Source of the DNA: Halopseudomonas phragmitis
GTDB lineage: Bacteria; Pseudomonadota; Gammaproteobacteria; Pseudomonadales; Pseudomonadaceae
Direction: 5' to 3'
NCBI RefSeq assembly: GCF_002056295.1
Contig: NZ_CP020100.1
Location: forward strand, 1,077,501-1,141,500
Length of the DNA: 64,000 nt
This document shows, in pieces, positions 1-64,000 of the stretch. The notes below the pieces were generated by a model. That model was not told where the DNA came from. It ran no database searches and worked only from the letters and a program-made list of their open reading frames with translations. The number at the start of each line of letters is the position of its first letter. Positions within the stretch are counted from its first letter, which is position 1. The translations under genes were made by a program, and so were the position numbers.

Positions 1-1377
1 GGTATGCAGCAACTGGCTCAGGCGCTGATAAGTGTCGAAAGCGTCGGCCAGATCGTTCAGGCGGTAAATCGGTTGACCGATCACATCCCCGGCAGCGTAG
101 CCACTGATTACGCTGAAAGCCTGGTTGACCGCCAGGATTTTCAGCTCGGGATCAAGAATGTAGATACCTTCGGAGGTGGCCTCGAATACGGTTGCTGCCA
201 ACTGCGCCTGTTCCTGCTGGTGCTTGCGGGCGGTGATGTCGCGACGGGTGCCGATCATCCGGGTTACCCGGCCGCTGTCATCGCGGGCCACCGCCCGGCC
301 ACTGTCTTCGACCCAGATCCAGCGGCCATCGGCGTGCCGAACCCGGTACTCGATGCGATAGGACGGGGTATTGCCACGCATGTGCCGAACCAGGGTTTCC
401 TGCAGCGGCCGCACATCGTCCGGGTGCAGGCGTGGGCGCAGATCCCTGAGCATGCTGGTGACCGACTCGGCCGGTAAGCCGAAAATCTCTTGCAGGTGGG
501 AGTGAAATACCTGATCGGTTTCCAGGTTCCAGTCCCATAGCCCCAATTCACTGGCTTCCATTGCCAGGCTGAGCTGGGTTTCGCTGGCACTCAGGGCCCG
601 GGTTGCCTGTTCCAACTCGGCGGTACGCTGACGTACCCGCTCCTCCAGGGCGTCATGGCTGTCTCGCAGATGCTGTTCGGCCTGGCGCCGCTGCTGGATT
701 TCCCGGGTCAGTTGCTGGTTCAGTGCCTCGGCCTGTTGTCGGGCATCGTCCAGCCGCGCCACCAGCGCCTCGTTGCGCTGATTGGCCCGGGCAGTAGTGA
801 TCGCCGAGCGATTGATGAAAGCTGCCGCCAGCATCAGGCAACTAAACAGCGCCAAAGCCATCAAGCCCCAATAGGGGCTGGAAGGGTCGTCGCGACTCAA
901 CAGATAGATGATTGGCGGCAACCAGCAAGGCAGGGCAAAGGTGATGAACGCCAGAAACCGTTGAGCGTAGATAATGCTTACGCACAGACTGACCCCGGTG
1001 ACCAGCCCGTAGGCTGGTGCTTGCAGACTGAAGTTGTCGAGCGGCACCAGGAACAGATGCACATAGGCCATGCTCAGGCCGGACAGGGCATTACCCAGAT
1101 AGAACAGCAGGCGCCAGCGCAGGCGCAGCTTGATTGCGTTGGAGGCTTGCCGGTAGCGGTTCACCAGATGGCTGCGCAGCAGCACCAGCAAACCGATCAG
1201 CAGTAGCCAGGCCAACAATACAGGGCGCTCGGTATGCTCCCAGACAAGCAAGCTGATGGCGCTGGCCGAAAGCAGGATCAACCACTGTGGCAGACGCGAA
1301 TAGTGATACAGCTTATCGAGCTGGCGTAGGCGCTGCTCGGTGTGGCCACTGGCAAATGGGCTGGTGTCAAACGTCAT
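1..1377 (-). CDS. Membrane-anchored PAS-domain sensor protein, C-terminus cut by window edge
   Basis: This reading frame is open from an ATG at 1377 to the left edge, giving 459 codons with no stop, so the gene is truncated here. The first ~190 residues hold several hydrophobic segments and form a membrane sensor region. A coiled-coil stretch of about 60 residues follows, rich in Glu, Gln and Arg. Next come a PAS domain with a PAC-like end (reading RIEYRVRHADGRWIWVED) and the start of a second PAS domain (AATVFEATSEGIYILD). The missing part is probably a GGDEF/EAL module: a large c-di-GMP protein lies beside uvrD in P. aeruginosa as I recall it. That output domain is inferred, not seen. The gene is divergent from uvrD. 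Confidence 0.8.
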   Translation of the reverse strand, partial: MTFDTSPFASGHTEQRLRQLDKLYHYSRLPQWLILLSASAISLLVWEHTERPVLLAWLLLIGLLVLLRSHLVNRYRQASNAIKLRLRWRLLFYLGNALSGLSMAYVHLFLVPLDNFSLQAPAYGLVTGVSLCVSIIYAQRFLAFITFALPCWLPPIIYLLSRDDPSSPYWGLMALALFSCLMLAAAFINRSAITTARANQRNEALVARLDDARQQAEALNQQLTREIQQRRQAEQHLRDSHDALEERVRQRTAELEQATRALSASETQLSLAMEASELGLWDWNLETDQVFHSHLQEIFGLPAESVTSMLRDLRPRLHPDDVRPLQETLVRHMRGNTPSYRIEYRVRHADGRWIWVEDSGRAVARDDSGRVTRMIGTRRDITARKHQQEQAQLAATVFEATSEGIYILDPELKILAVNQAFSVISGYAAGDVIGQPIYRLNDLADAFDTYQRLSQLLHT

Positions 1378-1596
1378 GATGACGTGGTCCCCTGAACGCT
1401 GAGCGTTTCTTGTTGTTACGTGTTGTCGTGGCTGGCCGAAGATCTGTACCGCGACAGTATCAGATTTTGCACCATACACCAGAGCGCTGATCCGGCCCAG
1501 CCTTTTTTAGTCGCTGCTTTATAGCGCCAAAGCCTCTGGACCGCGGGCTTGGGCAAATTCTACCGAGGGACCGGCGGTCGCTGGTAGAATGCCCCG
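1378..1596. promoter_or_regulatory. Divergent intergenic region, PAS sensor / uvrD
   Basis: This 219-bp region must hold both divergent promoters. I looked for a LexA box (CTG-N10-CAG) because uvrD is SOS-controlled in enterics. The nearest match, around 1446-1460, lacks the second half-site, so I do not call one. Confidence 0.4.
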
Positions 1597-3768
1597 ATGG
1601 ATATTTCACACCTTATCAACTCGCTTAACGACGCCCAGCGCCAGGCGGTCACCGCCAGCCCTGGGCAACAACTGGTTCTGGCTGGCGCCGGCTCGGGCAA
1701 GACCCGGGTGCTGGTGCATCGCATCGCTTGGTTGATCCAGGTCGAGAATGCCTCGCCCTGGAGCATTCTGTCGGTGACCTTTACCAACAAGGCCGCCTAT
1801 GAAATGCGCCAGCGTATCGAGCAACTACTCGGTATCTCGCCGCAGGGCATGTGGGTCGGCACCTTCCACGGCCTGGCCCACCGCCTGCTGCGCGCCCATT
1901 GGCGTGAGGCCGGACTGGCCGAACAGTTCCAGATCCTCGACAGCGATGACCAGCAGCGGCTGGTCAAGCGGGTCATCCGCGAACTGGGGCTAGATGAGAA
2001 CCAGTGGGCGCCGCGTCAGGCTCAGTGGTGGATCAACGCACAAAAGGACGAAGGCCTGCGCCCGCAGCACATCCAGCCGGCCGGGGACCTGTACCTGACC
2101 ACCATGCTGCGCATTTATGCGGCCTATGAACAGGCCTGCGCGCGTGCCGGGGTGGTGGATTTCGCCGAACTGCTGTTGCGCTCGCTGGAGCTGTGGCGCG
2201 ACAACGCCGGGTTGCGCGAGCAGTACCAGGCGCGTTTCCGTCACTTGCTGGTCGACGAGTTTCAGGACACCAACGCTGTGCAGTATGCCTGGCTACGCCT
2301 GATCGCCGGTAGCAACCCGAGTCTGATGGTGGTTGGCGATGATGACCAGTCGATCTACGGCTGGCGCGGCGCGCGGATCGAGAACATCCAGCAGTTCCAA
2401 AGCGACTACCCCAACGCCGAGCTGATCCGGCTGGAACAGAACTACCGCTCCACCGCGCTGATCCTCAAGGCCGCCAACGCGCTGATCGGCAACAACGCCG
2501 GGCGTCTGGGCAAGGAGCTGTGGACCGACGGCAGCGAAGGCGAACCGATTGCCCTGTATGCCGGTTTCAACGAACAGGACGAGGCGCGCTATATCGTCGA
2601 GCGTATCGAGCAGGCGGTGGGCGAGGGCATGGCCCGCCGTGAAATCGCCATTCTCTATCGTTCCAACGCCCAGTCGCGGGTGCTCGAAGAGGCTCTGCTG
2701 CGTGCCGGCATTCCCTACCGCATCTACGGTGGACAGCGCTTCTTCGAGCGCGCCGAGATCAAGAACGCCATGGCTTACCTGCGTCTGGTCGCCAACCGCG
2801 GCGATGACGGCGCGCTGGAGCGGATCATCAACCTGCCGACCCGGGGCATTGGCGACAAGACCGTCGAAGCGCTGCGCGAGCACGCCCGCGCCTGCAACGT
2901 CACGCTGTGGCAGGCAGCCTGCGACATGCTCGATATGAAAGCCCTGCCCGGGCGCGCGGCCAATGCGGTCCAGGGCTTTTTGCAACTGATTGAGGAAATG
3001 GCCCAGCGGGTCGAAGGTCTGCCGCTCTACAGCATGACCCAGCAGGTCATCGAACACAGCGGCCTGCTGCGTTTTCACGAACAGGAAAAGGGCGACAAGG
3101 CCCAGGCACGGGTCGAAAACCTTGAGGAACTGGTGTCGGCTGCCCGCGCCTTCGAGAATGATCAGGCTGAGCTGGAAGAAGAGGGCAATGTGCTGCTGGC
3201 CTTCCTCGCCCATGCTTCGCTGGAGGCCGGCGATACCCAGGCCGACCAGTTCGAGGACAGCGTCCAGCTGATGACCCTGCACAGCGCCAAGGGCCTGGAA
3301 TTCCCGCTGGTGTTCCTGGCCGGAGTGGAAGAGGGCCTGTTCCCGCACAAGATGAGCCTGGAAGAGCCCGGCCGGCTGGAGGAGGAGCGGCGTCTGGCCT
3401 ATGTCGGCATCACTCGCGCCATGCAGCAGTTGGTGATCACCTGGGCGGAAACCCGGCGGCTGTATGGCAGCGAAACGTTCAACAAGATTTCCCGCTTTGT
3501 GCGCGAGATCCCATCCGAGCTGATTCGCGAGGTACGCCTGGGCAACCAGGTCAGCCGTCCGTTCGGGCCGAAGAACAAGCTGTTCCAGGCCGAAGCCACC
3601 GAAAGCACCGGCTTCGCCCTGGGTCAGCGAGTGGCGCACGGCCTTTTCGGCGAGGGCGTGGTACTCAACTACGAAGGACATGGCGCCCAGGCCCGTATCC
3701 AGGTCAACTTCGACGACGAAGGCAGCAAATGGCTGATGGTCGCCTATGCCAAGCTGCAGCCGCTGTAA
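1597..3768 (+). CDS. uvrD: DNA helicase II UvrD
   Basis: A 723-residue superfamily 1A helicase, the usual length for UvrD. It unwinds DNA 3'-5' in nucleotide excision repair and methyl-directed mismatch repair. The N-terminus carries the Q-motif region (LNDAQRQAVT) and Walker A GAGSGKT at residues 30-36. Motif II reads LLVDEFQDTN and motif III GDDDQSIYGWRGA. The C-terminal region has TLHSAKGLEFPLVFLAG and the VGITRA motif. It ends in a basic, glycine-containing segment typical of UvrD C-termini. The ATG at 1597 opens the conserved N-terminus MDISHLINSLNDAQR. Rep is the alternative paralogue, but the length and N-terminus favour UvrD. Confidence 0.95.
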   Translation: MDISHLINSLNDAQRQAVTASPGQQLVLAGAGSGKTRVLVHRIAWLIQVENASPWSILSVTFTNKAAYEMRQRIEQLLGISPQGMWVGTFHGLAHRLLRAHWREAGLAEQFQILDSDDQQRLVKRVIRELGLDENQWAPRQAQWWINAQKDEGLRPQHIQPAGDLYLTTMLRIYAAYEQACARAGVVDFAELLLRSLELWRDNAGLREQYQARFRHLLVDEFQDTNAVQYAWLRLIAGSNPSLMVVGDDDQSIYGWRGARIENIQQFQSDYPNAELIRLEQNYRSTALILKAANALIGNNAGRLGKELWTDGSEGEPIALYAGFNEQDEARYIVERIEQAVGEGMARREIAILYRSNAQSRVLEEALLRAGIPYRIYGGQRFFERAEIKNAMAYLRLVANRGDDGALERIINLPTRGIGDKTVEALREHARACNVTLWQAACDMLDMKALPGRAANAVQGFLQLIEEMAQRVEGLPLYSMTQQVIEHSGLLRFHEQEKGDKAQARVENLEELVSAARAFENDQAELEEEGNVLLAFLAHASLEAGDTQADQFEDSVQLMTLHSAKGLEFPLVFLAGVEEGLFPHKMSLEEPGRLEEERRLAYVGITRAMQQLVITWAETRRLYGSETFNKISRFVREIPSELIREVRLGNQVSRPFGPKNKLFQAEATESTGFALGQRVAHGLFGEGVVLNYEGHGAQARIQVNFDDEGSKWLMVAYAKLQPL

Positions 3769-3850
3769 TCACACCGAGTGCGACAATTACTACAGCAATA
3801 GCCGGCGCTGAGGACAGCGCTTGAGCGAGTAGAAGTCAGGAGCTTGATTG

Positions 3851-4951
3851 ATGAAACGACGTGAACTGATCACCGCCGCCGGTCTGGGCCTCGGTGCCAT
3901 GGCCCTGGCCGGTTGCCAGGACCAGGACAAGGCCATCGCCGAGGGCGGTGAGCAAAGCCAGCAACGCTTTCGCTGGAAAATGGTCACCTCCTGGCCAAAG
4001 AACTTCCCCGGCCTTGGCACCACGGCCGAGCGCTTCGCCGACACGGTCAACCGTCTGTCCAGTGGCCGCTTGCGCATCCAGGTGTTTGCCGCCAACGAAC
4101 TGGTTCCAGCCCTGGAAGTGTTCGATGCAGTCTCCAGCGGCACCGCCGAGCTGGGCCACAGCGCGGCCTATTACTGGAAGGGCAAAAGTGCCGCTGCGCC
4201 GTTCTTTACCGCCGTGCCTTTCGGCATGAACGCCCAGGAAATGAATGCCTGGTTGTACGAAGGCGGCGGCCTGGAACTGTGGCGCCAGGCCTACGCTCCG
4301 TTCGGTGTCCTGCCGTTGCCCTGCGGCAATACCGGGGTGCAGATGGCCGGCTGGTTCAACAAGGAAATCAACAGCCTTGATGATCTGCGCGGGCTGAAGA
4401 TCCGCATGCCCGGCTTTGGCGGCGAAGTGCTGGCCCGTGCCGGTGCCACCACGATCAACCTGCCGGGTAGCGACATCTTCACCTCGTTGCAGAACGGCAT
4501 GATCGATGCGACTGACTGGGTCAGCCCTTACAACGACCTGGCCTTCGGTCTGCACCAGGCCGCCAAATACTACTATTACCCCGGCTGGCAGGAGCCCTGT
4601 GCGGTGCTTGAGCTGACCATCAACCAGCGCGCCTTCGAGGCCTTGCCGGCCGATCTGCAGAGTATTGTCGAAGAGGCCGCACGGACCACCAACCAGGCCA
4701 TGCTCGATGAGTACACCCGGCGCAACGCCGATGCCCTCAATACCCTGGTCAACGAGCACCAGGTACAACTGCGCCGGTTGCCCGATGAGGTGCTTGAACG
4801 GCTGCGTGAACTATCGATGCAGGTGTTGGACGAAACCGCCAACCAGGATCCGCTCAACCGCCAGGTCTGGGACTCGATGGAAGCTTTCCGGCAAAAGGTC
4901 TGGGCCAACCATGCGCTGGGCGAACAGGTGATGTACGGTTTGCGTGGTTGA
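3851..4951 (+). CDS. TRAP transporter periplasmic binding protein (mannitol/chloroaromatic/keto-acid type)
   Basis: A 366-residue DctP-like binding protein of the COG4663 type, which captures an organic acid in the periplasm for a TRAP permease. The N-terminus has a twin-arginine-like start (MKRRELITAAG) followed by a lipobox LAGC with Cys22, so a Tat-exported lipoprotein is likely. Family signatures include WKMVTSWPKNFPG, the region around GLKIRMPGFGGEVL that carries the substrate-binding Arg, and YYYPGWQEP. ATG 3851 is preceded by AGGAG at 3838-3842; an in-frame TTG one codon upstream is less likely. Its likely permease genes lie 3.3 kb away on the other strand (8274-10204). The substrate cannot be read from sequence. 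Confidence 0.88.
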   Translation: MKRRELITAAGLGLGAMALAGCQDQDKAIAEGGEQSQQRFRWKMVTSWPKNFPGLGTTAERFADTVNRLSSGRLRIQVFAANELVPALEVFDAVSSGTAELGHSAAYYWKGKSAAAPFFTAVPFGMNAQEMNAWLYEGGGLELWRQAYAPFGVLPLPCGNTGVQMAGWFNKEINSLDDLRGLKIRMPGFGGEVLARAGATTINLPGSDIFTSLQNGMIDATDWVSPYNDLAFGLHQAAKYYYYPGWQEPCAVLELTINQRAFEALPADLQSIVEEAARTTNQAMLDEYTRRNADALNTLVNEHQVQLRRLPDEVLERLRELSMQVLDETANQDPLNRQVWDSMEAFRQKVWANHALGEQVMYGLRG

Positions 4952-5050
4952 GTAGTGAAATGTAATGTCCCTGCGGGTGCGGTTCGTTGCAGTACTTGAA
5001 CCACGCCCTCAGCGTTTGCCGGACTTCAGCAAATCAGGCCGGTTTTTTCC

Positions 5051-5629
5051 TCACCCGCCAAACACCGCCCGCAGCGCTTTCAGCGCTTCCATTTCCTCGC
5101 TGCTCAGCTCGGTCGGGGCGCAGCGCGGGTCGGTTTTCTGCAGGGCGCGCGACATGGCGGCGGTCAGCGGGATGGGATCGCAGCCGTGGCCCTGTTCGCA
5201 GATCATGTCGCGCTGCGGCTCGGCCTTGACGTGGCAGGCAAAGCAGTTGCCACCAAACTTGTTGTTGACGTCGGCAAAGCCGCGGGCACGGATGCTGGCG
5301 CCCTCGGCGCTGACGTCCAGTTCGATGAACTCCCAGTCTTTGGTTACCGGGCTGAAACCGGGGTCGCGCTTGACCATTACCTCGGTGGGGATCAGTTGCA
5401 CCACCGAGCCGGGCGGGTAGACGCCGCCGTCGAGGGCGTTGGCAACCGCCAGGGTGGCTTCCAGATCGCCCTTCAGGTTGTCGACAAAGAAGCCGCGTAC
5501 CGGGGTCATGTCGCGGATGCAGCCGAAGCTGTCAGCGCTGATCGGGTCGGCCGGTGCTTCGGCATGGGTGGTGATGGCCAGACTGGTCAGTGCGGCGGCG
5601 AGCAGCAGGCGGCTGTGGCTGAGGTTCAC
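5051..5629 (-). CDS. Periplasmic CxxCH (haem c) protein, possibly cytochrome P460-like
   Basis: A 192-residue exported protein with a clear signal peptide (LLLAAALTSLAITTHA) and one haem-c motif, CFACH, in GGNCFACH. Upstream lie blocks reading YPPGSVVQLIPTEVMVK and DWEFIELDVS. That arrangement (a G-x-V-VK strand, a W-E-F segment, then CxxCH near the C-terminus) resembles cytochrome P460-type proteins, but this is tentative. Further cysteines occur at MICEQGHGC and RCAP. The start is GTG at 5629, preceded by AGGAG. It is divergent from the OhrR-like gene at 5742, and the shared region holds a strong palindrome. I infer that the regulator controls it, possibly in response to peroxide. Confidence 0.7.
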   Translation of the reverse strand: MNLSHSRLLLAAALTSLAITTHAEAPADPISADSFGCIRDMTPVRGFFVDNLKGDLEATLAVANALDGGVYPPGSVVQLIPTEVMVKRDPGFSPVTKDWEFIELDVSAEGASIRARGFADVNNKFGGNCFACHVKAEPQRDMICEQGHGCDPIPLTAAMSRALQKTDPRCAPTELSSEEMEALKALRAVFGG

Positions 5630-5642
5630 GGGGAGGCTCCTG

Positions 5643-5668
5643 AATTTATATTGTGTGCAATATAATTT
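5643..5668. promoter_or_regulatory. Palindromic operator candidate for the OhrR-like regulator
   Basis: A perfect inverted repeat with 8-base arms, TTATATTG (5646-5653) and CAATATAA (5658-5665), separated by TGTG. It extends to AA/TT at the outer edges. It lies 14 bp upstream of the haem-protein start and about 75 bp upstream of the regulator start. OhrR-family operators are AT-rich palindromes containing CAAT/ATTG half-sites, so binding by the divergent MarR/OhrR protein is the natural reading. Confidence 0.7.
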
Positions 5669-5741
5669 GCCTGATTGGCCGTAGTGTCAACCGCTGGCGC
5701 CCGATAGAATGATGTCTGACTTCACCGATGGACTCTGTTGC

Positions 5742-6227
5742 ATGTCTTCTCCCTCTCACTTGCACCTGCGCAACCAGATCTGCCTGGCCCTGTATTCGGC
5801 GGGCAATGCCCTGTCGCGGGCCTACCGGCCGTTGCTCGAGCCGCTGGATCTGACCTATCCGCAGTACCTGGTGATGCTGGCGTTGTGGGAGGAGGACGGT
5901 GTGTCGGTGACCGCCATCTGCGAGCGCACCCGGCTGGATACCGGTACCGTGACGCCGTTGCTGAAACGGCTGGAGGCCAAGGGGCTGCTGCTGCGTGCCC
6001 GTTCAGCCGAGGACGAGCGCCGGCGGGTGATTAGCCTGACCGACAGCGGCCGGGCGCTGCAGGCGCGCGCCGAGGACATTCCCCTGCGCATGGCCTGCCT
6101 GGGCGTGCTGACCCCGGCGGAGGGCGCTGAGCTCAAGCGTCTGTCGGAAACCCTGTATCGCAATCTGCTGGCGTTGGAGCAGCTGCGTGCCAATCCGGGG
6201 GATAACGGGGACGGGTTGGCGGGTTAG
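5742..6227 (+). CDS. MarR-family regulator of the OhrR (2-Cys) type
   Basis: A 161-residue winged-helix regulator. The N-terminal block NQICLALYSA and AYRPLLEPLDLTYPQYLVMLALWEED is diagnostic of OhrR, a repressor inactivated by organic hydroperoxides. The sensing cysteine is Cys14, and Cys119 lies 105 residues later, the same spacing as Cys22/Cys127 in Xanthomonas OhrR as I recall it, pointing to the 2-Cys class. The wing carries DERRRVISLTDSGRAL. ATG 5742 begins the conserved protein; an in-frame ATG at 5709 is possible but less likely. No ohr gene is adjacent. The divergent gene encodes a CxxCH protein. Confidence 0.85.
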   Translation: MSSPSHLHLRNQICLALYSAGNALSRAYRPLLEPLDLTYPQYLVMLALWEEDGVSVTAICERTRLDTGTVTPLLKRLEAKGLLLRARSAEDERRRVISLTDSGRALQARAEDIPLRMACLGVLTPAEGAELKRLSETLYRNLLALEQLRANPGDNGDGLAG

Positions 6228-6352
6228 CTCTGTCGCTGTTCGATGGCAGTTAAAGGCTGATCAATGTAGCCCTTGTGGAACACCCCGCCCTTGAGCCTCT
6301 GCGGTCAGGTCGCTAAACTGCCGGGCTTTGTCACACTGCACAGGACGTAAGG

Positions 6353-7294
6353 ATGCGTAACCTTCTCTGCCTGGTTCTGATCGGCATGCTGGCCGGTTGT
6401 AGCCAGGATTTCGCCCGCCTGACCTTTGAAGAGTCGGCCCGCGCCGACCGCCACTGGAGCAAGCCTGCCTCCAAGCCCGAAGTCTTCGCCGCCTACAAGC
6501 AAGCCATCGTTGGTCAACTGCAGGAACAGGGTATTGAGCCGACCAAGGTATCGATGCGCATCGATCCGGACGACGATCACTCGGTGATCCTCAGCATCAG
6601 TAACGGCGGTGCACAGCCCGAGCAACTGCAGGCCTTTCAGCAGAGCCTGCAAGCGATTGTCGAAGCCCGTGAAGCATTGCCACTGACTGTGACCTTCAAC
6701 CTCAGCCGTCAGCCCGGTGGGCAGGAAGAGACAGAGGCTGACAGCGAAGAGCTGGGCAGCTATCAGGCTGAAATGACTCTGGGCAGGGTCGTGCTTAGCC
6801 ACAGCTACGGCCTGGGCGACATGCTCGCCGCCGCCTTGACAGGCAACAGCGGAGCCAGAAGCTCAGTGTTCTGTAATATCAGTGTCAAGCTTGAACCCCA
6901 TCTGCCGTTCAACTACCTCGCCTACAAGCTGGACGAGGACAGCGAAGAGGGTCGTTATGTGGTTGGCCGGCGTAGCTCGGAAATACTGAACGCCGAACTA
7001 CAGTTCAACAACGCCCGGCTGCAGGCCATGCTCGATAACGATGAAGTAGGCATCAGCCCCCCTGTCGAAAGCCGCGGACGGGCCAGCATGTTCAGCGGCC
7101 GCCTCAACCAGATCGACCTGCAGCTCGGCCCGGTTGGCGACGTACGCCACCAGAGTGGCAAGATCGACTCGATAGTCCACTCGCGGCTACGCGGCCAATG
7201 CAGCGAGCTGGCCATCGGCCTCGGCCAGCCGTTCAGCTTCTATATGGGCAACACCATCGACCGTCTCACCGCGGTCAGCGCCATCGAAGGCTAA
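6353..7294 (+). CDS. Putative lipoprotein of unknown function
   Basis: A 313-residue protein with a lipoprotein signal: hydrophobic LLCLVLIGM followed by LAGC, lipidated Cys16. The remainder is soluble, acidic and alternates strands and helices. A central segment reads SYQAEMTLGRVVLSHSYGLGDML, and a C-terminal part has GRASMFSGRLNQIDLQLGPVGDV. I recognise no family. It is followed 98 bp later by a membrane-protein gene on the same strand, and the two may form a unit. Upstream, 6228-6352 holds only its presumed promoter. Confidence 0.7.
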   Translation: MRNLLCLVLIGMLAGCSQDFARLTFEESARADRHWSKPASKPEVFAAYKQAIVGQLQEQGIEPTKVSMRIDPDDDHSVILSISNGGAQPEQLQAFQQSLQAIVEAREALPLTVTFNLSRQPGGQEETEADSEELGSYQAEMTLGRVVLSHSYGLGDMLAAALTGNSGARSSVFCNISVKLEPHLPFNYLAYKLDEDSEEGRYVVGRRSSEILNAELQFNNARLQAMLDNDEVGISPPVESRGRASMFSGRLNQIDLQLGPVGDVRHQSGKIDSIVHSRLRGQCSELAIGLGQPFSFYMGNTIDRLTAVSAIEG

Positions 7295-7392
7295 GCGAGA
7301 TTCTGATGGCGAGTACTGATCGGGAGTGCTTCGGCACTCTCACTGTGCTTGTTGTCGCGCAGTAAACAAGGAATAACTGTCAAGGAATGGCA

Positions 7393-8238
7393 ATGGACAA
7401 TATCAAGACCTTCGCAAGTGGTTTCTGGGACAACCTGGATCTGATCATGATTGCCCTGACCACTACCGGCATGACACTGCTGGGGCTGGTGGCGGGCGTA
7501 TTTGTGGTCGTTCTCATGCAGCGCCGGGGCTGGTTGGCGCGCAAGAATGCCTGGCACCACTGGCTGCTTAAACTCTATTGGCTGGCGCTGCCTTGCCTGG
7601 GCGGTTTTCTCGGATTCCAGTACGGCATTCTGTCGACGTTGGAACAGCAGGTACACAGCGAGATCAAGCGCCAGCGGCCAGTGGTGGAAGAGATTGCGCT
7701 GGGCTTCACTGCCGAATATCACGCCTATATCAGTCAGCAAGGGCCGCGACTGGAGCTGGAGAAATATCGCAGTTACAGCGCTGAGCAGGTACTGGTGGAG
7801 CTGGTCGATGCCTATTTGGCCGAGGTGCCGTTGGCCTATCTGCAAGCCACTGATACTGCTGGGCCGATGCAGCGCCTGGCTCAGCGCGGCTGGGAATCGT
7901 TACGCCGCACCGTGCTGCGCGAATATATGGTGCGCCAGATAGTCAACAAAGTGATCATTCCGGCCGGGACCAAATACACTCGACTTGACGAGCGCACTTT
8001 GCGCGATCTTACCCAGTTGCGTTTCGATACGCTGATGGACGCCGACGGTATCATTGCCTTCGTCAATCAACAGGTCAGTCGCTTCATGCGCCAGTTCTAT
8101 CTGATGGTACTGTTGCAGGCGCTGGCGCTGCTGGTGTTGATCGCAGCAGAGGTCGGTATTTCGTCCTGGCTGGGCCAGCGCCATCGGCGCGAAGAGCTTG
8201 GTGACAAGCTACAGCCAACAGCGGCAACGGCCGGATAA
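7393..8238 (+). CDS. Predicted three-TM membrane protein of unknown function
   Basis: A 281-residue protein with hydrophobic segments near residues 15-40 and 58-80 and again near the C-terminus (FYLMVLLQALALLVLIAAEVG). Between the second and third lies a ~150-residue, probably extracytoplasmic, helical domain. The C-terminus is basic then hydrophilic. ATG 7393 is preferred over the ATG at 7387 because AAGGA at 7382-7386 is well spaced only for the former. The family is not recognised. It follows the lipoprotein gene at 6353, suggesting a shared envelope role (inference). It converges on the TRAP permease genes. Confidence 0.7.
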   Translation: MDNIKTFASGFWDNLDLIMIALTTTGMTLLGLVAGVFVVVLMQRRGWLARKNAWHHWLLKLYWLALPCLGGFLGFQYGILSTLEQQVHSEIKRQRPVVEEIALGFTAEYHAYISQQGPRLELEKYRSYSAEQVLVELVDAYLAEVPLAYLQATDTAGPMQRLAQRGWESLRRTVLREYMVRQIVNKVIIPAGTKYTRLDERTLRDLTQLRFDTLMDADGIIAFVNQQVSRFMRQFYLMVLLQALALLVLIAAEVGISSWLGQRHRREELGDKLQPTAATAG

Positions 8239-8273
8239 GACGATCACGTTCAATCCTGCTTTTATGCCGCCTC

Positions 8274-9644
8274 CTACAACACCCCCGGCAACCAGGTGAT
8301 CAGTCCCGGCCAGACGGCGGCGATGATCAGCATCAGGATCTGGATGGCGATAAACGGCATTACCCCGCGGTACATGGCGCTGGTCGGGACGGTGACCGGG
8401 GTGACGCCGCGCAGATAGAACAGCGCGAAGCCGAACGGCGGGGTCAGGAACGAGGTTTGCAGGTTCAGGGCGATCATGACCCCCAGCCAGATCGGGTCCA
8501 GGCCCATCATCAGCAGCACCGGACCGACGATCGGAACCACCACAAAGGTGATCTCGATGAAGTCGAGGATAAAGCCGAGCAGGAAGATCACCAGCATCAC
8601 CAGAATGGTCGCAGTGACCACCCCGCCGGGCAGGCTGTTGAAGGCCTGATGAATCAGCTCTTCGCCACCGAAGCCGCGAAATACCAGAGAGAAGATCGAG
8701 GCGCCGATCAGGATCATGAACACCATGGCGCTGATCTGGGTGGTCGATTCGACCACTTCACGTAGCCGGGTCAGATTCAGTTGACCCTTGATCAGCGCCA
8801 GCAGGGTAGCGCCCAGAGCGCCGACGGCGGCGGCTTCGGTGGCGGTGGCGATGCCGCCGAGGATTGAACCGAGTACCGCCATGATCAATAGCAGCGGCGG
8901 CAACAGGCTGCCGAGCAGGCTGAGCAGTTTGAGCTCTCCGCGCTCTTCGGCCGGAATCGCCGGCAGCTTGTGCGGGCGTAGCAGGGCCACGCCGATCAGA
9001 TACAGCAGATACAGACCGACCAGCAGCAGACCGGGCAGCAGTGAACCGATGAACAGGTCGCTGACGGTGACGGTCTGGGGCGAGAAGATGCCCTGGCGCA
9101 ACTGGGCCTGCTGATAGGCGCTGGACAACACATCGCCCAGCAAAACCAGAATGATCGATGGTGGAATGATCTGCCCCAGAGTACCGGTGGCGGCCAGGGT
9201 GCCGGTGGCCACCGCCGGGTCATAGCCGCGCCGGAGCATGGTCGGCAGGGCCAGCAGGCCGAGGGTGACTACGGTGGCGCCGACAATGCCGGTACTGGCG
9301 GCCAGCAGCGCGCCGACCAGACAGACCGAGAACGCCAGCCCGCCGCGCAGCCCGCCAAACAGCCGGGACATGGATTCGAGCAGGCTTTCGGCGATCCGCG
9401 ATTTCTCCAGCATCACGCCCATGAACACGAACAACGGCACCGCCAGCAGGGTCTGGTTGTTCATGGTGCCGAACAGCCGGCTGGGCAGGGCGCCGAAGAA
9501 GCTTGGATCGAAGTTGCCAAGCACCACCCCGAGCCCGGCGAACAGCAGTGACAGCCCGCCCAGCGTAAAGGCTACCGGGTAGCCGACCAGCAGAGCCAGA
9601 CACAGACACAGAAACAGGGCGATGGCCATGAACTCGGGCGGCAT
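8274..9644 (-). CDS. TRAP transporter large permease subunit (DctM-like)
   Basis: A 456-residue, very hydrophobic protein of the DctM family. This is the ion-coupled channel subunit that moves the substrate delivered by the binding protein across the inner membrane. The N-terminus (MPPEFMAIALFLCLCLALLVGYPVAFTLG) and segments such as GATVVTLGLLALPTMLRRGYDP and IIPPSIILVLLGD are typical of DctM. The ATG at 9644 is preceded by GGAGGAG and overlaps the stop of the small-subunit gene (ATGA), so the two are translationally coupled. An upstream extension of the frame to 9875 runs inside the small-subunit gene and is not used. Confidence 0.93.
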   Translation of the reverse strand: MPPEFMAIALFLCLCLALLVGYPVAFTLGGLSLLFAGLGVVLGNFDPSFFGALPSRLFGTMNNQTLLAVPLFVFMGVMLEKSRIAESLLESMSRLFGGLRGGLAFSVCLVGALLAASTGIVGATVVTLGLLALPTMLRRGYDPAVATGTLAATGTLGQIIPPSIILVLLGDVLSSAYQQAQLRQGIFSPQTVTVSDLFIGSLLPGLLLVGLYLLYLIGVALLRPHKLPAIPAEERGELKLLSLLGSLLPPLLLIMAVLGSILGGIATATEAAAVGALGATLLALIKGQLNLTRLREVVESTTQISAMVFMILIGASIFSLVFRGFGGEELIHQAFNSLPGGVVTATILVMLVIFLLGFILDFIEITFVVVPIVGPVLLMMGLDPIWLGVMIALNLQTSFLTPPFGFALFYLRGVTPVTVPTSAMYRGVMPFIAIQILMLIIAAVWPGLITWLPGVL

Positions 9645-10204
9645 CACAGCTCCTCCTGTGGCTGGCTGTCGAGATGCCGGGGCAGGGCGCCGCGCAGGAC
9701 CGCGGTAGTCTTGATCAACTGGGCGATGGCCTGCAGCAGCAGGCTGGCGACCAGCAGCAGGATGATGCTCTTTTGCAGATAGACCCAAGGCAGGCCGCCG
9801 GCATCGGCCGAGCGCTCCTGGCGGGCCCAGGATACGGCGACATAATCCCAGCAGCTCCAGGCCAGAAACAGGCACACCGGCAGCAGGAACAACAGGGTGC
9901 CGGTCAGGTCGACCAGTGCCTGGCGTTTGGCACTGTGGCGGCGGTAGAAGATATCCACCCGGACATGAGCGTCACGCTGCAGGGTCCAGGCGGCTGCGCC
10001 CATGAACACCAGCGCGTGGGCGTACATGATCAATTCCTGGGCGGCAGTAGCACCCAGGCTAAAACCGTAGCGCAGCAGCACCACGTAGCAGGTCAGCACG
10101 ACCATCAGCAGCGTCAGCCAGGCCAGCGTCCGGCCGAGGCCGGCGTTGACCAGATCGATGACCCGGGCCAGACGCAGGGCGATGGCCATGGGGGAACCGG
10201 ACAT
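9644..10204 (-). CDS. TRAP transporter small permease subunit (DctQ-like)
   Basis: A 186-residue protein with four predicted membrane helices, the size and topology of DctQ. The central motif AAAWTLQRDAHVRVDIFYRR is the family signature (H-V-R-V-D). The gene is immediately upstream of, and overlaps by 4 bp, the DctM-type gene. With the binding protein at 3851 it would complete a TRAP system, although that gene is 3.3 kb away on the opposite strand. The ATG at 10204 has a modest AGGG upstream; the internal ATG at MAIALRL is an alternative start. Confidence 0.9.
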   Translation of the reverse strand: MSGSPMAIALRLARVIDLVNAGLGRTLAWLTLLMVVLTCYVVLLRYGFSLGATAAQELIMYAHALVFMGAAAWTLQRDAHVRVDIFYRRHSAKRQALVDLTGTLLFLLPVCLFLAWSCWDYVAVSWARQERSADAGGLPWVYLQKSIILLLVASLLLQAIAQLIKTTAVLRGALPRHLDSQPQEEL

Positions 10205-10246
10205 GTGCGGGAACCCTATGCGGCGCGGGGCCTGATGCCCCGTCGG

Positions 10247-10639
10247 TCAGGAAGGAATGACGCGGGTGCGGCCGCGGTCGTCGATTGCGACGAACACGAA
10301 TACCGCTTCGGTCACCTTGCGGCTTTCATCGTGGGCCAGGTCTTCGCTCCAGACCTCGACCAGCACCTTGATCGAGCTGCGACCGATATCCAGCACATGG
10401 CAGTGAAACGCCAGTTGCGCGCCGACCGGCACGGGGACCATGAAGCCCATGCGGTCGATGGCCACGGTAGCGACCCGGCCACGGGCAATGCGCGAGGCGG
10501 TGCTGGTACCAGCCATATCCATCTGCGAGACCAGCCAGCCACCATAAATGTCGCCGAAGCTGTTGCAGTCGCGGGGCAGAGCGGTGACCTTGAGCGCCAG
10601 CTCACCCTTGGGAACAGGTTCCTTGTCTAGATCGTGCAT
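10247..10639 (-). CDS. yciA: Acyl-CoA thioesterase, YciA type
   Basis: A 130-residue single hotdog-fold thioesterase that hydrolyses acyl-CoA. The conserved segment DCNSFGDIYGGWLVSQMDMAG contains the active-site Asn-x-x-G-x-x-x-G-G pattern of YciA. VATVAIDRMGFMVPVPVG and VFVFVAIDDRGRTR follow as expected. The length fits the family. The start ATG at 10639 faces the pstS regulatory region. The phosphate locus lies downstream on the other strand and is unrelated in function. Confidence 0.88.
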   Translation of the reverse strand: MHDLDKEPVPKGELALKVTALPRDCNSFGDIYGGWLVSQMDMAGTSTASRIARGRVATVAIDRMGFMVPVPVGAQLAFHCHVLDIGRSSIKVLVEVWSEDLAHDESRKVTEAVFVFVAIDDRGRTRVIPS

Positions 10640-10791
10640 GTATCACTCGATAAGGTATGTTGTAATTGTTGTCTTCCATCAACCCGTGGAATCAGGCTTG
10701 ACAGGGCAGAAACAGCGCTATGTTAAGGGATTGCGGGGGCCCTCTCAATCTTTGTCGACGGGCTGCGCGGCTTAATGGCGCATACTGGCAG

Positions 10792-10831
10792 CCTTCATAC
10801 AATTGTCATATTCCTTGAATAGGGTTGTCAC
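10792..10831 (+). promoter_or_regulatory. Tandem Pho boxes upstream of pstS
   Basis: Four 7-base units spaced exactly 11 bp apart: CCTTCAT (10792), TTGTCAT (10803), CTTGAAT (10814) and TTGTCAC (10825). The consensus PhoB unit is CTGTCAT. The first pair has the spacer ACAA. The last unit ends 56 bp before the pstS ATG. PhoB, encoded at 25291, should activate here under phosphate starvation. Confidence 0.8.
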
Positions 10832-10887
10832 ACGGCTTCCAGATACTTGGTCGCGTGTTGCCAATACATACTCTCAAGGAGTTATTC

Positions 10888-11862
10888 ATGAAACTGAAGC
10901 AATTGTGCGTCGCCATTTCCTTCGCCGCTGTGGGCGCGATCAGCACTGCCGCTGTAGCTGACATTGATCCGAACCTGCCGAAGTATGAGCGCGCCAGTGG
11001 CGTGTCCGGTAACCTGTCCAGTATCGGTTCCGACACCCTGAACAACCTGATGACTCTGTGGGCTGAAGAGTTCAACAAGTTCTACCCGAACGTTAACGTC
11101 CAGATTCAGGGCGCTGGTTCCTCCACTGCGCCGCCGGCCATCACCGAAGGCACCGCCAACCTGGCGCCGATGAGCCGCGCCATGCGTGACTCTGAAATCC
11201 AGACTTTTGAAGGTCGTCATGGCTATGCGCCCTACGCGCTGCCGGTCGCCGTCGACATGCTGGCTGTTTATGTCAACAAGGACAACCCGATTGAAGGTCT
11301 GAGCCTGCCGCAGGTTGATGCCATCTTCTCCGCTACCCGTCGCTGCGGTTACGAAGCCGACATCACCCGCTGGGGCCAGTTGGGTATGACTGGCGCCTGG
11401 GCTAACCGTGACTTCGCCCTGTACAGCCGCAACGCGGTATCCGGCACCTACGGTTTCTTCAAGGACAACGCCCTGTGCGGCGGTGACTTCAAATCCAGCA
11501 TCAACGAGCAGCCGGGTTCTTCCTCGGTGGTTCAGGGTGTGACTGAGTCGATCAACGGTATCGGCTACTCCGGTATCGGCTATCGCACCTCGGGTGTGCG
11601 CGTCGTTCCGCTGGCTACCGAGGAGGGCGCTGACTTCGTTGAAGCGACTGCCGAGAACGCTGCCAATGGTACTTACCCGCTGGCCCGTTACCTGTACGTC
11701 TACATCAACAAGAACCCGAATCAGGATCTGGACCCGCTGACCCGCGAATTCGTCAAGATGCTCTACACCCAGGAAGGTCAGGGCGTAGTTGATCGTGACG
11801 GTTTCGTGACTGTGCCCAAGTCGGTTGCCGACAAGGTACTGAGCGACCTGAACATCAAGTAA
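10888..11862 (+). CDS. pstS: Phosphate ABC transporter periplasmic binding protein PstS
   Basis: A 324-residue periplasmic protein that binds phosphate for the Pst importer. It has a signal peptide ([21 protein letters not shown]), then the Pst signature [23 protein letters not shown] and [40 protein letters not shown] is another phosphate-contacting block. The start at ATG 10888 follows AAGGA at 10876-10880; the frame is open upstream to 10825 but that part would precede the signal peptide. It is the first gene of pstS-pstC-pstA-pstB-phoU and is followed by its own terminator, so it is probably made in excess over the permease. Confidence 0.96.
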
Positions 11863-11900
11863 CGGATTGCGTTTACCGCCAGGGATGGCGGGTTATCGGA

Positions 11901-11926
11901 AAAGGGGCCTGCGGGCCTCTTTTTTC
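11901..11926 (+). terminator. Rho-independent terminator after pstS
   Basis: An 8-bp stem (AAGGGGCC with GGCCTCTT, one G-U pair) around loop TGCG is followed by a run of T residues. It lies 38 bp after the pstS stop and just before the second Pho box, so it should limit read-through into pstC. Confidence 0.8.
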
Positions 11927-11932
11927 ATGTCT

Positions 11933-11950
11933 TTGTAACATTGCTGTCAC
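11933..11950 (+). promoter_or_regulatory. Pho box upstream of pstC
   Basis: Two 7-base units, TTGTAAC (11933-11939) and CTGTCAC (11944-11950), are 11 bp apart and match the PhoB consensus CTGTCAT. The box ends 56 bp before the pstC start, the same distance as at pstS. It suggests an independent PhoB promoter for pstCAB-phoU. Confidence 0.7.
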
Positions 11951-12006
11951 ACAGACTCCTTAGCCTGTGCTGACCATAGTGCCAGGACCGGATAGAGCAG
12001 CCTGTT

Positions 12007-14304
12007 ATGACTGACATTACCTCAACGATCGGCAAGAGCGCCCCTCCGCGCTCCTTGCTGCCCGATGCCGAAGCCAGAAAGCGCCTGCGCCAGCGCCGGC
12101 TATTCAAGGACAATGCCTCGCGTTGGGGCATCAGCGCCGCCGGTTTCGGCGTGGTGTTCGCTTTGGCGCTGATCTTCATTTACCTGTTCTATGAGGTGGC
12201 GCCGATTCTGCGCGGCGCCTCGGTCACCCCACTGACCAGTCAGCCGGTGCCAGTGGCTGACGCCCGAACCCAGGCCATTCTGATCGAGCGTTACGAGGAG
12301 CTGGGTTTCCAGTACAGCGACGATGGCCAGGTCAGCTTCTTCGAACTGGCCAACGGCAATCTGCGCAGCCAACTGCCACTAAATCTGCCCGAAGGCGCTA
12401 AGGTCACCAGTTTTGCCGCTACCGAGCCGGGTACCCAGGTGACCGCCCATGGCCTGGATAATGGCCAGGTCGTGGTGGTGCAGCATGCCTATACTCTGAG
12501 CTTCCCCGAGGGTCGCCGGGTGATCGCGCCGCGGCTGGAAGCTCCGCTGGGCAGTGATCCTATTACCCTTGACGAACAGGGCCAGGCACTCAAGCTGCTG
12601 GCGATTGAAAGCCGCACCCGTGGTCGGGCCGGGACCATGATCGCCGGGGTGACCGAGGACAATCGACTGCTGCTGGCCAACCTGGCCACCCGTACCAACC
12701 TGATGACCGGAGCCACCAGTGTTGATCGCCAGGTCTACAGCCTGCCGCCGATCCCGGGTGAGCCGGTGCGCCTGCTGGTCGACAAGGCCCTGCGCAGCCT
12801 GTATGTGGCTGACCGCAGCGGCAAGATCCACTATTACGATGTCAGCCAGCCGGCCAATGCCCGGCTGGTGACCAGTGTCGATGCCGGTAACGGCAGCCCG
12901 ATCACTGCGATGGAGTTCCTGGTCGGCACCGTGTCGTTGATCGTGGGTACCGAGCGCGGCGAGCTTAGCCAGTGGTTTCTGGTGCGTGATGCACAGAATC
13001 GCTATGACCTGACCCGTATTCGTGATTTCAAGAACCATGGCGCGGCGATCACCGCCATTGCCCCGGAATACAACCGCAAGGGCTTTATTGCCGGTGACGC
13101 CAAGGGCCAGATCGGGGTGCATTACGGCACCTCGTCACGCACCCTGTACCTCAAGTCGTTGATTGACCGGCCGATCGAGCAGGTGGCGGTGTCGCCGCTC
13201 AATGGCCGGATCATGGCCCAGGATGATCAGGGCCAGCTGCACATTGCCGAGCTGTGGAACCAGCATCCGCAGCTGTCGTTTGCGGCGATGTGGAACAAGG
13301 TCTGGTATGAGGGCCGGGCCGACCCCGAATACATCTGGCAGTCGTCCTCGGCGACCGATGAATTCGAGTCCAAGTTCAGCCTGGTGCCGCTGTCGGTCGG
13401 GACCCTGAAAGCGGCCTTCTATGCCATGCTGTTTGCCATGCCGCTGGCGATTGCCGGGGCGATCTACACCGCCTACTTCATGACTCCCAAGCTGCGCGGC
13501 ATCGTCAAGCCGAGCATCGAGATCATGGAAGCCTTGCCGACCGTGATCCTGGGTTTCCTTGCCGGCCTGTGGCTGGCGCCGTTTACCGAGGAACACCTGC
13601 CGGCAATCTTCAGCATTCTCTTGCTGCTACCGGTGATGATGCTGGTGTTCGCTTTCATCTGGACCAATGTCATTCCGGCTGGCCTGCGCCAGCGGATTCC
13701 CGATGGTTGGGAAGCAGCGCTGCTGGTGCCGGTCATCATCGGCTTTGTCTGGCTGGCAGTGTTCATGAGCCCGCTGCTGGAGATCTGGTTCTTCAACGGC
13801 AGCATGCGCCAGTGGTTCACCGATATTGGCATCACCTACGACCAGCGCAACGCCCTGATCGTTGGTATCGCCATGGGCTTTGCGGTGATCCCGACCATCT
13901 TCTCGATTGCCGAAGATGCGGTGTTCACCGTGCCCAAGCATCTGACCCAGGGCTCGCTGGCGCTGGGCGCCACCCGCTGGCAGACGGTGATCGGGGTGGT
14001 GCTGCCGACCGCCAGTCCGGGGATTTTCTCGGCGGTGATGATGGGCTTTGGCCGGGCCGTAGGCGAGACCATGATCGTGCTGATGGCGACCGGCAACAGC
14101 CCGGTAGTTAACTTCAACATCTTCGAAGGCATGCGCACGCTGTCGGCCAACATCGCCGTAGAGCTGCCGGAGACCGCCGTGGGCTCGTCGCACTTCCGCG
14201 TACTGTTCCTGGCCGCCCTGGTGCTGCTGGCGCTGACGTTCATCGTCAACACCCTGGCGGAAATCATTCGTCAGCGGCTGCGCGCCCGCTACAGCAACCT
14301 GTGA
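12007..14304 (+). CDS. pstC: Phosphate ABC transporter permease PstC, long form
   Basis: A 765-residue inner-membrane permease, more than twice the ~320 residues of E. coli PstC. One transmembrane helix lies near residues 40-62 (GVVFALALIFIYLFYEVAP). A ~400-residue extracytoplasmic domain follows, with repeated strands that look propeller-like (for example LYVADRSGKIHYYDVS and IVGTERGELSQWFL). The C-terminal third is the canonical PstC domain with LPTVILGFLAGLWLAP and the coupling loop HLTQGSLALGATRWQTVIGVVLPTA. Long PstC forms are known in Pseudomonas. It acts with PstA and PstB. Confidence 0.94.
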   Translation: MTDITSTIGKSAPPRSLLPDAEARKRLRQRRLFKDNASRWGISAAGFGVVFALALIFIYLFYEVAPILRGASVTPLTSQPVPVADARTQAILIERYEELGFQYSDDGQVSFFELANGNLRSQLPLNLPEGAKVTSFAATEPGTQVTAHGLDNGQVVVVQHAYTLSFPEGRRVIAPRLEAPLGSDPITLDEQGQALKLLAIESRTRGRAGTMIAGVTEDNRLLLANLATRTNLMTGATSVDRQVYSLPPIPGEPVRLLVDKALRSLYVADRSGKIHYYDVSQPANARLVTSVDAGNGSPITAMEFLVGTVSLIVGTERGELSQWFLVRDAQNRYDLTRIRDFKNHGAAITAIAPEYNRKGFIAGDAKGQIGVHYGTSSRTLYLKSLIDRPIEQVAVSPLNGRIMAQDDQGQLHIAELWNQHPQLSFAAMWNKVWYEGRADPEYIWQSSSATDEFESKFSLVPLSVGTLKAAFYAMLFAMPLAIAGAIYTAYFMTPKLRGIVKPSIEIMEALPTVILGFLAGLWLAPFTEEHLPAIFSILLLLPVMMLVFAFIWTNVIPAGLRQRIPDGWEAALLVPVIIGFVWLAVFMSPLLEIWFFNGSMRQWFTDIGITYDQRNALIVGIAMGFAVIPTIFSIAEDAVFTVPKHLTQGSLALGATRWQTVIGVVLPTASPGIFSAVMMGFGRAVGETMIVLMATGNSPVVNFNIFEGMRTLSANIAVELPETAVGSSHFRVLFLAALVLLALTFIVNTLAEIIRQRLRARYSNL

Positions 14305-14327
14305 TGAACCGGATTTAGGGGAAAGAC

Positions 14328-15992
14328 ATGAAAGCGTGGTTCAAGAGTGGGGCACCCTGGATCTGGCTGAACGCCGGAGCGGTAGCGGTGTGCATGATCA
14401 TGGTGGTCGGCCTGATCGGGCTGATCGCGGTACGTGGGTTCGGCCACTTCTGGCCGGCCGATGTGGCCGAGGTGGTGATCACCGACGAGCAAGGCAATCG
14501 CAGCGTGGTGCTGGGCGAGGTGGTGCGTTCGCAGACCATCCCGGCAGCGGTTGCCCGCGATGCCGGCTACTACGTACCGGAAAACCGTGAGCTGGTCACC
14601 CGTTTCCTGTTCAAGCAGGGCAACCGCGACCAGACCGGACGTGACTTTGCCTGGTACACCGAGATCGGTATGGGCGAGTTCCAGTACCCGGAAAACGCCT
14701 TCGTCATCGAGCGCCGCGAGTGGGGCAACTTCTACGGCTACCCGGTCAAGCTGTCGCAGGACGGGCGGACCATCAGCGCCGAAGCGCCGGAGTTCTGGCA
14801 GGCGGTGCAGGCCTCGGTGGATCGCAGCCTGGAGCTGCACGACGATATCAAGGCCATTGAGCGCCGGCGTATCGGTCGGATCAACAGCGACATGGAGCAA
14901 CTGCGCCTGGAGCGGCGGATGCTCGATCTGCGCAACGTCGAGGGGCTCGAGCGTGACCAGGCCGAGGCCCGTATCGATCAGCGCAGCAGTGAGCTGGACG
15001 CTGAGTATCAGGTGCTGCGCACTGAGCTGGACGCGCTGTACGCCAGCACCCGGCGCGACAGCCTGACCTTGCGCATGGCCGATGGCAACGAACTGGAGAT
15101 CAGCTTTGCCACCATCGTCCGGGTCAGCCAGCCGAACGCCATGTCGGTGTTCGGCAAGCTAGGCCAGTACGTGGTGCGTCTCGGCGAGTTCATGACCGAT
15201 GATCCGCGTGAGGCCAATACCGAGGGTGGGATTTTCCCGGCGATCTTCGGCACCGTGACCATGGTGTTCGTGATGTCGATCATCGTTACCCCGTTCGGCA
15301 TCGCCGCCGCCATCTACCTGCGCGAGTACGCCAAACAGGGCACCATGACCCGGATCATCCGGATCTCGGTGTATAACCTGGCCGGGGTGCCGTCGATCGT
15401 TTACGGGGTATTTGGTCTGGGCTTTTTCGTCTACTTCCTTGGCGGCAGCATTGACCGGATGTTCTACGAGGCCTCGTTGCCGGCACCGACCTTCGGTACG
15501 CCGGGGCTGTTTTGGGCCTCGCTGACTCTGGCCCTGCTGACCCTGCCGATCGTCATCGTTTCCACCGAAGAAGGTCTGGCGCGGATTCCCAGCACCATCC
15601 GCCAGGGTAGCCTGGCGCTGGGCGCAACTAAGGCCGAGACCCTGTGGAAGGTGATCGTACCACTGGCCACGCCGGCGATGATGACCGGGCTGATCCTGGC
15701 GATCGCCCGAGCTGCTGGCGAAGTGGCGCCGCTGATGCTGGTTGGGGTGGTCAAGCTGGCGCCGACCCTGCCAATCGACGGCAACTTCCCGTTCATCCAT
15801 ATGGAGCGCAAGATCATGCATCTTGGTTTCCATATCTATGACGTGGGCTTCCAGAGCCCTAACGTTGAGGCGGCCCGTCCGTTGGTATACGCCACCGCGC
15901 TGGTCCTGGTCCTGTTGATCGTGGTGCTCAACCTGACCGCCATTTCGATTCGTAACCACCTGCGTGAGCGCTATCGCAGCGCTTCGGACTGA
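14328..15992 (+). CDS. pstA: Phosphate ABC transporter permease PstA, long form
   Basis: A 554-residue permease partner of PstC. It has an N-terminal transmembrane helix (AGAVAVCMIMVVGLIGLIAV), then a periplasmic region. That region includes a charged coiled coil around residues 160-245 (IERRRIGRINSDMEQLRLERR). The C-terminal ~290 residues form the PstA domain with IRISVYNLAGVPSIVYGVFG and the EAA-type loop STIRQGSLALGATKAETLWKVIVP. It lies 23 bp after pstC with GGGGAAAG as ribosome site. The extension matches that of PstC, so the two may form a joint periplasmic structure (inference). Confidence 0.94.
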   Translation: MKAWFKSGAPWIWLNAGAVAVCMIMVVGLIGLIAVRGFGHFWPADVAEVVITDEQGNRSVVLGEVVRSQTIPAAVARDAGYYVPENRELVTRFLFKQGNRDQTGRDFAWYTEIGMGEFQYPENAFVIERREWGNFYGYPVKLSQDGRTISAEAPEFWQAVQASVDRSLELHDDIKAIERRRIGRINSDMEQLRLERRMLDLRNVEGLERDQAEARIDQRSSELDAEYQVLRTELDALYASTRRDSLTLRMADGNELEISFATIVRVSQPNAMSVFGKLGQYVVRLGEFMTDDPREANTEGGIFPAIFGTVTMVFVMSIIVTPFGIAAAIYLREYAKQGTMTRIIRISVYNLAGVPSIVYGVFGLGFFVYFLGGSIDRMFYEASLPAPTFGTPGLFWASLTLALLTLPIVIVSTEEGLARIPSTIRQGSLALGATKAETLWKVIVPLATPAMMTGLILAIARAAGEVAPLMLVGVVKLAPTLPIDGNFPFIHMERKIMHLGFHIYDVGFQSPNVEAARPLVYATALVLVLLIVVLNLTAISIRNHLRERYRSASD

Positions 15993-16017
15993 TCGCCTTC
16001 AAGACAGGTAACACGAC

Positions 16018-16884
16018 ATGACTACCGAGACTGCAAGCATGAACACCCCCGCGCAACAGGGTAAAGTATCCGTTTCTGCTGCCAATGCCCTGGCAGACAA
16101 ACAAGGCGGAGTACTGTCCATGGCGGATGAAAAAGCCAAGATCGAGGTACGCAACCTCGAATTGTTCTACGGCAATGACCGGGCTCTGAACGGCATTGAC
16201 CTGACCATTCCGGAGAAGAAGGTCACCGCCTTCATCGGCCCGTCCGGTTGCGGCAAGTCGACCCTGCTGCGCTGCTTCAATCGCATGAACGATCTGGTCG
16301 ATATCTGCCGCATCGAAGGCCAGATCCTGATGGACGGCAAGAACATCTACGACCGTGATGTCGATGTGGCTGAACTGCGCCGCAATGTCGGCATGGTGTT
16401 CCAGAAGCCCAACCCGTTCCCCAAGTCGATCTACGAAAACGTCGCCTATGGCCTGCGCCTGCAGGGCGTCAGCTCCAAGCGCGACCTGGACGAAGTGGTC
16501 GAGCGTTCGCTGCGCGCCGCGGCGCTGTGGGATGAGGTCAAGGATCGTCTGAACGACAACGCCTTCGGCATGTCCGGTGGTCAGCAGCAGCGTCTGGTGA
16601 TCGCCCGGGCCATCGCCATCGAACCGGAAGTGATCCTGCTCGACGAGCCGGCTTCGGCCCTGGACCCGATCTCGACCCTGAAGATCGAGGAGCTGATCAA
16701 CGAGCTCAAGGACCAGTACACCATCGTCATCGTTACCCACAACATGCAGCAGGCCGCGCGAGTCTCGGACTACACCGCGTTCATGTACATGGGCGATCTG
16801 ATCGAGTTTGGTGACACCAACACCTTGTTCACCAACCCGAGCAAGAAGCAGACCGAAGACTACATCACCGGCCGTTACGGCTAA
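16018..16884 (+). CDS. pstB: Phosphate ABC transporter ATPase PstB
   Basis: A 288-residue ATPase that powers phosphate import. Walker A is GPSGCGKST, the ABC signature [16 protein letters not shown], Walker [14 protein letters not shown], and the switch His sits in [10 protein letters not shown]. About 35 N-terminal residues precede the first conserved strand ([12 protein letters not shown]). An internal ATG ([10 protein letters not shown]) could be an alternative start, but ATG 16018 has an AGACAGG site and correct spacing after pstA. Confidence 0.96.
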
Positions 16885-16901
16885 CCCGCAGGGAGACTGC
16901 C

Positions 16902-17624
16902 ATGAATCAAGACAAAGAAGCATTCAGCCATCACATCTCCCAACAGTTCAACGAGGAGCTGGAGGAAATCCGCACCCTCATGCTGGAGATGGGCGGTCTG
17001 GTGGAGATGCAGGTCAACGATGCCATCGTCGCCCTGATCGAAGGTGATGCCAAGCTGGCCGAGCTGGTGCGCGAGAAGGATGACGCGATCAACCAGATGG
17101 AGCGCAAGATCGACCAGGAGTGCATGCGCATTCTGGCCCGTCGTCAACCGGCGGCCAGTGATCTGCGACTGGTGATTAGCATCAGCAAGATCATCGTCGA
17201 TCTTGAGCGCATTGGTGACGAAGCCTCGAAGATTGCCCGTCGGGCTCAGTATCTGGTCGAGGAAGGCCAGGCCCCGCGGGGCTACGTCGAGTGCCGGCAT
17301 ATCGGTTATCACGTGCGCAAGATGGTGCAGGACGCGCTGGACGCTTTCGCTCGCTTCGACAGCGACCAGGCCTTCGCCGTTGCCCGCGAGGACAAGGTGG
17401 TCGATCAGGAGTACAAGACCGCCATGCGCGAGATGGTCACCTACATGATGGAAGATCCACGCTCCATTACCCGGGTGCTGAACATCCTCTGGGTACTGCG
17501 CTCACTGGAGCGGGTCGGCGATCACGCGCGCAACGTTGCCGAACATGTGATCTATCTGGTCAAGGGCACTGACGTGCGCCACCTGGGCCTGAAGAACATG
17601 GAAGAGCAGTTGAAGAAGGACTGA
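16902..17624 (+). CDS. phoU: Phosphate signalling protein PhoU
   Basis: A 240-residue all-helical protein made of two PhoU repeats. Metal-binding motifs of the E/D-x-x-x-D type occur at DLERIGDEASKIARRA and SLERVGDHARNVAEH. PhoU links the Pst transporter to PhoR and keeps PhoB off when phosphate is plentiful. It is the last gene of the pst operon, 17 bp after pstB with a GGGAG site. The phoR and phoB genes are about 6-8 kb away. Confidence 0.96.
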   Translation: MNQDKEAFSHHISQQFNEELEEIRTLMLEMGGLVEMQVNDAIVALIEGDAKLAELVREKDDAINQMERKIDQECMRILARRQPAASDLRLVISISKIIVDLERIGDEASKIARRAQYLVEEGQAPRGYVECRHIGYHVRKMVQDALDAFARFDSDQAFAVAREDKVVDQEYKTAMREMVTYMMEDPRSITRVLNILWVLRSLERVGDHARNVAEHVIYLVKGTDVRHLGLKNMEEQLKKD

Positions 17625-17640
17625 TCCGGTAGCTACACCA

Positions 17641-17692
17641 GTGACGCTTACGGCGGTCTGCAAGCCGCCGGGCGTCACCCTGTTACCCAGGG
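17641..17692 (+). terminator. Large hairpin(s) after phoU
   Basis: GTGACGC (17641-17647) pairs with GCGTCAC (17672-17678), and inside it GGCGG (17652) pairs with CCGCC (17665). A second small hairpin CCCTG/CAGGG follows. There is no T-tract, so this may be a Rho-dependent end, an mRNA 3' stabiliser or a repeat rather than a simple terminator. Confidence 0.5.
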
Positions 17693-17736
17693 CAACCGCC
17701 CTCCAGCTTATGCTCGACAGCATATCTGATATTCCG

Positions 17737-17758
17737 TATATTCGAAAAACCGAATATA
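17737..17758 (+). promoter_or_regulatory. ArsR operator candidate
   Basis: A perfect inverted repeat, TATATTCG (17737-17744) and CGAATATA (17751-17758), with a 6-bp spacer. It ends 13 bp before the arsR start. ArsR/SmtB repressors bind AT-rich dyads in this position, so autoregulation of the ars operon is likely. Confidence 0.75.
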
Positions 17759-17771
17759 ACGGAGTCCCACC

Positions 17772-18128
17772 ATGTCCCAGTCCATGACGCCGACCGAGCT
17801 GTTCAAGTGCCTGGCCGATGACACCCGGGCCCGGGCCACCCTGCTGATCGCTCGCGAAGGCGAACTGTGCGTCTGTGAGTTGACCGAAGCGCTGCGGCTC
17901 AGCCAGCCGAAAATCTCCCGCCACCTGGCGCAACTGCGCACCTGCGGTCTGTTGCAGGACCGGCGTAGTGGCCAGTGGGTCTATTACCGCCTGCACCCGC
18001 AACTGCCAGCCTGGATCAATGACACCCTGAAGCGGGTGCTGACGGCCAATACTGAGTGGCTGGCACCTGATCTGCTGCGCCTGGACAGCATGCGCAACCG
18101 GCCGCAGCGCGCCGCCCTGTGCCAATAA
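17772..18128 (+). CDS. arsR: ArsR-family arsenic-responsive repressor
   Basis: A 118-residue winged-helix repressor. It carries the ArsR metalloid motif E-L-C-V-C-E-L with Cys33 and Cys35. The recognition helix region reads LRLSQPKISRHLAQLRTCGLL and the wing DRRSGQWVYYRLHP. It should leave DNA when trivalent arsenic binds. It is the first gene of a four-gene cassette with arsH, a GAPDH gene and arsJ; a palindromic operator lies immediately upstream. The cassette sits between phoU and cytochrome c551, a position occupied by none of these genes in P. aeruginosa as I recall it. Confidence 0.93.
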   Translation: MSQSMTPTELFKCLADDTRARATLLIAREGELCVCELTEALRLSQPKISRHLAQLRTCGLLQDRRSGQWVYYRLHPQLPAWINDTLKRVLTANTEWLAPDLLRLDSMRNRPQRAALCQ

Positions 18129-18137
18129 GGAGCTAAC

Positions 18138-18851
18138 ATGTTTGACGATCTGCCGAATGTCGAGGCCGAGCTGTTTCAGCGTCCTGACCAGGACCAACTG
18201 GCACCCCGCCAGCCGGCCAGCCACAAGCCCCGGATTTTGCTGCTGTACGGTTCCACCCGTGAGCGTTCGTTCAGCCGCATGCTGGTCGAGGAAGCGGCCC
18301 GACTGCTTGAAGGTTTTGGCGCCGAGCCGCGGATTTTCCACCCGTCTGGACTGCCTTTGCCGGATGATGCCGGCGATGACCATCCCAAGGTCCGCGAACT
18401 GCGTGAGCTGATGCAGTGGTCCGAAGGCCAGGTGTGGTGCTCGCCTGAGCGGCATGGCGCCATGACCGGGGTATTCAAGGCGCAGATCGACTGGGTGCCA
18501 CTGGCCATAGGCGCGATCCGTCCGACCCAGGGTAAGACCCTGGCGGTGATGCAGGTCTGTGGTGGCTCGCAGTCGTTCAATGTGGTCAACCAGTTACGAG
18601 TGTTGGGTCGCTGGATGCGGATGTTCACCATTCCCAACCAGTCGTCGGTGCCCAAGGCATTTCTCGAATTTGACCAGGCCGGGCGGATGAAACCATCGTC
18701 CTACTATGACCGGGTGGTGGATGTGATGGAGGAGCTGGTCAAGTTCACTCTGCTGCTGCGCGATCGTCAGGACTATCTGGTTGATCGCTATTCCGAGCGC
18801 AAGGAATCGGCCGAGCAGCTTTCGGCGCGAGTCAACCAGCGCAGTATTTGA
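18138..18851 (+). CDS. arsH: Arsenical resistance flavoprotein ArsH
   Basis: A 237-residue NADPH-dependent FMN reductase. The flavodoxin-like fold begins [24 protein letters not shown], with the FMN phosphate-binding GSTRxxSx[25 protein letters not shown] and [26 protein letters not shown] are ArsH signatures. ArsH oxidises trivalent organoarsenicals to less toxic pentavalent forms. It begins 10 bp after arsR with an AAGGAG site, so it is in the same operon. Confidence 0.95.
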
Positions 18852-18908
18852 TGGATACCGCCGGCTCGCCCGGTACTTTGATCGACGTTAACCCGTGGAG
18901 AACACAGC

Positions 18909-19913
18909 ATGACAATCAAGGTAGGTATCAACGGTTTCGGCCGGATCGGCAAGCTGGCCCTACGTGCTGCCTGGGACTGGCCGGAACTGGAGTTCGTGCA
19001 GATCAATGATCCGGCCGGCGACGCCACAACCCACGCGCATTTGCTCAACTTCGACTCGGTGCACGGGCGCTGGCAGCACGAGGCGGTAGCCGAGGGTAAT
19101 GATCTGCGGATCGGTGACCGGCGACTCAAACTGACCGCCAACAAGACTATTGCCGAGACCGACTGGTCGGGCTGCGATCTGGTAATCGAGGCCAGCGGCA
19201 AGATGAAGACCGTGGCCGTACTCCAGGGTTATCTGGAGCAGGGCGTCAAGCGGGTGGTGGTCAGCGCCCCGGTCAAGGAAGCCGGTGTGCTGAATATCGT
19301 CATGGGCGTCAATCAGCAGTTGTTCGACCCGGCCCAGCACCGGATCGTCACTGCCGCCTCCTGCACTACCAATTGCCTGGCTCCGGTGGTCAAGGTGATC
19401 CATGAGACGCTGGGCATTCGCCATGGTTCAATCACCACCATTCACGATCTGACCAACACCCAGAGCATTCTCGATCAGCCGCACAAGGATCTGCGCCGGG
19501 CTCGGGCCTGCGGCATGAGCCTGATCCCGACCACCACTGGCTCGGCTACCGCGATTGCCGAAATTTTTCCCGAGCTGCGCGGCAAGCTTAATGGCCATGC
19601 GGTGCGGGTGCCGCTGGCCAACGCCTCGCTGACCGACTGCGTATTCGAGGTCGAGCGCGCAACCACGGCGGATGAGGTCAACGTGTTGCTCAAGAGCGCC
19701 GCCGATGGCGCGCTCAGGGGTATTCTGGGTTACGAGGAGCGACCGCTGGTATCGATCGACTACCGTACTGACCCGCGCTCGTCGATCATCGACGCACTGT
19801 CGACCATGGTGGTCAACGCCACGCAGGTGAAGATATACGCCTGGTATGACAATGAATGGGGCTATGCCAACCGCACGGTTGAGCTGGCCCGTTTGGTCGG
19901 TCAGGTAGGCTGA
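18909..19913 (+). CDS. ArsJ-associated glyceraldehyde-3-phosphate dehydrogenase
   Basis: A 334-residue GAPDH with the Rossmann start [16 protein letters not shown], catalytic Cys152 in ASCTTNC and His179. It lies 5 bp upstream of arsJ. In such cassettes the enzyme uses arsenate in place of phosphate to make 1-arseno-3-phosphoglycerate, which ArsJ exports; the pair thus gives arsenate resistance without reduction. Linkage, not sequence alone, assigns it to this role rather than central glycolysis. Confidence 0.93.
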
Positions 19914-19918
19914 GGCGC

Positions 19919-21151
19919 ATGAGCTGGCTGGCGCAGCTCAGTCCGGGAATTCGCCAGTATCTGGTGGTGACCGGCAATTACTGGGCTTTTACCCTCACCG
20001 ACGGCGCCTTGCGGATGTTGGTGGTGCTGCATTTTCACAGCCTCGGCTATAGCCCGCTGCAGATCGCCGCGCTGTTTCTGTTCTACGAAATCTTCGGCGT
20101 GGTGACCAATCTGGTCGGTGGCTATCTGGGTGCCCGCATCGGCCTCAACCGGACCATGAATATTGGTCTGGCATTGCAGGTGCTGGCGTTGCTGATGCTG
20201 ACGGTGCCCAGTGAATGGCTGACGGTACTCTGGGTCATGGCCGCCCAGGCATTGTCCGGAGTCGCCAAGGACCTGAACAAGATGAGCGCCAAGAGCGCTA
20301 TCAAGCTGCTGGTGCCGGACGAGCAGCAGGGCACCTTGTATCGCTGGGTGGCGCTGTTGACCGGCTCGAAGAATGCGCTCAAGGGTGTGGGCTTTTTCCT
20401 TGGTGCCGGACTGCTCACGCTGCTGGGCTTTGCTGGCGCGGTGCTGGCCATGGCGCTGGCGTTGGGAGTGGTCTGGTTGTTCAGCCTGTGGCTGTTGCAG
20501 CAGGATCTGGGCCGGGCCAAGGTCAAGCCGAAGTTCCGTGAGCTGCTGTCCAAAAGCCGGCGGATCAATATTCTTTCGGCAGCCCGGCTGTTTCTGTTCG
20601 GCGCCCGGGATGTCTGGTTCGTGGTCGCTCTGCCGGTGTATCTGAGCAGCGTGCTGGGCTGGGATTTCTGGTCGGTTGGCGGTTTTCTGGCCCTGTGGGT
20701 GATTGGCTACGGCATCGTCCAGTCCCAGGCTCCGGCCTTGACCGGCAAGCGTCAGGGCCGGGTGCCGGGGGCGCGGTCCGCTTTCGGCTGGGCGTTGGCA
20801 CTGGCCTTGCTGCCGGCGGCCATGGCCCTGGGGTTGCATATGGGCGCGCCGGCCCCGAGCCTGTTGATCACGGGGTTGCTGCTGTTTGCCGTACTGTTTG
20901 CGATCAACTCGTCGCTGCACAGCTATCTGATCGTGGCGTACGCCGGGCGTGATGGGGTCTCGCTGGATGTCGGCTTCTACTACATGTCCAACGCCCTGGG
21001 GCGGTTGATCGGCACCCTGCTGTCGGGCTGGGTTTATCAGACTCAGGGGCTGGAAGCCTGCCTATGGATTTCGGCACTCTTTGTATTGGCGGCTGCGCTG
21101 ATCTCGTTGGGTCTGCCCAGAGGCATGGCAGACATCAGCGCGGCACGCTAG
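19919..21151 (+). CDS. arsJ: Organoarsenical efflux MFS transporter ArsJ
   Basis: A 410-residue major facilitator with about eleven or twelve hydrophobic segments. It begins WLAQLSPGIRQYLVVTGNYWAFTLTDGALRMLVVLHFHSLGYSPLQIAALFLFYE, which is characteristic of ArsJ. FGVVTNLVGGYLGARIGL and VSLDVGFYYMSNALGRLIGTLLSGW follow. It exports 1-arseno-3-phosphoglycerate, which then hydrolyses outside the cell. The gene directly follows the GAPDH gene with a 5-bp gap. No arsC, arsB or acr3 is seen in the window. Confidence 0.94.
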   Translation: MSWLAQLSPGIRQYLVVTGNYWAFTLTDGALRMLVVLHFHSLGYSPLQIAALFLFYEIFGVVTNLVGGYLGARIGLNRTMNIGLALQVLALLMLTVPSEWLTVLWVMAAQALSGVAKDLNKMSAKSAIKLLVPDEQQGTLYRWVALLTGSKNALKGVGFFLGAGLLTLLGFAGAVLAMALALGVVWLFSLWLLQQDLGRAKVKPKFRELLSKSRRINILSAARLFLFGARDVWFVVALPVYLSSVLGWDFWSVGGFLALWVIGYGIVQSQAPALTGKRQGRVPGARSAFGWALALALLPAAMALGLHMGAPAPSLLITGLLLFAVLFAINSSLHSYLIVAYAGRDGVSLDVGFYYMSNALGRLIGTLLSGWVYQTQGLEACLWISALFVLAAALISLGLPRGMADISAAR

Positions 21152-21159
21152 CCGCTGAT

Positions 21160-21183
21160 GGAGCCCGGGCACGGCCGGGCTCC
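21160..21183. terminator. Hairpin between convergent arsJ and cytochrome c551 genes
   Basis: GGAGCCCGG (21160-21168) pairs perfectly with CCGGGCTCC (21175-21183) around a 6-base loop. It sits between two convergent genes and probably ends transcription from both sides, although no long T-tract follows. Confidence 0.6.
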
Positions 21184-21196
21184 GCCTGCGGGTCTC

Positions 21197-21508
21197 TCAG
21201 TTCAGCGTCAGTACCCACTCGGCCAGTTGCCGGGCTTCCTCATCGCTCACCTGATTCGGCGGCATCGGGATCGGCCCCCAAATGCCAGAGGAGCCATTCT
21301 TGATGTGGCTGGCCAGGGTATCAACGGCACCGTCTTCACCGGCGTACTTGGCGGCGACTTCCTTCAGGGCCGGGCCAACCATCTTGGTGTCTACGGCATG
21401 ACAGGCCACGCAGGGTTTGCTCTTGAACAGGGCTTCGCCATCGGCCAGCGCGGCATGACTGGCAAACAGGGCGCCAGCGGCAAGTGCGGGGATCAGCAGG
21501 TTTTTCAT
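21197..21508 (-). CDS. Cytochrome c551
   Basis: A 103-residue periplasmic electron carrier. It has a signal peptide ([19 protein letters not shown]) and the mature protein has one haem motif, CVACH. The axial Met lies in WGPIPMPPN, exactly as in Pseudomonas cytochrome c551. [16 protein letters not shown] is also conserved. In denitrifiers this protein (NirM) feeds nitrite reductase, but no nir genes are here. The family assignment is firm, the electron acceptor unknown. Confidence 0.92.
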
Positions 21509-21766
21509 CAGGTATCCTCGGATGTTGGTGAGGGTTAAATTCCCATCTTTTAATAGGTTTCATTATGGGCACTTTGCCGATTACGTTGCCGGCTTATTGC
21601 TGGTTTGGCAAGTGGTCGATTGTCGCAGAACGTCTCGCAAGACATAGACTAAAGAACTGGCTTTGGGTATGTTGCGGGACATAAAACGATTTTGTATCCC
21701 CGGACCGCTGCCGGGGTTCCGCTTCAATACACCTACTACAACGCCTGATGGCTGCGGAGAGCTCCC
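21509..21766. promoter_or_regulatory. Divergent intergenic region, cytochrome c551 / alcohol dehydrogenase
   Basis: These 258 bp must hold both promoters. I see no convincing ANR/FNR site (TTGAT-N4-ATCAA). A small hairpin CCCCGG/CCGGGG lies at 21698-21716 in the dehydrogenase leader. Confidence 0.4.
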
Positions 21767-22924
21767 ATGGAAATTTCGTCTTACAGTATCAACTGGCACT
21801 ATCCTACCTCTGTCCGGGTTGGCCCCGGGCGCATCGGCGAGCTGGGCAAGGCCTGCAAACAGTTGGGCATGCAGGCACCGCTGCTGGTGACCGATCCGGG
21901 CCTGGCGGCCTTGCCAATGGTTGAACAGGCGCTGCAGAACTGTCGTGATGCCGGTTTGAATCCGGGCTTGTTCAGTGCCGTCAAGGGTAACCCCACCAGC
22001 GGCAACGTGGCCGATGGCGTGGCGGCACTCAAGGCCGGCAGCCATGATGGGGTGATTGCCTTCGGCGGCGGCTCGGCCATCGATGCGGCCAAGGCCATCG
22101 CCCTGATCGCCCACCAGAGCATTTCGCTGTGGGAGGCGCAGAAACCGTCGAACGTCGATGTCAGCAAGATGCTGCCGGTGGTTGCCGTGCCGACCACCGC
22201 CGGGACCGGTTCGGAAGTGGGTCAGGCGGCGGTGATCAGCGACGAGGAAAGTCACGCCAAGCGGATCTTGTTCCACGCCAAGATGGTGCCGCCGGTGGTG
22301 ATTCTCGATCCGGAGCTGACCGTTGGTCTGCCGCCTAAGCTGACCGCGGCCACCGGGATGGATGCCCTGGCGCACAACCTGGAAGCTTTCTGTGTGCCCT
22401 TGTTCCACCCAATGGCTGAAGGCATTGCCCTGGAAGGTATGCGTCTGGTCAAGGAATACCTGCCGCGGGCGACCGGCAACGGCAACGATATCGATGCGCG
22501 GATGCAGATGATGGTGGCCTCGACCATGGGTTGCGTGGCATTCCAGCGCGGCCTGGGCGCGATCCACGCGCTGTCGCACAGCCTGGGCGCGCTCTACGAT
22601 GCCCACCACGGCACCTTGAATGCGATTGTCATGCCCTATGTGCTGCAAATGAACCGTACCGCCATCGAGGCGGAAATGCAGCGGGCTGGCCGTTATCTGG
22701 GGCTGGCCAAGCCCAACTTCGACGGCATTCTGGACTGGGTGCTGGAACTGCGCAGCGAGCTGGACATGCCGCATACGCTGGCCGCTATCGGTATTGACGA
22801 TGCCCAGGCCGAGACCATTGGCGCGATGTCGGTCAAGGATCCCAGTGCCCGGACCAACCCGATCCAACTGGAAGCGGCGCAGTATCAGCAACTGTTCCTC
22901 AATGCCTTGAACGGCACGCTCTAA
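21767..22924 (+). CDS. Iron-containing (group III) alcohol dehydrogenase
   Basis: A 385-residue NAD(P)-dependent dehydrogenase. The nucleotide-binding GGGSAIDAAKAIAL and VPTTAGTGSEVGQAAVI are family signatures. Metal ligands are in GMDALAHNLEAF and in GAIHALSHSLGALYDAHHGTLNA, where the Asp and three His positions are intact. Related Pseudomonas proteins act on short alcohols or are linked to ethanol-oxidation signalling (ErcA). Which applies here cannot be decided from the sequence. It stands alone between cytochrome c551 and a CheY-like gene. Confidence 0.88.
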   Translation: MEISSYSINWHYPTSVRVGPGRIGELGKACKQLGMQAPLLVTDPGLAALPMVEQALQNCRDAGLNPGLFSAVKGNPTSGNVADGVAALKAGSHDGVIAFGGGSAIDAAKAIALIAHQSISLWEAQKPSNVDVSKMLPVVAVPTTAGTGSEVGQAAVISDEESHAKRILFHAKMVPPVVILDPELTVGLPPKLTAATGMDALAHNLEAFCVPLFHPMAEGIALEGMRLVKEYLPRATGNGNDIDARMQMMVASTMGCVAFQRGLGAIHALSHSLGALYDAHHGTLNAIVMPYVLQMNRTAIEAEMQRAGRYLGLAKPNFDGILDWVLELRSELDMPHTLAAIGIDDAQAETIGAMSVKDPSARTNPIQLEAAQYQQLFLNALNGTL

Positions 22925-22936
22925 CCTTGCCTGACA

Positions 22937-22964
22937 CCGCCTGGTACTGTTCAGTATCAGGCGG
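22937..22964 (+). terminator. Perfect 13-bp hairpin after the alcohol dehydrogenase gene
   Basis: CCGCCTG-G-TACTG pairs with CAGTA-T-CAGGCGG (one G-U) around a 2-base loop, 13 bp after the stop. No T-tract follows, so this is a terminator or mRNA-end structure of uncertain type. Confidence 0.5.
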
Positions 22965-23047
22965 GTCGTCAGCCTGCCGGCATTCACACTGGGTAATTGC
23001 TATTACTCTGCGCTAAGCTATGCGGACATCGGAAAGAGAGAGTCAAC

Positions 23048-23950
23048 ATGGCGAAAGTGTCAGTCCTGGTGGTGGACGACGCCCCCTTCATTCGCGACTT
23101 GGTCAAGAAGGCCTTGCGCAGTCATTTTCCTGGCTTGCAGATTGAGGAGGCGACCAATGGTCGCAAGGCTCAGCAGGTATTGAGCCGCAGCAGCTTCGAT
23201 CTGGTGTTGTGCGACTGGGAAATGCCGGAAATGAGCGGTCTGGAGCTGTTGCAATGGTTTCGTGGCCAGCCGGAAATGGCCAAGGTGCCGTTTGTTATGG
23301 TGACCAGCCGCGGCGACAAGGAAAATGTGGTTCAGGCCATTCAGGCCGGGGTCAGCGACTATATCGGCAAACCCTTCAGCAATGAGCAACTGGTCGGCAA
23401 GGTCAAGAAGGCCCTGCAGCGCTCAGGCAAGCTGGCGGCATTGCAGGCGCGACCGGCTACACCCAGTGTCGGCACTGCCCAGGACAGCATCAGTGCCTTG
23501 ACCGGTGGTCGCCCGGCGGCATCGCCCCCCTCCAGTGCGGCAGCCAAGCCAGCACCCAAGGCTGTTACTCCCACCGTCTCGCCCAGCCCCGCTGCGGCCA
23601 GCAGCGCCCAGAACGTGCGCGGCCAGGCGCAACTGCGCCTGGCTGATCAGCAGCAGGCTTGCGTGATCAAGACTCTGAGCCTGCGCGATGCGCTGGTAGT
23701 GGTGCGCCGTGCTGAACGCTTACCGCAGGTGTTTGAAAGTGTCGTGCTGGATCTGGAACAGGACAGCGACCAGAGCGTGGCGCGGATCAACGCTTATGTA
23801 CATGCGGTGGCGGCGCTGGAACCCAAGCTCGACTGCGAATGGGTCAAGGTGACGCTGAAGTTCGTCGATCAGGATCAGGACAAGCTCAGCTATCTGTCCC
23901 GGCTGATTGCCTCAGGCACGGCTCAGCAGCATTACTCGCCCGGGGCCTGA
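23048..23950 (+). CDS. CheY-like response regulator with C-terminal PilZ-like domain
   Basis: A 300-residue protein. Residues 1-~125 form a receiver domain: acidic VVDDAP, phosphoacceptor Asp in VLCDWEMPEMSG, switch Thr/Ser in VTSRG and Lys in IGKPF. A proline/alanine-rich linker of ~55 residues follows. The C-terminal ~110 residues (CVIKTLSLRDALVVVRR to WVKVTLKFVDQDQDKLSYLSRLI) resemble a PilZ barrel but lack the RxxxR c-di-GMP motif. A CheY-like gene also sits between phoU and phoR in P. aeruginosa (PA5364 from memory). Its partner kinase and output are unknown. It converges on phoR with no gap. Confidence 0.8.
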   Translation: MAKVSVLVVDDAPFIRDLVKKALRSHFPGLQIEEATNGRKAQQVLSRSSFDLVLCDWEMPEMSGLELLQWFRGQPEMAKVPFVMVTSRGDKENVVQAIQAGVSDYIGKPFSNEQLVGKVKKALQRSGKLAALQARPATPSVGTAQDSISALTGGRPAASPPSSAAAKPAPKAVTPTVSPSPAAASSAQNVRGQAQLRLADQQQACVIKTLSLRDALVVVRRAERLPQVFESVVLDLEQDSDQSVARINAYVHAVAALEPKLDCEWVKVTLKFVDQDQDKLSYLSRLIASGTAQQHYSPGA

Positions 23951-25243
23951 TCAGACTATCCGTCCGCTGGGAAAATGGCAGGTGAAGGTGCTGCCTTTGC
24001 CCGGAGTGCTGGTGATTTCCAGCTTGCCGTCGTGGCGCAATAGCACGTGCTTGACGATCGCCAGCCCCAACCCGGTGCCGCCGGTACTGCTGTTGCGGCT
24101 GGAGTCTACCCGGTAGAAACGCTCGGTCAGCCGGTTGATGTGTTGCGGGGCGATACCTACGCCATTGTCACTGACGCTCAGGTGAGCACCGCGCTCATCC
24201 TGCCACCAGCGAATCTGGATCTCACCCTCGTCCGGGGTGTACTTCACTGCATTGAACACCAGATTGGAGAAGGCGCTACGCAGCTCGCCTTCGATACCGC
24301 GTAGTCGCAGTTGGCTGCTGGCTTCCAGGCTGATGTGGTGGTTGCGTTCGGCCGACAGGGCCTGGGCGTCCTGGCGAATGCCGAGCAGCAGCAGGTCGAC
24401 CGCCACTGGTTTTTCATCGTCGACAGTATCCGAGGTTTCCAGCCGGGCCAGTAACAGCAGGTCGTTGAGCAGGGTCTGCATGCGCCGGGCCTGTTGCTGC
24501 ATCTGTTGCAAGGCTCGCTTCCAGCGCGGATTGATCGAGTCTTCGGCGTCAAGCAGGGTTTCCAGATAGCCGACTACCACGGTCAGCGGGGTGCGCAGTT
24601 CATGGGAGACGTTGGCGACGAAGTCTTTGCGCATCTGTTCGAGGTTGTGCATGCGCGTGACATCGCGCACCACCATCAGGCGGTCGCCACGGCCATAGCG
24701 GGTGATGGCGTACTGCAGCCAGCTATTGATGTCGATCGGCGAGGGGATGTCGAGCGGTTCCTTGTAGCTGTCCTGGTCAAAGTAGGCCACAAAGCGCGGG
24801 TCACGAATCAGGTTGGTGACGTGCTGGCCGCTATCATCCGGAGCACGCAGCCCCAGCAACTGTTCTGCAGCGTGGTTCCACCATTCCAGGTGGCCGTCCG
24901 GGTCGATCATCACCACCGCATCGCTGAGCGCCGCAGTCGAGGCCTGGATGCGGTCGATCACCGCTTGCAGGCGGGCTCGCATGCGGCTGTCCCGGCGCTG
25001 CATATGATAGATGCTGTCGAAGATTTCACCCCAGACGCCCTTGGCTTCCGGAGGTGGGTCATTGGGGCGGGTCCGCAGCCAGTGGTGGAAGCGGAACATC
25101 TGACGCAGGATCCAGAACAGATAAAGGGTGAGGCCGGCGACCAGGGTCCAGGCCACTGCGTCGAGGATCAGCCCGGCCACCAGGCACAGCAGCATCAGCC
25201 AGAACAGCCTGTTCAGTACCGCTGTGAACCAGTTGTTACCCAA
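23951..25243 (-). CDS. phoR: Phosphate regulon sensor histidine kinase PhoR
   Basis: A 430-residue inner-membrane kinase with two N-terminal hydrophobic stretches, a PAS domain (LSDAVVMIDPDGHLEWWNHAAEQLLGL) and a HisKA domain. The phosphorylated His lies in FVANVSHELRTPL. The ATPase domain has NLVFNAVKYTPDEG, DNGVGI and GGTGLGLAIVKHV. It phosphorylates PhoB when phosphate is low. The start is TTG at 25243, supported by AAGGAG 7 bp upstream and by the absence of a better start. It lies 47 bp after phoB on the same strand. Confidence 0.95.
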   Translation of the reverse strand: MGNNWFTAVLNRLFWLMLLCLVAGLILDAVAWTLVAGLTLYLFWILRQMFRFHHWLRTRPNDPPPEAKGVWGEIFDSIYHMQRRDSRMRARLQAVIDRIQASTAALSDAVVMIDPDGHLEWWNHAAEQLLGLRAPDDSGQHVTNLIRDPRFVAYFDQDSYKEPLDIPSPIDINSWLQYAITRYGRGDRLMVVRDVTRMHNLEQMRKDFVANVSHELRTPLTVVVGYLETLLDAEDSINPRWKRALQQMQQQARRMQTLLNDLLLLARLETSDTVDDEKPVAVDLLLLGIRQDAQALSAERNHHISLEASSQLRLRGIEGELRSAFSNLVFNAVKYTPDEGEIQIRWWQDERGAHLSVSDNGVGIAPQHINRLTERFYRVDSSRNSSTGGTGLGLAIVKHVLLRHDGKLEITSTPGKGSTFTCHFPSGRIV

Positions 25244-25290
25244 GCGTCAGCTCCTTACTCGGCCGGTGGTCCGATGTGATTGAGCCGCTC

Positions 25291-25980
25291 TCAGGCCTTG
25301 GTGGAGAACCGATAACCAGTACCGCGCACGGTCTGCACCAGATGCTCGTAATTGCTGCCCAGGGCCTTGCGTAGCCGGCGGATATGCACGTCTACGGTGC
25401 GCTCTTCGACATAGACATTGCCACCCCAGACCTGATCAAGCAATTGTCCGCGAGTATAGGCGCGCTCCTGGTGAGTCATGAAGAACTGCAGCAGGCGGTA
25501 TTCGGTCGGACCCATTTCCGCTGGCTTGTCATCAATGGTCACCCGGTGACTGACCGGGTCCAGGTGCAGGCCGGAAACTTCGATCGGCGCTTCGCTGTCA
25601 GCCGGGCCGGCGCGGCGCAATACCGCCTTGAGCCGGGCGACCAGTTCGCGCGGTGAAAAGGGTTTGGTGATGTAGTCGTCGGCGCCGACTTCCAGGCCCT
25701 GGATCTTGTTGTCCTCTTCGCCCTTGGCGGTGAGCATGATGATCGGAATGTCGGCTGTCATGTCATCGCGCTTCAGGCGCCGGGCCAGTTCGATGCCGGT
25801 GGTGCCGGGCAGCATCCAGTCGAGCAGGATCAGGTCCGGCTTGCTGTCAATGATGCTGGCATGGGCCTGCTGGGCGTTTTCGGCCTCGAGGCACTCATAG
25901 CCGGCCATTTCCAGCGCTACAGCAATCATCTCCCGGATCGGGGCTTCATCATCGACGATCAGAATGGTTTTGCCTGCCAT
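25291..25980 (-). CDS. phoB: Phosphate regulon response regulator PhoB
   Basis: A 229-residue OmpR/PhoB-type regulator. The receiver has the acidic pair in VDDE, phosphoacceptor Asp54 in LLDWMLPG, and Lys in [10 protein letters not shown]. The winged helix ends [14 protein letters not shown] and [10 protein letters not shown]. It activates Pho genes by binding 11-bp-phased repeats, seen here upstream of pstS, pstC and phoB itself. ATG 25980 gives the conserved N-terminus [14 protein letters not shown]; the frame is open further upstream but that part is not conserved. Confidence 0.97.
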
Positions 25981-26024
25981 GGTGTTTACCATCTCGTTGC
26001 GGATTCCTGACATGCGTCGATTAG

Positions 26025-26053
26025 ATAACACTTTTATTGCAGTTGTATGACGC
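26025..26053 (-). promoter_or_regulatory. Pho box upstream of phoB
   Basis: On the minus strand, GCGTCAT, CTGCAAT and GTGTTAT follow at 11-bp intervals with spacers ACAA and AAAA. A weaker unit TGGTTAT precedes them. The block lies 44 bp from the phoB ATG and implies autoactivation by PhoB. Confidence 0.7.
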
Positions 26054-26081
26054 TCACATAACCACTTGATGAAGCTTGCTG

Positions 26082-26972
26082 TCAGCGCATGGCGTAATCC
26101 AGGGCCAGGCCGATAAACACCAGCATCCCGGCCCAGTGATTGGCCAGGAAGGCGCGCAGGCAGGCCTGGGGCTCGCGTTCGCGGATCAGCCACTGCTGCC
26201 AGGCAAAGCCCAGGGTCATGGCCACCAGGCCCAGATGATAGTACAGCCCCAATTCGAAGCGGCTGCCAACCAGCAGCAGGCAGATCAGGGTCAGGCCCTG
26301 GAGCAGGCCAACGATCAGGCGGTCGGCCTCGCCGAACAGGATTGCGGTGGATTTGACTCCGATCTTCAGGTCATCTTCGCGGTCGCACATGGCGTATTCG
26401 GTATCGTAGGCCACGGTCCACAGCAGGTTGGCGATAAATACCAGCCACAGGGCGATGGGCAACTCTCCGGCCTGGGCGGCGAACGCCATGGGAATGGCCC
26501 AGGAAAAGGCCGCGCCGAGCACTACTTGGGGGTAGAAGGTGAAGCGTTTGCAGAACGGATAGATGGCGGCCAGAGCGATGCCGACGAATGCCAGCTTGAT
26601 GGTCAGGGCATTGGTCAGCAGTACCAGCAGACCACTCAGGCCGGTCAGGATGGCGAACAAAATCAGTGCTTCGCGGGCACTGATCCGGCCAGTGGCCAGT
26701 GGGCGCTGGCGAGTGCGGCTGACGTGGCCGTCGAAATTGCGGTCGGCGTAATCGTTGATCACGCAGCCGGCGGCGCGCATCAGGATGACGCCGACCACAA
26801 AGATTACCAGCACCTTGATGCTCGGCACGCCTTCGGCGGCCAGCCACAGCGCCCAAAGCGTGGGCCAGAGCAGTAGATAGGTACCGATCGGGCGATCCAG
26901 ACGCATCAACTGAATGAAGTCGAGGGCGCGGGGGTGTACCCGCTGCAGGGGTTTGATCAGCAGGCCTAGCAC
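26082..26972 (-). CDS. ubiA: 4-hydroxybenzoate octaprenyltransferase UbiA
   Basis: A 296-residue membrane prenyltransferase. It attaches the polyprenyl chain to 4-hydroxybenzoate in ubiquinone synthesis. The two Asp-rich motifs are present: [15 protein letters not shown] and [36 protein letters not shown] is the conserved first helix. The start is a GTG at 26972 that overlaps the ubiC stop codon (GTGCTAG), with GGAG eight bases upstream, so the two genes are coupled. UbiC makes its substrate. Confidence 0.95.
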
Positions 26973-27568
26973 GGGGAGGTCTCCATGGCATGGGGTTGGC
27001 CGGCCGGAGGCCAGCCGGTCAGGAACACTTCGCAGACCAGCAGTCGCGACTGGCCGCCACGACCAAAGCTTGAGCGCCGGGCCCAGAGCTGCTCGGCACG
27101 GACCCGGGCTGGCAGCCAGGCGGCGGGGTAGCGGCTGATCTGAATCGGACCGCGCTGGATCTCCGGGTCACTGAACAGCAGCTCGCCAAGGCTGCGCGTG
27201 CCCAGGCTGTTGAGATCGACCCGAGCTTCGCGCAGAGTCTGCAGGGGGGCAACACTGCGGGCAAAGACTCGCGGTGCGCCGGCGGTATGCAACAGCACCT
27301 CGCGGACCCACAGCGGTTCACCGCTGGCCAGACCGAAGGCCTGCAGTTCATCGCTCCGACCGGTCTGGATGCCCTGCCAGAGCAGCTCAACCCGGAAGTC
27401 GTTGGGTCCGGCGGCAGTCAGACGCTGAGTCAGCGAGCCCTGACCACATAGCCAGTCGAGCAGGGCACCGGCAGGTGCATCGGGGTGTTGAGCGGCGGGA
27501 AACCAGTCGGGTACTGTCACGTTTTGAATCGGTTCATGGTCAATCGGCGTGGTCCACAAGGGTATCAT
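26966..27568 (-). CDS. ubiC: Chorismate--pyruvate lyase UbiC
   Basis: About 200 residues from ATG 27568. It converts chorismate to 4-hydroxybenzoate and pyruvate, the first ubiquinone-ring step. [22 protein letters not shown] contains the product-binding Arg, and [13 protein letters not shown] and QISRYP match the family. The frame is open to 27697, but that part would overlap the divergent rubredoxin start. ubiA follows with a 7-bp overlap. Confidence 0.9.
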
Positions 27569-27662
27569 GAAGGTAGGCGGTGGTGCTGCCCGGTCCTTGG
27601 CCGGATTCGGTATATAAGGTAGTGTCGCGGCAATTCGGAATTCTGTTGAGATGAGTACTTCA

Positions 27663-27830
27663 ATGAAAAAGTGGCAATGTATCGTCTGTGGCTTCATCTA
27701 TGACGAGGCCGAAGGCTGGCCCGACGAGGGGGTCGCTCCGGGTACCCGCTGGGAAGATGTGCCTGCCGACTGGCAGTGCCCGGACTGTGGGGTAGGCAAG
27801 GAAGATTTCGAGATGATCGAGATTGGTTGA
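27663..27830 (+). CDS. rubA: Rubredoxin
   Basis: A 55-residue protein beginning [20 protein letters not shown]. The four iron ligands are Cys6, Cys9, Cys39 and Cys42 in two CxxC(G) motifs, and [21 protein letters not shown] is the rubredoxin signature. It carries electrons from rubredoxin reductase (next gene, 15 bp downstream) to acceptors such as alkane hydroxylase. Only one rubredoxin is present, whereas P. aeruginosa has two in tandem here (from memory). Divergent from ubiC. Confidence 0.96.
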
Positions 27831-27845
27831 GACTTGGGGGGAAGA

Positions 27846-28997
27846 GTGTCCACAACCGCACCGCTGGTAATCGTCGGGACCGGCCTGGCCGGCTATAACC
27901 TGGCCAAGGAGTTCCGCAAACTGGATGCTGAGCGCCCGCTTATGTTGATCAGCGCCGATGATGGGCGCTTTTACTCCAAGCCGTTGCTGTCTACCGGATT
28001 TGCCAAGGGCAAGCAGGCTGATGAATTGGCGATGCAGGATGCTGCCAGCATGGCTGGGCAACTGCAGGCCGAGATTCTCACCCAGACCCGGGTCGAGCGG
28101 ATTGATCCGCAACAGCGCCGCCTGTGGCTGGCCGGGCACGAGCTTGAATACAGCGATCTGGTACTGGCCTGTGGTGCTTCGCCCCGGCAGTTGCCCTGGG
28201 CCCGGGATCTGGGGGAGCGATTGCTGTCGATCAACGACCTGCAAGACTACGCCCGTTTCCGCCAGGCTTTGGAGGGGCGCAAGCGAGTCCTGATCATCGG
28301 TGCCGGACTGATCGGCTGCGAGTTTGCCAATGATCTGGTGCTGGCCGGTTTCGAGGTCAGCGTGCTGGCCAGCGATCCTTACCTGATGCCCGGGTTGATT
28401 CCCGAACCAGTGGCCGAACCGATCCAGGCCAGCCTCGAAGCGCTGGGTGTGCGCTTCTATCTGAATCAGAACATTGCCCAGATGCTGTTGAGTTCGTCTG
28501 GGTTGCAGGTGCGACTGGAAAATGGGCAGGTGCTGGAGGCCGACCAGGGGCTGTCGGCCATCGGCTTGCAGGCCAATACCCGGCTGGCAGCGGAGGCGGG
28601 GCTGGCGGTCAACCGCGGCATTGTGGTTGACCGTCAGTTGCGCAGTTCTGATCCCCATGTGTTTGCGCTGGGCGACTGCGCCGAGGTTAGCGGGCTCAAT
28701 CTGATGTATGTCATGCCGCTGATGGCCGGGGCCCGAACCCTGGCGCAAGTGTTGGCCGGCCAGACTGCGCAGCTGAGTTACGGACCAATGCCGGTGACGG
28801 TCAAGACTCCGGCCTGTCCGCTGGTAGTTGCCCCACCGGTGACCGCCAGTGCCGGTGCCTGGACCTTCAGTGGTGAGGGCCCGGATCGACGAGCGCTGTT
28901 TCATGCGCCGGATGGGCTGCTACACGGTTATGCCCTGACGGCCGGGGCATTGCCGGAGCGGTTGCAGTTGAATCGGCAGTTGCCGCCCTGGTTGTAG
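27846..28997 (+). CDS. rubB: Rubredoxin--NAD(+) reductase
   Basis: A 383-residue FAD enzyme. It has an N-terminal FAD site PLVIVGTGLAGYNLAKEFRKLD and an NAD site RVLIIGAGLIGCEFANDLVLAG. The second FAD motif is VFALGDCAEVSGLNLMYVMPL. It reduces rubredoxin with NADH. The start is taken as GTG 27846, after GGGGGGAAGA; an in-frame TTG lies four codons upstream. It forms an operon with rubA and ends in a clear terminator. Confidence 0.94.
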   Translation: MSTTAPLVIVGTGLAGYNLAKEFRKLDAERPLMLISADDGRFYSKPLLSTGFAKGKQADELAMQDAASMAGQLQAEILTQTRVERIDPQQRRLWLAGHELEYSDLVLACGASPRQLPWARDLGERLLSINDLQDYARFRQALEGRKRVLIIGAGLIGCEFANDLVLAGFEVSVLASDPYLMPGLIPEPVAEPIQASLEALGVRFYLNQNIAQMLLSSSGLQVRLENGQVLEADQGLSAIGLQANTRLAAEAGLAVNRGIVVDRQLRSSDPHVFALGDCAEVSGLNLMYVMPLMAGARTLAQVLAGQTAQLSYGPMPVTVKTPACPLVVAPPVTASAGAWTFSGEGPDRRALFHAPDGLLHGYALTAGALPERLQLNRQLPPWL

Positions 28998-29005
28998 AGA
29001 GAACG

Positions 29006-29032
29006 GGCCAAAATGGGACGCTTTGGCCTTTT
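29006..29032 (+). terminator. Rho-independent terminator after rubB
   Basis: GGCCAAA (29006-29012) pairs with TTTGGCC (29022-29028), loop of 9, followed by TTTT. It lies 8 bp after the rubB stop. Confidence 0.8.
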
Positions 29033-29202
29033 GTCGGGAAATCCGCGACACAATAGCCAAAAGATGGATTTTCCGACTGGCGCTATGGGGCGAGTCGTGC
29101 CATGCTGGTTGAGCTGTGACAGGCGGGCCAGACGGCTCGGCCCCTGCCAGACCGCTGCGAGGAAGCAGCGGGAAAACAACAACAACAGACTATGAGGCTA
29201 TT

Positions 29203-29475
29203 ATGCGTAAACCGGATCTCGCAGCGGCTATTGCCGACAAGGCTGACCTGAGCAAGGACCAGGCCAACCGAGTACTCAACGCAATTCTCGATGAAATCAC
29301 CCAGGCTCTGAGTAAAAAGGACACGGTAACCCTGGTTGGTTTCGGTACTTTCCTTCAGCGTCATCGCGGCGCTCGTACCGGCAAGAATCCCCAGACCGGA
29401 GCCCCGGTCAAGATCAAGGCCAGCAACACCGTCTCCTTCAAGCCAGGCAAGAGCCTGAAAGACGCCGTTAATTGA
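29203..29475 (+). CDS. HU-family DNA-binding protein
   Basis: A 90-residue histone-like protein, the standard HU length. LVGFGTFLQRHRGARTGKNPQTG and VKIKASNTVSFKPGKSLKDAVN are the DNA-binding arm and C-terminal signatures. HU bends and compacts DNA. The N-terminus is taken at ATG 29203 (MRKPDLAAAIADKADL) with TGAGG upstream; the frame is open further upstream but lacks conservation. It differs from typical HupB in its N-terminus, so I do not assign a subunit name. Confidence 0.92.
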   Translation: MRKPDLAAAIADKADLSKDQANRVLNAILDEITQALSKKDTVTLVGFGTFLQRHRGARTGKNPQTGAPVKIKASNTVSFKPGKSLKDAVN

Positions 29476-29491
29476 ACAAGGCGTCGCGGTG

Positions 29492-29514
29492 GGCCCAGTA
29501 AGCGCTGCTGGGCC
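29492..29514. terminator. Hairpin after the HU gene
   Basis: GGCCCAG (29492) pairs with CTGGGCC (29508) around a 9-base loop, followed only by TTA. It lies between convergent genes and probably ends the HU transcript. Confidence 0.55.
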
Positions 29515-29584
29515 TTACCGTTGCAGATAGTCCGTTTTGTGGCGGCTAGCCGCCGCGAGTGACCTCGAACAAATTCGATCCGCC

Positions 29585-30994
29585 TCAACTGCGCCAGGTA
29601 TGCTGATACTGGTTGACCAGCACCCGCAGCGCATCGCGCGCATCCAGCACTTTTTCCACCACCGTCGTTGCCTGGTCTCGCTCCAGACCAAGACGCTCAA
29701 GCAGCGACTCGGGAATCGCCATCAGCGGCCCGCCGCCAATACCTCGTTCGCGCAATAGCGCCAGACTCAGGTAAATCAGGTTGGCGTAGACGTGATCATC
29801 ACCGCGGTAGTCAGGTTCATGCTGGTGGCGAACGGCGCTGGCGATTTCATCAGGCATGTCCCAGTAGCGCATCAACCAGCTGCCAATCTGGTCGCGGGTC
29901 ACTCCCAGCACATGCTGCTCGATCTGGTGCGGGGGCACATGCGGGTTGGCTTCCAGGTGTCGGCAGATCATCTTGAAATAGGGCGGGAAGATGTAGGCCA
30001 GCACCAGATAGCCGAAGTTGTGCAGTAGCCCGCACAGGTAGTTGAGCCCCAGCTCCGGGCGCTTGTCACGGGGCATGACCTTGGCCAGGCCCTCGATCAC
30101 GGCGGCGGTGTAGATTGCCTGCTCCCAATAGGGCGTTGTGCGCTCCGGGGCGTCCTTGGGCAGGTTGAAGGTTTTGCCCAATGCCAGGCCGACGGCCAGA
30201 TTGATCACCAGATCGAACCCCAGCACCCGGCCGATGGCATCTTCGACAGAACGGATCTTGCCCGGCGCGGCGTAGAATGGCGAGGCGGCCCAACTGATGA
30301 CCTGAGCAGCCAGGCTGGGATCGGTTTCGACCACATCGGTCAGGTCGTCAATATTAGCGTCGGGGTCGACCCGCAATTTCATGACTTTCTGTGCGGTTTC
30401 CGGCAGCGGGGGGATTTCGATGGTTTCTTCCAGCCGTTGGCGCATGCGCAGTGCGGTGAAGTTCTGCACGGCGGCGTGGATGTCCTGATGATCCTGGTCG
30501 GGGTCGCTCGGCAGCGGCGCGATGCTGCTCAGTGGGACGGCAAAGCGGGCGCCACTGGCCTTGGCGACCAGCGCCTTGGCATCGGCCTGCTCAAGCTCCA
30601 GACACCAACCCTCCAGGCCGCTGTCGAGCCATAGCCGGGGATGTTCGAGCAGGCTTTGTTCGTAGACACAGGGCGAGCTGAACAGAATCGGCAGGCCAGG
30701 TAGCTGATTGAGCTGATGCTTGGCCAGGATATGGCTGAGCTGGGCATCGCGCATGGGCTCAAGCTCGCGGCCGAGCAGTTCAGGCATGCGCTTGAGGTCA
30801 AGTAGGTGATCTTTGGGAATAAGTATCAATACAGTGCCGATATTGTCGCTCAGCAGGCAGGCCTGAATCTGCTGCGCCGCCGGGCCGGCATGGCGCTGCT
30901 GGCGCATCCGATAGCTTACGCCCTGCTGCTGCAGCAGTTTTTCGATCAACTGGGGGAGGCTGGCATTACCATCGGTGGCGGCTACGGTATTCAT
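29585..30994 (-). CDS. HDOD-domain protein with N-terminal YbaK-like domain
   Basis: A 469-residue protein. The N-terminal ~150 residues look like a YbaK/aminoacyl-tRNA-deacylase-type fold (LPQLIEKLLQQQGVSYRMR to PGLPILFSSPCVYEQ). The C-terminal HDOD domain starts EIPPLPETAQKVMKLRVDPDANIDDLTDVVETDPSLAAQV and contains YLCGLLHNFGYLVLAYIFPP. HDOD proteins act in signalling, often with c-di-GMP systems. The catalytic HD residues of true phosphohydrolases are not apparent. ATG 30994 is preceded by AAGGA; a longer frame to 31024 is less likely. Confidence 0.82.
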   Translation of the reverse strand: MNTVAATDGNASLPQLIEKLLQQQGVSYRMRQQRHAGPAAQQIQACLLSDNIGTVLILIPKDHLLDLKRMPELLGRELEPMRDAQLSHILAKHQLNQLPGLPILFSSPCVYEQSLLEHPRLWLDSGLEGWCLELEQADAKALVAKASGARFAVPLSSIAPLPSDPDQDHQDIHAAVQNFTALRMRQRLEETIEIPPLPETAQKVMKLRVDPDANIDDLTDVVETDPSLAAQVISWAASPFYAAPGKIRSVEDAIGRVLGFDLVINLAVGLALGKTFNLPKDAPERTTPYWEQAIYTAAVIEGLAKVMPRDKRPELGLNYLCGLLHNFGYLVLAYIFPPYFKMICRHLEANPHVPPHQIEQHVLGVTRDQIGSWLMRYWDMPDEIASAVRHQHEPDYRGDDHVYANLIYLSLALLRERGIGGGPLMAIPESLLERLGLERDQATTVVEKVLDARDALRVLVNQYQHTWRS

Positions 30995-31103
30995 GGAGCA
31001 GGATCCTTTCACTGGGCCTGGCACGCGCTAGCCGGCCGAACAAGCTTTTCGCTGATCTTAGCATGCACTGGGTAAGGTTGCTGGTTGTTCAGAGCTATCT
31101 TAA

Positions 31104-31273
31104 GGAACCGCTGAAAAACTTAGGCGAGGCGGCAAGACAATACCGATGGCGGCCCCGCAAAAACAGCCGAAAAAGCGGAGTTTACGTGATGTAAATGAGC
31201 ATTTTGACCGGGCTCGCGATCGAGGCTGTTTTTAACGCAGTATTGCCAACGCAGGTAGTTTTTCAGAGGTTCC
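31104..31273. mobile_element. MITE-like foldback element, 170 bp
   Basis: The ends are inverted repeats: GGAACCGCTGAAAAACT at 31104-31120 and, on the other strand from 31273, GGAACCTCTGAAAAACT (16 of 17 identical). Internal inverted repeats occur too, for example AAAAACAGCC (31159) with GGCTGTTTTT (31224). No coding frame of note lies inside. The element ends exactly at the recG stop codon. The ends resemble IS5-type inverted repeats, and TAA flanks the left side and, one base further out, the right. It may also act as a transcription terminator. Confidence 0.75.
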
Positions 31274-33376
31274 CTAAACCTGTGCAAACTGCTGGCCTTG
31301 AGCCAACCAGCGGTCGATCAGTGCCGCAGCCTGCCCTGGATACCGCTGGGCCAACAGCTTGGCGGCCTGCTGGACCTGGGGCAGCAGGTCGGCATCGCGC
31401 ACCAGATCGGCGACCCGGAACTGCACCAGCCCGGTCTGTCGGGTACCGAGCACTTCGCCAGGGCCGCGCAGGGCCAGATCCTTTTCCGCAATCACGAAGC
31501 CATCGGCGCTTTCACGCATGATCCCCAGGCGTTCGCGGCCCAGTGCCGAAAGTGGCGCATGGTAGAGCAGTACGCAGTGGCTGGCGGTGCTGCCGCGACC
31601 GACCCGACCCCGTAACTGATGCAGTTGGGCCAGACCCAGGCGCTCGGGGTTTTCGATGATCATCAGACTGGCGTTGGGTACATCGACCCCGACTTCGATC
31701 ACCGTGGTAGCCACCAGCAGATGCAGGTCACCCATTTTGAAAGCGTTCATGATTTCGGCCTTGTCGGTGGCCTTCATGCGCCCGTGAACCAGCCCGATCG
31801 ACAGTTCTGGCAGGCTTTCGCACAACGCTTGCCAGGTAGCCTCGGCGGCCTGGGCCTGAAGCTGCTCGGACTCTTCGATCAGGGTGCAGACCCAGTAGGC
31901 CTGACGGCCTTCGGCGCAGCCGGCGCGGACCCGCTCGATGACCTGTTCGCGGCGGCTGTCGGCGATCAGCACGGTGTTGATCGGCGTGCGTCCGGGAGGC
32001 AGTTCGTCGAGGATCGAGGTATCCAGGTCGGCGTAGGCGCTCATCGCCAGCGTCCGAGGGATCGGGGTGGCAGTCATGATCAACTGGTGGGGTGAGAATT
32101 GCCCGGCACTGCCCTTGTCGCGCAGGGCCAGGCGCTGCTGGACGCCGAAACGGTGCTGTTCATCGATGATGGCCAGACCCAGATTGTGGAATTGCACCTC
32201 ATCCTGGAACAGCGCATGGGTACCGACCACCATCGCCGCTTCACCGCTGGCGATCATCTGCAACTGGTTGGCCCGGGCCTTGCCCTTGAGTTTGCCAGCC
32301 AGCCAAGCCACGGAAATGCCCAGGGCCGAGAACCAGCGCTGGAAATTGTTGAAGTGCTGTTCAGCCAGAATCTCGGTCGGTGCCATCAACGCCACCTGCC
32401 AACCAGCTTCCAGTGCATGCAGGGCGGCGAGGGCGGCGACCACGGTCTTGCCGGCACCGACGTCGCCTTGTACTAGGCGCAGCATAGGTTTGGCCTGGGC
32501 CAGATCACGGCTGACCTCAAGGCTGACCCGCTGCTGGGCGCTGGTCAACGGAAAACCTAACTGGCGACAGAATTGCGCGGCCAGCTCGCCGCTGGCCTGC
32601 ATGGCCGGAGCCCGGTGGGCACGGATCTGCGCGCGCAGCCGCAGCATGGCCAACTGATGGGCTAGCAACTCTTCGAACGCCAGTCGGTGCTGGGCCCAGT
32701 GGCGGCCTTCGTGCAGGGCCTCCAGATCGACATCCGGTGGTGGTCGATGCAGGGTGCGCACGGCTTCGCGCAGCGCCGGCAAGTGATGTTGCTCAGCCAG
32801 TTCGGGCGGCAGCAGGTCGTCCAGTGCATGGCCCTGATCCAGCCAGGCCAGTGCGGCTTCGCTGAGGCTGCGCAGGCGCAGTTGCGACAACCCTTCGGTG
32901 CTTGGGTAGATCGGGGTCAGGGTTACGGCCACTGGCGCGGTGCTGTGCTCGTCGAGCTTCTGCATTTCCGGGTGGTAGATTTCCAGCCCGGAGGCGCCGG
33001 GCCGCACTTCGCCATAACAGCGCCAGCGGCTGCCGCGGCTGAGGCTGGCCTTGAGTGCAGCGGAGAAGTGGTAGAAGCGCAGGCTCAGTGTGCCGCTGCC
33101 ATCCTGTAGCCGGCACAACAGGCTGCGGCGTCGGCCCATGACCACATCGGCGCCGAGCACCACGCCCTCGATCACTGCATCGGTGCCGGGCCGCAGGGCG
33201 CCAATCGGAGTAATCCGGGTCCGGTCCTGGTAGCGCAGCGGCAGATGGAACAACACATCCTGAACGTTGCGCAGGCCGAGTTTTTCGAGCTTTTCGGCCA
33301 GCGCCGGCCCTACGCCCTTGAGCGCGGTCAGCGGGGTGATCGGTGTCTGACTCAATGCGGCTGGCTGACCGAGCAC
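31274..33376 (-). CDS. recG: ATP-dependent DNA helicase RecG
   Basis: About 700 residues. It reverses stalled forks and remodels Holliday junctions. The N-terminal wedge region reads LTALKGVGPALAEKLEKLGL and VQDVLFHLPLRYQDRTR. Helicase motifs include GDVGAGKTVVAALAALHAL (Walker A), DEQHRFGV (motif II), MTATPIPRTLAM and QLRGRVGRG. GTG 33376 is the longest start, and a TTG at 33355 that overlaps the oxyR stop (TTGA) is a good alternative. The stop codon TAG (31276-31274) abuts the MITE-like element. Confidence 0.95.
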   Translation of the reverse strand: MLGQPAALSQTPITPLTALKGVGPALAEKLEKLGLRNVQDVLFHLPLRYQDRTRITPIGALRPGTDAVIEGVVLGADVVMGRRRSLLCRLQDGSGTLSLRFYHFSAALKASLSRGSRWRCYGEVRPGASGLEIYHPEMQKLDEHSTAPVAVTLTPIYPSTEGLSQLRLRSLSEAALAWLDQGHALDDLLPPELAEQHHLPALREAVRTLHRPPPDVDLEALHEGRHWAQHRLAFEELLAHQLAMLRLRAQIRAHRAPAMQASGELAAQFCRQLGFPLTSAQQRVSLEVSRDLAQAKPMLRLVQGDVGAGKTVVAALAALHALEAGWQVALMAPTEILAEQHFNNFQRWFSALGISVAWLAGKLKGKARANQLQMIASGEAAMVVGTHALFQDEVQFHNLGLAIIDEQHRFGVQQRLALRDKGSAGQFSPHQLIMTATPIPRTLAMSAYADLDTSILDELPPGRTPINTVLIADSRREQVIERVRAGCAEGRQAYWVCTLIEESEQLQAQAAEATWQALCESLPELSIGLVHGRMKATDKAEIMNAFKMGDLHLLVATTVIEVGVDVPNASLMIIENPERLGLAQLHQLRGRVGRGSTASHCVLLYHAPLSALGRERLGIMRESADGFVIAEKDLALRGPGEVLGTRQTGLVQFRVADLVRDADLLPQVQQAAKLLAQRYPGQAAALIDRWLAQGQQFAQV

Positions 33377-34263
33377 AGGCGGATCGAGTCGCTCAGCATT
33401 TCGATCGCTTTGGGCCGTGGGAAGCTGGCGCGCCAGGCGATGGCGACGGTGCGATAGGGCACAGGGCTCTGGAACTGCTTGGTGACCAGCAGATCAGAGC
33501 TGTAGTAGCGGTCATCGGCGGCGGACATCGGCAGTACGGTCATGCCGATACCGGAGGCGACCATATGGCGAATGGTTTCCAGTGAGCTGGACTCGACCGT
33601 GGTGTGCTTGTGCTGTTCTTCACTCTTGCGGATGCTCGGGCAGGCTTCCAGTACCTGGTCGCGGAAACAGTGACCCTCGCCGAGCAGCAGCAGCTTGTTG
33701 TCGTCGAGCTCATCCAGGCTGACATGGTCGCGCTTGGCCCAGGGGTGGCTGGACGGGATCAGCAGGCTGAACGGCTCGTCGTACAACGGCTTGGTCAATA
33801 CGTCGGGCTCATTGAACGGCAGCGCGATGATGATGGCGTCGAGTTCGCCGTTGCGTAGCTTGTCGCGCAGGATATGGGTGAAATTCTCTTCGATATACAG
33901 CGGCATTTCCGGCGCCACCCGGTGCAACTGCGGGACCAGGTGAGGGAACAGGTAGGGGCCGATGGTGTAGATGGCGCCGACCTTGAGTGGAGCCGCCAGC
34001 TGATTTTTGCCGGTGCTGGCCAGTTCGCGAATGGCCAGGGCCTCTTCCAGCACTTTTTGCGCCTGGGTGACGATCTTCTGGCCGATCGGCGTAACCCGCA
34101 CGGCACTTTTGCTGCGCTCGAAGATCATCACGCCCAGCTCGTCTTCCAGTTTTTTCACCCCGACGCTCAGCGTGGGCTGGGACACGTGGCAACGTTCGGC
34201 CGCATGGCCAAAGTGCTGTTCCTGGGCCAGGGTAACGATGTAACGCAGTTCGGTCAGGGTCAT
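33352..34263 (-). CDS. oxyR: Hydrogen peroxide sensor and regulator OxyR
   Basis: A 303-residue LysR-type regulator. The N-terminal HTH is TELRYIVTLAQEQHFGHAAERCHVSQPTLS. The redox pair is intact at exactly Cys199 and Cys208 (GEGHCFRDQVLEAC), which form a disulfide on peroxide exposure. It overlaps the start of recG, a pairing also found in P. aeruginosa. ATG 34263 opens the conserved MTLTELRYIV. Confidence 0.97.
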   Translation of the reverse strand: MTLTELRYIVTLAQEQHFGHAAERCHVSQPTLSVGVKKLEDELGVMIFERSKSAVRVTPIGQKIVTQAQKVLEEALAIRELASTGKNQLAAPLKVGAIYTIGPYLFPHLVPQLHRVAPEMPLYIEENFTHILRDKLRNGELDAIIIALPFNEPDVLTKPLYDEPFSLLIPSSHPWAKRDHVSLDELDDNKLLLLGEGHCFRDQVLEACPSIRKSEEQHKHTTVESSSLETIRHMVASGIGMTVLPMSAADDRYYSSDLLVTKQFQSPVPYRTVAIAWRASFPRPKAIEMLSDSIRLCSVSQPH

Positions 34264-34342
34264 GGCGTTATACTGCCTGCGGTGAAAGTCGGACTAGGAT
34301 CGATAGTTCGTAGCATAGCGCCTTGATCGATAGAGGAAAACA

Positions 34343-35203
34343 ATGAAACGGGTTCTGGTGGCAGGATGTGGAGATCTGGGTTCGGCATTGGCTTTGCGCC
34401 TGCTGGCACGCGGCTGGCAGGTTTATGGTTTGCGTCGCGACACCTCCGAGCTAGCGCCCGGAATAGAGCCGTTGGTGGCGGATCTGTGCGAGCCGCAGCA
34501 ACCTGCTCAGTGGCCGGCCCAGATCGACTATGTGGTCTACTGTCCGGCCGCTGGGCGGCGTGATCCGGAGTTGTATCAGCGTTTGTATGTGGATGGTTTG
34601 CGCCACCTGCTGGGCTGGTTGGCCCAGAACAAGCGTAAGCCGCGTTATCTGTTGCAGGTCTCCAGCACCGCCGTCTATGCCCAGGCCGATGGGCAGTGGG
34701 TCAGTGAGAACAGTCCGGCGCTGGCGGCCAGTGATACCGGCCGCTTGTTGCTGGCCGCTGAGGATCTGGCTCTGCGCAGCGGTATTCCAGCCTCGGTGGT
34801 GCGCCTGGCCGGTATCTATGGTCCGGGGCGGACCCGGTTGATTGAGCAGGTGCGGGCAGGTCTGCAGGTAGCGGCCGAGCCGGCCCAGTACACCAACCGC
34901 ATCCATCGTGACGATGCCGCTGCGCTGCTTGAGCATCTGCTGTTGTTGGTCGATCAGGACGAATTGCTGGCGCCCTGTTACCTGGGCGTGGACGACGAGC
35001 CGGCAGCCATGCACGAGGTAGCGGCCTGGCTGGCTGGACAGCTGGGGGTTGAGTCGCGTGAAGATGGGCCGGTCAGCACCCGGGTAGGCAGCAAGCGCTG
35101 CAGTAATGCGCTGGCGCGCGAAAGTGGCTGGGCGCCGCAGTATCCGAGTTATCGGGAGGGTTATGCCGCCCTGCTTGGGGAGCAGGGCGGCGCTGGTAGC
35201 TGA
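34343..35203 (+). CDS. NAD(P)-dependent epimerase/dehydratase-like SDR
   Basis: A 286-residue extended short-chain dehydrogenase fold of the YeeZ type. The dinucleotide-binding start is RVLVAGCGDLGSALALRLLARGW. LLQVSSTAVYAQADGQWVSENSP carries the Ser/Tyr region and VVRLAGIYGPGRTRLIEQV follows. The usual YxxxK is not evident; LLAAEDLAL occupies that zone, so catalytic activity is uncertain. ATG 34343 has GAGGAAAA upstream. Divergent from oxyR; substrate unknown. Confidence 0.82.
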   Translation: MKRVLVAGCGDLGSALALRLLARGWQVYGLRRDTSELAPGIEPLVADLCEPQQPAQWPAQIDYVVYCPAAGRRDPELYQRLYVDGLRHLLGWLAQNKRKPRYLLQVSSTAVYAQADGQWVSENSPALAASDTGRLLLAAEDLALRSGIPASVVRLAGIYGPGRTRLIEQVRAGLQVAAEPAQYTNRIHRDDAAALLEHLLLLVDQDELLAPCYLGVDDEPAAMHEVAAWLAGQLGVESREDGPVSTRVGSKRCSNALARESGWAPQYPSYREGYAALLGEQGGAGS

Positions 35204-35212
35204 CAGTAACTG

Positions 35213-35593
35213 TCAGCCGACCACCATCACCCCATCCATTTCTACCGGCACGCCCTTGGGCAGGGCGGCAACGCCGATCGCAGCGCGAGCCGGGTAGGGC
35301 TGCTTGAAGTAACGGGCCATGACCTCATTGACCAGGGCGAAATGACCCAGGTCGGTGAGGAAGATGTTCAGTTTGACGATGTCCTGCAGGCTACCGCCAG
35401 CCGCAGCGGCTACGGCGCTGAGGTTGTCGAATACCTGGCAGATCTGCGCTTCGATACCCTCGACCACTTCCATGGTTGCAGGATCAAGCGGGATTTGCCC
35501 GGACAGGTAGACGGTGTTGCCGACCTTGATGGCCTGGGAGTAGGTGCCAATAGCAGCAGGCGCCTGGTCACTGGTGATGACTTGCTTGTTCAT
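35213..35593 (-). CDS. ridA: RidA-family enamine/imine deaminase
   Basis: A 126-residue trimeric YjgF/RidA protein that hydrolyses reactive enamines released by PLP enzymes. [25 protein letters not shown] and the carboxylate-binding Arg in [21 protein letters not shown] are intact. It directly follows spoT on the same strand (18-bp gap), an order shared with P. aeruginosa. Confidence 0.95.
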
Positions 35594-35611
35594 GGAATCT
35601 CCAGATCGGAT

Positions 35612-37747
35612 TCAGTTTTTCAGGCGGGTGATTCGCATCACCCCGTTGAGGGCGCGAATGCGCTTGATCAGTTGTGACAGGTGCAGGCGGTCACGCACCC
35701 GGACCACCAGTTGCACCACGCTGACCCGGCCGTCGCGCTCATCGACACTGATCTTGTCGATGCTGGCGTCGGCCACGGTAATACTGGTGGCGAGCTGGGC
35801 GATGATGCCGCGCTGGTGCTCCAGCTCGACCTTGAGCTCGACAGTGAATTCGCCGCTGACGTCCTTGTCCCAGGTCAGATGCAGAGTCTTTTCGGTATTG
35901 TGCCGGCTGTCGGCCAGGTTCTTGCAGTTTTCCTGGTGGATCACCATGCCTTTGCCGGAGGACAGGTAGCCGACGATCGGATCGCCGGGGATCGGGTTGC
36001 AACAGCGGGCGAAGCTGACCACCAGGCCTTCGGTGCCGCGGATTGCCAGCGGCTTTTCGCGGCTGTTGGGTTCGGTGATTTCGGGCTTGGCGGTTTCGGT
36101 CTCGACGCTATCGCGTTCCAGCAGGCGGCGGGCGACCACATAGGCCATGCGGTTGCCCAGGCCGATATCGGCCAGCAGGTCCTCCATCAGTTCCAGGCCG
36201 CAGTCGCTCAGAACTTGTTGGACATGGGGCTCGGGAATGTCGGCCAGGCAGGTATCGAAGCTGGCCAGGACCTTGTCGAGCAGGCGCTCGCCGAGTGCGA
36301 TTGACTCCGAGTGGCGCTGATGTTTGAGGAAGTGGCGGATGTTGCCACGGGCCTTGCCGGTGATGACGAAGCTGAGCCAGGCTGGGTTCGGGCGGGCACC
36401 GGGAGCGGTGATGATCTCCACCGTCTGGCCGCTCTGCAAGGGTTCGGATAGCGGCGCCAGGCGTCGATTGACCCGACAGGCGATACAGCTGTTGCCGATG
36501 TCGGTGTGTACCGCGTAGGCGAAATCGACCGGGGTCGAGCCCTTTGGCAGCTCCATGATCCGGCCTTTGGGGGTGAAGATGTAGACCTCGTCAGGGAACA
36601 GGTCGATCTTCACGTTCTCGATGAACTCCAGCGAGTTGCCGGCCCGCTGCTGCAGCTCCAGCACGCCTTTGAGCCATTGCCGGGTGCGGGCATGGTTGCC
36701 GTTGAGCACTTCGTCCTTGGATTTGTACAGCCAGTGGGCGGCGATGCCATTGTTGGCCAGCTCTTCCATTTCCTCGGTGCGGATCTGGATTTCGATCGGT
36801 ACCCCGTGCATGCCGAACAGCGTGGTGTGCAGCGACTGGTAGCCGTTGGCCTTGGGAATTGCGATGTAGTCCTTGAAGCGCCCGGGGAACGGCTTATACA
36901 GGCTATGTACGGCGCCCAGTGTGCGGTAGCAGGTATCGGCCTTGTCGACGATGATGCGGAAGGCGTAAACGTCCATGATCTCGTTGAACGCTTTGCGTTT
37001 GCCGCGCATCTTCTGGTAGATGCCGTACAGGTGCTTTTCGCGGCCCATTACCTTGCCCGGTAGGCCCTCGCGCTCGAGCAGACTCTGCAGTGACTCAAGA
37101 ATCTTGTTCAGCAGTTCCTTGCGATTGCCGCGGGCGTTGCGTACGGCGCGCTCGATCAGTTGCGAACGCATCGGATACATGGCCCGAAAGCCCAGGTCCT
37201 CGAACTCGGTGCTGAGGCTGTGGATCCCCAATCGCTGGGCGATGGGTGCGTAGATCTCAAGGGTTTCCTTGGCGATCCGGCGACGTTTGGCCGGTTGCAG
37301 CGCGCCCAGGGTGCGCATGTTGTGCAACCGGTCGGCCAGCTTGACCAGGATCACCCGGATGTCCCGGGCCATGGCCAGGGCCATCTTCTGGAAGTTTTCG
37401 GCCTGGGCCTCGGCCTTGGTCTCGAAGTTCATCTGGGTCAGCTTGCTGACCCCGTCGACGAGATCGGCCACGGTCTCGCCAAACTGCTGAGTCAGGGCGT
37501 CCTTGGGGATTCCGGTGTCTTCGATGACGTCGTGCAGCATAGCGGCCATCAGGCTCTGATGGTCCATGTGCATGTCGGCAAGGATGTGGGCGACCGCCAG
37601 CGGATGGGTGACGTAGGGTTCACCGCTGCGGCGGGTCTGGCCGTCGTGGGCCTGCTCGGCGTAGTAGTACGCGCGCCGGACCAGATTGATCTGCTCCGGC
37701 TCCAGATAACTGCCGAGTCGGTCGGCGAAGGTCTCTATGCTGGACAT
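35612..37747 (-). CDS. spoT: Bifunctional (p)ppGpp synthase/hydrolase SpoT
   Basis: A 711-residue RelA/SpoT enzyme. The hydrolase HD domain is active-type (AAMLHDVIEDTGI). The synthetase region has KMRGKRKAFNEIMDVYAFRIIVD and GYQSLHTTLFG. TGS follows (IFTPKGRIMELPKGSTPVDFAYAVHTDIG), then the zinc-finger-like and ACT domains at the end. Because the HD motif is kept, this is SpoT rather than RelA. It lies downstream of gmk-rpoZ, the conserved proteobacterial arrangement. Confidence 0.97.
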   Translation of the reverse strand: MSSIETFADRLGSYLEPEQINLVRRAYYYAEQAHDGQTRRSGEPYVTHPLAVAHILADMHMDHQSLMAAMLHDVIEDTGIPKDALTQQFGETVADLVDGVSKLTQMNFETKAEAQAENFQKMALAMARDIRVILVKLADRLHNMRTLGALQPAKRRRIAKETLEIYAPIAQRLGIHSLSTEFEDLGFRAMYPMRSQLIERAVRNARGNRKELLNKILESLQSLLEREGLPGKVMGREKHLYGIYQKMRGKRKAFNEIMDVYAFRIIVDKADTCYRTLGAVHSLYKPFPGRFKDYIAIPKANGYQSLHTTLFGMHGVPIEIQIRTEEMEELANNGIAAHWLYKSKDEVLNGNHARTRQWLKGVLELQQRAGNSLEFIENVKIDLFPDEVYIFTPKGRIMELPKGSTPVDFAYAVHTDIGNSCIACRVNRRLAPLSEPLQSGQTVEIITAPGARPNPAWLSFVITGKARGNIRHFLKHQRHSESIALGERLLDKVLASFDTCLADIPEPHVQQVLSDCGLELMEDLLADIGLGNRMAYVVARRLLERDSVETETAKPEITEPNSREKPLAIRGTEGLVVSFARCCNPIPGDPIVGYLSSGKGMVIHQENCKNLADSRHNTEKTLHLTWDKDVSGEFTVELKVELEHQRGIIAQLATSITVADASIDKISVDERDGRVSVVQLVVRVRDRLHLSQLIKRIRALNGVMRITRLKN

Positions 37748-37812
37748 GCAGTCCTCCCCTGGCCGCGGAAGCGGCTCTTAACGCTGGGGCAGGCAGACCT
37801 TCGCAATCGGCT

Positions 37813-38073
37813 TTACTCCGCGGTGAACTCGGATTCCAGCGAGTACAACGGCTCCTGCTGATCCTGCAGGGCTTCTTCAGCCAGGATCTCGTTGGAGACC
37901 AGGCCTTCAGCGATTTCCCGCAGGGCTACTACGGTGGGCTTGTCGTTTTCCCAAGCGACCTTGGGATCCTTGCCGCCGGTGGCGATTTGACGCGCACGTT
38001 TGGTGGCCAGCATGACCAGTTCGAAACGGTTATCTACATTTTCCAGGCAGTCTTCAACGGTGACGCGGGCCAT
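37813..38073 (-). CDS. rpoZ: RNA polymerase omega subunit
   Basis: An 86-residue protein beginning [29 protein letters not shown], the omega signature, with [16 protein letters not shown] in the middle. Omega helps assemble beta-prime and in many bacteria forms part of the ppGpp site, fitting its place next to spoT. It lies between gmk and spoT. Confidence 0.97.
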
Positions 38074-38157
38074 GGTGTACTCCGGGGACGGCTAGCATAA
38101 AGAAACAGGCGCATTCCGCTCGGGAATGCTGGACCTGACAGTCTACTGAATCGCCGG

Positions 38158-38826
<669 letters not shown>

Positions 38827-38974
38827 TTATATAGGCACTTGCCTCTAAGGCGGGAATCACTGCGCACAAGAGAGTGTGGTTTGGCCCGGGTGTGGTAGTC
38901 GGAGTGGCTGGTCATATGTGCACTTTGCAGAGCGGAGCTGTTGGCCTTTTGCTACCGGATGATATAAGCGGCAC

Positions 38975-38991
38975 AAACTTTAATAAAGTTT
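38975..38991. promoter_or_regulatory. Perfect palindrome in the algD upstream region
   Basis: AAACTTTA-A-TAAAGTTT is a perfect 8-base inverted repeat with a single central base, about 425 bp upstream of algD. It looks like a binding site for a dimeric regulator. The regulator is unknown. Confidence 0.5.
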
Positions 38992-39348
38992 CGGCAATAA
39001 AAAGCAATGAGTGGAAGTGGCATTTTGATGTGTCTGAGTTAATATTGCAGAAACATTGCGAGGGCGGCGTTATAAAAATGGCGCCATAACTTTTACGCTA
39101 AAACTTGCGGCTCGTTGTTTTGGGTGTGTTTTGCATATAAAGAAGAATGCGCCGAAATAGCCGGCTTGACGGAGTTTTGGCGCCAGCAAAACTTCGGCAA
39201 AAAAAGTTGCCATAGAAAAAAACAATTATTATTACCGCGGTTGCCCCCTTGAAAACCCTCATTCTTCTGCGCATCCTGTGCGCAAGTTGGACACCCAAAG
39301 CTTAGTGCACCTCTTCGAGTGCAGCCCCGCACCGCAAAATAAATCCCA

Positions 39349-39356
39349 CAAGGACG
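39349..39356 (+). promoter_or_regulatory. Candidate RsmA/CsrA site in the algD leader
   Basis: CAAGGACG matches the RsmA consensus CANGGAYG exactly. A second GGA lies at the ribosome-binding site (TGGAGGGA, 39401-39408), close to GGGATATTCCC. Paired GGA sites near the ribosome site are typical of RsmA-repressed mRNAs. RsmA control of algD is reported in Azotobacter and pseudomonads. Confidence 0.4.
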
Positions 39357-39415
39357 TCGGGTTTGGCTTTCGTCTTTTTTTACTCATTGCCAAATAACCA
39401 TGGAGGGATATTCCC

Positions 39416-40726
39416 ATGAATATCAGCATTTTCGGTTTGGGGTATGTTGGTGCAGTCTGTGCTGGCTGCTTGTCATCGCGTGGACATCATGTTGTTGGTG
39501 TTGATGTTTCACAAACCAAGATCGATCTGATCAACCAGGGTAAGTCTCCTATTGTTGAACCGGGCCTGGAAGAGTTGTTGCAGGCCGGATTGCAGTCCGG
39601 ACGTCTGCGCGGCACGACCGATGTCCAGGAAGCGGTACTGAGCACCGATTTGTCTTTTGTCTGCGTCGGTACGCCGAGCAAGCGCAACGGTGACTTGGAC
39701 TTGACCTACATGGAGATCGTCTGCCGGCAAATCGGTGAAGTGCTGCGCGACAAGTCCGATCGTCACACCGTGGTAATCCGCAGCACCGTATTGCCGGGCA
39801 CCGTGCACAATGTGGTGATTCCGGCGCTGGAAGCCACCTCCGGCAAGAAGGCCGGTGAAGACTTCGGGGTGGCAGTGAACCCGGAGTTCTTGCGCGAAAG
39901 TACCGCAATCAAGGATTACGACTTCCCGGCCATGACCGTGATCGGTGAGTACGATCAGCTTTCCGGCGAGCTGCTCGAAGAGCTGTACCGCGATCTGGAT
40001 GCGCCAATTTTCCGCAAGAGCATTCAACTGGCGGAAATGATCAAGTACACCTGTAACGTCTGGCATGCGGCCAAGGTGACCTTCGCCAACGAAATCGGCA
40101 ACATCGCCAAGGCTTGCGGCGTCGATGGCCGCGAGGTCATGGATATCGTGTGCCAGGACCACAAGCTCAATATCTCCCGTTACTACCTGCGCCCGGGGTT
40201 TGCCTTCGGCGGCTCCTGTCTGCCTAAGGACGTGCGTGCGCTGACCTACCGCGCCGGGCAACTGGATGTCGAGCATCCGATGCTGGCTGGGATCATGCCG
40301 AGCAACCGCCATCAGGTCGATCGTGCCTTTGACCTGATCAGCCGCCATGACAAGCGCAAGGTCGGCATGTTGGGGCTGAGCTTCAAGGCCGGCACCGATG
40401 ATCTGCGTGAAAGCCCACTGGTCGAGCTGGCGGAAAAACTGATCGGCAAGGGCTATGACCTGCGCATTTACGATCAGAACGTCGAGTACGCCCGGGTATT
40501 TGGTGCCAACAAGGAATACATCGAATCGAAGATCCCCCATGTGTCGTCGCTGCTGCATACCAGTCTCGAAGACGTGATCGCCCAGTCGGACATTATCGTG
40601 CTCGGCAATGGCGATCCGCGCTTCGGTGAGCTGGTCAAGCAGCCGCCACAGGGCAAGCAGGTCGTTGACCTGATCGGCTTCATGGAGCAGTCGAGCAACG
40701 GTGCTCAGGAAGGGATCTGCTGGTAA
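39416..40726 (+). CDS. algD: GDP-mannose 6-dehydrogenase AlgD
   Basis: A 436-residue enzyme that oxidises GDP-mannose to GDP-mannuronate with two NAD, the committed step for alginate. The Rossmann start is MNISIFGLGYVGAVCAGCL. The catalytic thiol is Cys268 in GGSCLPKD, the same number as in P. aeruginosa. MIKYTCNVWHAAKVTFANEIG and LGLSFKAGTDDLRESP also match. It is the first gene of the operon, preceded by a GGAGGGA ribosome site and a long AT-rich leader, and followed by a 146-bp gap to algA. Confidence 0.97.
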   Translation: MNISIFGLGYVGAVCAGCLSSRGHHVVGVDVSQTKIDLINQGKSPIVEPGLEELLQAGLQSGRLRGTTDVQEAVLSTDLSFVCVGTPSKRNGDLDLTYMEIVCRQIGEVLRDKSDRHTVVIRSTVLPGTVHNVVIPALEATSGKKAGEDFGVAVNPEFLRESTAIKDYDFPAMTVIGEYDQLSGELLEELYRDLDAPIFRKSIQLAEMIKYTCNVWHAAKVTFANEIGNIAKACGVDGREVMDIVCQDHKLNISRYYLRPGFAFGGSCLPKDVRALTYRAGQLDVEHPMLAGIMPSNRHQVDRAFDLISRHDKRKVGMLGLSFKAGTDDLRESPLVELAEKLIGKGYDLRIYDQNVEYARVFGANKEYIESKIPHVSSLLHTSLEDVIAQSDIIVLGNGDPRFGELVKQPPQGKQVVDLIGFMEQSSNGAQEGICW

Positions 40727-40746
40727 CGCAGCAACAACAATAACGC

Positions 40747-40766
40747 AGGGGCGGCTAGTCGCCCCT
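40747..40766 (+). promoter_or_regulatory. Hairpin between algD and algA
   Basis: AGGGGCG (40747-40753) pairs with CGCCCCT (40760-40766), 20 bp after the algD stop, with no T-tract. It could attenuate or protect the algD message relative to the downstream genes. Confidence 0.5.
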
Positions 40767-40872
40767 GGCCCGGGGACGTCGGGCTTTCACTGCCTCGTGC
40801 AGATCAACGTGATCGGCTGTTGTGACAGTTGGGTGAGCCACCTGGTGGTTTCGCATTGACATGGAGAACGAC

Positions 40873-42300
40873 ATGATTCCTCTGATTCTTTCCGGCGGTA
40901 ACGGCACGCGGTTGTGGCCGCTGTCGCGCAAACTGTTTCCCAAGCAATTCCACGCCCTGACCGGCGACCACACGCTGTTCCAGCAAACCCTGCTGCGCCT
41001 GGATCTGCCGGGCGTCGAATCGCCGCTGGTGGTGTGCAACTGCGAGCATCAGTTCATCGTCGAGGAGCAACTCGACAATATCGGCATGCGCGCGCAACAG
41101 GTACTGCTTGAGCCATTTGGCCGCAATACGGCGCCAGCCGTGGCGCTGGCGGCGTTGCAACTGGTCGAGCAGGGACGTGACGAACTGTTGCTGGTATTGC
41201 CGGCCGATCATCTGATCGCCAATACCCAGGCCTTCCATCAGGCCCTGGAGCGGGCCCGACTGGCGGCCGAGCGTGGTGCGCTGGTGTTGTTCGGAGTGCC
41301 GGCTCGGCAACCTGAAACCGGTTATGGCTACATCAAGGCCGGCGGCTCGGGTAGCGGCCCGGTACCGGGGGCGCTGGCGGTCGAGCGGTTCGTCGAGAAG
41401 CCCGATCTGGCCACCGCCCAGAGCTACGTTGAGGACGGCAGCTATTTCTGGAACAGCGGGATGTTCCTGTTCCGTTGCAGCCGTTATCTGGAAGAACTGC
41501 AGCGCCACTCCCCGGATATCTACGACACCTGCCGTCTGGCGCTGGAGCGCAGCCGGCGCGAGGGCGAGAACGTGCATATCGACCGTGAAGTGTTCGAGTG
41601 CTGCCCGGATGACTCGATCGACTACGCGGTGATGGAAAAAACCTCGGCGGCCTGTGTAGTGCCGCTGTCTGCCGGCTGGACCGATGTCGGTTCCTGGACC
41701 GCGTTGTGGGAAGTTCAGGACAAGGACGCGCGCGGCAATGTCGCCCTGGGTGACGTATTGCTGCAGGAGAGCAGCAACAACTATGTGCACGCCACCAACA
41801 AACTGGTGACGCTGATCGGACTGGACGATCTGGTGGTGGTTGAGACCAGGGATGCAGTGATGATCGCCCACAAGGACAAGGCCCAGCAGATCAAGGATGT
41901 CGTCAACCGCCTGGCTGCTGACGGGCGCGACGAGGTTCACAGCCATGTCCAGGTCTTCCGGCCCTGGGGCAATTACGACTCGGTTGATCTGGGTGAGCGC
42001 TTCCAGGTCAAGCGCATCACCGTCCAGCCTGGCGCCCGGCTGTCTCTGCAGATGCATCACCATCGGGCCGAGCACTGGGTGGTGGTCTCCGGTACGGCGC
42101 AGGTCACCTGTGACGACAAGACCTTCCTGCTGACCGAGAACCAGTCGACCTATATCCCGGTCGCATCGGTCCATCGTCTGGCCAACCCCGGCAAGATTCC
42201 GCTGGAAATCATCGAAGTTCAGTCCGGCAGTTACCTGGGCGAGGACGATATCGAGCGGCTGGAAGATGTCTATGGCCGCACTGCGGCCCTGGCCCGTTAA
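40873..42300 (+). CDS. algA: Mannose-1-phosphate guanylyltransferase / mannose-6-phosphate isomerase AlgA
   Basis: A 475-residue bifunctional enzyme. It isomerises fructose-6-phosphate to mannose-6-phosphate and, after AlgC, makes GDP-mannose. The nucleotidyltransferase domain begins IPLILSGGNGTRLWPLSRKLFPKQF; FVEKPDLATAQSYV and WNSGMFLF follow. The C-terminal isomerase barrel has RPWGNYDSVDLGERFQVKRI and LSLQMHHHRAEHWVVVSGTA. ATG 40873 matches the family start and follows GGAG; an ATG at 40861 is in frame. It is second in this operon, whereas it is last in P. aeruginosa. WbpW/PslB paralogues are possible alternatives by sequence, but the context favours AlgA. Confidence 0.92.
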   Translation: MIPLILSGGNGTRLWPLSRKLFPKQFHALTGDHTLFQQTLLRLDLPGVESPLVVCNCEHQFIVEEQLDNIGMRAQQVLLEPFGRNTAPAVALAALQLVEQGRDELLLVLPADHLIANTQAFHQALERARLAAERGALVLFGVPARQPETGYGYIKAGGSGSGPVPGALAVERFVEKPDLATAQSYVEDGSYFWNSGMFLFRCSRYLEELQRHSPDIYDTCRLALERSRREGENVHIDREVFECCPDDSIDYAVMEKTSAACVVPLSAGWTDVGSWTALWEVQDKDARGNVALGDVLLQESSNNYVHATNKLVTLIGLDDLVVVETRDAVMIAHKDKAQQIKDVVNRLAADGRDEVHSHVQVFRPWGNYDSVDLGERFQVKRITVQPGARLSLQMHHHRAEHWVVVSGTAQVTCDDKTFLLTENQSTYIPVASVHRLANPGKIPLEIIEVQSGSYLGEDDIERLEDVYGRTAALAR

Positions 42301-42311
42301 TCGAGGACAAC

Positions 42312-43859
42312 ATGCAAGGATCCGAAGCAAATCAGGCGCCGGTGCGCGAGTTTCTGGATACCGAGTTCCAGCGCCCAGGGTTACGCAGTCTGTGTGGCTG
42401 GGCCTGCCTGTTCGCGCTGATCGCCCTGGCGTCGAACATGGTTGACCCCAGCTACCTGGACCCGGCCCACCACAAGTTCATCTTCATCATCGGGTTGTTG
42501 GGGATCTGGCGTTACAGCAACGCCATTACCCACTACCTGCGCGGGATGTATTTCCTGCACTGGCGCTTCCCGCGTATTCGCCGGGCGGTGGAGAAGATGG
42601 GGGACGATGCCCTGCCATCGCATATGTACATGGTGGTGACCAGCTTTCGGATTCCTGGCGAGACCACCTATAAGGTCTATCGCTCGGTGTTCGAGGAGTT
42701 GCAGCGTATGCCGGTGGCCAGCACGGTGATTGCTTCGATCGTCGAGAAGGCCGATGAAAACTTCATCAAGCAGATCATGCGCGATGTGGTACGTGAGCGG
42801 TCGGATATCCAACTGGTGATCGTTCGCGCCCGGGGGACCGGCAAACGCGACGGCCTGGCCCATGCGTTTCGGGCCCTGTCTCGGCGGATGCCGGTACAGG
42901 GCGCCGTGGTCGGTGTGGTCGATGGCGACACCATGATGCTGCCGGGCTGTGTCGAACGGGCGGTCAAGCTGTTTGCCTATCTGCCCAGTGTCGGCGGTCT
43001 GACCACCAACGAGTTCTGCCAGGTTGAAGGCGGCAAGCTGATGAAGGAGTGGCACTCGATGCGCTTCGTTCAGCGCCATATCAATATGTGCTCGATGGCG
43101 CTGTCCAAGCGGGTCCTGACCATGACCGGGCGACTGTCGTTCTTCCGCGCCGAGGTGATGATCGACCCCGAGTTCATTCGCGATGTTGAAGCCGATTTTC
43201 TCGAGCACTGGCGCCTGGGCAAGTTCCAGTTCCTGACCGGGGATGACAAGTCCTCCTGGTTCAGTCTGATGCGCGCCGGCTGGGACACCTTCTACGTACC
43301 CGACAGCCACACCCTGACCGTCGAGCATCCACCGGACCGCAACTTCTTCCGGGCGACCCGGCAGTTGATGTATCGCTGGTATGGCAACTCGTTGCGGCAG
43401 AACTTTCGCGCCACCCGGGAACTCGGCCTGCGCCGGCTCGGGCCGTTCGCCAGCTATGTGTTGTACGACCAGCGGGTGGCGATGTGGACCTGCCTGGTGG
43501 GGCTGACCGGTGCGCTGGTTGCCGGCCTGGTGTTCGGCATCCAGTACCTTCTGATCTATCTGTTCTGGATCCTGTTGTCGCGCAGCCTGGTGTGTTTGTT
43601 GTTCTTTCTGACCCGGCACCCGGTGGATCCGTTGTACCCCTTCGTTCTGTATTACAACCAGATCGTCGGTTCGCTGATGAAGGTGTACTCGATGTTCCAT
43701 ATGGATCAACAAAGCTGGACCCGACAGAAAACCACGCTGAAAGGCAGCAACAACCTTGATGCGGCACTGAACCGCTGGACCTCGAAAGGGATGCTGATGG
43801 CATCGATAGCCATCTTTTTCGGCGTCATTACGGTTCTTCTGGACCTCTCACAACTCTGA
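42312..43859 (+). CDS. alg8: Mannuronan synthase catalytic subunit Alg8
   Basis: A 515-residue inner-membrane family 2 glycosyltransferase that polymerises GDP-mannuronate. Membrane helices lie at residues ~25-65 and in the C-terminal third (LVGLTGALVAGLVFGIQYLLIYLFWILL). The cytosolic domain has VVGVVDGDTMMLPGC with the Asp-x-Asp, FLTGDDKSSWF and a RQLMYRWYGNSLRQN element near the acceptor site. It works with Alg44. ATG 42312 lies 11 bp after algA with GAGGACA. Confidence 0.95.
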   Translation: MQGSEANQAPVREFLDTEFQRPGLRSLCGWACLFALIALASNMVDPSYLDPAHHKFIFIIGLLGIWRYSNAITHYLRGMYFLHWRFPRIRRAVEKMGDDALPSHMYMVVTSFRIPGETTYKVYRSVFEELQRMPVASTVIASIVEKADENFIKQIMRDVVRERSDIQLVIVRARGTGKRDGLAHAFRALSRRMPVQGAVVGVVDGDTMMLPGCVERAVKLFAYLPSVGGLTTNEFCQVEGGKLMKEWHSMRFVQRHINMCSMALSKRVLTMTGRLSFFRAEVMIDPEFIRDVEADFLEHWRLGKFQFLTGDDKSSWFSLMRAGWDTFYVPDSHTLTVEHPPDRNFFRATRQLMYRWYGNSLRQNFRATRELGLRRLGPFASYVLYDQRVAMWTCLVGLTGALVAGLVFGIQYLLIYLFWILLSRSLVCLLFFLTRHPVDPLYPFVLYYNQIVGSLMKVYSMFHMDQQSWTRQKTTLKGSNNLDAALNRWTSKGMLMASIAIFFGVITVLLDLSQL

Positions 43860-43877
43860 AATTAAAGGCCATAGGAT

Positions 43878-45041
43878 ATGAGCACTTCGGTTCTTTCTGA
43901 CCAGGTCGTCCATGAAGCGATCGACGAGCGTCAGCACATTCGCACCAGAATTCCGGCCAAGGCTCGGTTGACCGGCGGCAGTGGTTCACCCATCACCTGC
44001 GATGTTCAGGACATCTCACTGGGCGGCGTCGGTCTGGTGTGTGCCGAGCCACTGAAAATCGGCAGCCTGTACGCAGCGGTCATTCGCCTGGGCATCAACG
44101 GCGTTGATCTCGACCTCAAGGTCAAGATCAAGGTGGTCAAGCAGGATGGCGATATCGTCGGTGCCCAGTTTGTCGATATGGATCCGAAAAAGGCCGACAT
44201 TCTGCGCTACATCATCTCGTCCTACATGTCGGGTGAAATTGCCGATATCAATGGCCTGTTCAACGTGATGCAGCGCGAGAACTACATCAAGGAACGCAAG
44301 CAGAAATACGACACCCGGCGTACCCCCCTGCAGCGCCTGCGAGCTGGTCTGGGAACCCTGGTGTTTCTATTGATCGGTCTGTTGGCGCTGACCTATGTGG
44401 TGCACAAGGCCTATCTGCTGTTTTTCCGGATTCCGGCGGCCCAGGCGCTGGTCACGGCTAACGCCTATCGCATCATCATGCCGGAGAACGGCAATGTCAG
44501 CTTCCTGATCCCGCCAAGCCTCACAGAAGTCAGTGCCGGTCAGCCGGTCGCCAGCGTTTCGACCCAACTCAACACCAGCCTGAGTTCGCCGGCCGATATC
44601 GCGGCGATGATGGATCTGGCCCCGGGTGACGTCGAAGCCCTGCTGGGCCGCGCCACCATCGAAACGGTGATCGCCAGCCCCTGCGACTGCACCCTGTTTT
44701 ACCCCGGCAGCCAGCTTGACGGCTTCGGTTACAAGGGCGAGCCGCTGGTGCATCTGCTGCCCAAGGACCAGCCCCTCTATGTCAAGGCCAGCGTGCCGTT
44801 CGACAAACTTGAGAAGCTGCGTCGTACCCGCAACGTCAGCCTGACCGTTTATGGCGCTGACGCAGCCGTGGCTGGCACCATCGTTAACGCTTCGGTGAAC
44901 GAGCAGTCGCAGATGCTGGTGCTCGATATTCTGCCAGAAGCGCCGCTGGATCTGGGCAGCTACCAGAAACCGGTCTGGGTTGATTTCACTCTGGGGCTAC
45001 CCGGCATGCCGGGGCTCGAGATCATGGACGAGATGCTCTGA
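43878..45041 (+). CDS. alg44: Alginate co-polymerase and c-di-GMP receptor Alg44
   Basis: A 387-residue protein. The N-terminal cytoplasmic PilZ domain keeps the c-di-GMP motifs: RQHIR (Arg18 and Arg22) and DISLGGVG (Asp45, Ser47, Gly50). A single transmembrane helix lies near residues 160-182 (LGTLVFLLIGLLALTYVVHKAYLLFF). The periplasmic part resembles membrane-fusion proteins (RIIMPENGNVSFLIPP). Binding of c-di-GMP activates Alg8. AGGAT precedes ATG 43878. Confidence 0.95.
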   Translation: MSTSVLSDQVVHEAIDERQHIRTRIPAKARLTGGSGSPITCDVQDISLGGVGLVCAEPLKIGSLYAAVIRLGINGVDLDLKVKIKVVKQDGDIVGAQFVDMDPKKADILRYIISSYMSGEIADINGLFNVMQRENYIKERKQKYDTRRTPLQRLRAGLGTLVFLLIGLLALTYVVHKAYLLFFRIPAAQALVTANAYRIIMPENGNVSFLIPPSLTEVSAGQPVASVSTQLNTSLSSPADIAAMMDLAPGDVEALLGRATIETVIASPCDCTLFYPGSQLDGFGYKGEPLVHLLPKDQPLYVKASVPFDKLEKLRRTRNVSLTVYGADAAVAGTIVNASVNEQSQMLVLDILPEAPLDLGSYQKPVWVDFTLGLPGMPGLEIMDEML

Positions 45042-45051
45042 GGGAGCTGGT

Positions 45052-46536
45052 ATGCGCGCACCTTTCCTGATACTGAGCCTGCCCTTGCTGGCGGTGTTGC
45101 TGGCCAGCGAGGTGGAGGCCAGGAACTTCGAGCAGGTCCGGTATGCGCTTTACCTGGACCCCCATGCCGAGGTCGTCCCAGACCTTGAGCAACTGGCCAA
45201 ACTGGGCGATCACCGGGCTCAGCGCCTACTCGGCGATATTCTCGCCGAGCGTGATCCGGCCGGCGCCAGCCGGGTGCTGGAGCTGTACCGCCAGGCCTTT
45301 GCCGGTGGTCGCGGCGAGATCAGTGCCCTGGCTGCCATGGCCCGTTATCTGGGCCAGCGGCCACGCTTGCGGCAACAGCACCGTGCCGAGGTGGCCGAAG
45401 GTTTGACCCGTTATCGGCATGACCGCGACCCGGTCAATGTGCTGGCCACCCTGGAGGTGTTCAATGCCTATCCAGAGTTGTTTGAGTCGGCGGCGGTTGA
45501 GCACCTGATCAGCCGCTATGAGCGGGCCTGCATCGAGAACTGCCTGACCCTGCTGTACCGCGGCCGACTGGCTGAACACCAAGGTAACCATGAGCTGGCC
45601 GAGAGCCTGTATCGCCAGGCGGCGCTTCAGGACCCCCGCGCCATTGAGGCTTTGTACCGGGTCATGGGTAAAGACGTGGCCCTCAAGTTCAGGGGCTTTG
45701 CTCGTGATGCCAGCCCACGTATCGCCAGTCTGCCGATTGAGGTCGTGCACCGTATTGGCCTGCATCTGGCCAATACCAGTAACGCTCTGGCCAATGAGTG
45801 GGTGTATACCCGCCAGAGTGTGATCGGTGAGGTCGAAATTCCCGATGCCGAGCAACTGGCCGCAGCCGAAGCGGCCCAGCGGGCTCAGGACGCGATGATC
45901 GATGAACTCGACCGCGAGATTCTCTATTGGCTGGATCACGCGGTGGCACGGGGTTACACCCCGGCCATGTCGACCAAGGCCAGTTTCATGATGGCCGGCA
46001 ACAACCGCTTCAGCAGTGAAGCGGTTGAGCACCTGCTGCGTCAGCTGGAGAGCACCGAAACCGCACGGAGCAGTGCCGGCGAGCATTATCAGGACCGGGT
46101 TGGGCCGCAGCGGATCAAGGCGCTGTGGGCCAGCTATTACATGGTCAACTGGCTATCGATGAACCCCACCAAGGCCCACGGGCTGATTCGTGAACTGATC
46201 GAAGAAGGCTACGACGATGCTCGCCTGATGGAGGGTGACCTGTATAGCCGAGGTTTGCTCGATGAGCCGGACCAAGCCCGGGCGCTGGGCATTTATGAAC
46301 AAATGGCCGAGCGCGGCTGGGCCAGTGCCCACCTGCGTATTGCCCGTCTCAATACCTATGGTCGCGCCATGCGGGGCGACTTTGTGACGGCCTACAGTCA
46401 TGCCCGGGCGGCCCTCGAACTGGGGGATCTGCGTGCCGAGGGTCTGGTCAATTTTTTGGAGCAACGTTTGCCGGCAACGCTGTTGGAGCAGGGTAATGCC
46501 ATGACCGAGCAAATGCTGCGCAACTCTGTTTTGTGA
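45052..46536 (+). CDS. algK: AlgK-like periplasmic TPR/Sel1 protein lacking a lipobox
   Basis: A 494-residue helical-repeat protein, the counterpart of AlgK, which scaffolds the export complex and helps AlgE. The N-terminus (FLILSLPLLAVLLASEVEA) is a cleavable signal peptide with a likely cut after Ala23. There is no cysteine near it, so the lipid anchor of P. aeruginosa AlgK is missing; the first Cys falls in the ERACIENC segment far downstream. Sel1-like repeats are visible, e.g. GDLYSRGLLDEPDQARALGIYEQMAERGWASAHLRIARL. Identity rests on position between alg44 and algE and on the repeats. The ATG at 45052 has AGGGAG upstream. Confidence 0.8.
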   Translation: MRAPFLILSLPLLAVLLASEVEARNFEQVRYALYLDPHAEVVPDLEQLAKLGDHRAQRLLGDILAERDPAGASRVLELYRQAFAGGRGEISALAAMARYLGQRPRLRQQHRAEVAEGLTRYRHDRDPVNVLATLEVFNAYPELFESAAVEHLISRYERACIENCLTLLYRGRLAEHQGNHELAESLYRQAALQDPRAIEALYRVMGKDVALKFRGFARDASPRIASLPIEVVHRIGLHLANTSNALANEWVYTRQSVIGEVEIPDAEQLAAAEAAQRAQDAMIDELDREILYWLDHAVARGYTPAMSTKASFMMAGNNRFSSEAVEHLLRQLESTETARSSAGEHYQDRVGPQRIKALWASYYMVNWLSMNPTKAHGLIRELIEEGYDDARLMEGDLYSRGLLDEPDQARALGIYEQMAERGWASAHLRIARLNTYGRAMRGDFVTAYSHARAALELGDLRAEGLVNFLEQRLPATLLEQGNAMTEQMLRNSVL

Positions 46537-46544
46537 GGACACGG

Positions 46545-47933
46545 ATGAGAACGCGACAATGCCATGCCATGGGTGGTCTGCTGCTGGCCCTGCTGTACCC
46601 GACTGCGATGCTGTCCGCGCAAGAAGGAGAAACTCAGCTCGGCCAAATGCCAGAGACCTCGCTGATCACTCACAAGCTGTCAGTGCGCGGCGGCTATGGT
46701 CCGGAAGAGACTCGCCTGGGCGAGGATCGCAAGGAGTTCATCAGCATCCGCTATGAGCCCACCTTGCACTGGTTCAGTCCCGATATCCAGTGGCCGCGCT
46801 GGGAGGCGGTTGCCAAGGCCTGGTTCAACTACGACAGCCAGCCCAATGCGATCATCCAGGATGAAGGCAACCTGCAGGTCAGCCGCAAGCGGGACAAAAC
46901 CTGGGCCGAGATGCGCGAGTTCTACGTACGCCGCAACCTGCTGGGCAATGACCCCAGGTTCTCGTTGACGGTTGGCCGCCAGCGTTTTGCCGAGCGTTTC
47001 GGGGTCTGGTGGGACGACAGCCTGGAAGCAATCCGCTTCGACTATCGCGACAGTCAGGCCGAAGGCTTCATTGCGGTCGCCGAGCGCTTCTATTACTACA
47101 ATACCGACTTCAATACCCTCGAGCCCGAAGACAAGGATATTCGCTATCTGATGGGCGATTATCGCCGGCTGTGGCGGGCCCAGCAGTGGGCCGGGGTGCG
47201 TACCCTGTATGAACACGACTACTCGGACAAGGACCTGCGCGACCGCGACGACTTCAAAGGCTGGCGGTTGGGCGCCTACCTGAATGGTCAGTTCACCGAC
47301 CTGGCCTGGCTCAGCGACTATCACGCCGAGCTGATCGGCATGCGCGGTGACTTGCGTACGGTCGGCAGCTTTGGCCAATTCGACACCGGCCGCATCGACG
47401 GCTGGGCTGCGTTGCTGGATGCCGGCAAACGCTTCGATGAGCACCCCTGGCGCCCGCGCCTGGGGCTGACGCTGGCTCTGACCGACAAGCCGGATGACGA
47501 TGGCCGCGACGGCTTCTACCTCAACCGGGTGCAATCGGACCGGCGTACCGATCCGATGAGCTACAGCAACCGACTGGTGAGCAATTTCGTCACCGTCAAC
47601 CTGACCAACCTGCAAATGGTGGGGGTGGGAGTGGACACCGAACCGGCACCGGGTACCGTGGTGGGGCTGCGGGTCAGCGATCTGCGGTTGCGTAATTCGG
47701 AAGGTCGCCTGCCGGTACGGGTAGTCAACGAGCCGGGGATTCGCAACACCGACTCGCGGGCGCTGGGCCAGGTGGTTGACCTCAACTACTACTGGCGCAT
47801 GTATCCCATGGCGGTGCGTGAACGGCGGCTTAACCTGAATACGCTGGTCAGTGCCAGCTACTTCAAGGCTGGCAGCGCGTTGAACACTGGCGACGACTTC
47901 CAGGTCACCCTGGGTTTGACCCTTTTCTATTGA
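46545..47933 (+). CDS. algE: Alginate outer-membrane porin AlgE
   Basis: A 462-residue beta-barrel protein, close to the ~490 of P. aeruginosa AlgE. It has a signal peptide (MGGLLLALLYPTAMLSA) and the sequence is a series of amphipathic strands. A conserved core reads REFYVRRNLLGNDPRFSLTVGRQRFAERFGVWWDDSLEAIRFDY. It ends in an aromatic residue (LGLTLFY) as outer-membrane proteins do. AlgE is the exit pore for the polymer. ATG 46545 has GAGGA upstream; a GTG at 46533 overlapping the algK stop is an alternative. Confidence 0.93.
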   Translation: MRTRQCHAMGGLLLALLYPTAMLSAQEGETQLGQMPETSLITHKLSVRGGYGPEETRLGEDRKEFISIRYEPTLHWFSPDIQWPRWEAVAKAWFNYDSQPNAIIQDEGNLQVSRKRDKTWAEMREFYVRRNLLGNDPRFSLTVGRQRFAERFGVWWDDSLEAIRFDYRDSQAEGFIAVAERFYYYNTDFNTLEPEDKDIRYLMGDYRRLWRAQQWAGVRTLYEHDYSDKDLRDRDDFKGWRLGAYLNGQFTDLAWLSDYHAELIGMRGDLRTVGSFGQFDTGRIDGWAALLDAGKRFDEHPWRPRLGLTLALTDKPDDDGRDGFYLNRVQSDRRTDPMSYSNRLVSNFVTVNLTNLQMVGVGVDTEPAPGTVVGLRVSDLRLRNSEGRLPVRVVNEPGIRNTDSRALGQVVDLNYYWRMYPMAVRERRLNLNTLVSASYFKAGSALNTGDDFQVTLGLTLFY

Positions 47934-47951
47934 TGCCGGGTAGCGATCAGG

Positions 47952-49379
47952 ATGATCTTCGCCTCCAACGTCTTTCTGTTTCTGTTCCTGCCGGCATTCT
48001 TGCTGTGCTATTACCTGGCCGGCTTTCGCTGGCGCTCGCTGGTAATCGTGCTGGGCAGTTACCTGTTCTACGCGTGGTGGCGTCCGGACTTCCTGTTCCT
48101 GTTCATTGGTATCACCTATTGGAACTACTGGTTCGGCTTACGGATCAAGGCCAATCTGGAGGCGGGTAACAAGGAGCGAGCATTCCGCCTGCTGACCATC
48201 GGGGTGGTGGGAGACCTGGCCACCCTGGGTTATTTCAAGTACGCCAACTTTGGCGTCGAGGTCATTGCCGGAGCGTTGGCGCCGCTGGGGATCGATACCT
48301 TCACCCTGGAGCACATTATCCTGCCGCTGGGCATTTCCTTCTATGTGTTCCAGGCGATCAGCTATATCGTTGACATCTATCGACGCAAGGCCGAGCCAAC
48401 CGATCGTTTCATCGACTTTGCCGCTTTTATCTCGCTATTTCCGCAACTGATCGCTGGGCCGATCCTGCGCTACAACCAGATTGAACAGCAACTGCGATCA
48501 CGCACTCATTCGATGGAGCTGTTCTCGCTGGGCGCCAGCCGTTTCATGCTCGGCTTCATCAAGAAAGTACTGATTGCCGACTCGCTGGCACCGATGAACG
48601 TGCTGTTTCTCGGTGAGTCAACGCCGCAGATGGCCGACGCCTGGTTCGGCCTGCTGATTTCGATCATGCAGCTGTATTTCGACTTCTCCGGCTACAGTGA
48701 CATGGCCATCGGTCTGGGCATGATGATGGGCTTCAGATTCCAGGAGAACTTCAACCAGCCCTATCTGGCCCAGAGCATCACCGAGTTCTGGCAGCGCTGG
48801 CACATGACCCTGGCCGACTTCCTGCGTGACTATGTCTATATGCCGCTGGTGCGTCGGCGCATTGCCGGGCCAATGCTGGGGCTGGTGATCACCATGATGC
48901 TGTCGGGGTTCTGGCATGGCGCCAGCTTCTCGTTCATCTGCTGGGGCTTGTTCTTCGGGATAGGCATGGTCCTCGAACGGCGTTTTGACCTGGCTACCAA
49001 GGTCACCACGCCGTACCGGTTCTGGCGCAACATGCGCACCTTCGTCCTGCTCAACCTGAGCATGCCGCTGTTCTACACCGGTGATTTGCGCCACAGCCTG
49101 GAGATTTACGCTGGTTTGTTCGGCTTCAACGGAGTTGGCAGCCTCAACGGCTATTTGTATGGCACTTCGCTGATGACCCTGAGCTTCACCGCCGTTGGCC
49201 TGCTGTGGATCTCGGTCGCCGGGCGGATCAACCTGCGTTATTACGCCAGCGACGGTCAGGCCTATTTCATGCAGCACGTCGGTGGTGTCCAGGCGCTGTT
49301 GCTGTGGGCCGGGTTCCTGCTGGCGCTGAGCCGGTTGGCAGCCAACTCCTTCTCACCCTTCCTGTATTTCCAGTTCTAG
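47952..49379 (+). CDS. algI: Alginate O-acetyltransferase membrane subunit AlgI
   Basis: A 475-residue MBOAT protein with many membrane helices that brings acetyl groups across the inner membrane. The essential His is at exactly residue 322 (SGFWHGASFSFICWG). MIFASNVFLFLFLPAFLLCYYL, YFDFSGYSDMAIGLG and ITEFWQRWHMTLADFLRDYVYMPL are signatures. It is shorter than the ~520-residue P. aeruginosa form, mainly at the C-terminus. Here algI follows algE directly, whereas algG, algX and algL intervene in P. aeruginosa. Confidence 0.94.
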   Translation: MIFASNVFLFLFLPAFLLCYYLAGFRWRSLVIVLGSYLFYAWWRPDFLFLFIGITYWNYWFGLRIKANLEAGNKERAFRLLTIGVVGDLATLGYFKYANFGVEVIAGALAPLGIDTFTLEHIILPLGISFYVFQAISYIVDIYRRKAEPTDRFIDFAAFISLFPQLIAGPILRYNQIEQQLRSRTHSMELFSLGASRFMLGFIKKVLIADSLAPMNVLFLGESTPQMADAWFGLLISIMQLYFDFSGYSDMAIGLGMMMGFRFQENFNQPYLAQSITEFWQRWHMTLADFLRDYVYMPLVRRRIAGPMLGLVITMMLSGFWHGASFSFICWGLFFGIGMVLERRFDLATKVTTPYRFWRNMRTFVLLNLSMPLFYTGDLRHSLEIYAGLFGFNGVGSLNGYLYGTSLMTLSFTAVGLLWISVAGRINLRYYASDGQAYFMQHVGGVQALLLWAGFLLALSRLAANSFSPFLYFQF

Positions 49380-49388
49380 GAGGATGTC

Positions 49389-50495
49389 ATGAACCTGCCC
49401 GTCATGCGTAGCGCCAGCAAGCTCAACGGCATCGCCTTCTGCATCATGCTGGGCGCCATGTTCCTGTATTCGCTGCCGACGTTGTACGGGTTTGCCCGGA
49501 GTCAGGAAAACCCCGGTTCGTTGTTTTTCGACGGCAAGCTGGTCAGGCATTTCGAGCAGTTCTACGACAAGCAGCTGTTCCTGCGCGACCCTTCGATCAA
49601 GCTATGGGCCAATGCGCAGCAACTGATCTTCGGTGAGGCCACCAGCGGCGCTGTGCTCGGTCGCGATGGCTGGCTGTTCACCAGCCAGGAGTACCGGGTT
49701 CCGAACAATCTGGAGGCGAGCATTGCCCGCCAGGTCAGCCACATTACCCAGGCCCGAGACCAATTGCAGGCCGAAGGTATGCGCCTGGTGTTGCTGCCTG
49801 TGCCGATGAAGCTTGAAGTCTATGCCGACTATCGCCTGCGTCAGCCGGCCGAAACGGTCGAAACCCTGTATCAGCGGTTGCAGGCTGAACTGCAGGCTCA
49901 GGCGGTCGAGGTAGTCGACTTACGCGACGGTTTCCGCGCGGCGGCAAGTAGCCAGGAGCTGTTTCTCAGTAACGATACCCACTGGAGTCCTGCAGGTGCA
50001 CGTCTGGCCGCCGAGCTGCTGGTTGCCCGGCATCCGGAGCTGCGGGGGCCGACCCGATTCGTGACCGAGCAGATCGGTAGCAAACAGCACAGCGGGGATC
50101 TGCAGCGTTACCTGCAGTTTGATCAGCGCTTGCGTCCGGATTACTTCGAGCCGGTCGAGCTGGCGCTGTATGAAACCCGCCGTCAGGAGCAGCAGGTCGA
50201 TGCCCACAGCCTGTTCGGCGATATTGGCCTGAGCACTGCTGTGGTTGGCACCAGCTACACCCAGGTCGCTGAATGGAACTTCATTGGCGCGCTGAAACAG
50301 GCTCTTGGACAGGATGTGATGAGTGTGGCGGTTGAGGCGCACGGCCCATTTCATGCTATGGACAACTTCCTGAAGCTGGAGCCCGAGCAGCGCCATGGTA
50401 TTGAAACCGTGATATGGGAGTTCCCGGTGCGCACGCTGCTGGCCCAGCAAAACACGCGCCGGGCCTCACTCGACCCTTTTGAACGACAGTTTTAG
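49389..50495 (+). CDS. algJ: Alginate O-acetylation protein AlgJ
   Basis: A 368-residue SGNH-like acetyltransferase anchored by an N-terminal helix (GIAFCIMLGAMFLYSLPTLYG). Catalytic residues are in place: Asp196 and His198 in NDTHWSPAG, Ser289 in VVGTSYTQ. It passes acetyl groups from AlgI toward AlgX or the polymer. ATG 49389 follows AGGAGGATGTC, just 9 bp after algI. Confidence 0.94.
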   Translation: MNLPVMRSASKLNGIAFCIMLGAMFLYSLPTLYGFARSQENPGSLFFDGKLVRHFEQFYDKQLFLRDPSIKLWANAQQLIFGEATSGAVLGRDGWLFTSQEYRVPNNLEASIARQVSHITQARDQLQAEGMRLVLLPVPMKLEVYADYRLRQPAETVETLYQRLQAELQAQAVEVVDLRDGFRAAASSQELFLSNDTHWSPAGARLAAELLVARHPELRGPTRFVTEQIGSKQHSGDLQRYLQFDQRLRPDYFEPVELALYETRRQEQQVDAHSLFGDIGLSTAVVGTSYTQVAEWNFIGALKQALGQDVMSVAVEAHGPFHAMDNFLKLEPEQRHGIETVIWEFPVRTLLAQQNTRRASLDPFERQF

Positions 50496-50512
50496 CCCTA
50501 GGAGAAGTCATC

Positions 50513-51157
50513 ATGAATGTGCGCATCTACCGCTGGTTGTGTCTGCCCTGCCTGCTGTTGCTGGCCACCCTGGCCCAGGCTCAGGATGGCAACGCCGACC
50601 TGTATGACGGGGTGGCACCAGCCGATTCGGCCTTTGTCCGGGTATTCAACCTGGGCAGCACCAGTATCGGTTTCGGCTTGAGCGGCAAGCAGCGTGAACA
50701 GCGCATCGCTGCCGGGCAGTTGGGTAGCTACCGCTTCACCTCGCCGGGCCCTGGGCGGCTGACCATTGAGGGCAACAGTCTGGAGGCCCAGTTCGAGGCC
50801 AGCAGCGCCACCACCGTGCTCTACAAGGACGGCCAGTTCGTGCTGATTGCCGATAAGTTCGTTGATGACCCGCGCAAGGCCCAGGTCGGATTCTATAACC
50901 TGACCTCGCAACCTGTGGCGCTCAAGACCCGCGATGGCAAGCACACCGTGGTTGAGGCGATCGGGACTAATGAAACCGGGCTGCGGGCGGTCAATGAGAT
51001 CAAGATCGGCTTTTCCGCCTACGCTGGCGAGCAGGAACTGGCCCAGTTTGACGAAGTGTTTCTCAAGCTGGGCAACACCTACAGCTTCATGGTGGTCGAG
51101 GAAGCGGGCGGGCTGAGAACCCTGTCCATGTCCAGCACCATCGACCCGACCGAATAA
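50513..51157 (+). CDS. algF: Alginate O-acetylation protein AlgF
   Basis: A 214-residue periplasmic protein with a signal peptide (LCLPCLLLLATLAQA). The mature part is beta-rich, with ADSAFVRVFNLGSTSIGFGLSGKQ and VLYKDGQFVLIADKFVDDPRKAQVGFYNLT. AlgF is needed for acetylation and bridges AlgJ and AlgX. GGAGAAG precedes ATG 50513. It sits between algJ and algX. Confidence 0.92.
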   Translation: MNVRIYRWLCLPCLLLLATLAQAQDGNADLYDGVAPADSAFVRVFNLGSTSIGFGLSGKQREQRIAAGQLGSYRFTSPGPGRLTIEGNSLEAQFEASSATTVLYKDGQFVLIADKFVDDPRKAQVGFYNLTSQPVALKTRDGKHTVVEAIGTNETGLRAVNEIKIGFSAYAGEQELAQFDEVFLKLGNTYSFMVVEEAGGLRTLSMSSTIDPTE

Positions 51158-51188
51158 CGTTGTGCAACCGACCAGGAATGAGCCAAGG

Positions 51189-52595
51189 ATGAAACCTGCG
51201 TACCCCTCAACTCTCGGCTTGCTGATGGCCCTGTGGTTCACTGTGCCGGCGGCCCAGGCCCAGGCTGGCCCCAATCAACCCTGCCTCGGCCCCGAGTGCC
51301 TGATCTGTCCGGCGCTCAGCGATCCGCAACAGTACGCCGAGGGCGGGATGAAGATCATGCGCTTCATGGCTCCGGGCAGGGGAAGCTGGCTATTTCGCTC
51401 GGATGTGGATCTGACCACCGATTTCGGCATGCCGGCGCACATGGAGCCGGAGCTGGCCCGGCTGATTTCTACCTTCAACCGCCAGGGCACCGAGGTGGCG
51501 ATCGTGGTTCAGCCAACGCGTGGCCTGATGCATCGTGACAAAGTGCGCCCGGACTTTGCCTACGGTTTCGACTACGCCGAAGGGGTAGCCAATCTGCGTC
51601 ATTTTCTCACCCAGCTGAGAAACGCCGGGGCCATCGTGCCGGACGTCATGAATCTGGTGGAAAACCCGCCGCAGGAGGAATACTTCTTCCGCCGCGATAC
51701 CCACTGGACTCCGGCCGGGGCCAAGGCCACCGCGCAACTGGTGGCGCAGGAAGTGCGTCGTCAGCCGGTCTATGCCGGGTTGACCAAGAGCACCTATCGC
51801 ACCGAGCCCAGCGTGATCATTCCCAAGGATGGCGCCCACAACATGGCCTTCAGCCGCCTGTGCGGCAATGATTTTGGCTATCAGTATGTGCAGAACTTCC
51901 AGACCGTGCCGGAAGTTGATGAAGTCAGTGCGTTGTTCGACGATATTCCCGAGCCGGAGGTGACGCTGGTCGGTACCAGTAACTCGGCAGCCCGTGACGA
52001 AGACACCAAGCAGTACAACTTTGATGGTTATCTGAAGGAGTACCTGTCGGTCAACCTGATGAACTTCTCCTTGCAGGGGGGTGGTCAGGATGGTGCCTTG
52101 ATGGAGTACCTGCTGTCACCCAGTTACTCAACGAACAATCCGCCGAAACTGATCATCTGGGAACTGCCGGCCAACTACAAGCTGGCCAGCGAGGTCATGT
52201 ACCGGCAACTGGTGCCCGCAGCTGAAGGAGGCTGCGCAGCGCGCACCACGGTGCTGAGCGGACGTGCCGAACGTTCGGGCTATCGGGAGAACGACCGGAT
52301 CGAGGTGCTGAGCAACAGTGGTGCCCAGCGTCAGGCGTTGACTGGGGCCGACGGTGTACTGGATATCAAGATGTCCGACCGCGATTTGCGCAACTTCTAC
52401 GTCATCGTCTATTACGACAATGGCAGTCGTGACAAGGTCTGGATTCGGCGTCCGGGAATTGTCAGTGGCGGTCAGTACTACCTGGAGCTGAGCAAGGCTA
52501 CCGAGTTCCGCAACGCCAACCTGCTGTCGGTGTTCATCGAGCCGACCCAGGCGTCCGACAAGCCGATTGATCTGGAGGTCAGCCTGTGCCGTTAG
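51189..52595 (+). CDS. algX: Alginate acetyltransferase and export protein AlgX
   Basis: A 468-residue periplasmic protein. It has a signal peptide ending AAQAQA, an SGNH-like domain and a C-terminal carbohydrate-binding module. Catalytic residues are Asp170 and His172 in RRDTHWTPAG and Ser264 in VGTSNS. Paired cysteines lie at CLGPECLIC. AlgX acetylates the polymer directly and belongs to the secretion complex. ATG 51189 precedes the signal peptide; the frame is open to 51162. The stop overlaps the GTG start of algL. Confidence 0.93.
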   Translation: MKPAYPSTLGLLMALWFTVPAAQAQAGPNQPCLGPECLICPALSDPQQYAEGGMKIMRFMAPGRGSWLFRSDVDLTTDFGMPAHMEPELARLISTFNRQGTEVAIVVQPTRGLMHRDKVRPDFAYGFDYAEGVANLRHFLTQLRNAGAIVPDVMNLVENPPQEEYFFRRDTHWTPAGAKATAQLVAQEVRRQPVYAGLTKSTYRTEPSVIIPKDGAHNMAFSRLCGNDFGYQYVQNFQTVPEVDEVSALFDDIPEPEVTLVGTSNSAARDEDTKQYNFDGYLKEYLSVNLMNFSLQGGGQDGALMEYLLSPSYSTNNPPKLIIWELPANYKLASEVMYRQLVPAAEGGCAARTTVLSGRAERSGYRENDRIEVLSNSGAQRQALTGADGVLDIKMSDRDLRNFYVIVYYDNGSRDKVWIRRPGIVSGGQYYLELSKATEFRNANLLSVFIEPTQASDKPIDLEVSLCR

Positions 52596-53704
52596 TCCGA
52601 CTTAAGTCTTCCGTCATCGCCCTGCTGATGGTGCTGGCCAGCCTCTGGGCGGCGAGTGCCAGTGCCGCCACCAGTATGTGGCCGCCACGGGCCACCAGTC
52701 AGTCGGCGATGATCGGTGACTACCGTGCCCTGAGCTGCCCTCACTCACCGCCGCCAGCCTATACCGGGCACCTGCGGGTTGACAGCAAGTACGACCAGAG
52801 CGAGGCAAGCAAGACCACGCTGGTGCCGCTGCCCCAGGAGTCTGAGCGCATTCGTCAGCAGATCACCGAGTATCATCGGGGCTTGCAGGAGATCATCACC
52901 CGCTATGAGCGGGCCCGCAATGAGCAGGAGGTCAATCTGAGCCTGGCATGTCTGCATCAATGGCTGGAGGCCTGGGCTCAGCCGGGTGCCATGCTCAGCC
53001 GCGAGGTCAGCGGCACTGGCCGTGCCGTGCGCAAATGGTCACTGGCTGCCCTGGGTTCCGGGCTGCTCAAGGTCCGGGCCCTGAGTAACGGTGGTTATCA
53101 GCTGTCGACTGCCCAGCGCAGCTGGCTGGAGCGCCTGTCCAACGCCGTGATCAGCGATTACAGCCCGCGCCAGACCCTCGACTTTACCTGGTTCAACAAC
53201 CACGACTATTGGGCCGCCTGGGCTGTCAGCAGCACCGGTATGCTGCTGGACCGCAATGCCCATATCGACTGGGCTGCAAAAACCCTGCAACTGGCCTTCG
53301 AGCAGATGCAGCCCGGTCAGGCCGGAGACTACGTGCAGTTGCCGCTGGAAACCGCCCGTGGTCGGCTGGCGGTCGACTATACCCACTATGCCCTGGTGCC
53401 GCTGGTACTGCTGGCCGAAAGCATGCAAGCCAACGGTCGCAGTCTGAGTACGGATCAGCAACGCAAGCTTGGCCAGTTGGCCAACTTCGCCGTACGTGGC
53501 GTGCTGGAACCGGCCAACCTGCCTGAACTGGAAGCCGGCCAGGAACGCCCACCGAACCACAAGATGGTCTGGCTGATCCCGTTCCTCAAGCAGCAACCCG
53601 GCCATATCCTGGCTCGGCAGTTGTATGGTCAGGCCGGTAGCGAGCTGGGTTACTACGGCCAGGTTGGCGGCAACATCCGCTTCTTCTATCCGAATATCGA
53701 CTGA
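52586..53704 (+). CDS. algL: Alginate lyase AlgL
   Basis: A 372-residue polysaccharide lyase of family 5 (alpha/alpha barrel) that degrades stray polymer in the periplasm. It has a signal peptide (ALLMVLASLWAASASA). Active-site elements are seen: SKYDQSEASK (Lys68), FNNHDYW (Asn205, His206) and RGRLAVDYTHYAL with Arg and Tyr. Family members usually read NNHSYW; here Asp replaces Ser. The GTG at 52586 overlaps the algX stop, so translation is coupled. Confidence 0.93.
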   Translation: MPLVRLKSSVIALLMVLASLWAASASAATSMWPPRATSQSAMIGDYRALSCPHSPPPAYTGHLRVDSKYDQSEASKTTLVPLPQESERIRQQITEYHRGLQEIITRYERARNEQEVNLSLACLHQWLEAWAQPGAMLSREVSGTGRAVRKWSLAALGSGLLKVRALSNGGYQLSTAQRSWLERLSNAVISDYSPRQTLDFTWFNNHDYWAAWAVSSTGMLLDRNAHIDWAAKTLQLAFEQMQPGQAGDYVQLPLETARGRLAVDYTHYALVPLVLLAESMQANGRSLSTDQQRKLGQLANFAVRGVLEPANLPELEAGQERPPNHKMVWLIPFLKQQPGHILARQLYGQAGSELGYYGQVGGNIRFFYPNID

Positions 53705-53720
53705 TTTGAGGGCTCCATCC

Positions 53721-55196
53721 ATGTCTTTGTCGTCATTCAAGCGTAGTGCTTTGGGCCTGTTCGGGGGCCTGGCGCTGGCGCTCGGCAGCGGTGCCTTGCA
53801 GGCGGACAGTCGGTTACCGCTGGTGGTGCTCGATAGCGTAGACCAGCAAGATCAGCTCAGTGAGCAGCGCGCAAGGCTTGAGGCCGCCACTGCAGTGCCG
53901 GAGTTGGCGTTTCGGGCGCCGGCCGGGCGCGCCGAAGTCAGCCTGTTGACCATGTACTCGGCCCAGCAGGGCAGTTGGCCGTTCGAGCCCTTTGTGCACA
54001 ATGGGTTGTTCCGGGCCATTGCCGGCTACCAGAATCAGCATCCTCGGGCGGTGGTGATCCAGGGGGGCAGCATCAGCCTGCAGCAGCTCCATGCCCAGCT
54101 CAACAACGAACGGATTCTCAGTCGGCATGAGGGCGGCTACCTGCTGCACTATCCGCTGATGATCGACCCGGACGCGGCTCTGCTGATCGAAGGCACCCAA
54201 CTGCATCTGCACAGCTATTCCGGCACGGCCTTGATCAACCGCGGATTGTTGAGCCTCAGGCAGGCCAGCCTGATCGGTTACAGCGACGGCCGGCCTCATG
54301 CCACTGATAGGCCCTACCGGCCGTTTCTGATGAACTGGGCCGGCAGCCGCCTGCGTATTGAAGACTCGCAACTTGAGCGTCTGGGCTACAACGAGCACCT
54401 GTCGCGCGGGGTGACCAGCGCACGCAGTACCCAGCAGGCCGCCAGCGTGGCTCCTGTGCAGATGCTGATCAGCGGCAGCCGTTTTGAGGACATGTCGGTC
54501 GGCCTGGACCTGACCCAGACCCTGGCCAGAGTGACTGGCAATCATTTCAGCGATATGCAGCAATATGCTCTGGATGCCAGTGACAGTCGCCTGTTGATCA
54601 AAGGCAACCGGATTGAGGACGTACGCAATATCAGTGCGATCCGAGTCAGTGGGCGCAGTCAGGGCCGGCTGGAGAAAAACCGGATTTTCCGCGCCAGCAA
54701 AAGCGCCATTGAGCTCAACGCGCTGGACGGCAACCTGATCGTGCGTGACAACCAGATCGGTGCCTCCGCCGGCTATGGCCTGCTGCTGCGGGATATGACC
54801 CCTGCCACCGGCCTGCTGATCGAAGACAACCTGATCGGCAACAGCCGGCTGAGTGCGATCGACGGCGCCGGTCTGCACCAGGCCAGCATCATCGGCAACC
54901 GGATCATCGGCACGCCCGAATACGCTATCAGTATCCGCAACAGTGAGGCGGGGAGTGGGCCGCTGCGCCTGACCGGCAACCATCTGGAGCGGGTCGGCAA
55001 GGCCATGATTCGGGTACAGGGCATGCACAACCTGGTGCTGGGCGCCAACAACTATCGGGCCAATCCGGTGCAACAGAATCTGTTGATTGGTGACCTGCTA
55101 CCGTTCCAGGCCCCGCTGCTGGACATGACCCTGCGCCAGGGTCGGCTGGTCGAACTGGAGCTGGAGCAGGTCAGCCTGCTGCCCGCCGAAGGCTGA
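53721..55196 (+). CDS. algG: AlgG-like mannuronan C5-epimerase homologue with altered catalytic motif
   Basis: A 491-residue right-handed beta-helix protein with signal peptide (LGLFGGLALALGSGALQA). Repeated coils of the NRI/GN type run from about residue 245 to 460 (e.g. GSRFEDMSVGLDLTQTLARVTGNHFSDMQQYAL). AlgG converts mannuronate to guluronate and shields the chain from AlgL. Its catalytic motif is D-P-H-D, with the His as base. At the matching place (QYALDASDSRLLIKGN) this protein reads D285-A-S-D288, so the His is missing. It is ~50 residues shorter than P. aeruginosa AlgG. It may serve as a scaffold only. It is last in the operon rather than sixth. Confidence 0.78.
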   Translation: MSLSSFKRSALGLFGGLALALGSGALQADSRLPLVVLDSVDQQDQLSEQRARLEAATAVPELAFRAPAGRAEVSLLTMYSAQQGSWPFEPFVHNGLFRAIAGYQNQHPRAVVIQGGSISLQQLHAQLNNERILSRHEGGYLLHYPLMIDPDAALLIEGTQLHLHSYSGTALINRGLLSLRQASLIGYSDGRPHATDRPYRPFLMNWAGSRLRIEDSQLERLGYNEHLSRGVTSARSTQQAASVAPVQMLISGSRFEDMSVGLDLTQTLARVTGNHFSDMQQYALDASDSRLLIKGNRIEDVRNISAIRVSGRSQGRLEKNRIFRASKSAIELNALDGNLIVRDNQIGASAGYGLLLRDMTPATGLLIEDNLIGNSRLSAIDGAGLHQASIIGNRIIGTPEYAISIRNSEAGSGPLRLTGNHLERVGKAMIRVQGMHNLVLGANNYRANPVQQNLLIGDLLPFQAPLLDMTLRQGRLVELELEQVSLLPAEG

Positions 55197-55610
55197 TTAC
55201 AGCGGCACCTTGCCGCGCAGGGCCTTGATCCGGCCCTTCTGGGTTTTTTCGTCTACCCGCTTGCGTTGGGAGCTGCGGGTTGGCCGAGTAGGGCGGCGCG
55301 GCTTGCGCGGTTTGAGCACCTCTTGAATCAACTGCTGCAGGCGCAACAGGGCATCTTCGCGGTTTTGCTCCAGGGTCCGGAACGACTGCGCCTTGATCAC
55401 CACCACCCCATCCTTGCTGATGCGCTGGTCAGACAGCGCCAGCAGACGCTGCTTGACCTCCGCCGGCAGGCTTGAATGTGGGATATCGAAGCGCAGGTGC
55501 ACGGCTGAAGACACCTTGTTGACGTTCTGCCCGCCCGCTCCCTGGGCCCGGATCTGGCTTAGCTCGATTTCCCAGTCGGCCAGAGTTATGTCGTCGGTGA
55601 TCTTCAGCAT
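55197..55610 (-). CDS. arfB: Alternative ribosome-rescue factor ArfB (peptidyl-tRNA hydrolase)
   Basis: A 137-residue protein of the YaeJ type. It has the GGQ motif in RAQGAGGQNVNKVSSAVHLRFDI and a long basic C-terminal tail (RKPRRPTRPTRSSQRKRVDEKTQKGRIKALRGK) that enters the empty mRNA channel. It releases peptides from stalled ribosomes. Its stop codon abuts the algG stop with no spacer. It follows yicC by 7 bp and should share that transcript. ATG 55610 gives the family start MLKITDDITLADWEIE. Confidence 0.94.
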   Translation of the reverse strand: MLKITDDITLADWEIELSQIRAQGAGGQNVNKVSSAVHLRFDIPHSSLPAEVKQRLLALSDQRISKDGVVVIKAQSFRTLEQNREDALLRLQQLIQEVLKPRKPRRPTRPTRSSQRKRVDEKTQKGRIKALRGKVPL

Positions 55611-55617
55611 GGTGATG

Positions 55618-56484
55618 TCACTCGATATTCTGCACCTGCTCGCGCATCTGCTCGATGAACACCTTGAGGTCGACCGCGGCCTGGGTGCTGCGGCTGTCGA
55701 TGGCCTTGGAACCCAGGGTGTTGGCCTCGCGGTTGAACTCCTGCATGAGAAAGTCCAGCCGCCGGCCGATGGCGCCCTTGTCGTCGAGTACCCGGCGGGT
55801 TTCGCTGACGTGGGTGGCGAGCCGGTCGAGTTCTTCGGCCACATCGATCTTTTGCGCCAACAGCACCAGTTCCTGTTCGATGCGGGTGCCGTCGAGCTCC
55901 AGCCGGGCTTCGTTGAAGCGGTCGATCAGTTTCTGCCGGTGGGCACTGAGCAGGGTCGGCATCATCTCGTGCAGGCTGGCGACCCGATCACTGATGGCGT
56001 CCAGGCGTTCTTCGATCAGTTTGCGCAGCTCGGCACCTTCGCGGGCACGTTGGGCCTTGAGTTCTTCCAGCGCTTCGTTGAACAGTCGCTCGGCCTGCTT
56101 GACCAGGCTGCTCTGGTCCTGCTCGCTGCCGGCCAGTACACCCGGCCAGGCCAGTAGTTCCAGCGGGTTGATCGGCGCCGGGTTGTCGAGCTGGCCGGCC
56201 AGTTGCTGGCTGACGCGGATCAGTTGATCGAGCAGCGGCTGGTTGAGACTGAGCTCGCTGCTGCTGGTTTCCTGTGGATTGAAGCGCAGGGTGCATTCGA
56301 CCTTACCGCGCCCCAGTTGCTTGCGCAGCCGTTCGCGCAGCGGGCCTTCCAGTTCGCGGAAGGCTTCCGGCAGGCGCAGGCTGGCTTCCAGATAACGATG
56401 GTTGACCGAGCGCATCTCCCAAGCCAGGTTGCCCTGTTCGGTGCTTGATTCACGGCGGGAAAATGCAGTCATGCTGTAAACCAT
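55618..56484 (-). CDS. yicC: YicC-family endoribonuclease
   Basis: A 288-residue protein with the YicC start [12 protein letters not shown] and [25 protein letters not shown]. The C-terminal DUF1732 part reads [48 protein letters not shown]. Recent work describes YicC as an RNase. ATG 56484 is used; the frame is open upstream into the divergent promoter. It normally lies next to gmk, but here the alginate operon separates them. Divergent from rph. Confidence 0.94.
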
Positions 56485-56610
56485 CGGAAGCCTCTCGTCC
56501 CTAGTATTGATGCCCGGATTGTACCCCTTAGCGCTTGCGGGTGTCGCCTGGCCGGTTGGGCCCGTATAATCGGTGCACATTCAATACACCGCAGTACAAA
56601 GGACCCTGAC

Positions 56611-57330
56611 ATGAAACGACCCAGTGGCCGCAGCGCCGACCAGATGCGCCAGATCACGCTGATCCGGCATTACACCAAGCACGCGGAGGGTGCAGTGCTG
56701 GTCGAGTTCGGCGACACCAAGGTGATCTGCACGGTCAGCGTCGAGTCCGGGGTGCCGCGCTTTTTGCGTGGCTCCGGTCAGGGCTGGATCACCGCCGAGT
56801 ACGGCATGTTGCCACGCGCCACCGGTGAGCGTATGCAGCGTGAGGCCAGCAAGGGTAAGCAGGGTGGTCGGACCCTGGAAATCCAGCGGCTGATCGGCCG
56901 TTCGCTGCGCGCGGCGGTGGACCTGCACAGCCTGGGCGAAAATACCCTGCATATCGACTGCGACGTGATCCAGGCCGACGGTGGTACCCGCACGGCGTCG
57001 ATTACCGGTGCCTGTGTAGCGCTGGTGGATGCTCTGCGGGTGATGAAGCAGCGCGGGGCGATCAAGAAGATTCCCGAGATTCAGATGATCGCGGCGGTGT
57101 CGGTGGGGATTTATCAGGGCGAGCCGGTGCTGGATCTGGACTACCTGGAAGATTCGGCTGCGGAAACCGACCTCAATGTAGTAATGACTGACAAGGGTGG
57201 TTTCATCGAGGTACAGGGCACTGCCGAAGGGGTGCCGTTCAGTCCTGAGGAGCTCAATGCTATGCTGGCATTAGCGCGCAAGGGCGTGGATGAACTCTTC
57301 GCCTTGCAGCAGGCGGCGTTGCAGGACTGA
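56611..57330 (+). CDS. rph: Ribonuclease PH
   Basis: A 239-residue phosphorolytic exonuclease that trims tRNA 3' ends. The start [17 protein letters not shown] and [48 protein letters not shown] are diagnostic. The phosphate-binding Arg cluster is intact and the C-terminus is full length, unlike the frameshifted allele of some E. coli strains. Divergent from yicC. Confidence 0.97.
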
Positions 57331-57366
57331 CACCGACCGCCATGCGACTGGAAAAGGGGTGCCGTT

Positions 57367-57747
57367 ATGACCGATGAACAGCCTCAACCCGCTGTGCTCG
57401 ACAGTCCCAGCCCGGATGCCCGGCGCTGGGCGATGTTCGCTCATCTGGCCGGCTTTGCCGGCTACCTGTTTCCGTTTGTTGGTAACCTGATTGCGCCGCT
57501 GCTGGTCTGGCAGCTGAAAAAGGACAGCGACCCCTTTGTTGATGATCAGGGCAAGGAGGCGCTGAATTTTCAGATCAGTGTCAGCCTGGCCGCGATCCTC
57601 AGCTTCATGCTGATGGTGGTGCTGGTCGGGTTCGTGCTGATTGCGGTAGTGGTGGCTGGCGCTGTGGTGCTGATGATCATTGCCGCGATCAAGGTCAACG
57701 AAGGCAAGGCCTACCGCTACCCGTTCTGTTGGCGGATTATCAAATAA
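57367..57747 (+). CDS. DUF4870-type small membrane protein
   Basis: A 126-residue protein with three hydrophobic segments (GFAGYLFPFVGNLIAPLLVW; AILSFMLMVVLVGFVLIAVV; VAGAVVLMIIAAI). The motif KKDSDPFVDDQGKEALNFQISV is typical of DUF4870/TMEM-like proteins. The function is unknown. It lies 36 bp after rph and converges on crc. Confidence 0.85.
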   Translation: MTDEQPQPAVLDSPSPDARRWAMFAHLAGFAGYLFPFVGNLIAPLLVWQLKKDSDPFVDDQGKEALNFQISVSLAAILSFMLMVVLVGFVLIAVVVAGAVVLMIIAAIKVNEGKAYRYPFCWRIIK

Positions 57748-57764
57748 ACCCAGGGATTCCCAGG

Positions 57765-58544
57765 TCAGATGCTCAGCGTCCAGTCGTAGTCAATGATCAC
57801 CGGCGCATGCTGGGAGAAGCGGACGTCACGCGGGATGCGGGCGTTCTTGACGAAACGGCGCAGGCCCGGGGTAAGGAACTGGTAGTCGAAACGCAGACCC
57901 AGATTGAGGCTTTCGGCCTGTTCGCTGTCGGGCCACCAACTGTACAGGTCGGACTCGCGGGTCACTTCGCGTAGCGCATCGACGTAGCCCAGGTTACCGA
58001 AGATTTCATCCATCCAGGCCCGTTCCGGGGCCATGAAGCCAGGCTGGTGCTGACAGTCACGCCAGTTTTTTACGTCCAGTTTCAGGTGCGCAACCTGCAG
58101 CGAGCCGCAGTAGATGAACTCGCGGCGCTTGCGGCGCTGCTTGTTCAGGTAGGTGGTGAAGTCGTTCATGAACTTGAACTTCTGGTTCAGGTCGGCATCA
58201 CCATCACGACCGGAGGGCAGCAGCAAAGAACCAATGCTGACCTTGTCGAAATCAGCCTGCATGAAGCGACCGTAACGGTCGGCCAGCTCAAAGCCCAGGC
58301 CTTTGATGATGGCCTTGGGCGCGGTGCGGGTGTAGATCGCCACACCGCCCTGACTGGGCACTTCTGCTTCAAAGCAATATTGCCAGTAGCCATCCAGCCA
58401 ATAGGGATCCTGTTCGAGCTCGGGTTCGGTTACGCGAATGTCCTGCAGGCAGATGACGTCGGCGTCCTGTGTGCGCAGCCAGTCAAACAGTCCTCGAGCC
58501 GCTGCGGCCTCGACACCATTGACATTAAGACTGATGATTCGCAT
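57765..58544 (-). CDS. crc: Catabolite repression control protein Crc
   Basis: A 259-residue protein of the exonuclease III fold. The start [37 protein letters not shown] and [27 protein letters not shown] match Pseudomonas Crc closely. Crc works with Hfq to block translation of catabolic mRNAs and has no nuclease activity. ExoIII/XthA is the alternative by fold, but position beside pyrE and sequence favour Crc. ATG 58544 is used. Divergent from pyrE. Confidence 0.94.
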
Positions 58545-58615
58545 ACATGGCTCCCCCAAAATCGAGGGTGTATGATAACCGAGCTTGCGCCATTTTTGTT
58601 AACAAGAGGCTGGGG

Positions 58616-59266
58616 ATGCAGGAATATCAGCGGGAATTCATTCGTTTTGCTCTGGATAAGCAGGTTCTGCGGTTTGGCGAGTTCACGCTGAAATCCGGGC
58701 GTAAAAGCCCTTACTTCTTCAACGCCGGGCTGTTCAATACCGGCGGCGCACTGGCCCGGCTCGGGCGCTTCTATGCCCAGGCTCTGGTTCACAGTGGCCT
58801 TGAAGCGGTCGATGTGATCTTTGGTCCTGCATACAAGGGCATTCCATTGGCGGCGGTAACCGCAGTATCGCTGGCCGAGAGCTTTGACCGTGATCTGCCT
58901 TACTGCTTCAACCGCAAGGAAGCCAAGGACCATGGCGAAGGCGGTACGCTGGTCGGGGCGCCACTGGAAGGCCGGGTGCTGATTATCGATGACGTGATCA
59001 CTGCCGGCACTGCCGTGCGTGAGGTCATGCAGATTATCCAGGCAGCAGGTGCCACTCCGGCGGCCGTGATGATCGCGCTCAACCGTGAAGAGCGTGGCCA
59101 GGGCGAGTTGTCGGCGATTCAGGAAGTCGAGCGTGACTACGGCATTCCGGTCATCAGCATCGTCTCATTGAGTCAGGTCATGAGCTTCCTCGAAGAGGAT
59201 GCCGAATTGCGCCACCATCTGCCGGCGGTCCAGGCCTACCGGGCCCAGTACGGTATTCAGGGCTGA
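58616..59266 (+). CDS. pyrE: Orotate phosphoribosyltransferase PyrE
   Basis: A 216-residue enzyme that makes orotidine-5-phosphate. The PRPP-binding motif [16 protein letters not shown] and the flexible loop [13 protein letters not shown] are intact. [24 protein letters not shown] is the conserved N-terminal part. ATG 58616 has GGGG nearby and gives the family start MQEYQREFI. It lies divergent from crc as in P. aeruginosa. Confidence 0.97.
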
Positions 59267-59304
59267 TGCTGGTAGCCTGACTAGAATAACAAGCGGGAGG
59301 CTTC

Positions 59305-59898
59305 ATGCCGGGGAGGGCTATGATGCGAAGGCTGGGGGTTGCAATCGGGCTGATCGTAGCCGGGTTGTCGCTGGGGGTGCAGGCCGACCTGTATCGCTAT
59401 ACCGATGAGCGTGGCGTGACGGTGCTTGACAGTCGAGTGCCGCCGGAGGCAATTGGCCGCGGTTATGAGGTACTTGACCCCCAAGGGCGAGTCAAGGAAG
59501 TGATCCCTCCGGCCCCGACTCCGGAGGAGCTGGAGGCCCGGCGCGAAGCCGAGCGCCGGGCAGTAGCCGATGCCACGCTGTTGCGCCTGTACAGCAGCGT
59601 GGCGGATCTGGACCGAGCCCATGCCCGTCAGATCGAGCAGATCGACAACCAGATTCTCACGGCCCAGGGCAATCTTCAGCAACTGGCCAAACAGCGGGAA
59701 AACCTGCAGCAACGGGCGGCTGCCCAGGAGCGGGCCGGCCGGGCGGTGGATGCACGCATTCTGCAGGAGCTGGATGAGCTGGATTCCGAGCAGCGCAGGT
59801 TGAACCGGCTGATTGAGCGCTCACAGCGCGAGAAATCTGAGGTCAACAGCAGCTTCGAGCAGCGCCGTCTGCGTCTGAGTACGCTGCTGGGTGATTGA
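59305..59898 (+). CDS. DUF4124-type exported coiled-coil protein
   Basis: A 197-residue protein with signal peptide (LGVAIGLIVAGLSLGVQA) followed by DLYRYTDERGVTVLDSRVPPE, the DUF4124 start. A long charged coiled coil fills residues ~70-190. The function is unknown; such proteins are probably periplasmic. Two starts are reasonable: ATG 59305 (GGGAGG upstream) and ATG 59320 (GGGAGGG upstream). It ends inside a hairpin shared with the convergent thioesterase gene. Confidence 0.8.
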   Translation: MPGRAMMRRLGVAIGLIVAGLSLGVQADLYRYTDERGVTVLDSRVPPEAIGRGYEVLDPQGRVKEVIPPAPTPEELEARREAERRAVADATLLRLYSSVADLDRAHARQIEQIDNQILTAQGNLQQLAKQRENLQQRAAAQERAGRAVDARILQELDELDSEQRRLNRLIERSQREKSEVNSSFEQRRLRLSTLLGD

Positions 59899-59918
59899 GG
59901 GCATTATTCGCCCTCAAT
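59894..59918. terminator. Bidirectional terminator hairpin
   Basis: ATTGAGGGC (59894-59902) pairs perfectly with GCCCTCAAT (59910-59918) around ATTATTC. The stop codon of the upstream gene lies within the stem. It separates two convergent genes. Confidence 0.65.
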
Positions 59919-59921
59919 CCG

Positions 59922-60356
59922 CTAGCCTTCTGGTGTGCACCGTTCGAATTCACGTACCGCCGCACGGAAAGCCTCCGGAATCCGGGTCGGCTGGCGGCTA
60001 CTCTGGTCGGCATGCACATAGACGATCTCGCCGTTGACCAGCAGTTCATCATCGCGATAGATCCCGATCAGAAACTGCATGCTGGAGTTGCCCAGCTTGG
60101 CAATTCGTACATGCACATCCAACTGCTCGTCGAAACGAGCCGGTGAGCGGTATTCGAGCAGGGTGCGCACGGCGAAGAAGTCGGCGCCCTTGACCCCGGT
60201 TTCGGCGCTGTAGGCCTGGCCCAGTTCACGGAAATACTCGGTAATGCCAACATCGGCATAGGTCAGGTAGTGCCCATTGAAGACGATACCCTGCAAATCG
60301 GCCTCGGCCCAGCGCACCCGCAAGCGGTGGCTGAAACGGAAATCGCTCTTGTGCAT
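59922..60356 (-). CDS. Acyl-CoA thioesterase, 4HBT hotdog family
   Basis: A 144-residue hotdog protein. VRWAEADLQGIVFNGHYLTYADVGITEYFREL has the Asp-x-x-G-(I/H)-V-(F)-(N)-x-x-Y pattern of 4-hydroxybenzoyl-CoA thioesterases (YbgC-like). The natural substrate is unknown. It begins 2 bp from the end of argB on the same strand, so the two may be co-transcribed. Confidence 0.88.
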   Translation of the reverse strand: MHKSDFRFSHRLRVRWAEADLQGIVFNGHYLTYADVGITEYFRELGQAYSAETGVKGADFFAVRTLLEYRSPARFDEQLDVHVRIAKLGNSSMQFLIGIYRDDELLVNGEIVYVHADQSSRQPTRIPEAFRAAVREFERCTPEG

Positions 60357-60358
60357 GC

Positions 60359-63797
<3,439 letters not shown>

Positions 63798-63842
63798 CGC
63801 GGTGGGGCTCCATGCTCGTTTTTATGTATTGGCGTCAGTGGC

Positions 63843-64000
63843 TCAGTTGCTTCCGGTGTGGCCAAACCCGCCGGCCCCGCGCTGGCTGTCATCGAAACTG
63901 TCGACGATCTCAAGTTTAGCCTGCAGTACCGGTACCAGCACCAGTTGAGCGATCCGCTCGCCCGGCTCGATGCTGAAGGTCTGGTGACCACGATTCCAGC
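63843..64000 (-). CDS. dut: dUTPase, C-terminal part (cut by window edge)
   Basis: The last ~52 residues of dUTPase enter from the right edge. [17 protein letters not shown] is motif IV, and the flexible C-terminal motif V reads [12 protein letters not shown]. The enzyme hydrolyses dUTP to dUMP. The stop is at 63843-63845. The dut-algC-argB order matches Pseudomonas. Confidence 0.95.

Follow-up and report, generated by a model that had tools for sequence, protein, structure and literature searches.

An AlgG relative without the catalytic histidine in the epm-type alginate cluster of Halopseudomonas phragmitis

The epm-type cluster and its algG-like gene

The window (the whole stretch of 64,000 nucleotides analysed here) contains an alginate-type cluster whose genes follow the order algD, A, 8, 44, K, E, I, J, F, X, L, G (Table 1), the classical order being algD-alg8-alg44-algKEGXLIJFA (PMC13296017). 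By its gene order and by the family of its last gene, called epmG from now on, the cluster is of the epm type; it was equated with the published epm cluster by species and gene order. Two genomes of P. alkylphenolica (L069 and L072) showed the stretch 44-K-E-I-J-F-X-L-G as in the window, with an EpmG carrying DVRD. The same order is found in operon II of Ectopseudomonas guguanensis G3 (algDA-alg8-alg44-Un-Un-algIJFXLG), in which two unknown genes stand at the places of the algK and algE of the window; its algG was labelled as a C5 epimerase and the operon was thought less likely to work, with no mention of the DPHD motif in the available text (PMC13296017). Exactly 44-K-E-I-J-F-X-L-G was present in 57 of 67 scanned loci, algD-A-8 lying outside most of the fetched loci, and the remaining 10 were shorter, had extra neighbours or had their ORFs listed in a different order.

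Table 1. Genes of the epm-type cluster and features of epmG in the window; the Tyr count refers to the family of 73 proteins described in the text.
Feature	Position	Strand	Remarks
algD-like nucleotide-sugar dehydrogenase	39416..40726	+	
Gene between algD-like and alg8-like	40861..42300	+	
alg8-like glycosyltransferase	42312..43859	+	Name given from family and position
alg44-like copolymerase with PilZ domain	43878..45041	+	PilZ motif residues present
algK-like repeat protein, very divergent	45052..46536	+	Start set at ATG after alg44
algE-like alginate exporter	46533..47933	+	
algI-like MBOAT acyltransferase	47952..49379	+	His322 kept
algJ-like SGNH acetyltransferase	49389..50495	+	D/H/S kept
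algF-like	50513..51157	+	
algX-like acetyltransferase	51162..52595	+	D/H/S kept
algL-like alginate lyase	52586..53704	+	Asn/His/Tyr kept
epmG / algG-like gene	53721..55196	+	491 aa, AlgG relative without catalytic His
GSWPFEP motif, residues 84-90	53970..53990	+	Precedes beta-helix
Y282	54564..54566	+	Opposite the catalytic-water Tyr of AlgG; Tyr in 70/73
D285-A-S-D288, site of the D-P-H-D motif	54573..54584	+	Ser287 at the place of the catalytic His
R308-V309-S310	54642..54650	+	Arg308 family-specific (Ile in 17/17 classical AlgG); S310 in R345 column of MAFFT alignment
K327 to E331	54699..54713	+	Lys and Glu peculiar to the family, a helix coil beyond R308

The AlgK-like protein reached 52.3 bits against a cut-off of 700 and had the lowest identity to L036 and L037 among the nine cluster genes compared. 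As regards regulation, the window gave six loose matches to an AlgU-type promoter where chance would give 8.7 on average, and none of the six lies upstream of algD; a classical AlgU promoter at that place was dropped as a lead. The approximately 0.6 kb upstream of algD (38800-39415) hold no match of this type, and regulation may differ from that of classical alginate.

The product of epmG has the right-handed beta-helix fold of AlgG, and scored 72.8 bits against the NCBIfam equivalog NF038177, whose cut-off is 700 bits. The codons GAT GCC AGT GAC at 54573-54584 encode D285-A-S-D288, which aligned with the D-P-H-D motif of P. syringae AlgG (4nk6; E 3.6e-14), Ser287 lying opposite the histidine. 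The same placement was obtained by MAFFT, by hhalign (E 1.2e-35) and with the family profile against PDB sequences (E 1.1e-28). In AlgG this His is the probable proton abstractor, Tyr314 positions a water and an Arg takes the place that calcium has in other enzymes (PMC4444821). The counterpart of this charge-neutralising residue, R345, was S310 (as in the MAFFT alignment), G311 or a gap, depending on the alignment. The first-pass annotation had read D-A-S-D as a D-P-H-D motif deprived of its catalytic His and had doubted the second catalytic Arg. Codons and alignments bear out the former, and the latter holds for the EpmG of the window; the R345 column of its relatives depends on the alignment, as does the coil register beyond that column.

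The epmG reading frame is open. Its dN/dS against a 97% identical relative was 0.081 (algL, 0.063; algX, 0.070), and against the more distant L036 it was 0.233 (algL, 0.243; algX, 0.223), while the synonymous distance to L037 was saturated. A sequencing error or a pseudogene was ruled out by the open frame, the low dN/dS and the absence of the His in 72 of 73 family members. In addition, the key residues of the other cluster proteins, counted by alignment columns in the same loci including the window, were kept in AlgX (68/68), AlgL (68/68) and AlgI (66/66), in AlgJ (D and H in 66/68, with 2 gaps, and Ser in 68/68) and in the PilZ domain of Alg44 (65 or 66 of 66). Among these, the residues of AlgI, those of AlgL beyond its His and those of PilZ are ones which we take to be the functional ones; the catalytic D and H of AlgJ, Ser of AlgX and His of AlgL come from the literature. 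The alignment columns replaced exact-string counts for AlgX (DTHWT 2/67, GTSNS 34/67), AlgJ (DTHW 64/67, GTS 56/67) and AlgL ([YH]THYA 10/68). The gene is no pseudogene and the cluster is not dead, and AlgG is the only one among the cluster enzymes tested that lost its site.

Absence of the catalytic histidine across the EpmG family

The family set comprised 73 proteins, namely those of 67 loci obtained by scanning named genomes for two patterns that lie outside the catalytic region, that of the window, and L004, L010, L011, L013 and L014; duplicates (L001, L002, L003, L005, L007, L012 and L023) were removed before counting. L015-L017 were kept apart as too divergent. The classical comparison set consisted of the 17 rows reached by the family profile. 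The scan loci came mostly from Pseudomonas, and also from Marinobacterium, Gilvimarinus, Marinobacter and Shewanella. A search for relatives gave matches in 6 of 58 genomes, five of them of the genus of the window (its own genome included) and one, a classical AlgG, elsewhere in the order; the order-wide search, in which classical AlgG was counted too, gave matches in 24 of 390 drawn genomes. No relative was detected at 1e-20 among 368 other drawn genomes of the class, but the Shewanella member (L096) was found in the named scan, so this sample misses rare carriers.

At the column of the catalytic His, the 73 members had R (26), Q (13), S (11), G (10), A (4), N (2), L (2) and Y, K, H, E and I (one each). 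Thus a His was present in one of 73, whereas all 17 classical proteins had it, and DPHD occurred in none of 76 family proteins against 17 of 17. The single His-bearing member, L088 of P. guryensis (9833-11395), reads DLHD and, as aligned by MAFFT, has Ala opposite R345; its genome has no AlgG above the cut-off. The variability of the His column was at the 95th percentile in 47 sequences non-redundant at 90%, among which D285 was invariant, as it was in the whole set (73/73), while the second Asp of the motif varied (D 42, N 24, other 7). In a tree of 49 rows one branch (100/100) separated 32 His-less proteins from the 17 classical ones, the tree being unrooted and flagged by the program for long branches meeting.

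All these results evidenced that the catalytic His is almost always missing in the AlgG relatives of the epm-type cluster, in the bacterium of the window and in many Pseudomonas species, and that this is a family-wide state with a freely variable His column and not a single decay.

A His standing elsewhere was also looked for. More than half of the 73 members had one at positions 106, 107, 124 and 266. Only H107 was invariant; it lies upstream of the helix coils and is shared with 3 of the 17 classical proteins. Position 266, about one coil ahead of the catalytic motif, is His in 49 of 73, Gln in the EpmG of the window and Glu in 17 of 17 classical proteins. No invariant replacement His was therefore present within the helix among the 73 members, and a displaced catalytic His was ruled out.

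Two observations concern the more unusual loci. P. mangrovi TC11 has two EpmG copies (L089 and L093), and at L089 the G gene is followed by D-A-8-44-K, which may indicate tandem clusters. L015-L017, from one genus of another family, have G, Q and Q in the His column and lack the first Asp, and possibly belong to a third cluster type; L015 adjoins an algA-like gene and L017 algL-like and phosphomannomutase-like genes (names given by eye), and the L016 match has one internal TGA flagged.

A residue set peculiar to EpmG

Of 76 family members, 71 have all four residues D285, R308, K327 and E331, among them the distant L094, L095 and L096, as against none of 17 classical AlgG; in five divergent members the set was incomplete. 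D285, R308 and E331 follow each other at a spacing of 23, one coil, on predicted strands, and should stack beside the old catalytic site, as judged from this spacing. After R308, MAFFT and hhalign place EpmG against classical AlgG one coil apart; the classical proteins have Leu/Val or Ser/Thr at the facing positions, and the set is family-specific in either register. The role of the four residues may lie in binding the chain, in stabilising the fold or in a new site. The first-pass annotation saw AlgG as kept solely for chain protection; the set suggests a remodelled groove rather than one that simply decayed. The GSWPFEP motif was found in 4 of the 9 members obtained independently of the pattern scan, its overall frequency being biased as part of it served as one of the two scan patterns.

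Function of EpmG and the polymer of epm clusters

Considering its sequence, alignments, fold, conservation and gene order together with the single AlgG match of the genome, we find it likely that EpmG is an AlgG-like protein which has lost C5-epimerase catalysis and scaffolds polymannuronate in export, acetylated polymannuronate being the product and the only alginate of the window genome. With the AlgG fold and its place in the export cluster kept, EpmG would most likely bind, guide and shield nascent polymannuronate in the periplasm between Alg8/Alg44 and AlgK/AlgE. This would be the scaffold job of AlgG, whose protein acts there independently of its activity; according to the title of Gimmestad 2003, polymer formation needs the AlgG protein and not its activity. 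Having no base for the C5 proton, EpmG would not convert M residues to G, AlgI, AlgJ, AlgF and AlgX would still acetylate the chain and AlgL would still clear strays, giving acetylated polymannuronate instead of mixed alginate. A non-epimerising AlgG had already been proposed in the first-pass annotation, and the missing catalytic His, the single AlgG match and the lack of an invariant helix His support its core well by inference; that proposal was largely correct, yet too narrow, the state being family-wide in a described cluster type.

Some data run against this reading. EpmG retains Asp and Tyr from the classical site, L088 has DLHD, the R345 column holds Arg in 47 of 73 members in one alignment (MAFFT), a His precedes the site by one coil in 49 of 73 members (that of the window not among them), and the charged residues conserved in the family could make up a new active site. 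It is conceivable, though unlikely, that rebuilding of the groove gave a new conserved site (D285, R308, K327 and E331, GSWPFEP lying beside the helix) with an undescribed action on polymannuronate; if true, the polymer of epm clusters, in dozens of Pseudomonas species, would be a distinct one, G-free and modified differently. Beta-helix lyases with Arg or Lys bases exist, and EpmG might still be an enzyme in which the four residues do other chemistry, as a Lys/Arg-based lyase or epimerase or in handling substituents. The near-constancy of the set and its one-coil spacing on predicted strands favour this; we regard it as quite unlikely, given that the set could serve as a salt-bridge ladder that supports the structure or as a site for binding carboxylates, that it is incomplete in the five divergent members and that its register is off by one coil between the two alignments. 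In addition, a check for kinship with PL1 or PL6 beta-helix polysaccharide lyases gave no lyase family model of any kind among the Pfam matches of 45 members, which were Beta_helix, NosD, DUF1565 and Mesothelin only (E 0.01).

EpmG might also be inactive and the polymer still contain G introduced in trans by another epimerase. A classical AlgG above the family cut-off, which might act on the polymer, was present in 52 of 65 carrier genomes (L061 left out, L089 and L093 being of the same genome), both P. alkylphenolica loci among them. None was found in the other 13, several of which are drafts or MAGs of completeness not given (L036 and L090, at least, being MAGs). The genome of the window has one AlgG-like match only, epmG itself; P. 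neustonica and Marinobacterium lutimaris likewise have no AlgG relative other than EpmG. Its two other Beta_helix matches fall in one ORF of 3850 aa (L008, G000:C1:554987-563797), perhaps a large surface protein, and the stretch of 1173 codons read of it contains no DPHD. By these two results a second epimerase was ruled out in this genome, and we hold an epimerase in trans to be very unlikely. Weak epimerisation by EpmG itself, through the kept Tyr and Asp285 and a different base, has the frequent Arg of the R345 column and His266 (Gln in the window) in its favour but is extremely improbable, the His position accepting a dozen residues and the second Asp of the motif varying.

Genomes with two alginate clusters are known in P. 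alcaliphila 34 (PMC3587930), and double operons were ascribed to E. guguanensis strains only in the available text of PMC13296017, whereas the carriers that also hold a classical AlgG belong here to many species. The epm cluster of P. alkylphenolia was responsible for an alginate-like EPS (PMC5890197), and the title of Lim 2014 presents this species as a platform for poly-beta-D-mannuronates. Because L069 and L072 also carry classical AlgG, the title by itself is no proof that the polymer comes from epm. For the epm cluster, a substituted polymannuronic acid was reportedly proposed by Lee et al. in 2014, with epmG treated as a modifying enzyme. In the literature searched, which did not extend to that work, no statement of an EpmG without catalytic site was found; the natural loss of AlgG catalysis in the epm cluster type was not found in print within this scope, the cluster type itself being already described.

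Common to classical AlgG (4nk6) and EpmG are the fold, two residues of the site (the Tyr and the first Asp) and a place in an alginate export cluster, but the EpmG of the window differs in lacking the DPHD His and the R345-column Arg, in having R308, K327, E331 and GSWPFEP and in its gene order. Laboratory algG mutants with altered AlgG make an M-only polymer (PMC4444821); the EpmG form is natural and conserved, and its M-only polymer is predicted. According to the same 2015 review, a natural producer of mannuronan was yet to be identified. What counts against full novelty is that PMC5890197 cites polymannuronic acid as reported from P. corrugata in 1996, a species in which it found no epm.

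On the genome level, the EpmG family would predict natural producers of mannuronan, in particular the bacterium of the window and the 13 carriers without AlgG above the cut-off. Epimerase labels on epmG-type genes are probably wrong, and epm clusters would be a pointer to a source of acetylated polymannuronate. The family suggests that evolution can retain the structural job of AlgG with its catalysis lost.
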